Virus record (IMG/VR): IMGVR_UViG_3300037041_000008
Coordinates: 1-25,792 of that record
Strand: one strand, 5' to 3'
Source of the DNA: a virus
Length of the DNA: 25,792 nucleotides
In this document: positions 1-25,792 of the stretch, piece by piece
Layout: every line of letters starts with the position of its first letter
Position numbering within the stretch: the stretch's first letter is position 1
Notes under the pieces: generated by a model
Database searches by the model: none
Told to the model about the DNA's origin: nothing
Seen by the model: the letters and a program-made list of their open reading frames with translations, nothing else
Translations under genes and position numbers: made by a program

Positions 1-18
1 GTCTTTTATTTTATAGAT

Positions 19-216
19 ATGGCAAGGTTACCTGAGAAATTGAAAATAAACTTTAAGCCATTCAATTGTAGCCTTTGCCTATCGTTCTACGTTGCTATCA
101 TTCTTTACTTAGTCCCAGTATTTATACTTAATTGTATATTGGTTGCATCTGTTTCAGGTGTTGCTGCTCCTTTATTTCGTAACTTAATGATGAATATCTT
201 TTTCAAAAAATCTTAA
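19..216 (+). CDS. small membrane protein, possibly 5'-truncated by the window edge
   Basis: The product is 65 residues from the ATG at 19, but the frame is open to base 1, so the real start may lie outside the window. It has a basic N-terminus, a CSLC motif (CxxC) near residues 17-20, then one or two hydrophobic segments (about residues 21-55) and a basic end. This layout of CxxC followed by a membrane helix is common among tiny phage inner-membrane proteins. No catalytic motif is visible and I assign no function. A holin is conceivable from size and hydrophobicity, but no endolysin sits next to it. It ends two bases before the HNH gene, suggesting cotranscription. Confidence 0.55.
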   Translation: MARLPEKLKINFKPFNCSLCLSFYVAIILYLVPVFILNCILVASVSGVAAPLFRNLMMNIFFKKS

Positions 217-218
217 TT

Positions 219-695
219 ATGCAAAGCCAAGCAGACATATCAACGAACTTTACAATTTTTTCTGATGGAACATTATATAATCGGAAAACAAATAATTATC
301 TTAAATGGCATAAAGATACAGCAGGGTATTTTATTGCAAGAATTTCAGAAAATGGGCAAAAGAAATTGATAAAGCAGCACAGATTGCTTGCTCAATATTT
401 TATACCAAATCCTAACAATAAAACAGAAGTTAATCATATTAATGGCATAAAATATGATAATCATTTAGAAAATCTTGAATGGGTTACTCGTTCTGAAAAC
501 ACTAAACACGCATATGATTGTGGGTTAATAAAAGTTACAAGACCATACAAAAAGGTAATTGATAGTATTACAAATGTAGTTTATGAAAGTTTAAAAGAAG
601 CAGCGAAACTGAATAACATAACCAAAGGTCATTTATCAGATATGTTAAACGGAAGAAAGAGAAACACAACAAATTTAAGATTTTTTAAAAAATAA
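219..695 (+). CDS. free-standing HNH homing-type endonuclease with NUMOD1-like tail
   Basis: A 158-residue predicted DNA nuclease. The HNH core runs from about residue 54 to 100: H54 in QHRLLAQYF, then NHINGIKYDN (N72, H73, N75) and a following NLEWVTRSENTKHA segment, which is the HNH_3 arrangement seen in phage endonucleases. The C-terminal third contains KEAAKLNNITKGHLSDMLNG, a helix-turn-helix of the NUMOD1 type that normally gives site specificity. Length and architecture fit a complete homing endonuclease. The gene is visibly richer in A/T, with AAA, TTA and ATA codons, than the glycosyltransferase and terminase genes downstream, which suggests separate acquisition. Neither neighbour appears interrupted, so it is an intergenic insertion rather than an intron- or intein-borne copy. 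Confidence 0.85.
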   Translation: MQSQADISTNFTIFSDGTLYNRKTNNYLKWHKDTAGYFIARISENGQKKLIKQHRLLAQYFIPNPNNKTEVNHINGIKYDNHLENLEWVTRSENTKHAYDCGLIKVTRPYKKVIDSITNVVYESLKEAAKLNNITKGHLSDMLNGRKRNTTNLRFFKK

Positions 696-697
696 TT

Positions 698-868
698 ATG
701 GAAGGTAAAATCTGCCCAAAGTGTCAAACCTACAAGGAGAAGAAGTTATTTAGCAAGTCAACTGCAAGAACAGACCGAATGGCGGTGTACTGCAAAATGT
801 GTGAGAATGCACAAAGAAAGAAGAAAGCAGAGGAAAGGAAACAAGATGCAATGTTTGGTATCATTTAG
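698..868 (+). CDS. 56-residue Cys4 zinc-finger mini-protein
   Basis: The ATG lies two bases after the HNH stop. The product is 56 residues with two CxxC knuckles: CPKC (C6, C9) and CKMC (C32, C35). A very basic helix rich in K, R and E follows (about residues 38-50). Two CxxC pairs 22 residues apart followed by a basic helix suggest a zinc-stabilised fold that binds nucleic acid; similar zinc knuckles precede HNH domains in some phage nucleases. No HNH residues follow here, so it is either a stand-alone accessory protein or the remnant N-terminus of a nuclease. The start is the only in-frame ATG that keeps both knuckles. Confidence 0.6.
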   Translation: MEGKICPKCQTYKEKKLFSKSTARTDRMAVYCKMCENAQRKKKAEERKQDAMFGII

Positions 869-925
869 TTTAACAAATCTTAAAATGTAGTAGTAAATCA
901 CCTTAAAAATCAAAACAGATAAACT

Positions 926-1120
926 ATGGCACAACAAACAGCAGTAGAGTTTTTAGTAATGAGGTATCATCAATGGCAAGGAGTTTTGAAAGATATTGAC
1001 ATAGAACAAGCCAAAGCAATGGAAAAGCAGCAGATAATAGATGCTTGTAACGCTTTAGCTGATTATCCTTTTACCAATGAGGACAGTGAAAATTACTACA
1101 ACGAAACCTATAATAAATAA
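926..1120 (+). CDS. small acidic phage protein of unknown function
   Basis: A 64-residue soluble protein, mostly helical in appearance. The middle carries a QAKAMEKQQIIDAC segment, a motif I recognise from many short Bacteroidota phage proteins of unknown role. The tail is Asn/Tyr/Glu-rich. It follows the longest gap of this early region (869-925), which is A/T-rich but shows no convincing promoter. It is followed after two bases by the next gene, so the two are probably cotranscribed. No catalytic or DNA-binding motif is visible. Confidence 0.65.
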   Translation: MAQQTAVEFLVMRYHQWQGVLKDIDIEQAKAMEKQQIIDACNALADYPFTNEDSENYYNETYNK

Positions 1121-1122
1121 CT

Positions 1123-1419
1123 ATGACACAAGAAGATGAAAAGTTTATTCAAGACAATATCTACAACTTTGAGTGCGTTAAGGTTGGGTTTATGAAGAAT
1201 CTACCTTTGCATATCTTGGTGGGTTATGAGCAGATTTATCGCAGATACTTAGATGGTGGGTTTATACTGACCTCCTGGTGTAGTAATTGCGTTGCAGATA
1301 TGATGAAGCGGTTGAGTAGATATTGGGATGAATACCAAGCAAGTAAACCTATTGAGGTTGAGCAACCCATCCAAGAAGCACCAAAGAAAAAAGGTAGACC
1401 ATTTAAAAAATCACAATGA
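1123..1419 (+). CDS. hypothetical protein with WCSNC motif and AT-hook-like tail
   Basis: A 98-residue protein of unknown function. A conserved-looking SWCSNCVADMMKRL segment (a CxxC within a helix start) lies near residues 51-64. The last 15 residues are basic and contain KKKGRPFKK, which resembles the GRP core of an AT-hook DNA-binding motif. The linker before it is Glu/Pro-rich. A DNA-associated role is therefore possible but only inferred. Its stop overlaps the start of the glycosyltransferase gene by ATGA at 1416-1419, implying translational coupling to the glycosylation genes. Confidence 0.65.
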   Translation: MTQEDEKFIQDNIYNFECVKVGFMKNLPLHILVGYEQIYRRYLDGGFILTSWCSNCVADMMKRLSRYWDEYQASKPIEVEQPIQEAPKKKGRPFKKSQ

Positions 1420-2420
1420 GAATAATCACAGTAGGTCAGCGAAACTCAGGGGTATCTTTCCATCGGTTATTCAACCCCATCATGTACCTTCCTAAAGATT
1501 TCGCAATGATGACCGATGTACTTACCGAGGAAGAACTTGAGAAGGGTTATGACATTGTTTTTATAAATAGGTACATTGCAGGGATGGAGGTGTATGAGTT
1601 GGTAAGACTGCGTGAGAAGTACGGATTCAAGTTGGTAGTTGATGTTGATGACTATTGGCATCTTGACCCGTGGCATATCTTATACGGAAAATACCCGTAC
1701 AAAAAAGTCATTGACCATATCAAGGTAGCAGACCTGGTTATCTGCTCAAACAATGATTTGGCAGTTTATGTAGATGAACTTAATCCGAATTGGATAGTAA
1801 TACCTAATGCCTTGCCTTATGGCGAGGACCAGTTCACGGATGTCAAAACAGAATCAGATAAGGTCCGCTTTGTTTATGCAGGTTCGGTAACCCATGAGAA
1901 GGATATTGCAATCCTCAAGAATCCAATGAAAAGAGTGGCAGGGGATGCATTTACAAAGAACAACTCAAGGTTCATTCTTTGTGGTTATAGCGAAGATAAG
2001 CAGGTTGCAAACGTATGGGGTAAAATGATTAACGATTATCTTTGTGGGTTCAAAGTTGATGGCTACATACGGGGTGCGTTACCAGTTGACCAATACATGA
2101 ACTTTTACAATGAAGCAGATGCTTGTTTGATTCCTTTGGTTGATTCCAAGTTTAACTCAATGAAGTCTAACCTGAAAGTCTTGGAGGCAGCAACTAAGAA
2201 TGCAGCAGTAATAGCATCCAATGTCAAACCTTATTGTGAATGCCCACACATAATATCAGTAAACAATCAAGGTGATTGGTTTACAAATATTAAAAAAGTT
2301 GTCAAAGATGCTATATATAGACAAGAGATGGGTATTGCAAATGGGGAATGGTGCAGGGAGAACTTTGACCTTGTTAAAGTAAATAAGTTGAGGTCACAAG
2401 TATTTGAATCAATTATATGA
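1416..2420 (+). CDS. GT-B fold glycosyltransferase, GT4-like
   Basis: A 334-residue predicted sugar transferase acting in the cytosol; no signal peptide or membrane helix is seen. The N-terminal half has Rossmann-like strands (MRIITVGQRNSGVSF; LVVDVDDYWHLDPW). The C-terminal half contains VRFVYAGSVTHEKD and then a SNLKVLEAATKNAAVIAS segment, the E-x-x-A nucleotide-sugar-binding helix and loop of GT4-type enzymes. DADACLIPL-like residues (EADACLIPL) precede it, as in that family. Length fits a compact GT-B enzyme. Donor and acceptor cannot be read from sequence. The gene shares ATGA overlaps with both neighbours and heads the glycosyltransferase block, suggesting one modification pathway for virion, host surface or DNA. 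Confidence 0.85.
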   Translation: MRIITVGQRNSGVSFHRLFNPIMYLPKDFAMMTDVLTEEELEKGYDIVFINRYIAGMEVYELVRLREKYGFKLVVDVDDYWHLDPWHILYGKYPYKKVIDHIKVADLVICSNNDLAVYVDELNPNWIVIPNALPYGEDQFTDVKTESDKVRFVYAGSVTHEKDIAILKNPMKRVAGDAFTKNNSRFILCGYSEDKQVANVWGKMINDYLCGFKVDGYIRGALPVDQYMNFYNEADACLIPLVDSKFNSMKSNLKVLEAATKNAAVIASNVKPYCECPHIISVNNQGDWFTNIKKVVKDAIYRQEMGIANGEWCRENFDLVKVNKLRSQVFESII

Positions 2421-2659
2421 AAGCACAATTAACCTTTGACCTTGATGACTATGATGATAAGATTGAACACCTTAGATGCATTCAAGCATCAGACTTGTGC
2501 AGTGCCATTCATGAATTTATTTACAATACAAAGAAGGGTTTGAAGAATGAAGCAGAAGCAAAAAACCTTGATGCATACGAGGCAATTAACTCAGTATATG
2601 AAAAGTTTTGGGATATACTTAAAGAGCATAACTTAGACATAGATAAACTGATACAATGA
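2417..2659 (+). CDS. small phage protein of unknown function
   Basis: An 80-residue, acidic, helical-looking protein beginning MKAQLTFDLDDYDDK. This opening, followed by a helix with regularly spaced hydrophobic residues, is familiar from small Bacteroidota phage proteins without known function. It overlaps the upstream glycosyltransferase by ATGA (2417-2420) and the zinc mini-protein downstream by ATGA (2656-2659). Translation is therefore likely coupled across all three. No motif suggests catalysis. Confidence 0.65.
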   Translation: MKAQLTFDLDDYDDKIEHLRCIQASDLCSAIHEFIYNTKKGLKNEAEAKNLDAYEAINSVYEKFWDILKEHNLDIDKLIQ

Positions 2660-2775
2660 AGTACCAACCTAAATGGGTAACGTGTAAGAACTGCCATAAG
2701 AAGTACACCATTACTATCATCAAATCAAAGGCAAAAGAAAGCAAGTGCGGTAATTGTGGAACTATAAATAAATAA
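2656..2775 (+). CDS. 39-residue zinc-ribbon mini-protein
   Basis: The ATG overlaps the previous stop (ATGA) and the stop lies one base before the next glycosyltransferase start, so the gene exactly fills the gap. The product is 39 residues with CKNC (C10, C13) and CGNC (C31, C34), separated by a Lys-rich loop: a minimal zinc ribbon. It has no recognisable enzymatic part. The precise fit between neighbours and the two clean CxxC pairs argue that it is real. It could help fold or recruit a partner or bind nucleic acid; the sequence does not decide. Confidence 0.65.
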   Translation: MKYQPKWVTCKNCHKKYTITIIKSKAKESKCGNCGTINK

Positions 2776-2776
2776 A

Positions 2777-3559
2777 ATGAAAAGAGTATTAATCGCAATG
2801 GCGGTCCATGATACAGAGGAAAACAAGAGGACCGAATTAACAAAGGATGTCCTTGATAACTTATTTATTCAAGGTGTTTTTGTAGACCATGATTTTTGGG
2901 TGGTAGATAATAACTCTTGTCAAGCGACTAAAGACCTGCTTAAAGAATGGCAAGATGATGGGTACATAAACCTTATCACCAATGAACAGAACATTGGGAC
3001 TGCCGAGGCGGTTAACCTTGCTTGGAAGTACAGAGTACCTGGTCAGCATTGCATAAAGATGGATAACGATGTTCTTATCTATTCTGATTCTTGGGTTACT
3101 GAAATGGTTGAGGCAATTGAAAGAGATGAGAGAATAGGTATAGTTGGATTGAAGCGGAAAGATTGTTGGGAAGAACCGAACCATGCCTTGCCTGATTGGA
3201 GAAGTGAATTGATAATGCTACCTCACATGGCGGGTCAAAGGTGGATGATAGTTGAGAAATGTCATCACATTATAGGTACTTGCCAAATGTACTCATCTAC
3301 ATTATTAGACAAAATAGGGTATCTTTACCAACCTTCTCTTTATGGGTATGATGATGTCCTTGCATCTCATAGGTCAACAGTTGCAGGGATGTGGAATGTG
3401 TTCTTGCCTCATATTGAGATAGACCACATTGACAAGGGAGAAACCGAGTACCAATCTTGGAAGGAGAAGCACAGTTCAGAAGTAACCCAACAAGTAATTA
3501 AGATAACCCATGAGTATTATCACGGGGTAAGACCAATATACTATAATCCGTACCAATGA
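2777..3559 (+). CDS. GT-A fold glycosyltransferase, family-2-like
   Basis: A 260-residue cytosolic glycosyltransferase. The start MKRVLIAMAVHDTEEN is the first GT-A strand. WVVDNNSCQATKDLL and NIGTAEAVNLAWK match the nucleotide-sugar-binding region of family 2 (compare NxGxxxAxNxG). KMDNDVLI (D96-N97-D98) is the DxD metal-binding motif. A second acidic patch, YGYDDVLA, near residue 193 is in the position of the acceptor/catalytic region. Length is close to the minimal GT-A catalytic domain, without membrane anchors. It overlaps the next gene by ATGA. Donor sugar and acceptor are unknown. Confidence 0.85.
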   Translation: MKRVLIAMAVHDTEENKRTELTKDVLDNLFIQGVFVDHDFWVVDNNSCQATKDLLKEWQDDGYINLITNEQNIGTAEAVNLAWKYRVPGQHCIKMDNDVLIYSDSWVTEMVEAIERDERIGIVGLKRKDCWEEPNHALPDWRSELIMLPHMAGQRWMIVEKCHHIIGTCQMYSSTLLDKIGYLYQPSLYGYDDVLASHRSTVAGMWNVFLPHIEIDHIDKGETEYQSWKEKHSSEVTQQVIKITHEYYHGVRPIYYNPYQ

Positions 3560-4179
3560 AAATAATAGTTTCTTTAGATAACCCGAATCACCCAGGGTGG
3601 TTGAAGTTAGAGGAATCACTCAAACGGCACGGATGGGATTACATTACAATAGTCAAAGAGTGGAAAGGGTTTGGAACTAAGATTATAGGACTTTATGAGC
3701 ATCTTGTCAACTCTTATGATGATGACTTCATCTACCTTGATGCATACGATAACTATTGCATAGCACCACCCGATGAGTTTAACTATAAGCACAGAGGAGG
3801 TACTGGTTTAATTATAAGTTCAGAGAAAGGATGTTACCCCGATTCGCATAATAGGGGAAAGTTTCCAAGCGTACCTCATGAATGGAAGTATCTAAACTCG
3901 GGGCAGATATATGGGAGAAGGGAGGACTTTATGAAGTTATTTGAACAGAACCCAGTCCGCTTTGAAGATGATGACCAAAGATGGTATACGGACCGCTTTT
4001 TAGAAAGAAGGTCAAGCATAAGCCTTGACTACTGCAACATCTTCCAATCCGTTGCCTTTGAGGTAGAAGGTGACTTTACTTTAACGTACAATAGATTGTA
4101 CAACAACAAAACCCATACCTTCCCTATGTTCATTCACGGGAACGGGAAGACTGATATGACAAAATTTTATCAACTATGA
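3556..4179 (+). CDS. PLOD/procollagen-type glycosyltransferase-like protein
   Basis: A 207-residue compact GT-A-like enzyme. The order of motifs resembles the glycosyltransferase domain of procollagen-lysine hydroxylases (LH3/PLOD). YLDAYDNY (D62, D65) is the DxxD metal site. IISSEKGCYPDS follows, then YLNSGQIYG (N114, S115, G116), the acidic DDDQRWYTDRFL stretch (D138-Q141), LDYCNIFQS, and a C-terminal HGNGK (H194-G197). In the animal enzymes this domain adds sugars to hydroxylysine in collagen; whether the phage protein uses such an acceptor is unknown. No hydroxylase domain is present here. ATGA overlaps on both sides tie it to the family-2 enzyme and the methyltransferase. Confidence 0.8.
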   Translation: MKIIVSLDNPNHPGWLKLEESLKRHGWDYITIVKEWKGFGTKIIGLYEHLVNSYDDDFIYLDAYDNYCIAPPDEFNYKHRGGTGLIISSEKGCYPDSHNRGKFPSVPHEWKYLNSGQIYGRREDFMKLFEQNPVRFEDDDQRWYTDRFLERRSSISLDYCNIFQSVAFEVEGDFTLTYNRLYNNKTHTFPMFIHGNGKTDMTKFYQL

Positions 4180-4847
4180 TGGAAGAACTGGTAAAGGATT
4201 ACACCGACAAGGTGAATGCCGATAATGAACTTAAAGCCTATCGGGATTGGATAGAAGCAAACGCTTTCGGATTCGGGGAAAGATGCTTTCTTTGGATGTG
4301 GAATGAGATTGTAAAGAAGATGCCTGATGAATTTACCTTTATGGAGATAGGGGTCTTTAGAGGGCAGATACTTGCCATTGTAAGTCTACTTGCAGAACGG
4401 CACGGCAAGAAAGTTAGGCGAATAGGAATCACCCCACTTGATACCTCAGACGGGCATTGGGAAAGCGACTATGAAGCAGACATAATAAGACTGCATGATG
4501 TGTTTAATATCAAGGATGACTATGAGTTAATCCGTTTAGATTCAACCAACCCTAATGCTATCAAGTTAGCCTCACAGAATCCTCCTGATGTACTTTACAT
4601 TGATGGAGGACATACCTACGAAGTAGTAAAGTCAGACCTAACCCATTACCTTCCCATCCTTAAAGTAGGTGGTACATTGGTAATAGATGATTGTAACAAT
4701 GCAATACCTATGCCTTGGGGTTACTTTCAAGGTATTCAATCGGTATCACTTGCGGTTGATGAGGTCCTCCCAAGGGAAGGTAGTAATGAGTATTGGAAGC
4801 ATGAGTTAAACCTTGTACATAATCGTGTATTAACTAAACTTAAATAA
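4176..4847 (+). CDS. class I SAM-dependent methyltransferase (Methyltransf_24-like)
   Basis: A 223-residue Rossmann-fold methyltransferase. Motif I is FMEIGVFRG (residues 55-63), with the SAM-binding acidic and glycine residues. The motif after strand 4 is DVLYIDGGHTYEVVKSDL (about 143-160). PILKVGGTLVIDD follows as strand 5. The IDGGHxY signature is typical of Methyltransf_24 and sugar or small-molecule O-methyltransferases rather than of DNA methylases. Placed directly after three glycosyltransferases with 4-bp coupling, it may methylate a transferred sugar, as in capped glycans; this is inference. TAATG at 4845-4849 couples it to the ParB-methylase gene. Confidence 0.85.
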   Translation: MMEELVKDYTDKVNADNELKAYRDWIEANAFGFGERCFLWMWNEIVKKMPDEFTFMEIGVFRGQILAIVSLLAERHGKKVRRIGITPLDTSDGHWESDYEADIIRLHDVFNIKDDYELIRLDSTNPNAIKLASQNPPDVLYIDGGHTYEVVKSDLTHYLPILKVGGTLVIDDCNNAIPMPWGYFQGIQSVSLAVDEVLPREGSNEYWKHELNLVHNRVLTKLK

Positions 4848-6043
4848 TGAATCCTATTAAAGTTAAAATCAGCGAAATAAAGTCTAACCCGAACAATCCA
4901 AGAATCATCAAGGATGATAAGTTCCAAAAGTTAGTAAAGTCAATCAAGGAGTTCCCTGAGATGCTAAATATTAGACCAATAGTGGTTAATGCTGATATGG
5001 TTGTACTCGGTGGCAATATGCGACTAAAGGCTTGCAAGGAAGCAGGGATAAAAGAGGTTGCAATAATTAAAGCAGATGACCTAACCGATGAACAACAGAA
5101 GCAGTTTATCATTAAGGATAACGTAGGGTTCGGTGAATGGGATTGGGAGGACCTTGCTAACAACTGGGATGCTGAACAGTTAACCGATTGGGGGTTGGAT
5201 ATACCCGACTTTAAACCAGAGGTCCTTGAAGCAGAAGAAGATGACTTTGAAGTACCCGATGGGGGTATTGAAACAGATATTGTGCTTGGTGATTTATTTG
5301 AGATAGGGGAGCATCGTTTGCTTTGTGGGGATAGTACGGATAGCGACCAAGTAGCAAAGTTGATGAACGGACAAAAGGCTGATATGGTATTTACTGACCC
5401 TCCTTATGGTATGGCATACGAGAGCAATGCCTGGGATAGTAAAAAAACAGAGGTAAAACAAAAAAGAACTGATACTCAGATATTAAATGATGAAAATACA
5501 AATGTAGGTCAAGACGCTTTAAACTTAATACCATTATTTTTAAATAACGATAGGCATTTTTATATTTGGTGTAGATGGGATTGCTTTAATGATTTTAAAG
5601 AAGTTTGTCAAAACATAGGAAAAATTAAAAGTGTTGTAGTTTGGGACAAGGGCGGTCCAGGTTTGGGTGATTTGAAAGGTTCATACGGAGATAGCGAATG
5701 GGCAATATTCGGAATGATAGGCAGAAGAGAATTAAAAGAAAGGCAGAATGGGGTTTGGCAAGTAAATAGAATGAAAGGCTTACAAATGCAACACCCTACT
5801 CAAAAACCATTAGAAATATGCGAAAGAGGTATAAATAATTCTACTTACATAAATGAATTGATTCTTGACTTATTCTTAGGTTCTGGTTCAACAATGGTGG
5901 CAAGTCATCAACTCAAACGCAAATGCTATGGCATGGAATTAGACCCAAAATATTGTCAAGTTATAGTGGATAGGATGCTGAAACTTGACCCAAGTTTGGA
6001 GGTCAAGAGGAACGGAGAGAAGTATATTAAAATAGTGAAGTAA
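4847..6043 (+). CDS. ParB-like domain fused to beta-class DNA (N4/N6) methyltransferase
   Basis: A 398-residue two-domain protein. Residues 1 to about 95 are a ParB/Srx-type domain (SNPNNPRII; VLGGNMRLKACKEAG). The rest is an amino-methyltransferase with DPPY (D184-Y187, motif IV) upstream of FLGSGST (343-349, motif I) and a final GMELDPKYCQVIVDR. Motif IV before motif I is the beta order, with the target-recognition region between. It probably methylates adenine or cytosine exocyclic amines in phage DNA and protects against host restriction; no cognate nuclease is adjacent. The stretch from about 5430 to 5900 is visibly A/T-richer than both flanks and may be a recombined recognition and catalytic block. 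Confidence 0.88.
   Translation: MNPIKVKISEIKSNPNNPRIIKDDKFQKLVKSIKEFPEMLNIRPIVVNADMVVLGGNMRLKACKEAGIKEVAIIKADDLTDEQQKQFIIKDNVGFGEWDWEDLANNWDAEQLTDWGLDIPDFKPEVLEAEEDDFEVPDGGIETDIVLGDLFEIGEHRLLCGDSTDSDQVAKLMNGQKADMVFTDPPYGMAYESNAWDSKKTEVKQKRTDTQILNDENTNVGQDALNLIPLFLNNDRHFYIWCRWDCFNDFKEVCQNIGKIKSVVVWDKGGPGLGDLKGSYGDSEWAIFGMIGRRELKERQNGVWQVNRMKGLQMQHPTQKPLEICERGINNSTYINELILDLFLGSGSTMVASHQLKRKCYGMELDPKYCQVIVDRMLKLDPSLEVKRNGEKYIKIVK
5430..5900 (+). other. A/T-rich mosaic block inside the methyltransferase gene
   Basis: Between the DPPY motif and motif I the coding style changes. AAA, TTA, ATA and AAT codons dominate here, while the flanks prefer AAG, GAG, CTT and GTT. The frame is uninterrupted. 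The boundaries sit just after the DPPY segment and near the FLGSGST codons. This is the expected position of the target-recognition region in a beta-class enzyme, so a swap there would change sequence specificity. The borders are judged by eye and are accurate only to a few tens of bases. Confidence 0.45.
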
Positions 6044-6053
6044 TAGAGAGCAC

Positions 6054-6416
6054 ATGGCAAACGAAAAGAATTTAAAACCATTTAAGAAAGGCGAGGTTGC
6101 TAACCCAAACGGCAGACCGAGGAAGTATGTATCCTTACTTAAAGAGCAGGGGTACAAACTGGCAGAGGTTAACGATTGTATCCAAGCAATTATGTCAATG
6201 GATATGCAGGAACTCAAAGCGGTATGGGATAACCCGAAGGCAACTGTACTTGAAAAAACGATTGCAGGGGCATTAAGGAAGTCATTGGAGAAGGGCAGCC
6301 TTTACTCTATTGATACTCTACTTACCAGGGTGTACGGCAAACCAAAGGAAACTGCTCACATAACCAATGATGGGAAGATTGAGGTGGTATTTACTAAGGG
6401 CAAAACGATTCTATGA
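6054..6416 (+). CDS. terS: terminase small subunit-like DNA-binding protein
   Basis: A 120-residue basic protein beginning with FKKGEVANPNGRPRKY, the GNPxGRP signature found at the N-terminus of DUF5681-type and phage small-terminase-like proteins. The middle is helical, including a VLEKTIAGALRKSLEKG segment followed by YSIDTLLTRVYGKPKE. This resembles the helical and oligomerisation part of short terminase small subunits. It overlaps the large-subunit start by ATGA at 6413-6416, the classical terS-terL arrangement and the strongest support for the call. It would recognise the packaging site and load the motor. The name is assigned by position and partial motif, not by a full-length match. 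Confidence 0.75.
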   Translation: MANEKNLKPFKKGEVANPNGRPRKYVSLLKEQGYKLAEVNDCIQAIMSMDMQELKAVWDNPKATVLEKTIAGALRKSLEKGSLYSIDTLLTRVYGKPKETAHITNDGKIEVVFTKGKTIL

Positions 6417-7570
6417 TTATTGAACTACCCGAACCACATAAAAACCAAATCGGTATCATTGAATCTGAAGCAAGGTTCAGAGTGGTTATGTGTGGCAGGA
6501 GGTTTGGCAAGTCTGAACTCAGTCAGGTAGAAATCATTAAGAATGCCATTGTGGGGCAATCTGTTGCCTATATTACCCCTACTTATAACCTTGCCAAGAC
6601 TTTCTTTGACAAACTTGCTAAAGCGGTTCCTTTCGCCTCTAATCGGTCTGATTTGACTATTGAGTTCCCGAACGGGGGTTCAGTTCAATTCTTTACTGGG
6701 GAGAGGTTGGATAACCTGCGAGGCAGAAAGTTCCACTTGGTTGTGGTAGATGAAGCATCTTTCATCCCTAACCTTGAGGATGGGTGGTTGAATAGCATCA
6801 GACCTACCCTAACCGATTACAAGGGGAAAGCCTTATTCTTGTCAACCCCAAAGGGTAAGAACTACTTTTACTCTTTGTTTATGAAAGGTAACAGTGGTGA
6901 GGAAGATTGGCAATCTTTCAAGTTCAGCACCTATGATAACCCGTACATAGACAAGTCAGAGGTGGATTCTGCAAGGATGCAACTCCCTGAGGTTGTATTT
7001 GAGCAGGAATATATGGCAAATCCTGCTGAGAATGCTGCCAACCCATTTGGTTCTGCATTCATTCGCCAATGTATCTACCCGATGAGTAATGGACCAGTTG
7101 CTTGTTATGGGATAGACCTTGCCAAGTCGGTGGACTTTACAGTCATAACGGGGTTAGACAAGAATGGGTCTGTCTGTCATTTTGAACGATTCCAAAGGGA
7201 TTGGAGGCAAACTAAAGAGTATATCATCAATTTACCTAAAGCACCTATCCTGATGGATAGCACGGGGGTAGGCGACCCAATTTTTGAAGATATGCAAAGA
7301 GAAGGGTTAGATGTGCAAGGGTATAAGTTTAGCAGTACCTCAAAGCAGATGCTCATGGAGGGTCTTGCCTCTGCCATACACCAAAGGAAGATAACATACC
7401 CGAGCGGTCCTATTGTGGATGAGTTGGAAATCTTTGAGTACCAGTACACATCCTACGGGGTAAAGTATTCAGCACCCCAGGGGTTCCATGATGACTGCGT
7501 TGTTTCCCTTTCCCTTGCTTGGCAGCACCTCCAAAAGAATGTGGGGAGTGGGAGGTATTCTTTTTGTTAG
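6413..7570 (+). CDS. terL: terminase large subunit (ATPase and nuclease)
   Basis: A 385-residue packaging motor. The ATPase domain has Walker A CGRRFGKS (27-34) and Walker B VVVDEAS (D113, E114). FLSTPKGKNYF provides the coupling (motif III) region. The nuclease domain is of RNase H type: GIDLAKSVDFTVI (D235), ILMDSTGVGD (about 280) and HDDCVVSLSLA (D360, D361) supply the metal ligands. It cuts concatemeric DNA and translocates it into the prohead through the portal. The length is slightly short but all motifs are intact. The gene is followed by a long gene-free stretch rather than by the portal, which lies more than 10 kb downstream. Confidence 0.95.
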   Translation: MIIELPEPHKNQIGIIESEARFRVVMCGRRFGKSELSQVEIIKNAIVGQSVAYITPTYNLAKTFFDKLAKAVPFASNRSDLTIEFPNGGSVQFFTGERLDNLRGRKFHLVVVDEASFIPNLEDGWLNSIRPTLTDYKGKALFLSTPKGKNYFYSLFMKGNSGEEDWQSFKFSTYDNPYIDKSEVDSARMQLPEVVFEQEYMANPAENAANPFGSAFIRQCIYPMSNGPVACYGIDLAKSVDFTVITGLDKNGSVCHFERFQRDWRQTKEYIINLPKAPILMDSTGVGDPIFEDMQREGLDVQGYKFSSTSKQMLMEGLASAIHQRKITYPSGPIVDELEIFEYQYTSYGVKYSAPQGFHDDCVVSLSLAWQHLQKNVGSGRYSFC

Positions 7571-7632
7571 GGAGAAAGTTAGGGTGGAAACTGGGGGGAA
7601 ACTACTTTCTTAAAAATATTTTCCTAAAAAAG

Positions 7633-7661
7633 TTAGCATTCCAAAATATTTAGTATTTTTG
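7633..7661 (+). promoter_or_regulatory. putative Bacteroidota-type promoter with overlapping inverted repeat
   Basis: TATTTTTG at 7654-7661 is a full match to the Bacteroidota -7 element TAnnTTTG. A weak -33 counterpart TTAG lies at 7633-7636 with a 17-base spacer. A 6-bp inverted repeat, TTAGCA (7633-7638) and TGCTAA (7660-7665), brackets the two elements and could be an operator. The predicted start, near 7667, leads directly into the hairpin series. The -33 match is poor and no transcript data are available. Confidence 0.4.
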
Positions 7662-7666
7662 CTAAG

Positions 7667-7763
7667 TCAATCCGAATAATAGAAGCAGTATCATTCGGGT
7701 TTGATTCAAGCAAACCTGCTTAAATTAGACCCATACCCTGCTTCGGTGTGGGTTCTTTTTTTT
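7667..7763 (+). ncRNA. candidate small non-coding RNA, about 95 nt
   Basis: Three consecutive hairpins lie between the promoter-like site and a U-tract. The first pairs CCGAAT (7672-7677) with ATTCGG (7693-7698), extended by a further short ATA/TAT pairing inside. The second pairs GTTTG (7699-7703) with CAAAC (7711-7715), one base after the first. The third is the terminator stem. No frame of useful length is present. Having promoter, compact fold and terminator together is what a small RNA gene looks like. It could equally be a leader or attenuator for the 8070 operon. I do not recognise a known RNA family. Confidence 0.4.
7729..7763 (+). terminator. Rho-independent terminator
   Basis: ACCCATACC (7729-7737) pairs with GGTGTGGGT (7745-7753) in a 9-bp stem containing one T-G wobble. 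The loop has 7 bases. An eight-T run follows at 7756-7763. It is the strongest intrinsic terminator shape in the window and would close either the terL transcript or the candidate small RNA. Genes from 8070 onward would then need their own promoter or read-through. Confidence 0.8.
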
Positions 7764-7780
7764 ACCTATCTTCGGGATGA

Positions 7781-8029
7781 TTGGGTCTTAACACGGGTTC
7801 ACCCCAACTTTAGCACAAAAAGTAAATGAATGAACGTGTCATCTATGCTTAACAGTTCGCTTCGGTAACGGACTGGAGATGATAAGAACGGGATAAAAGT
7901 GGTAGTAATTACAATGATAACTACCGACAAGGATAACCAAAAAACCCGTTCTCCCTTCTTGGATGGGGGTGCATAGTTTGGCAATGATTGGGAGTGCTAA
8001 AGAATCCCATGAACTCAAGGGTATCCTTG
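7781..8029 (+). repeat. cluster of inverted repeats with RNA-like structure
   Basis: Several stems can be read by eye. TTGGG/CCCAA (7781-7785, 7803-7807) and CAGTTCG/CGGACTG (7853-7859, 7869-7875, one wobble) come first. AGAACGGG (7885-7892) pairs with CCCGTTCT (7945-7952), enclosing GGTAGT/ACTACC (7901-7906, 7920-7925). TGGGA/TCCCA (7989-7993, 8005-8009) and CAAGG/CCTTG (8016-8020, 8025-8029) follow. The nested 8-bp outer and 6-bp inner stem is the best supported. Together they may be the 5' leader of the 8070 operon, a structured RNA, or protein-binding DNA sites. Confidence 0.45.
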
Positions 8030-8069
8030 GATAGACATTGTATTACACTTAACATCAAATCAACTATTT

Positions 8070-8753
8070 ATGGGTATGACTTGGTCCGATGTAACAGTTT
8101 TCCAATACCAGCAGATTAATGACATCTATGCTAATGCAAAGGAGTTAACCGACCTTGATTTGAGCATTAAGGTAACTTCTATTCTAAAGAACATGACCGA
8201 GCATCAGATTGATTCTTTACCAGTTAAAGAACTTGGTCCATTGCTTGAATCTATCTCTTTTGTTCATCAGGAAATCCAACCCCAAGCGGTGGACAGAATT
8301 AAGGTTAATGGTAGGGTTTACAAGTGCATTTACGATGTTAGGAATATCCCTGCTGCACGTTATATTGAATCCAAGCACTTTAGTTCTGATGTGATGGGAA
8401 ACCTGCATAAGATATTCGCTTGTATGGTTATACCTCAAAAAAAGACTTGGTTAGGGTGGAAGGATGATAAATACGATGCAAGTAAGCATTCAGACTACGC
8501 ACAAGATATGCTTGAAGCACCAATCGTAAACGTTCTCGGTTCGGTTGTTTTTTTTTATCAAGTCTACAATCTTTGGATAAGGAATTCCAAGGACTATTTG
8601 GTAAATCAGATGATGGAGGCGAAGATGAGCAGGGAGGAGGCAGAGAAGGGATGGGAGGCTTTATGCAGCATTATGGGTGGATTTATCAAACCAAGTTGGT
8701 TGCCGACTTTGAAGGCATCACGCTTAACCAAGCATTTGACTTACCTACAATAA
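8070..8753 (+). CDS. tail assembly chaperone-like protein, zero-frame product
   Basis: A 227-residue protein with no enzymatic motif. The N-terminus (MTWSDVTVFQYQQINDIY) is followed by helical segments, a VYKCIYDVRNIPAARYIES strand-helix unit and a hydrophobic VLGSVVFFYQVYNLWI near residue 160. The codons for the two Phe at 161-162 are the slippery T_TTT_TTT. Beyond this the zero frame continues for 65 residues with a helix containing MSREEAEKGW. Position upstream of tail genes, the slippery site and the overlapping -1 frame make it resemble a gpG-type chaperone that guards the tape measure. That role is inferred from arrangement, since I do not recognise a family with certainty. Its leader is the structured gene-free region. 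Confidence 0.7.
   Translation: MGMTWSDVTVFQYQQINDIYANAKELTDLDLSIKVTSILKNMTEHQIDSLPVKELGPLLESISFVHQEIQPQAVDRIKVNGRVYKCIYDVRNIPAARYIESKHFSSDVMGNLHKIFACMVIPQKKTWLGWKDDKYDASKHSDYAQDMLEAPIVNVLGSVVFFYQVYNLWIRNSKDYLVNQMMEAKMSREEAEKGWEALCSIMGGFIKPSWLPTLKASRLTKHLTYLQ
8549..8555 (+). promoter_or_regulatory. putative -1 programmed ribosomal frameshift site T_TTT_TTT
   Basis: A nine-T run (8548-8556) places T_TTT_TTT exactly in zero-frame phase (codons 8550-8552 and 8553-8555). A -1 slip continues at TTA 8555-8557. The -1 frame has its last upstream stop (TGA) at 8513-8515 and is then open to 8836, so the site lies inside the permitted interval. The fusion would be about 255 residues (162 + 93). A 7-bp hairpin, CTTTGGA/TCCAAGG (8571-8577, 8586-8592), begins 15 bases downstream, rather far for a stimulator. 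Confidence 0.55.
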
Positions 8754-8836
8754 ACTTCCTTAATGACCTTGGCTACCTTAAAGCAAAGATGGAACACGAT
8801 AACGAATTAATTAAGAAACAATATGGCAAGGCTTGA
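8651..8836 (+). CDS. overlapping -1-frame protein, chaperone 'T'-like domain
   Basis: This frame encodes a well-formed C-terminal domain (QHYGWIYQTKLVADFEG; LPTINFLNDLGYLKAKMEHD) of about 58 residues. It could be reached by -1 frameshifting at 8549-8555, giving the fusion described there. It could also start independently at the ATG at 8651, which has a purine-rich GGAGGAGG about 10 bases upstream. The portion between the slip site and 8651 is Gly/Asp/Glu-rich and looks like a dual-coded linker. It overlaps the zero-frame gene by about 100 bases and the next gene by 14. In lambda the corresponding gpGT fusion recruits the tail tube protein to the tape measure. Confidence 0.65.
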   Translation: MGGFMQHYGWIYQTKLVADFEGITLNQAFDLPTINFLNDLGYLKAKMEHDNELIKKQYGKA

Positions 8837-9515
8837 CACCGATGTAGTTATAAATGATGCCATAATTGCATCCCAAGCAGCGAACAAAGAGGATTACCAA
8901 AAATTAGGTCAGTTACCTTTCGTTGAAAGAACTATTATAAGGTTTGCGTCAATATTCATTAAAAGGGTTCAAGACAATCTCAAGAAGGCGAACAAGGTAG
9001 ACACAGGAACTCTAAGCACAGATATCACAGAAGGTGAATTAATTAAGCAAGGTTCATCTTACTCACTTGATATTGGTTACCCAGTAGGTTCTGATGGTGC
9101 GAGATACTATGACTTTGTAAACAAAGGGGTAAAGGGTTTTAAATCGGGTCAGCCTAACTCACCTTATCGGTTCAGGTCTGCCTATCCTTCCATCAATGGA
9201 CCGATGGTAACTGCCATTCAAAAGTGGGTAAAGCGGAATGCATTATCTCAAAGAAGGGAGGACCAAAAGTACAATCTGTCATCTACTCAAAACAAACGCA
9301 AATCAGTTGCACAATTAAACACGGGCAGGACTACTGCATACCTCATAGCAAGGAAGATAAAGCAAAGAGGATTACCCAAGACGGGGTTCTTTGACAATGC
9401 GGTGGATGAAGTCTTTAATCAGCAGTTCTATGATAAGATGGGTAAGGCAATCGGTGCGGACTTAGTAGTGTACATAAAACAAGCGAATTCGCTAATTAAC
9501 AATGAGAATAAATAA
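8823..9515 (+). CDS. HK97 gp10-like tail completion/neck protein
   Basis: A 230-residue protein. KKANKVDTGTLSTDI, then YSLDIGYPVG, RYYDFVNKGVKG and YRFRSAYPS, follow the order of the HK97-gp10 family: a VxTGxLxxSI helix end, a beta strand, and a Y-x-x-(Y/F)-V-x-x-G turn. A helical region and RGLPKTGFFDNAVDEV end the protein, with a lengthened C-terminus compared with the usual 110-150 residues. Such proteins sit at the head-tail joint or tail terminator ring. The start overlaps the preceding -1-frame gene by 14 bases. The assignment rests on motif order and location. Confidence 0.65.
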   Translation: MARLDTDVVINDAIIASQAANKEDYQKLGQLPFVERTIIRFASIFIKRVQDNLKKANKVDTGTLSTDITEGELIKQGSSYSLDIGYPVGSDGARYYDFVNKGVKGFKSGQPNSPYRFRSAYPSINGPMVTAIQKWVKRNALSQRREDQKYNLSSTQNKRKSVAQLNTGRTTAYLIARKIKQRGLPKTGFFDNAVDEVFNQQFYDKMGKAIGADLVVYIKQANSLINNENK

Positions 9516-9518
9516 GCA

Positions 9519-10706
9519 ATGGCAATAACAGTTAATAGCATACCCGAACAATACGCATCCCTTCACGATGACCTTTGGTTCGTGGTAGATTCTACGAATA
9601 AAGCATCATCAAACTTTAAGTATGTCTTTGATATCTACGTTGATGCAGTCTTGGTGGCAAGGATTAAGCAGTTCCCTGATGTGAGCAGTACAAAGGGAAT
9701 CTTTAACGCAGGAAACATTATGCGTAATTATGTTCAGTCTTATTTCATACCTAACCCAGTTGCAAATCTTTTTAGTGGTTCAAATGATAATCTTTATAAG
9801 GAATATACCATAAAATACGGGGAGGAATACGGGGGAACTACTTACACTAATTTGCTTGAGCAGACCTATGTTGCATTCAACTTTTACTATCCTGATTTTT
9901 ATGACCCTGCACAATCTCCAACCTATTACAAGTCTTATCTAAATAAATGGTTGACAAATAGGGACTTGAGTAATGTAGAATGTGCCTTTACTGATAAGTT
10001 GCATATCGGGTACATGAATGCATCAGGAGTAACCACAAATGTTTATCCATCCCTTCAGTTATACAACGAGAACGGAACTACAAGTGGAAGTGCGATAACA
10101 ACGGGAACAGACCCACAAGAAACATTCAGTCTGCTTGATATCTCCCCAGGGGGTATCAATGATTGGTATGGTTCAACTGTAATCCCATCAACGGCTTATG
10201 CTTACGGAATCAAGTTGCATGATGGAACATCTTTCGGTCCTGAAACAAAGGTCAAACTTGTTTGCAATCCTAACTACACACCGATTGCATTGCACTTCCT
10301 AAATCAGTTGGGTGGATATGATACGATGCATTTTAGATTGGTGAATAAAGAATCAAGGCAAGTAGAATCAAAGCAATACGAAGGGAATAAGTTTAGGTAC
10401 AACTCAAGTGCGACTGCGATGCGGACCTATGATGATTACAAGAGAATCAACCCAGGTGCTACCAAGTATGTTGTAGAACATTCAACAATGTACAAACTGC
10501 GAAGTAATTACTTAAATGTAACTGACTATAACTGGTTGGCGGAGTTAATCCAATCTCCCGAGGTTTACTTTGAGCAAGGAGGGTACTACTATCCTATTGT
10601 TACAATGACAAGTAATTGGGAGGAGAAGAAGCGGATAGCAGACAAAATGTTCAACCTTGAACTTGATGTGCAGATTGCGAACAAAAAATATAGTCAATTC
10701 CGATGA
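9519..10706 (+). CDS. putative tail/baseplate structural protein
   Basis: A 395-residue protein without signal peptide or catalytic motif, rich in Tyr, Asn and Thr and beta-structure-like throughout. The start MAITVNSIPEQYASLHDDLWFVVDS, with a later IFNAGNIMRNYVQSYF and a C-terminal VTMTSNWEEKKRIADKMFNLELDVQIANK, recalls a family of Bacteroidota phage structural proteins encoded next to the hub-like protein. It overlaps that next gene by ATGA (10703-10706), so the two are probably made in matched amounts and may assemble together at the tail tip. The precise role is not identifiable. Confidence 0.6.
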   Translation: MAITVNSIPEQYASLHDDLWFVVDSTNKASSNFKYVFDIYVDAVLVARIKQFPDVSSTKGIFNAGNIMRNYVQSYFIPNPVANLFSGSNDNLYKEYTIKYGEEYGGTTYTNLLEQTYVAFNFYYPDFYDPAQSPTYYKSYLNKWLTNRDLSNVECAFTDKLHIGYMNASGVTTNVYPSLQLYNENGTTSGSAITTGTDPQETFSLLDISPGGINDWYGSTVIPSTAYAYGIKLHDGTSFGPETKVKLVCNPNYTPIALHFLNQLGGYDTMHFRLVNKESRQVESKQYEGNKFRYNSSATAMRTYDDYKRINPGATKYVVEHSTMYKLRSNYLNVTDYNWLAELIQSPEVYFEQGGYYYPIVTMTSNWEEKKRIADKMFNLELDVQIANKKYSQFR

Positions 10707-12736
10707 GGACAGAGATATACATTGATGGGTATGAACTTGATTTAACTAAGAATATCTCTGCGGAGTTTACCTATGCCATTGATGAGATTCAAGACTTTGC
10801 AACCCGTAACACATCATTCAGTAAAACAATCGTACTACCTGGCAATGACAATAATAATAAACTATTCGGTAATATATTTGAGTTCGGGGTATCAAATGAC
10901 TATAACTCAGCACAACCCAACGTGGGTTACAACTTTAACGCTACCAAGTCAGTTCCTTGCATCATCTTGGTAGATAAGATACAGATATTTAAAGGTGTAT
11001 TAAGGATGCTTGAAATCATCATTGATGGCAAGAGCATAGAATATGAGGTAGTTGTTTTTGGAGAACTTGGTGGGTTTATCAATGCACTTGGAAACAATAA
11101 ACTTGAGGATATTGATTTCGGAATAGCAGACACGGCTTGGACCTATACAAACATTGCAAATAGTTGGGATAACATTAGCGGAACTGGGGTTTACTTCCCT
11201 TTGATTGATTACGGAAACGAATCTACTAACAAGGTTGATTTCTCTTTTGATGCCTTCAGACCTGCACTTTATGTAAAGCAATATCTAAATAAAATACTTG
11301 ATGGGTCAGGTTATACTTATGACTTCCCTTTGCTTAGTACGGATTTGATGAATCGGTTAGTTATACCTAACAATCAAAAAGGAATAACCAAAAGCACAAC
11401 AGATGCTTTAGTTGCAACTGCTAAAACAAAGAACTACACATCCGCAGCAGGTAATGTAGAGTTTGATGTATCTAATGCAGGAAACTTCACAGTAACGGGA
11501 AGCGGTAGCGACTTTACTTATAATTCAGGAACTGCATTTGCAGGAAGCATTATTCTGAACGTATCAGGAACAATTAATGCTATAAGTCCATCAAGCGACT
11601 TCACAGTCCAACTAAGAAAGAACGGCACACCCATTTCAATAGTTACCTACACCTTGCCTGGCAATGGTTACAACTTTAATGCAATCCTAAATGTAGCATC
11701 AATTTCTTTGGTGAATACAGATACTTTAGACGTTGACTTGGTTGGCAACTTTTCGGATTTAGATATTGAGCAAGGGTATTTCAATATCATATCAAGCAAC
11801 CCGACAGATACGGCAGTCAACTATGGTGAGAATATTGTAATCAATGACACAATACCTAAAGGAATCTTTCAAAAGGATTTCTTTGCATCCATTGTTAAAA
11901 TGTTCAACCTTTATGTCTATGAGGACAAACTTGTAGAGAAGAAACTTATTATAAAACCATTCATTGACTTTTACGATGGCAGTCAGATTGATTGGACCGA
12001 TAAGGTTGACAGAAATAGTGTTATGAGGATTAAGCCTATGAGTGAGTTTACTGCTCGTTATTATGATTACAAGTACAAACCTGACAATGATTTCTATGCA
12101 GAGAACTACCGAAAGAAATTCAATGAGGGTTATGGAGATTTTATCTTTGATAGCGAGATTGAGTTTGTTAAAGAAGTGGATGCAACCGAATTGATTTTTG
12201 CAGGTACAGTCTTAACTCAATACACTGGTACTGATAAGATTTATTCAACTATTTACAAACTATCTAACTCAAATTCTGCAGAGGATAGGATGGATTCTGT
12301 TATTAGGATTCTTCAAGCAAAGAAGGTAACGGGCAGGGCGACTTGGGCATTAACCAATGGTCTTGGTGGTTCAACTTTGGCAAGTTATACTGCATACGGA
12401 TATGCAGGTCACGTTAATGACCCATTGAATCCAACTGATGATATTAACTGGGGGTCACCGAAGGAGTTATACTTTACCACAACCTCATACACTACGGCAA
12501 ACCTATTCAACGGGTATTGGTCCGAGTACATTGCAGAGATAACGGATAAGGATAGTAAGTTACTTACTTGTTCTTTAAAGTTGAATGAGGTTGACATTTA
12601 CAACCTTGATTTTAGTAAACTGATATACATTGATGGTTCACTTTGGAGATTGAATAAGGTCTTGGACTATAACCCGATGGACTTTAACACTACAAAGGTT
12701 GAACTTCTTAAAGTAATTGAATTAACATACGTTTAA
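10703..12736 (+). CDS. putative tail hub/distal tail protein with inserted beta domain
   Basis: A 677-residue structural protein. The first 130 residues contain TRNTSFSKTIVLPGNDNNN, followed by KVQIFKG-like and IEYEVVVFG strands, a pattern I associate with Bacteroidota phage distal-tail or hub proteins. Residues of roughly 245-370 form a Gly/Ser/Thr/Asn-rich section (NFTVTGSGSDFTY; SSDFTVQLRKNGTPI) that looks like an inserted beta-sandwich, perhaps carbohydrate-binding. The C-terminal 300 residues return to a hub-like mixed sequence ending in IDGSLWRLNKVLDYN. It lies between the 395-residue protein and the tape measure, which supports a tail-tip role. No peptidase motif is seen. Confidence 0.6.
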   Translation: MRTEIYIDGYELDLTKNISAEFTYAIDEIQDFATRNTSFSKTIVLPGNDNNNKLFGNIFEFGVSNDYNSAQPNVGYNFNATKSVPCIILVDKIQIFKGVLRMLEIIIDGKSIEYEVVVFGELGGFINALGNNKLEDIDFGIADTAWTYTNIANSWDNISGTGVYFPLIDYGNESTNKVDFSFDAFRPALYVKQYLNKILDGSGYTYDFPLLSTDLMNRLVIPNNQKGITKSTTDALVATAKTKNYTSAAGNVEFDVSNAGNFTVTGSGSDFTYNSGTAFAGSIILNVSGTINAISPSSDFTVQLRKNGTPISIVTYTLPGNGYNFNAILNVASISLVNTDTLDVDLVGNFSDLDIEQGYFNIISSNPTDTAVNYGENIVINDTIPKGIFQKDFFASIVKMFNLYVYEDKLVEKKLIIKPFIDFYDGSQIDWTDKVDRNSVMRIKPMSEFTARYYDYKYKPDNDFYAENYRKKFNEGYGDFIFDSEIEFVKEVDATELIFAGTVLTQYTGTDKIYSTIYKLSNSNSAEDRMDSVIRILQAKKVTGRATWALTNGLGGSTLASYTAYGYAGHVNDPLNPTDDINWGSPKELYFTTTSYTTANLFNGYWSEYIAEITDKDSKLLTCSLKLNEVDIYNLDFSKLIYIDGSLWRLNKVLDYNPMDFNTTKVELLKVIELTYV

Positions 12737-12737
12737 T

Positions 12738-14390
12738 ATGGCAGAAGAAATAATTGGTGTCAAGGTACAAGTTGATGCGAGTGATGTAGGCAAATCGGTT
12801 GGTTCTTTAAAGCAACAACTAAGGGAAGCACAAAACGAGGTAAACACCTTGTCTGAAAAGTTTGGTGCAACATCAAAGGAAGCAATCAATGCAGCAAAGA
12901 AGGCAGCACAATTAAAGGATGCCATCGGAGATGCTAAAGCATTAACGGATGCATTTAATCCTGACCAAAAGTTTAAGGCATTATCTTCATCTCTTGCAGG
13001 TGCAGCAGGTGGGTTTGCTGCTTTACAAGGTGCAGTCGGATTGTTCGGAAATAAAGCAGAAGCGGTTGAAAAAACCTTGTTAAAAGTACAATCTGCATTA
13101 GCATTGTCACAAGGTCTTGAAGCAGTTGGAAACAGCATTGATTCCTTTAAGGTATTAGGTAGTGTTGTAAAAGATTCGGTTAGCAAAGCATTCGGGACTT
13201 TAAGGTCCGCAATTATCTCAACGGGTATCGGTGCTTTAGTGGTTGGTGTTGGTTTGCTGATTGCGAACTTTGAAACAGTCAAGAAGGTAGTGCTAAACTT
13301 CATCCCAGGTCTTGGGAAACTTGCAGACTTTGTTGGAAACCTTGTTACAAAGTTTACTGATTTTGTAGGCATAACTTCAGAAGCCGATAGGGTGCTTGAA
13401 AAGTTAAGCAAGACCAATGCAAAGGCGAATGAGAACATAGAGGCAAGGGTTAAGTTACTGACTGCACAAGGAGGTAAAGAAAAAGAGATTTACGCATTAC
13501 AAAAAGAAGCAAACGCAAACGAAACCAATGCACTTCGTGAAAGGTTAAAACTTACGGGAACACTAACCGAGGAAGAAGCAAAAAGATTCAGGGAATTAAA
13601 GGTTGAGAATGCAGTCTTGGATGAAGCAGAAAAGAAAAGAATAGCAGATAGGAACGCAGAGGCAGCAAAAGTTGCGGCAGATAAGCAAAAAGAAAAAGAT
13701 AGGATTAAAGCAGAATATGAGGAAGGTCAGAATTTAATAAGAAGGGAGAAAGAACTTGCAGCAAACCTAACCACTACGCAAATACTTGGAGTAACGGCAG
13801 CAGGTAAAGATGCTTTAGTTCAGACACAAGTAGTTGCCAAAGGTGTAAGTAATGCAATAATAGTGTCTGCAACTGAACAAGCAGATGCTAAAAAGAAGTT
13901 AACAGATTATGAAAAGCAACTTGAACAACAGAAATTTGATGCTCAAGTAGGTCTTGCTCAACAATCTCTTTCAATTATTGGCGGTCTTGTGGACCAAAAC
14001 AGTGCAGCAGGTAAGGCAATAGCAGTAACCCAAGCAATCATCAATACTTATCAAGGTGCATCCAAAGCGATTGCACAAGGCGGTATATTTGGACCAGTAG
14101 CAGCAGCAGCGACTATCGCAGCAGGATTGATTAATGTTAGAAAAATAATTAGCACAAAAATTCCATCCGCAACTGGTGGAGGGAATGTCGGAGGTGGAAG
14201 TACACCTGCAATAGATACGGCTGCACCAATAGCGAGTACCGCACCAATTCAAAATACTATCACGCAATTAAATCAGCAATCTATAAACCAAATGGGTTCG
14301 GCAACTGGTAGGGCATACGTTGTGGAATCTGACATTACAAACCAACAAGAGAAAATAATAAGAATCAACCGAGCAGCAAGGCTTGGATAA
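12738..14390 (+). CDS. tail tape measure protein
   Basis: A 550-residue, mostly helical protein. The N-terminal coiled coil (VGSLKQQLREAQNEVNTL) leads to an Ala/Gly-rich stretch, LAGAAGGFAALQGAVGLFG, and a hydrophobic ALVVGVGLLIANF segment near residues 165-178, typical of tape measures that later enter the host membrane. A long charged coiled coil (about 275-350) and another near 390-405 follow, then Ala/Gly repeats and a Gly-rich tail. As an estimate from 0.15 nm per residue, it would set a tail of roughly 80 nm. It lacks lysozyme or peptidase domains. It begins one base after the hub-like gene. High Ala/Lys content produces long false frames on the opposite strand. Confidence 0.85.
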   Translation: MAEEIIGVKVQVDASDVGKSVGSLKQQLREAQNEVNTLSEKFGATSKEAINAAKKAAQLKDAIGDAKALTDAFNPDQKFKALSSSLAGAAGGFAALQGAVGLFGNKAEAVEKTLLKVQSALALSQGLEAVGNSIDSFKVLGSVVKDSVSKAFGTLRSAIISTGIGALVVGVGLLIANFETVKKVVLNFIPGLGKLADFVGNLVTKFTDFVGITSEADRVLEKLSKTNAKANENIEARVKLLTAQGGKEKEIYALQKEANANETNALRERLKLTGTLTEEEAKRFRELKVENAVLDEAEKKRIADRNAEAAKVAADKQKEKDRIKAEYEEGQNLIRREKELAANLTTTQILGVTAAGKDALVQTQVVAKGVSNAIIVSATEQADAKKKLTDYEKQLEQQKFDAQVGLAQQSLSIIGGLVDQNSAAGKAIAVTQAIINTYQGASKAIAQGGIFGPVAAAATIAAGLINVRKIISTKIPSATGGGNVGGGSTPAIDTAAPIASTAPIQNTITQLNQQSINQMGSATGRAYVVESDITNQQEKIIRINRAARLG

Positions 14391-14400
14391 AATTAAAGCA

Positions 14401-15435
14401 ATGGAAAAGAATATACCAATTTACAATTTAGAGATAACCAGTGATTTAATGGATGATGTTGAGGTTGATGTGGTTAGCCTTGTTGACCGACCTGCCATTG
14501 AAAGGTCTTTCCTTATGTTTAAGGATGACAAGTTTATCAATCCAATAGTAGGCGAGGGTAAAGACAAGTTCCTGCCGAGGTGCATCTCCTATGTCATTAA
14601 TGAAGGCAAGGAAACTGAACAAGCGGTTGCAATATGTAACTCAATATGGGATGAAGACTTCGCAGAAGAATCATATAGCGACTATCCCGATTCAGTCAAA
14701 AATAATGCAAAGGCTGCGTTAAAATATGCAGAGGAGAACGGGTGGGGTTCTTGCGGTACTGATGTAGGTAAGCAAAGAGCAAACCAGTTGGCAAAGGGTG
14801 AACCTATAAGCATTGAAACAATCAAGAGGATGTACTCTTACCTTTCAAGACACGCAGTAGATTTGGAGAACTCCAAAGGTTATGGGGATGGATGTGGAAA
14901 GTTGATGTACGATGCTTGGGGTGGCAAGAGTGCTTTGAGTTGGGCAGAATCTAAGATTAGGCAAATAGACAGACAAAACTTTGCAATCCAAGATGAGGAG
15001 GAAAGAATTATTAGCGGTCCTTTGATGTTGGCAGATACACCCATTTACAGAAATGATGACAATGGGGAGTATTATGTAGTATTCACTAAGGAAACGATAA
15101 AAAAGATAGCACAGAGGTTCTTCAAAAAGGGTTACCAATCAAACGTGAATTTGATGCATGAGCAAGGTAACTTGACTGAGGGGATGACAATGTTTGAATC
15201 TTGGATTAAGGATGACAAGAGGGGAATAAAGGCAATGAAGGGTTTTGAGGATGTACCTGATGGGTCTTGGTTCGGTTCGTTCAAAGTTGACAATGATGAG
15301 GTTTGGCAGATGGTTAAAGATGGCAAGGTTAGGGGATTTAGCGTTGAGGGGCAATTTAACTACCGAAAAACGGGGGATAAACGCATTGAGCAACTATGGG
15401 AGAACGTATTGGGTGTACTCGCCCAAATCGGCTAA
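14401..15435 (+). CDS. XkdF-like prohead protease with nested domain
   Basis: A 344-residue protein. I use the ATG at 14401; a TTG at 14383 would overlap the tape measure end. Residues 1-45 (YNLEITSDLMDDVEVDVVSL) and about 204-340 (SGPLMLADTPIYR; NLMHEQGN; GWFGSFKV-like; VRGFSVEGQF) match the two parts of an XkdF-type phage serine protease. H253 and S314 are the likely active-site residues. Between them, residues 57-190 hold an extra unit: FLPRCISYVINEG, then YPDSVKNNAKAALKYAEENG, and IETIKRMYSYLSRH with a WGGKSALSWAESKI end. It matures the prohead by cutting scaffold and capsid. Neighbouring scaffold and capsid genes support this. Confidence 0.8.
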   Translation: MEKNIPIYNLEITSDLMDDVEVDVVSLVDRPAIERSFLMFKDDKFINPIVGEGKDKFLPRCISYVINEGKETEQAVAICNSIWDEDFAEESYSDYPDSVKNNAKAALKYAEENGWGSCGTDVGKQRANQLAKGEPISIETIKRMYSYLSRHAVDLENSKGYGDGCGKLMYDAWGGKSALSWAESKIRQIDRQNFAIQDEEERIISGPLMLADTPIYRNDDNGEYYVVFTKETIKKIAQRFFKKGYQSNVNLMHEQGNLTEGMTMFESWIKDDKRGIKAMKGFEDVPDGSWFGSFKVDNDEVWQMVKDGKVRGFSVEGQFNYRKTGDKRIEQLWENVLGVLAQIG

Positions 15436-15490
15436 GAATGTCCTATATGGTACATAGGTAAATGGTAACTATTTATAACTAAAGATATTT

Positions 15491-16072
15491 ATGACAACAT
15501 TGGAAGCAATTAACAAAATCAAGCAAATGTTCGCAGAAGCAGGGGAACTCCCAATGGCATCTGTTGAACCGACACAATCCTTTGCGGAATATTCTTTGAA
15601 AAGCGGTGCTAAAGTAATGATTGACAAGTTAGAAGTAGGCGGTAAAGTTAGCCTTATTGATGAGGCAGGAGTTGAATCACCTGCACCCGCAGGAGAGCAT
15701 GAACTCATTGATGGTTCTGTAATCGTTCTTGATGAAGCATCAACTATCCTTGAGGTTAAAGTTCCTGAGGTAGAAACACCTGAGGTTTCTGTTGAGGTAG
15801 AAATGCCAGTAGCAGAGGACATGATGAAGAAGAAGATTGAGGAAATGCAGAAGCAACTTGATGAAATCAAAATGGCATACGATGCTAAATTGGCTTCTCA
15901 AGAGTTGAAGTTCAGCAAAGGCATCAGTGATATCTCTGATGTTTTGGTTCAAATCTTGAACACTCCATCTGCTAACGCAACCGAGCAACCAAAAGACAAA
16001 TTTAACGTACACGTTGAAAGCAAGGATGACAAAATTGGTCGCTTTCTTGCCTTCGCAAAATCAATTAAGTAA
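15491..16072 (+). CDS. putative capsid scaffolding protein
   Basis: A 193-residue acidic protein placed between protease and major capsid protein, the usual scaffold position. An N-terminal helix (EAINKIKQMFAEAG) is followed by a small beta domain with GVESPAPAGEHELIDGSVIV, then a Val/Glu/Pro-rich linker (VPEVETPEVSVEVEMPV). A coiled coil with KKKIEEMQKQLDEIKMAYD follows, and a basic C-terminus ends in RFLAFAKSIK. A coiled coil with a basic end is what capsid-binding scaffolds show. The small beta domain is unusual for a pure scaffold and could remain in the head after cleavage. An imperfect 5-bp hairpin (CCTAT/ATAGG, 15442-15458) lies in the leader. Confidence 0.65.
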   Translation: MTTLEAINKIKQMFAEAGELPMASVEPTQSFAEYSLKSGAKVMIDKLEVGGKVSLIDEAGVESPAPAGEHELIDGSVIVLDEASTILEVKVPEVETPEVSVEVEMPVAEDMMKKKIEEMQKQLDEIKMAYDAKLASQELKFSKGISDISDVLVQILNTPSANATEQPKDKFNVHVESKDDKIGRFLAFAKSIK

Positions 16073-16102
16073 TTAATTCTCAAACAATAAAAATTAAATA
16101 AA

Positions 16103-17053
16103 ATGGCATTTTCAGTAGGAACATTGGCTGCATATACTAAAGAGAACGAGGCACTCCTTGTTGCATCTTCTGTACTTGGTAGCAAAACTGCTTCTTTGAT
16201 TAAAGAGCAAGGTAATGTAATGGTAGGTGTTAAGTCTGCCGAAACCATCAACATCATGGACACAGATGCCATCTTCCAAGATGGTTCTTCTTGTGGATTC
16301 AACGCATCAGGTACAACTTCTTTCACACAAAGGACTGTTACTGTTGGCAAAATTAAAGTTAACGAGGCACTTTGTTTGAAGGACCTTGAAAGCAAGTATC
16401 TGCAAAAGGCACTCCCTGCCGGTTCACAGTACGATAGCATGATTTACTCTGAGGAGTATTCTAAGCGTAAAGCAGAGAAAATTGCTTTGCAACTTGAGAA
16501 CACTATTTGGCAAGGAAACACCGGAAGCGTTGATGTAAACTTGAATAAGTTTTCAGGTTTGACAACTTTGATTACCGCAGCAGGTGCATCAGTTGTAAAC
16601 GCAAATAGCGTACCTTTTCATGGTTCAGTTGAAACTGCAATCACTGATGCAAACGTTATCAGCATTTTTGATGACATCTACAAAGCAATCCCTGCACAAG
16701 TGGTTGACAAGGATGATATCACTATCTTCTGCGGAATGGATGTATTTAGGACTTACACCGTTAAGTTGAAAACATCTAACTTGTTTCATTACAAATATGA
16801 TGAGGCTGCAAATGGTCAATTCTTCCTCCCAGGTACTAACGTAAAAGTTATGGCAGTACAAGGTTTGAATAGCACTGGCAAGATTGTTGCTTCAAGGATT
16901 TCTAACTTCTTCTTGGGTACTGACCTTTTGAACGAAGAAGAAAGGTTTGAAATCTTCTACGCAAAAGAGGCTGACCAAGTTCGCTTTGTAGCAGAATTCA
17001 AGATGGGTGTTAATTTCGCCTTCCCTGACGAGATTGTTAAGTTCTTCGTTTAA
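16103..17053 (+). CDS. major capsid protein
   Basis: A 316-residue protein of the length and composition expected of an HK97-fold major capsid protein. It has an N-terminal helix (VGTLAAYTKENEALL), a long spine-helix candidate with YSEEYSKRKAEKIALQLENTI, IWQGNTGS, and late beta strands with FLGTDLLNEEERFEIFYAKE and FKMGVNFAFPDEIVKF. It follows scaffold and protease genes. Codons are more uniform and better suited to high expression (CTT, AAC, GTT, TTC common) than elsewhere in the window, as for the most abundant virion protein. A large hairpin lies directly after the stop. The leader is A-rich with no Shine-Dalgarno. Confidence 0.88.
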   Translation: MAFSVGTLAAYTKENEALLVASSVLGSKTASLIKEQGNVMVGVKSAETINIMDTDAIFQDGSSCGFNASGTTSFTQRTVTVGKIKVNEALCLKDLESKYLQKALPAGSQYDSMIYSEEYSKRKAEKIALQLENTIWQGNTGSVDVNLNKFSGLTTLITAAGASVVNANSVPFHGSVETAITDANVISIFDDIYKAIPAQVVDKDDITIFCGMDVFRTYTVKLKTSNLFHYKYDEAANGQFFLPGTNVKVMAVQGLNSTGKIVASRISNFFLGTDLLNEEERFEIFYAKEADQVRFVAEFKMGVNFAFPDEIVKFFV

Positions 17054-17061
17054 ATAACTTT

Positions 17062-17093
17062 AAGGTGAGGGGTGGGTTTCCATCCCTTGCCTT
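17062..17093 (+). terminator. 14-bp hairpin after the capsid gene, without U-tract
   Basis: AAGGTGAGGGGTGG (17062-17075) pairs with CCATCCCTTGCCTT (17080-17093) without a bulge, using three wobble pairs and a GTTT loop. It starts 8 bases after the capsid stop. The following bases, ATCTTAAATATT, contain no T run, so full intrinsic termination is unlikely. It may protect the 3' end of capsid mRNA, act as a partial terminator, or be an RNase processing point that sets the capsid to tail-tube ratio. Confidence 0.65.
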
Positions 17094-17111
17094 ATCTTAA
17101 ATATTAATACT

Positions 17112-17624
17112 ATGCCGTGTGCATTAACTCAAGGTTATACATTAGACTGCAAGGAGTCAATAGGCGGTATTAAAGCCGTATGGTTCATTCCTTTCGCTGA
17201 TGTTACCACAATTACAGAAGCATCAGGGGTTGTTACTACCATCACCAAGAGTGCAGGTAAAGTTTTTTATAAGTACCAACTTGTTAAGCAGACATCATCT
17301 TTGACCGAGAATATTACTGCATCCGTAGAAAATGGAACAGTATTCTATGCTCAAGAATTGTCAATCATCCTTAACAAACTCCAAGCCAACACCCGCAACG
17401 AAATCTTGCTTCTTGCTAAGAATAACCTTCTTGCAGTAGTTCAAGATGGCAACGATAAGTATTGGCTTCTTGGCAAGGTAAATGGTGCTGATTTGACTGG
17501 TGGCAATGGTGCTACTGGTACTGCTTTCGGAGATAGGAATGGTTACACATTGACCTTCACGGGCAATGAACCTGCACTTGCACCCGAGGTATCAAGTTCA
17601 ATCATAGCAGGACTTACTGCGTAA
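17112..17624 (+). CDS. probable major tail (tube) protein
   Basis: A 170-residue protein starting MPCALTQGYTLDCKESIGGIK, an opening I recognise from structural proteins of Bacteroidota phages. A KLQANTRNEILLLAKNNLLAVV helix and DGNDKYWLLGKVNGADLTGG follow. The C-terminus has GDRNGYTLTFTGNEPALAP. A small beta-rich protein with one helix, encoded singly between capsid gene and terminator, matches a tail-tube subunit. The GYTLTFTGNEP tail resembles strands seen in tube proteins that stack into rings. A head decoration protein is the alternative. It is flanked by a hairpin and a terminator, as expected for a product needed in many copies. Confidence 0.6.
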   Translation: MPCALTQGYTLDCKESIGGIKAVWFIPFADVTTITEASGVVTTITKSAGKVFYKYQLVKQTSSLTENITASVENGTVFYAQELSIILNKLQANTRNEILLLAKNNLLAVVQDGNDKYWLLGKVNGADLTGGNGATGTAFGDRNGYTLTFTGNEPALAPEVSSSIIAGLTA

Positions 17625-17650
17625 ATAGGAACATAGGTTTAGAAATGAGT

Positions 17651-17681
17651 AGGGCAACCCATAGCGGTTGCCTTTCTTTTT
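17651..17681 (+). terminator. Rho-independent terminator after the tail-tube gene
   Basis: AGGGCAACC (17651-17659) pairs with GGTTGCCTT (17666-17674) in a 9-bp stem with one wobble and a 6-base loop. A TTTCTTTTT tract follows to 17681. It closes the protease-scaffold-capsid-tube group. No clear promoter is visible between it and the ATG at 17716, so downstream genes may depend on partial read-through. Confidence 0.85.
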
Positions 17682-17715
17682 GGGTAAAAGTCAAGGGATT
17701 ACCTATTTAGTGGTA

Positions 17716-18093
17716 ATGATACAACTCACTCAAGGAGAAACCGAGTTCATTTATTTAACCCTAACGGAGAAGCAAACCATTGCATCTCCTAATTACCTAT
17801 TCCGTTTTGTCAATAGGACCACACGGGATGAGGTTGCTTTTGTTTTACTTTTTGCTTTGGATGTATCCATTTATAAGGATAGGTACAATAAATTCAGCAT
17901 CAAAGTGCCTAAATACTTTGGATTAGGTAACATTGGCGAGTGGTTGTATTATGTCTATGAGCAGACAAGTGCTTACAATGTAGACTATACCCAAGCAACG
18001 GGATTGCTTGAGGAGGGAATAATGAAACTGTCACCATCAACAACTTTTGAGTACACTCAACATGAGGTTGACAATACATACATAACACGATGA
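17716..18093 (+). CDS. small structural protein of unknown role
   Basis: A 125-residue protein. The ATG at 17716 is preferred; extending upstream would run the frame into the terminator hairpin. It begins MIQLTQGETEFIYLTLTEKQT and continues with YLFRFVNRTTRDEVAF, then RYNKFSIKVPKYFGLGNIGEW and a YYVYEQTS strand. This beta-rich pattern, with a ligand-like short domain, resembles N-terminal domains of baseplate or fibre-attachment proteins (BppU-N-like) and recurs in Bacteroidota phages beside portal genes. No enzymatic residue is visible. It overlaps the portal start by ATGA (18090-18093). Confidence 0.6.
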   Translation: MIQLTQGETEFIYLTLTEKQTIASPNYLFRFVNRTTRDEVAFVLLFALDVSIYKDRYNKFSIKVPKYFGLGNIGEWLYYVYEQTSAYNVDYTQATGLLEEGIMKLSPSTTFEYTQHEVDNTYITR

Positions 18094-20087
18094 ATGATTT
18101 AGTAATATTAAACTTTCAAGAAGCAAGGCAACCTGAGTACAGAGAGAAACGGGGTAAAGGATATATTGAGTTTGGCGAAAAGAACGATTACCCAAACTAT
18201 TTGCTTTCTCTTTACAATAAGAGTGCAAAGCACAACGCAATCGTTAAAGGAAAGGTCAATTACATCATAGGCAATGGTTGGAAATCCGATGAGGTTGACC
18301 CTATTGCAGAGCAGTTCATTGCTCAACCTAATCAGTTTGAATCTTTGAACGATTTGACAAGGAAGGTATCAATAGACATTGAAATCTTTGGCGGTGCTTA
18401 TCTTGAAGTAATTTGGTCTTTAACGGGTGGCAAGTTGGTTGATGTTTTACATATCGACTACACCAAAATAAGGTCCAACACAGATAACACTCAGTTTTGG
18501 TACAAAAAAGATTGGGCAGAAAGGAAAGACGAGGCATTTGCCATGATGGCATTTAACACCCAAGTCAGACAAGGTAAGCAGATACTTTATGTAAAGGAAT
18601 ACAGACCGGGTTTAGATACTTACGCTTTGCCGGGTTACATGGGTGCGTTGAACTATATTGAATCAGATATTGAAGTCAGCAGACACGTTTTGGGGAATGC
18701 TCAAACCGGATTCAGTGCATCCAAACTTATCACCCTTCCCAATGGCGAACCTTCACCTGATGAGAAGCGGAATATTGAGAGAAGGTTTACAGATAGGTTT
18801 AGTGGTTCAGATGGCAAGAAGTTTATCTTGTCATTTACAACTGACCCTGCGAGGAAGCCTATTATTGAGGACCTTGGTGCATCTGACATAACCAAAGAGG
18901 ATTTCACAAGGGTTGATTTGATTATTCAGAATAACCTTTTCGCAGGGCATCAAATTACTTCACCAAGTCTTTTCGGTATTGCTGAACCTGGGCAACTTGG
19001 TTCAAGAACACAGATGCGTGATTCTTATGAGATATTTAAGAACACCTATGTAAACGATAAGCAGCAATTTATTGAATCAGTTTTTAATCAACTTGCAAGA
19101 CTTAAAGGTGCAACCTCTGATATAAATATCATCCCAGTAGAACCTATTGGCTTTGAACTAAGCGAGGCAGCACTTTTGCAGATTGCTCCAAAAGAGTGGT
19201 TACTTGAGAAGGCAGGTATTGATGTTTCTAAATATCAACCAGTTTTAGATGAAAATATTACTAACCAACCAACAATAGACCAAGTTCAAGCAGAGGTAAA
19301 CGATAACCTAAAGAACCTTAGTGGTAGACAATATCAGCAAGTTATGAGGGTTATTAGGCAGTTCTCTCAAGGTAAGATTACCAAAGAGATTGCTACCACT
19401 ATGCTAAAAGCAGGTCTTGGAATGACTGATTCTGACATTAACGCAATGCTCGGAATAGATGATGACCCTTCAACAGATGACTTCCAGTTCTCTGCTCTTG
19501 ATGAGGACACAGTCATCGGAATGTTTAGCGAATGCGGTGAACCAAAGTGCAATTATAACATATTGCATTCAAAGGCGGTATTTAGTGCGAGAGAGGCATT
19601 TGCAGAGGATTCCTTGATAGATAAAGCATTGGATAAGCAAATCCTTGCCTTGATTGATAAAGACCCGAAAATAAGCATAGATGACATTGCAGGGGCAACT
19701 AAGAAAAGCCGTGATGTTGTACAAGGGAGATTGAGTTACTTGGTTGAATCGGGTGCGATTAATTATGACCCAAAGGTTGAGGAAAGGAAACTGACCAAAC
19801 CATTGAGCAAGTTGGTTGATGATATGGAGGTTACAATCTTTGAGGTTAGATACTCTTACGAGTGGAAGCCTATTGTCCCATCTTCTCAACGTGATACTGC
19901 TGCCCATCCTTCTCGGCAATTTTGCAGGAAGTTGATTGCAGAGGATAAACTTTGGACACGAAAGGGAATTGAGATGCTAAGTGCAAGACTTGGTTACTCT
20001 GTTTTTGACAGAGGCGGTGGATGGTGGGGGAACTCTGCAAGTTGCAGACATGAGTGGAGAAGAAACGTAGTAGTAAAAAAGAAATAA
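18090..20087 (+). CDS. portal protein with long C-terminal extension
   Basis: A 665-residue protein. The first 350 residues match a phage portal: GKGYIEFGEKNDYPNYLLSL, then IIGNGWKSDE, LTRKVSIDIEIFGGAYLEVI, YIESDIEVSRHVLGNAQTG and FAGHQITSPSLFGIAEPG. The C-terminal 300 residues are extra. They comprise a helical linker, a winged-helix-like unit near 505-570 (IDKDPKISIDDIAGATKKS) and a terminal unit with HPSRQFCRKLIAEDK, RLGYSVFDRGGGWWG and SCRHEWRRN, resembling the Cys/His-containing end of Mu gpF-like minor head proteins. The protein thus seems to fuse portal and head-morphogenesis parts. It forms the dodecameric DNA gate used by terminase. Confidence 0.85.
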   Translation: MNDLVILNFQEARQPEYREKRGKGYIEFGEKNDYPNYLLSLYNKSAKHNAIVKGKVNYIIGNGWKSDEVDPIAEQFIAQPNQFESLNDLTRKVSIDIEIFGGAYLEVIWSLTGGKLVDVLHIDYTKIRSNTDNTQFWYKKDWAERKDEAFAMMAFNTQVRQGKQILYVKEYRPGLDTYALPGYMGALNYIESDIEVSRHVLGNAQTGFSASKLITLPNGEPSPDEKRNIERRFTDRFSGSDGKKFILSFTTDPARKPIIEDLGASDITKEDFTRVDLIIQNNLFAGHQITSPSLFGIAEPGQLGSRTQMRDSYEIFKNTYVNDKQQFIESVFNQLARLKGATSDINIIPVEPIGFELSEAALLQIAPKEWLLEKAGIDVSKYQPVLDENITNQPTIDQVQAEVNDNLKNLSGRQYQQVMRVIRQFSQGKITKEIATTMLKAGLGMTDSDINAMLGIDDDPSTDDFQFSALDEDTVIGMFSECGEPKCNYNILHSKAVFSAREAFAEDSLIDKALDKQILALIDKDPKISIDDIAGATKKSRDVVQGRLSYLVESGAINYDPKVEERKLTKPLSKLVDDMEVTIFEVRYSYEWKPIVPSSQRDTAAHPSRQFCRKLIAEDKLWTRKGIEMLSARLGYSVFDRGGGWWGNSASCRHEWRRNVVVKKK

Positions 20088-20088
20088 G

Positions 20089-20682
20089 ATGAGCAGAAAT
20101 ATACTTTTCATATCAGTTGATACGATAAAAGACAGAACGGGATTACACGTTAATGTTGACCCTAAGTTGGTATTCCCTGACATTCTGTATGCCCAAGATG
20201 CATACATTCTCCCTGCACTTGGAACTGCACTTTATGAGAAGTTGCAGACTGGGATTGAGTGTGGTGATTTGACTTGCGATGAGGAAACCTTGCTGAATAC
20301 CTACATAACACCTTGCTTAGTTTACTATGTTATGAGTGAGTTGCCTATGGCTTTGTCATATCAATTCTACAATAAAGGGGTAGTAAGGAAGTCGGGAGAT
20401 AATCAAACCGAACCAAGTGCATCAGAATTGGCGGATGTTGCGAATAGGTATTCCGCAAGGGCAGAGTTCTACAAGCAAAGATTGATTAAATACCTGAAGC
20501 AAGAAAGCCAAGCGAGTGCTAAGTTCCCTGAGTACATTAACCCTGGCACTGGAGTAGATACCATTGTTCCTGACAATGATGCCTACACTACAACCATTTG
20601 GCTTGGTGATTATGACTGCGGAAGGTATAAAACATTTGAAGAAAAATATCAAGGAGATATAAATCGTTGTTGTGGCGAATAA
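20089..20682 (+). CDS. head-tail connector/adaptor-like protein
   Basis: A 197-residue, largely helical protein starting one base after the portal stop. It opens with ILFISVDTIKDRTGLHVNVD and continues with FPDILYAQDAYILPALG and LNTYITPCLVYYVMSELPM, then YSARAEFYKQRLIKYLKQE. A helical bundle following the portal gene is the usual profile of gp6-like adaptor proteins; it also resembles a Bacteroidota phage family seen in that position. The last 35 residues form a Tyr/Asp-rich strand-like tail with a CG pair (DYDCGRY; RCCGE). Location and fold type support the call, but no diagnostic motif exists. Confidence 0.65.
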   Translation: MSRNILFISVDTIKDRTGLHVNVDPKLVFPDILYAQDAYILPALGTALYEKLQTGIECGDLTCDEETLLNTYITPCLVYYVMSELPMALSYQFYNKGVVRKSGDNQTEPSASELADVANRYSARAEFYKQRLIKYLKQESQASAKFPEYINPGTGVDTIVPDNDAYTTTIWLGDYDCGRYKTFEEKYQGDINRCCGE

Positions 20683-20821
20683 GACATATTCAAAAAAGAA
20701 CCAAGAGAAACTTAAAGTCTATCTTGAAAAAGTAAAAAAGAATGACACTCAATCAAGTAGTCCAAACAATAGAAAACCTGGGGAACGCACACCAACAAAT
20801 CAAAACAACCTACTACGGTAA
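20672..20821 (+). CDS. possible 49-residue Lys-rich protein, GTG start
   Basis: An open frame begins with GTG at 20672 inside the end of the connector gene and runs to a TAA at 20819-20821 inside the next gene. The first half (ANKTYSKKNQEKLKVYLEKV) is a basic helical segment that falls exactly in the 60-base gap between neighbours. The second half is Asn/Ser/Pro-rich and may only be the shadow of the following gene. AAGGAG lies 15 bases upstream. Only the N-terminal composition and location favour coding. Confidence 0.35.
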   Translation: MANKTYSKKNQEKLKVYLEKVKKNDTQSSSPNNRKPGERTPTNQNNLLR

Positions 20822-21188
20822 TGCTTTTGATTTTTTGAGTAGGGGTGCAGATAACACCTATCCTGCTTTCTTTTTTGACATTACGGGTGCATCCATCAAT
20901 GGTAAGACCTCAACCTTAAACTTTACCTTGTTTTTTTGTGATAGGGTACTCCCTGAACAATCAAATGAACAAGAGGTTCTGTCTGATCAATTACTAACGG
21001 CAGAGGATATTATTGCTCAACTTCACTACAACGATTTTGATTTTGTTTTGCAAGATGCGGTTACACTTGACTTCTTTACAGAGGACACACCCGAATATCT
21101 TGCAGGGGTTAGTGCAACAATCTCACTTGATTTACCATATTTACAGAATAGGTGCGTAGTTCCAACAGACTACACTTATCCATCATAA
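20742..21188 (+). CDS. tail completion/neck-like protein
   Basis: A 148-residue mixed alpha/beta protein. It starts with MTLNQVVQTIENLGNAHQQI, then FDFLSRGADNTYPAFFFDIT, strands with LNFTLFFCDRVLP, a helix SNEQEVLSDQLLTAEDIIAQL, and a final GVSATISLDLPY strand. Helix, strands, helix and strands in this order is common to tail-terminator or minor-tail proteins that ring the neck, and the pattern is familiar from Bacteroidota phages next to connector genes. It belongs to the neck module by position. Its stop precedes the next gene by 20 bases. Confidence 0.6.
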   Translation: MTLNQVVQTIENLGNAHQQIKTTYYGNAFDFLSRGADNTYPAFFFDITGASINGKTSTLNFTLFFCDRVLPEQSNEQEVLSDQLLTAEDIIAQLHYNDFDFVLQDAVTLDFFTEDTPEYLAGVSATISLDLPYLQNRCVVPTDYTYPS

Positions 21189-21208
21189 ATCTATTTAAAA
21201 GAAAAGAA

Positions 21209-21556
21209 ATGGCATCAGATTTTAGACCTGGGAAACTTGATATCCAAATGTGGAGAAATGACACTTGGGGTCAGGTGTTTACCATTACATCCAATTCAAC
21301 TCCCGTTAATCTATCTGGTTCAACTATAACCATCCAAATCCGCAAAGGTTGCGGAGGTACTTTGGCATTGACTTTAACCAATGGTAGTGGGATAACGATT
21401 GGGGGTGCGAATAATAACCAAATCACAATCAGTAAATTGATAAATATTGACAAGGGCAATTACCAGTATGACATGAATGTAGTGTTTAGTGGGGGAGTTG
21501 TCAAGACTTACTTGCAAGGTGATTTTATTGTTTACGATGATGTAACAAAACCATAA
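21209..21556 (+). CDS. BppU-N-like fibre-attachment domain protein
   Basis: A 115-residue beta protein. The ATG at 21209 follows an A-rich leader; a longer start at 21152 would overlap the previous gene and adds unrelated residues. KLDIQMWRNDTWGQVFTI, then PVNLSGSTITIQIRKGCGG, an ITISKLINIDKGNYQYDMNV stretch and KTYLQGDFIVYDD follow the alternation typical of BppU N-terminal domains, which anchor receptor-binding proteins to the baseplate. It sits just before the tail fibre gene with a 4-base gap, so it may be the adaptor joining that fibre to the tail. The family link is by fold pattern only. Confidence 0.55.
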   Translation: MASDFRPGKLDIQMWRNDTWGQVFTITSNSTPVNLSGSTITIQIRKGCGGTLALTLTNGSGITIGGANNNQITISKLINIDKGNYQYDMNVVFSGGVVKTYLQGDFIVYDDVTKP

Positions 21557-21560
21557 GAAG

Positions 21561-24500
21561 ATGTCCATTGATGTAAACGCTATTGAGCAGACTGTTGAAG
21601 TTACGGCAGTAGGGGATGAGGTAAATGTTAACATCATTGACCAACCAGTCCTTGTTTCCGTAACGGACCAAATTATAGAGGTAGAGGCATCGGGTGCAGC
21701 AGGTCCACAAGGTCCTGCAGGTGCAGGTGTGGCAGCGGGTGGAACTACGGGTCAAGTATTGAGCAAGGCATCTAATACGAATTATGACACAGTTTGGGTT
21801 GATGCAGGTGCAGGAACAGTTTATTCGGTCAATGCAAGTGGAAGCACGGGCATAAGCGTAACGGGTGGACCTATTACGGGAGCAGGAACTTTAACGATAA
21901 CGAACACCGCACCCGACCAAATAGTCGCATTGACTGGTGCGGGTACTGCGGTCATTACGGGTACTTATCCTAACTTTACAATCACTGCAAACGACCAATA
22001 TAGCGGAACAGTAACCTCGGTAAACTTAACCGCAGGAACGGGCATATCAGTAAGTGGTGGACCTATTACTTCAAGCGGTAGCATATCAGTAACGAATACC
22101 GCACCCGACCAAGTGGTATCACTAACGGGAGGCGGTACTACAACCATAACGGGAACATATCCAAACTTCACGATTTCAAGTGCTGATTCAGCAGTAGGAA
22201 CAGTTACCTCCGTTAATATGACTGTGCCAACGGGATTGACTATTTCGGGCAATCCAATAACCTCGGCAGGAACTTTGGCACTTGCTTTGGCAAGTGGATA
22301 TTCAATACCTACAACGGCATCACAAGCGACATGGGATGCTGCTTACAATGACAAAATAAATAGTGCAGCAGTAACGGGAACAACTACAAAAACGCTTACC
22401 CTTAATCAGCAAGATGGTGGCACTGTAACCGCTTCTTGGTCAGATATAGACACGGGATTGACTTCGGTTGGACTTAGTATGCCATCAGCATTTGCGGTCA
22501 GCAATTCGCCTCTAACGAGCAATGGAACACTTGCGGTAACGGGTGCAGGTACATCGGCACAATATGTTCGTGGTGATGGGCAACTTGCCAACTTCCCTAC
22601 AAATGTCGGTGGCGGTTCATCGGTTAATTACTACCTAAATGGTAGTGTTTCACAAGGAACATTTGGTGGTGACACTTACTATGAAATGAGTAAGACACCC
22701 ATCATTGGTGCAGGTACTAATTTTACAAGAACTAACGCACAAGGTAATGGGTATATCGCATCTTTTATAACTGATGCAGGTGACCCTGCTTTGTTGAACA
22801 TCCCAGGAGGTAATTGGAATCTTGAGTTTTATTTTCAAGCAAGTAGCGGAGGCGGTAATCCATCGTTTTATGCTGAACTATACAAAGTAAGTTCCGCAAA
22901 CGTATTTACACTTATTGGAAGTGGTTCTACTAATCCTGAAGGTATTACAAATGGGACTGCCGTAGACCAATACTATACATCAATACCCGTTCCGCAAACG
23001 GCATTACTTGCTACTGATAGGATAGCGATTAGGATATTTGTTACACCAAGCGGAAGGACTATAACATTGCACACAGAGAATAGTAATCTTTGTGAGGTTC
23101 TGACAACATTCTCAACGGGATTAAACGCCCTAAACGGATTAACAGACCAAGTGCAATACTTTGCAACGGGAACAAGTGGGACTGACTTTGCAATCAGTTC
23201 AGCAACCGATACGCATACTTTCAACCTACCTATCGCATCGGGAACAAATACGGGGAAATTAAGCAATACTGATTGGACAACATTTAACTCCAAACAAAAT
23301 GCGATTACTTTAACCACTACGGGTACAAGTGGTGCGAGTACGTTTATATCAAATACCTTAAATGTTCCGACTTACACATTAAGCGGATTGGGTGGTGTTC
23401 CAACCTCACGCACACTAACCATCAATGGTACTGCCTTTGATTTGAGTGCTGATAGAACATTTAGCGTTGGTACAGTCACATCTGTTGCTGCTTTAACTTT
23501 AGGCACAACGGGAACTGATTTAAGTTCAACTGTTGCAAACGGAACAACAACACCCGTAATAACCTTACAAGTACCTACGGCATCTGCTACGAATAGAGGT
23601 GCATTGAGTAGTGCAGATTGGACTACATTCAATGGCAAACAAGCTGCATTAAACGGAACGGGTTTCGTAAAGATTAGCGGTACTACGATTAGTTATGATA
23701 ACTCAACCTACTACCTCGCCTCCAACCCAAGTGCATATATCGCATTAACTGCGTTAACGGCATCAGCACCTTTGTCATACAACAATACAACTGGTGCGTT
23801 CACAATTTCACAAGCGAGTGGTAGTGTGAACGGGTTTCTATCATCAACGGACTGGACTACGTTTAACAATAAACAAAACACAATCACTAACCCCGTAACG
23901 GGAACGGGTACAACGAACTACCTACCGAAATGGACAAGTGGGAGTGCGATTGGGAATAGTTTGGTACATGATGATGGAACGAATGTAGGGATTGGGACTG
24001 CAAGTGCTGCGTACAAGTTAGATGTTGCTGGAGAAGTAAGAGCAAATAACTTGTTTCGTACAACAGATGGAACAAACATAGGAATATTTGGTTCAAGTGT
24101 TTTTAATACAAATGTTATTGGAATAGGTTCCTCAAATAATGTTCCTTTAGTCTTTGGAACAAATGCCACCGAACGTGCAAGATTCACCTCCGGTGGTAAT
24201 CTCCTTGTAAATTCCACCACCGACAACGGCAGTCGTTTGCAGGTAACGGGGAATGGGTATTTTGATGGGAATGTGGGAGTCGGAACTGCTGGACCATATT
24301 TTGCAAAACTTCAAATTAACGCAAGTGGTGCAGGATTTCAAGATGCATTAATATTAGAAAATACAAATTCAGCAGCAGCTAATTTAGGTACTGCATTAAC
24401 ATTTGCAGGAGTAGGAAGTGTCGCTCAAACAGTAATAAGAAGTGCTTGGGATGGTGCAGCAACTACCGATGCCTATATGTCATTTTTGACAAAAGGTTCT

Positions 24501-25436
24501 GGTTCTGTAACAGAACGTATGCGTATCACCTCCTCCGGCAACCTCGGATTGGGAGTTCAGCCGAGTGCGTGGAGTGTAGGCAAGGCAATACAAGTTGATA
24601 GTGTAGCGGTTTCTTTGTGGGGTGTTGGAAACCAAACCGCATTGATGAACAATGCGTATTATAATAGTGGAGATAAATATGCGGTAAATGGTGAGGCATC
24701 TTATTATTTACAAGCATCCGGTTCTCATAAATGGTTCAACGCCCCCTCCGGAACCGCAGGTAACGCAATCAGCTTCACCCAAGCAATGACGCTGACAGCA
24801 AATGGTAGGTTGCTTTTGGGGACTACTACGGAGGGGACGTATTTGTTGGATGTGAATGGTACGGGTAGTTTTAGTGATAATGTTTTAATTAATAAAACTG
24901 GTGCATCAACATTGAACCTTGGTCAAGGAACTACAACCCTTGATTATGGCAGAATCAATTTCTATGGCAAAGTAACTGGTAATTCCCAAACTATTGGTTA
25001 TATGTCATTTATTAATACGCAAAGTGGTTCAGCAGTTAATAGCGGAGAATTAGAGTTTGCTCATGAAGGAACTACTGCCGACAATAAATCTTATTTTTCT
25101 TTAAAAGTTCATAATGGTACTTCATTAATAAACCCATTACTAATCGCCTCCACCGGTGCTGCCAGCTTTTCAAGTAGTGTGGCGGCTGCGTCATATACAG
25201 TCAACGATGCAGGAAACATAACTGTCGGCACAACCACAGGAACTAAGATTGGAACGGCAACATCGCAGAAACTTTCCTTTTGGAACGCAACACCTATTGT
25301 TCAACCCACTACTGCGGTTGCTGCTGCTACTTTTGTTGCAAATACAAGTTTAATTATGAATGATACGGCAACATTTGATGGATATACAATAGGACAAGTC
25401 GTAAAAGCATTAAGAAACGCAGGATTATTAGCATAA
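21561..25436 (+). CDS. large repetitive tail fibre
   Basis: A 1291-residue fibre. The N-terminus (to residue 43) is a short attachment region, followed by a collagen-like GAAGPQGPAGAG (about 45-56). Four to five copies of a TSV...GxxxS..PITS.GTL unit follow. Next is a beta-sandwich-like domain (about 353-520) with NWNLEFYFQASSGGG. Three DWTTFNxKQ repeats follow. The distal half mixes variable blocks with hinge-like phrases (GNVGVGTAGP; TERMRITSSGNLGLG; YLLDVNGTGSF). The end, SQKLSFWNATPIVQPT and then IGQVVKALRNAGLLA, is a common fibre C-terminus. No S74 chaperone motif was recognised. It is presumably trimeric and contacts the host receptor. Confidence 0.8.
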   Translation: MSIDVNAIEQTVEVTAVGDEVNVNIIDQPVLVSVTDQIIEVEASGAAGPQGPAGAGVAAGGTTGQVLSKASNTNYDTVWVDAGAGTVYSVNASGSTGISVTGGPITGAGTLTITNTAPDQIVALTGAGTAVITGTYPNFTITANDQYSGTVTSVNLTAGTGISVSGGPITSSGSISVTNTAPDQVVSLTGGGTTTITGTYPNFTISSADSAVGTVTSVNMTVPTGLTISGNPITSAGTLALALASGYSIPTTASQATWDAAYNDKINSAAVTGTTTKTLTLNQQDGGTVTASWSDIDTGLTSVGLSMPSAFAVSNSPLTSNGTLAVTGAGTSAQYVRGDGQLANFPTNVGGGSSVNYYLNGSVSQGTFGGDTYYEMSKTPIIGAGTNFTRTNAQGNGYIASFITDAGDPALLNIPGGNWNLEFYFQASSGGGNPSFYAELYKVSSANVFTLIGSGSTNPEGITNGTAVDQYYTSIPVPQTALLATDRIAIRIFVTPSGRTITLHTENSNLCEVLTTFSTGLNALNGLTDQVQYFATGTSGTDFAISSATDTHTFNLPIASGTNTGKLSNTDWTTFNSKQNAITLTTTGTSGASTFISNTLNVPTYTLSGLGGVPTSRTLTINGTAFDLSADRTFSVGTVTSVAALTLGTTGTDLSSTVANGTTTPVITLQVPTASATNRGALSSADWTTFNGKQAALNGTGFVKISGTTISYDNSTYYLASNPSAYIALTALTASAPLSYNNTTGAFTISQASGSVNGFLSSTDWTTFNNKQNTITNPVTGTGTTNYLPKWTSGSAIGNSLVHDDGTNVGIGTASAAYKLDVAGEVRANNLFRTTDGTNIGIFGSSVFNTNVIGIGSSNNVPLVFGTNATERARFTSGGNLLVNSTTDNGSRLQVTGNGYFDGNVGVGTAGPYFAKLQINASGAGFQDALILENTNSAAANLGTALTFAGVGSVAQTVIRSAWDGAATTDAYMSFLTKGSGSVTERMRITSSGNLGLGVQPSAWSVGKAIQVDSVAVSLWGVGNQTALMNNAYYNSGDKYAVNGEASYYLQASGSHKWFNAPSGTAGNAISFTQAMTLTANGRLLLGTTTEGTYLLDVNGTGSFSDNVLINKTGASTLNLGQGTTTLDYGRINFYGKVTGNSQTIGYMSFINTQSGSAVNSGELEFAHEGTTADNKSYFSLKVHNGTSLINPLLIASTGAASFSSSVAAASYTVNDAGNITVGTTTGTKIGTATSQKLSFWNATPIVQPTTAVAAATFVANTSLIMNDTATFDGYTIGQVVKALRNAGLLA
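21813..22544 (+). repeat. tandem fibre repeat, about 30-residue units
   Basis: Units beginning GTVYSVN, GTVTSVN, GTVTSVN and LTSVGLS each run into an S..PIT..GTL or equivalent strand. Two intervening copies of PDQxVxLTGxGTxxITGTYPNFTI lie between the first three. DNA copies are diverged but share ACCTCxGT-like tracts (for example at 22010 and 22205). A fifth, looser copy (GTVTSVAALTL) starts at 23469. The repeats probably build a triple-beta fibre shaft. Confidence 0.65.
23261..23886 (+). repeat. three DWTTFNxKQ repeats in the fibre gene
   Basis: The copies are at about 23261-23306 (SNTDWTTFNSKQNAI), 23607-23651 (SSADWTTFNGKQAAL) and 23841-23886 (SSTDWTTFNNKQNTI), separated by 235-350 bases. 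The protein phrase is strongly conserved while codons vary (GATTGGACAACATTT, GATTGGACTACATTC, GACTGGACTACGTTT), so selection on protein is likely. They may be trimerisation knots along the shaft. Confidence 0.7.
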
Positions 25437-25454
25437 ATATAAAACAAAATAAAA

Positions 25455-25754
25455 ATGGCAAAACAAATATCACCCGTCAATGTATGGGTAAATGGCGAAA
25501 GCAAGGAAGCGAAGTATCTTCAAGTAACGGGCATCAATGACAACTACGAATCATCAGCAACCAACTATTGGCAGATGTTCACAATGAACGTAGATGCTGA
25601 AGGTGTAGAAACAATGGGCGAGCAAGTCGCTCAATCAAATCTCACAATAGACGGGGCGGATTACATCGCATGGGGTGACCAACCTGCAATGGCAATCAAT
25701 GCTTGGATTTATCAGTGGGTTGCGGATAAATTAAATTTAGTAATTTTACCTTAA
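25455..25754 (+). CDS. small conserved-type phage protein, possibly fibre-associated
   Basis: A 99-residue protein with an A-rich leader and no Shine-Dalgarno. It begins ISPVNVWVNGESKEAKYLQVT and contains NYWQMFTMNVDAEG, then LTIDGADYIAWGDQPAMAIN and a final helix with YQWVADKLNLVIL. It recurs just downstream of fibre genes in Bacteroidota phages as far as I recognise, but its role is unknown. Beta strands plus a C-terminal helix would fit a small structural or assembly helper. It starts 18 bases after the fibre stop and is probably cotranscribed. Confidence 0.65.
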   Translation: MAKQISPVNVWVNGESKEAKYLQVTGINDNYESSATNYWQMFTMNVDAEGVETMGEQVAQSNLTIDGADYIAWGDQPAMAINAWIYQWVADKLNLVILP

Positions 25755-25764
25755 AATAAACACT

Positions 25765-25792
25765 ATGACTATTGTAGAACTGAAAGCCTCCG
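25765..25792 (+). CDS. start of a further gene, cut by the window end
   Basis: An ATG at 25765, ten bases after the previous stop and preceded by an A-rich leader, opens a frame reading MTIVELKAS to the window edge. Spacing and leader match the other genes here. Only nine residues are visible, so no function can be given. Confidence 0.5.

Follow-up and report, generated by a model that had tools for sequence, protein, structure and literature searches.

Does the gene-free interval behind the terminase gene of this phage encode a structured RNA and, if so, what would that RNA do? The stretch analyzed here (hereafter, the window), a virus contig of 25,792 bases, belongs to a group of tailed phages of roughly 35 kb. 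A previous reading of the same DNA, made without database searches (the sequence-only reading), had described 130 bases with no reading frame inside a gene-free gap, and the 499 bases between terL and the gene at 8070 (7571-8069) indeed lack a credible one. In the rest of the window, positions 1416-4847 hold several predicted glycosyltransferases in a row along with a methyltransferase, a ParB-like nuclease/DNA methyltransferase fusion (4847-6043) lies ahead of terL, and the portal gene (18090-20087) sits 3' of the tail block; no tRNA or tmRNA was called by ARAGORN. Relatives were drawn from IMG/VR metagenomes, a terminase search giving 80 of them. The TAnnTTTG/TTTG promoter type (PMC6847099) and two TerL homologues (61-62%) in Pollutibacter soli point to Bacteroidota hosts.

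Promoter, hairpins and terminator of the leader RNA

The features of the locus are collected in Table 1. A lone TAnnTTTG octamer is uninformative, as 24 occur in the window vs. 30 expected by chance. The full element singled out by the sequence-only reading was corroborated by its fixed position: TAnnTTTG stands exactly 4 nt 5' of the conserved RNA (A) in 39 of the 46 distinct upstream sequences, the other seven having TATTTTCG, and the N positions of the box vary among them. In most of these sequences a -33-like TTG/TTAG/TTTG is found 18-20 nt upstream of the -7 box. In Flavobacterium johnsoniae promoters the G of the -7 box corresponds to position -5 (PMC6847099), a spacing that predicts a start at 7666. 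This is where the conserved block begins, one base off the 5' end near 7667 proposed earlier. The 6-bp inverted repeat said to bracket the promoter (TTAGCA/TGCTAA) does occur in the window, but relatives do not keep it in register; it was therefore rejected as an operator, and the regulation it had been supposed to allow found no support.

Table 1. Features of the terL-tail gene interval in the window.
Feature	Position	Strand	Remarks
terL	6413-7570		terminase of ordinary large-subunit type
Bacteroidota-type promoter	7632-7661	+	fixed position in 46/46 distinct relatives; consensus from PMC6847099
-33 element GTTAG	7632-7636	+	CTTGG/TTTG in relatives
-7 element TATTTTTG	7654-7661	+	
Leader RNA A, ~98 nt	7666-7763	+	predicted start to end of T-run; covariance model and alignment of relatives
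Hairpin 1	7669-7701	+	apical loop GAAGCAG, 7682-7688
Hairpin 2	7702-7727	+	loop AACC, invariant in main class
Hairpin 3 (terminator hairpin)	7728-7754	+	apical loop CTGCTTC, 7738-7744
T8 tail, intrinsic terminator	7756-7763	+	
Structured RNA B1, multi-branched	7783-8045	+	outer helix TGTCATCTATGC/GCATAGTTTGGCA; one of four exchangeable RNAs
First protein gene after B1	8070-8753	+	227 aa, function unassigned; opens tail-gene block

The three adjacent hairpins and the terminator with an eight-T tail proposed from the sequence were recovered as well. Folding of the 97-nt strand gave -31.3 kcal/mol vs. -17.2 ± 3.4 kcal/mol for shuffles (z = -4.2, 0/200 shuffles), a value to be read knowing that the terminator by itself supplies much of the folding energy. 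The T-run directly follows a GC-rich hairpin in all A copies, and the window copy, which is not independent of the A covariance model, scores 96.9 bits against it. On these comparisons there is strong support for A being a genuine structured RNA that has a promoter and a terminator to itself. Neither A nor the downstream RNAs (B, see below) had a match in Rfam 15 at or above the gathering threshold, and permissive searches gave no credible one, in agreement with the earlier statement that no known family was recognized. The best sub-threshold match of A was the trpB motif (RF04312; 23-30 bits at E 0.15-0.68, the gathering score being 59), which also has two hairpins and a U-tail and was rejected as a chance resemblance of terminator architecture. 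No published description was found in a literature search that covered few subscription journals and preprints; as far as the literature searched shows, A is unreported.

Complementary loops and the alternative fold

Hairpin 1 and the terminator hairpin have apical loops that are reverse complements of each other, a feature absent from the earlier note. Perfect complementarity over 6-8 nt was found in 44/44 distinct A copies, and it holds in 35/35 distinct loop pairs comprising 18 different loop sequences (mean match 7.0 nt vs. 4.2 nt after re-dealing the loops among copies). Loop sizes are also matched, a 6-nt loop always being partnered by a 6-nt loop. In a 33-sequence alignment all seven pairs of the loop-loop helix change on both sides, with 97% of cells paired; hairpins 1 and 3 covary in their upper stems too (alignment columns 12-30 and 75-85), and each of the three hairpins has compensatory changes of its own. 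Such changes, whose absence from the stems would have counted against the original proposal, were thus found both in the stems and in the loop pair. Within the sequence comparison, the covariation of the loops constitutes the strongest evidence for a function of A and for the formation of both hairpins. That the loops vary freely is compatible with neutral drift under pairing in cis and with selection for specificity in trans alike.

A second, terminator-free fold is available to A. In this nested rod, the 3' arm of hairpin 1 and the 5' arm of the terminator extend hairpin 2, with the loops paired, and the 5' end of A pairs with the 3' arm of the terminator, so that no terminator is formed. 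Mean energies over the 44 copies were -31.7 kcal/mol for the three-hairpin fold vs. -31.0 kcal/mol for the rod, and the model predicts that a rod-like form would be favored by about 10 kcal/mol before the 3' arm of the terminator is synthesised. Controls in which the hairpin-1 pairs were re-dealt averaged -22.7 kcal/mol, 3.6% of them reaching the observed energy; given that the segments are nearly invariant, including the lower stem of hairpin 1, this percentage is weak and the bistable fold comes near to a single evolutionary observation. The predicted isoenergetic folds are suggestive of a switch. In the leaders upstream of putative replication genes described below, the nested alternative falls short by 5-17 kcal/mol, which argues against a fold switch as a general property of the design.

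Genomic placement and leaders of the same design

The RNA was detected in ~56 IMG/VR contigs (51 viral contigs by pattern and five through searches with the downstream RNAs). Among cultured phages, searches with DNA and protein retrieved distant terminases only and no relative of the A region. An exact-pattern scan of a genome collection gave no A, nor did a search of 395 Bacteroidota genomes with the covariance model, run without a positive control; in P. soli, A was absent from both TerL loci and from the rest of the genome.

In the clade of the window A sits 3' of terL, often with small moron-like genes between. This interval is a hot spot of small inserted genes in L006, L009, L016, L020, L022, L023 and L028; several of these genes carry a TAnnTTTG promoter of their own, some resemble HNH endonucleases, and a GGGAGGTTCGCCTCCC terminator often closes them. 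The A block is missing, with a short gap instead, in relatives with a closely related terminase such as L011, L026 and L029, and it is absent throughout two near-full-length relatives (G022, 33,235 bases; G023, 34,618 bases); the TerL of the near-full-length relatives of 33-35 kb lacking A is 81-94% identical. In phages of 49-64 kb, the cassette formed by A and B adjoins genes of dNMP-kinase, metallophosphoesterase and HTH type (judged from translations), not terL. Since it is missing from close terL relatives and stands beside unrelated genes in the larger phages, the A-B cassette is, on this comparative evidence, mobile or exchangeable and not part of the packaging machine. The small RNA placed after the terminase gene by the sequence-only reading is real, but it is the first part of a larger unit and not tied to the terminase.

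Wherever the sequence continues for 130 nt or more past A (76 loci in about 55 contigs), one of four structured RNAs comes next, with a spacer of 9-25 nt from the T-run. These RNAs, B1 to B4 (seen 3' of A in L107/L094/L092/L119), measure about 230-400 nt and are exchangeable. Conversely, scans seeded from B recovered A upstream in 16/16 contigs for the 5' motif common to B1 and B4 (GGGTCTTANNACGGKTTCACCCC), 30/31 for B2, where the single one without A is interrupted by the contig end, and 5/5 for B3. Compensatory changes are present in B1, B2 and B3, and a helix swap was seen directly in B3 (GGUGAU/AUCACC to GGUAGU/ACUACC). More than half of the 46 distinct spacers, non-terL phages included, have no TAnnTTTG-like site; in terL phages with B1, a TAnCTT(T/C)G site stands 3 nt beyond the T-run and may serve as a promoter of B's own. 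The window scan gave no terminator-like site between B1 and the gene at 8070. Loop types and B types reassort (GTAGAG, for instance, occurs with B1, B2 and B3), and a pairing between loop and B was rejected on these grounds.

Two short direct copies (GACGGAATAG and TTCGGGAATAG) were observed in B2 (L094, minus strand, about 700-870). They vary jointly across relatives (GAGTAG/GAGTAG, GTATAG/GTATAG, GACTGT/GACTGT), as if one common partner paired with or recognized both. Next to B in L030, L095 and L123 there are tRNA-like sequences (GTCAGGTGGCGGAA ... CAGGTTCGAATCCTGCCCTGACTAC) with odd central insertions and no ARAGORN call.

A weak match of the A model in a sister record (G025) led to a leader of unrelated sequence built on the same plan: promoter, 5' hairpin, terminator hairpin with a complementary loop, T-run, and the ATG of a DUF1376-type gene. 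Among 80 relatives of this gene (L141-L220), representing 62 distinct upstream regions, complementarity of at least 6 nt between a loop and the terminator loop was found in 51/62, vs. 5.3% of shuffles. At least four sequence-unrelated leader classes stand upstream of DUF1376-type genes, and their loops covary (GTAGGAT/ATCCTAC, GTCGGAT/ATCCGAC, GTCGTAT/ATACGAC, AGGCAG/CTGCCT, ATGCAG/CTGCAT, GTGTCCG/CGGACAC, GTAGCCG/CGGCTAC), in a listing of pairs that includes one or two chance pairs (AAAAAAAG/CTTTTTTT) and overlooked most of those of class C1 (GTAGAGTG/CACTCTAC, GTAGTGTG/CACACTAC). Class C1 precedes varied gene types (HTH_36, Lin1244_N, DUF1376) and is present together with A in three contigs; going by their families, the genes downstream of C1 and of the DUF1376-type leaders would have a role in replication. 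In most of the DUF1376-type leaders the ATG follows the T-run within about 10 nt, so that a second promoter would not fit between them. Their linker of some 15-30 nt permits kissing and, as the nested alternative is much less stable, the loops would meet only as a kissing pair. Some of these leaders have weak T-runs, and there control of translation is possible.

What the leader would do, and known systems

Our preferred reading, to which we assign a probability of about 0.5, is that A is a transcription attenuator leader with its terminator coupled by kissing to the 5' hairpin, controlling B1 and possibly the tail genes. Comparison among relatives establishes the promoter, the three hairpins, the covarying loops, the order of A and B, and the recurrence of the design before protein genes. 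The arrangement found, with promoter, leader and intrinsic terminator upstream of a candidate regulated unit, is that of an attenuator, because the terminator lies between the promoter and an ATG about 10 nt off, or 9-25 nt ahead of a structured RNA; A would belong to this kind of leader by layout only. We infer a conditional or partial terminator under the control of loop pairing. The inserted transcription unit would consist of promoter, A, intrinsic terminator, structured RNA B and downstream gene, and a 7-bp loop-loop (kissing) helix would couple the terminator hairpin physically to hairpin 1. The leader would in this way set the share of RNA polymerase stopping at 7763 vs. reading into B1 and possibly into the tail genes; the tail genes are probably under A too, since nothing resembling a terminator lies between B1 and the first of them. 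Pairing could take place in cis, which by a geometric estimate may be strained in A, as hairpins 1, 2 and 3 are joined without a linker, or in trans between a finished leader and a nascent one, in which case control would be self-specific and dose-sensing. Of the three roles offered by the sequence-only reading, the attenuator is thus the best supported and packaging RNA is disfavored; no specific target was found for an antisense regulator.

It is possible, if considerably less probable, that A acts mainly in trans, as a small RNA or an RNA dimer, and that the terminated transcript of ~98 nt is itself the product. Its loops would then pair between molecules, as a closed dimer or chain, or with the copies of a co-infecting phage, conferring self/non-self specificity in the manner of ColE1 RNAI/RNAII or P4 CI RNA immunity. 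This would account for loops that vary freely over invariant stems, with nearly all pairs Watson-Crick, for the matching of 6-nt loops, for a loop type independent of the downstream RNA, and for hairpins joined without a linker. However, a free small RNA would not need the constant cis coupling of A to B, and no trans target was found. Lysogenic immunity is moreover unlikely, since no integrase was found in near-full-length relatives. A more general proposal, which we regard as doubtful, is a self-specific RNA switch of Bacteroidota phages in which the loop of the 5' hairpin must match that of its own terminator; placed before replication genes and exchangeable RNAs, it would use the loop as an incompatibility or superinfection-immunity label, a leader RNA silencing only phages with the same loop.

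An ordinary terminator closing the late operon after terL, next to an ordinary promoter and merely stabilized by the loop pairing, appears unlikely. The terminator is strong, and moron-type genes with their own terminators lie just upstream in relatives, but the promoter is upstream of the terminator with the leader alone between, hairpin 1 and its covarying loop would be left pointless, the whole block is missing beside closely related terminases, and the same design precedes replication genes. It is equally hard, or slightly harder, to see A and B as two parts of one mature RNA or ribonucleoprotein, with the T-run as a linker: their co-occurrence is complete for B1-B4, yet the T-run comes right behind a GC-rich hairpin in all copies, the loop sequence is not associated with the type of B, and the design occurs without B upstream of protein genes. 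A packaging RNA whose two loops join subunits on the motor is highly improbable, given that, despite its position after terL in the clade of the window and two complementary loops in one RNA, A is lacking in near-full-length relatives with similar TerL, lies beside dNMP-kinase and nuclease-type genes in phages of 50-64 kb, and accompanies a terminase of ordinary type.

The phi29 pRNA is a phage RNA of ~100 nt with two complementary loops. A resembles it in both size and loops, but is not terL-bound and is dispensable in close relatives, and one of its arms is a terminator hairpin; conservation with the terminase, as for a phi29-type RNA, was not observed, A being absent from G022 and G023 and elsewhere located away from terL. 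The rep-gene attenuators of plasmids pT181 and pIP501 have a terminator in the 5' leader before the replication gene, governed by a countertranscript from an opposite promoter, and in ColE1 the RNAI/RNAII hairpin loops are fully complementary over 7 nt, their sequence setting specificity. Leaders of the A design share with these systems the terminator before a replication gene and the complementary loops; the plasmids use a countertranscript, whereas in A both loops are on one transcript. No minus-strand TAnnTTTG, as for a pT181-type antisense promoter, was found between 5507 and 9263 of the window. The engineering of attenuators is treated in two papers (PMC3753616, PMC4878617).

GOLLD and ROOL are ornate phage RNAs, structured, with kissing loops and sometimes located beside tRNA genes (PMC12286853). 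Like A and B, they are phage-encoded and structured and have no assigned function (PMC12286853), and kissing loops are predicted for A as well, but they are much larger, and A and B have no Rfam match. The results add an RNA family not described before, in which covariation is unusually clear, and four more unreported types of structured RNA linked to it. They also add a leader design found upstream of putative replication genes in several sequences unrelated to one another. Should the loops act in cis, this would be a new way of coupling a terminator to a 5' structure; should they pair between separate molecules, apparently virulent phages would possess an RNA specificity system coded in sequence.

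The CI RNA of satellite phage P4 is processed from a leader and pairs with seqA and seqC (PMC4825925). P4 leader termination immunity resembles A in being based on a phage leader with self-complementary segments and a short RNA product, predicted in the case of A, and it resembles the DUF1376-type leaders in complementarity and position, as these would terminate prematurely upstream of putative replication functions. The pairing differs, being with seqA and seqC in P4 and between a loop and the terminator loop in the A and DUF1376-type design; there is also no sign of lysogeny here, and A itself precedes non-coding RNAs. With these differences, RNA immunity of the P4 type may be regarded as the nearest functional precedent.

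Follow-up and report, generated by a model that had tools for sequence, protein, structure and literature searches.

The gene at positions 8070-8753 of the window, by which we mean the whole 25,792-nt stretch of DNA analysed here, is probably a siphovirus tail-assembly chaperone of the lambda G/GT type that is made through programmed -1 ribosomal frameshifting. The slip is of a kind familiar from phages; the long, doubly constrained overlap and the strict nine-T site are unusual. A single slip would swap whole C-termini, and about 200 bases appear to be selected in two frames across many Bacteroidota phages. The window is an uncultured virus record in IMG/VR (IMGVR_UViG_3300037041_000008), and the gene, its slip site, the -1 frame and the next gene lie on its plus strand.

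The slip site and its conservation

The zero-frame gene, recognized from its open reading frame, its relatives and its predicted structure, encodes a G-like putative tail assembly chaperone of 227 aa. Within this gene, the codons GTT TTT TTT TAT contain a run of nine Ts (T9) at 8548-8556, within which the slippery heptamer T_TTT_TTT (8549-8555) lies in exact zero-frame phase, as had been claimed from the sequence and as its relatives confirm. The ORF calls likewise bore out that the -1 frame is open only from 8516; it extends to 8836, and its part from 8549 to 8836 (95 aa) would be translated as the T part of a fusion. Both frames stay open for 198 nt past the slip (8556-8753), again in agreement with the original prediction, and the last base of the G stop codon lies 205 nt after the slip.

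Scans of IMG/VR yielded 27 relatives at first and later 188 loci, representing 153 distinct regions and reaching down to about 46% identity. An in-phase run of seven Ts (T7) occupied the same codon in 27/27 of the first relatives, an in-phase heptamer was found at 188/188 loci, and the T-run was exactly nine bases long in 153/153 distinct regions, in which the slip preceded the zero-frame stop by 154-265 nt, a few of them being cut by contig ends. The T domain was encoded in the -1 frame at all 188 loci except L020, where positions 2197-3015 appear to be an assembly chimera or a duplication of the slip region that fuses both frames. In a remote family, comprising L191 and its relatives, the run was likewise nine Ts long at 80/80 scorable loci, with overlaps near 196 nt; one further locus of this family, left unscored, ends within the overlap. 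Elsewhere in these viruses, valine is encoded by GTT in only 39% of cases and phenylalanine by TTT in 70%, so the retention of the in-phase site across relatives indicates that conservation of the T-run is not a product of chance. The alignment of relatives that the original prediction had proposed as a check thus revealed conservation of both frames and, across the 153 distinct regions, of the slippery run.

Dual coding of the overlap and predicted alternative C-termini

In the protein alignments, each of the two readings of the overlap contained invariant residues. Changes per site were counted on a tree of the window's clade (31 sequences): the zero-frame third position had 5.24 upstream and dropped to 1.37 within the overlap, and the -1 wobble position had 3.22 downstream and dropped to 1.46 within the overlap. 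When every change was classed by its effect in both frames, the overlap of this clade gave an omega of 0.39 (0.23-0.63) for the zero frame and 0.42 (0.25-0.64) for the -1 frame. In the upstream control, where the zero frame alone is coding, omega was 0.09 for the zero frame and 1.33 (0.78-2.93) for the -1 frame, which is therefore free there; in the downstream control, where the -1 frame alone is coding, omega was 0.06 for the -1 frame and 0.60 (0.16-2.61) for the zero frame, which is not significantly constrained. A second clade (40 sequences) gave 0.43 (0.28-0.66) for the zero frame and 0.42 (0.27-0.63) for the -1 frame of the overlap. A third followed the same trend, with 0.29 (0.11-1.01) and 0.32 (0.12-0.74), respectively, and no zero-frame stop change was observed in it against 97 expected. 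These estimates indicate that the overlap is under purifying selection in both frames, with an omega of about 0.4 each that is significant in two clades, and, together with the conservation of both frames as protein, they support the earlier suggestion of true dual coding over about 200 bases. The -1 frame was under selection in the first 21 codons of the overlap (0.32; 0.14-0.56), and its constraint was weak in mid-overlap (0.82), as expected from the disordered linker located there.

The two readings are predicted to yield different structures. In the AlphaFold2 (AF2) model of G (mean pLDDT 84.5), the slip falls within a long helix (residues 152-172) and is followed by two more helices (residues 174-183 and 188-200) that are absent from the fusion, suggesting that the zero-frame tail, a G-only C-terminus of 66 aa encoded by 8556-8753 and also evident in the alignment, is part of the G fold. 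In the AF2 model, the T part begins with a short helix, which a disordered linker connects to a helical domain. The D/E/G-rich linker anticipated for the -1 frame is present at 8585-8656 (T-part residues 13-36) and is predicted to be disordered, with pLDDT <50 across residues 18-33. The helical domain (8657-8827), which carries an invariant F..GW motif in the alignments, reached pLDDT >90 over most of its length, consistent with the well-formed domain ending at 8836 that had been proposed. The fusion would thus be a protein with a different C-terminus from that of G, not the whole of G with an extra domain.

According to the mechanism that we propose, most ribosomes would read TTT TTT TAT in the zero frame and produce G, whereas a minority would move back by one base on U_UUU_UUU as the Phe-tRNAs in both sites re-pair. 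The slipped product would comprise G residues 1-162, the linker and the helical T domain (about 255 aa in total). With the slip this far (205 nt) upstream of where the G stop codon ends, the fusion would lack the C-terminal helices of G; G and the fusion would carry alternative C-termini, with the shared 198 nt coding for both.

Slippage by the ribosome or by RNA polymerase

The site conforms to the X_XXY_YYZ heptamer of ribosomal frameshifting, is in zero-frame phase and is conserved. Among wider Bacteroidota homologues belonging to one family of genomes, the aligned place carries T_TTT_TTA in L352, T_TTT_TTG in L355, L357 and L361, A_AAT_TTT in L358 and L359, and T7 alone in L330. These homologues have the same -1 T domain and mostly 187-211 nt of overlap, with no long homopolymer. 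The replacement of T9 by other classical heptamers at the same place favours the ribosome, a ribosomal slip being the simplest mechanism for these homologues. A downstream stem-loop or pseudoknot is common at -1 frameshift sites but is not universal and hence not defining. We found no conserved stimulatory RNA structure: the consensus fold reached -3.46 kcal/mol with no pair showing a compensatory change, and the downstream folding z was about 0 in 25 lineages. A hairpin following the slip in the window (CTTTGGA..TCCAAGG) was rejected since relatives do not keep it. We therefore rank the ribosome first, with RNA polymerase slippage as a possible but less probable rival or contributor; both the identity of the slipping enzyme and the ratio of G to fusion are what we infer from these comparisons.

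The rival explanation holds that RNA polymerase stutters at T9 and generates some mRNAs with ten Us, which would encode the same fusion, with the ribosome possibly adding to it. Efficient in vivo slippage of RNA polymerase on runs of nine A or T has been described (PMC5009743), and the run has this length at 153 + 80 loci, even though exact T9 exceeds the need of the ribosome, for which seven Ts suffice. Most of the remote split lineages have T9 as well, placed over the codons in three different ways (V/I/L-FF-Y/C/W, x-FF-L with TTR, and N-FFF-A), whereas background in-phase T_TTT_TTT sites are mostly T7 (38 T7, 11 T8, 1 T9 and 1 T10). All nine lineages tested use TTR for the leucine following FF (product of local usage 2.6e-6), although GC-rich lineages prefer CTN. 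In the sampled Bacteroidia coding sequence, long runs are avoided (0 vs about 16 for A9 or longer, and 1 vs about 9 for T9 or longer), which is not so for in-phase T7 (29 vs 35), and the lack of a conserved RNA structure also suits the polymerase. Furthermore, two T10 relatives in which G and T are fused in the DNA have T9 siblings: L339, whose sibling L362 resides in the same genome (G1417), and L368, whose sibling is L366. Both pairs are sibling prophage copies, T10 being fused and T9 split, and L339 read as T9 yields a tail resembling the G tail of L362.

Several points count against this rival. Not every homologue with split frames retains the homopolymer, which is absent in L330, L352, L355, L357-L359 and L361; homologues with T6, T7 or A_AAT_TTT retain the same layout, such that a nine-base run is not needed family-wide. 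Additional Ts may be an effect of the -1 frame itself and of the double heptamer in the FFL lineages; prophage decay or assembly errors may account for the T10 copies, and replication slippage for the avoidance of long runs. Since T9 contains an in-phase heptamer in any phase, the run would serve both mechanisms. Transcriptional slippage as the sole explanation was initially favoured by the constancy of T9 and then weakened by the homologues with other heptamers, and we regard it as rather unlikely that the chaperone ratio in this large Bacteroidota phage group is set mainly by RNA polymerase slippage at the exact T9. If it were, transcription would take over the part played by the ribosome in the classic G/GT frameshift, and T10 copies would switch the default to the fusion. 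The natural series of sites (T9, T7, T_TTT_TTR, A_AAT_TTT, fused T10 and no site) allows ribosomal and transcriptional slippage to be told apart experimentally. Among the non-redundant viral genes of related loci, the only A9/A10 runs in non-chaperone genes follow glutamine (CAA AAA AAA; examples are GQKKNRPEIKFEIF and LQKKRKS), which could be chance or a second programmed site.

Separate production of the T domain by internal initiation at an ATG in the -1 frame (8651-8653), as the original prediction had offered, or at another start is very improbable. This ATG has the purine-rich GGAGGAGG at 8633-8640, 10 nt upstream, but it is not conserved among relatives, having been lost in L013-L018 and L021-L027 except L024; moreover, selection acts on the stretch of the -1 frame between the slip and the linker (omega 0.32), and internal initiation would leave the invariant heptamer unexplained. 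Homopolymers are error-prone and one copy (L020) is chimeric, yet a sequencing or assembly error in the T-run, which had been raised as a concern, is excluded because 153 distinct sequences from many independent metagenomes share these nine Ts, and a pseudogene is hardly conceivable with selection acting on both frames.

Single-frame relatives do occur, as the original prediction had considered in naming what would refute it. One uninterrupted G + T-like frame with no slip site is present in L331, L333, L335, L337 and L370-L372, which suggests that a protein that is fused, or made in some other way, is tolerated in the wider family; these homologues are remote and belong to other lineages, so they do not refute the proposed shift in the window.

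Probable tail chaperone identity and known systems

The two overlapping ORFs reside in a tail/structural module and would be linked by the -1 shift, with terL upstream, an HK97 gp10-like gene next and the tape measure downstream. This layout and tail-module context, rather than any database match, suggest that the products act as G and GT. Searches of Pfam and PDB matched neither product to a characterized tail chaperone, PHROG comparison matched no named chaperone, and PDB sequence and fold searches returned chance matches alone. The only family match of the zero-frame gene was phrog_32199, of unknown function, and BFVD fold matches to named chaperones were weak (E 0.2 or worse). The description of the fusion as chaperone-like accordingly stands on layout and context and does not extend to homology with a characterized chaperone. 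The nearest matches in cultured phages were proteins of unknown function in Nonlabens phage P12024S and Flavobacterium phage 6H. A tblastn search of cultured phages returned nothing for the window protein or for five of its homologues, only an L191-type query reached the Nonlabens phages, and viral contig scans with L190 and L194 found nothing. Phage 6H, which matched weakly by fold, lacks a T9 where its candidate gene ends, and its frames could not be joined at the TTTTTTC present there.

G/GT frameshifting is generally regarded as almost universal among phages with long tails, the usual picture being a slip at the very end of G; in lambda-type chaperones, G is in large excess over GT, both bind the tape measure, and T binds the tail tube. 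The proposed gene resembles lambda gpG/gpGT in its two tail-module ORFs linked by a -1 slip, its shared N-terminal part, the C-terminal T part after a flexible linker and a presumed low-level fusion. The predicted lambda-like layout held in this respect but not in the extension of a full G: lambda GT is nearly G + T, whereas the fusion of the window virus would lose a 66-aa G C-terminus and have 198 nt of dual coding. The products show no detectable homology to gpG/gpGT, and the gene lies just after terL, whereas the lambda gene adjoins the tape measure on its upstream side. In phage P2, gene E/E' slips at T_TTT_TTG with a short overlap, the same heptamer class as in L352, L355, L357 and L361. 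Thermus dnaX and Shigella mxiE/spa are transcriptional slippage genes with a nine-base or similar A/T run in the coding sequence; they differ from the window gene in not being phage tail genes, and the window gene has, in addition, a classical ribosomal heptamer for which relatives substitute other heptamers.

Many long-tailed phages are known to have G-T frameshifts of this kind, and the published shifts are described as ribosomal and near the end of G, that of lambda being near its 3' end (PMC5009743). The annotated actinophage tail chaperone frameshifts of SEA-PHAGES concern the same gene type, mostly in the same direction, but have a mean slip-to-stop distance of 26 nt (PMC10885494) compared with 205 nt here. 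The open-access papers searched contained no description of the slip site of this phage group. Genes 40 and 41 of Nonlabens phages P12024L/S (phrog_32199 and phrog_38404) encode homologous G and T frames directly after terL, with T9 as CTT TTT TTT TAT; their overlap differs in being only about 85 nt. The halves are annotated in P12024L (L195, 4001-4695) as the separate hypothetical genes P12024L_40 and P12024L_41, which look like one frameshifted gene. Most phages of this Bacteroidota set are unannotated, and the slip layout provides a sequence signature for naming such genes.

One relative is carried by a Chitinophagaceae MAG and remote relatives occur in genomes of the same class and family, so the host of the virus is probably a member of Bacteroidota. 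The window encodes a terminase, a portal, a capsid-like protein, a protease, a tape measure and the gp10-like tail component (8823-9515; Pfam PF04883, E 0.0074, below the curated cut-off), the start codon of which falls within the end of the T frame. The chaperone gene follows terL and does not adjoin the tape measure, which is at 12738 with three genes in between. Gene order across 6413-20087 is unusual, running from terL through the chaperone, tape measure, protease and capsid-like protein to the portal, which comes last (18090-20087). An Rfam search of the window, including the roughly 500 gene-free bases at 7571-8069 between terL and the chaperone gene, identified no family; within this gap, near 7731-7763, a GC-rich hairpin followed by a T-run has a terminator-like appearance.
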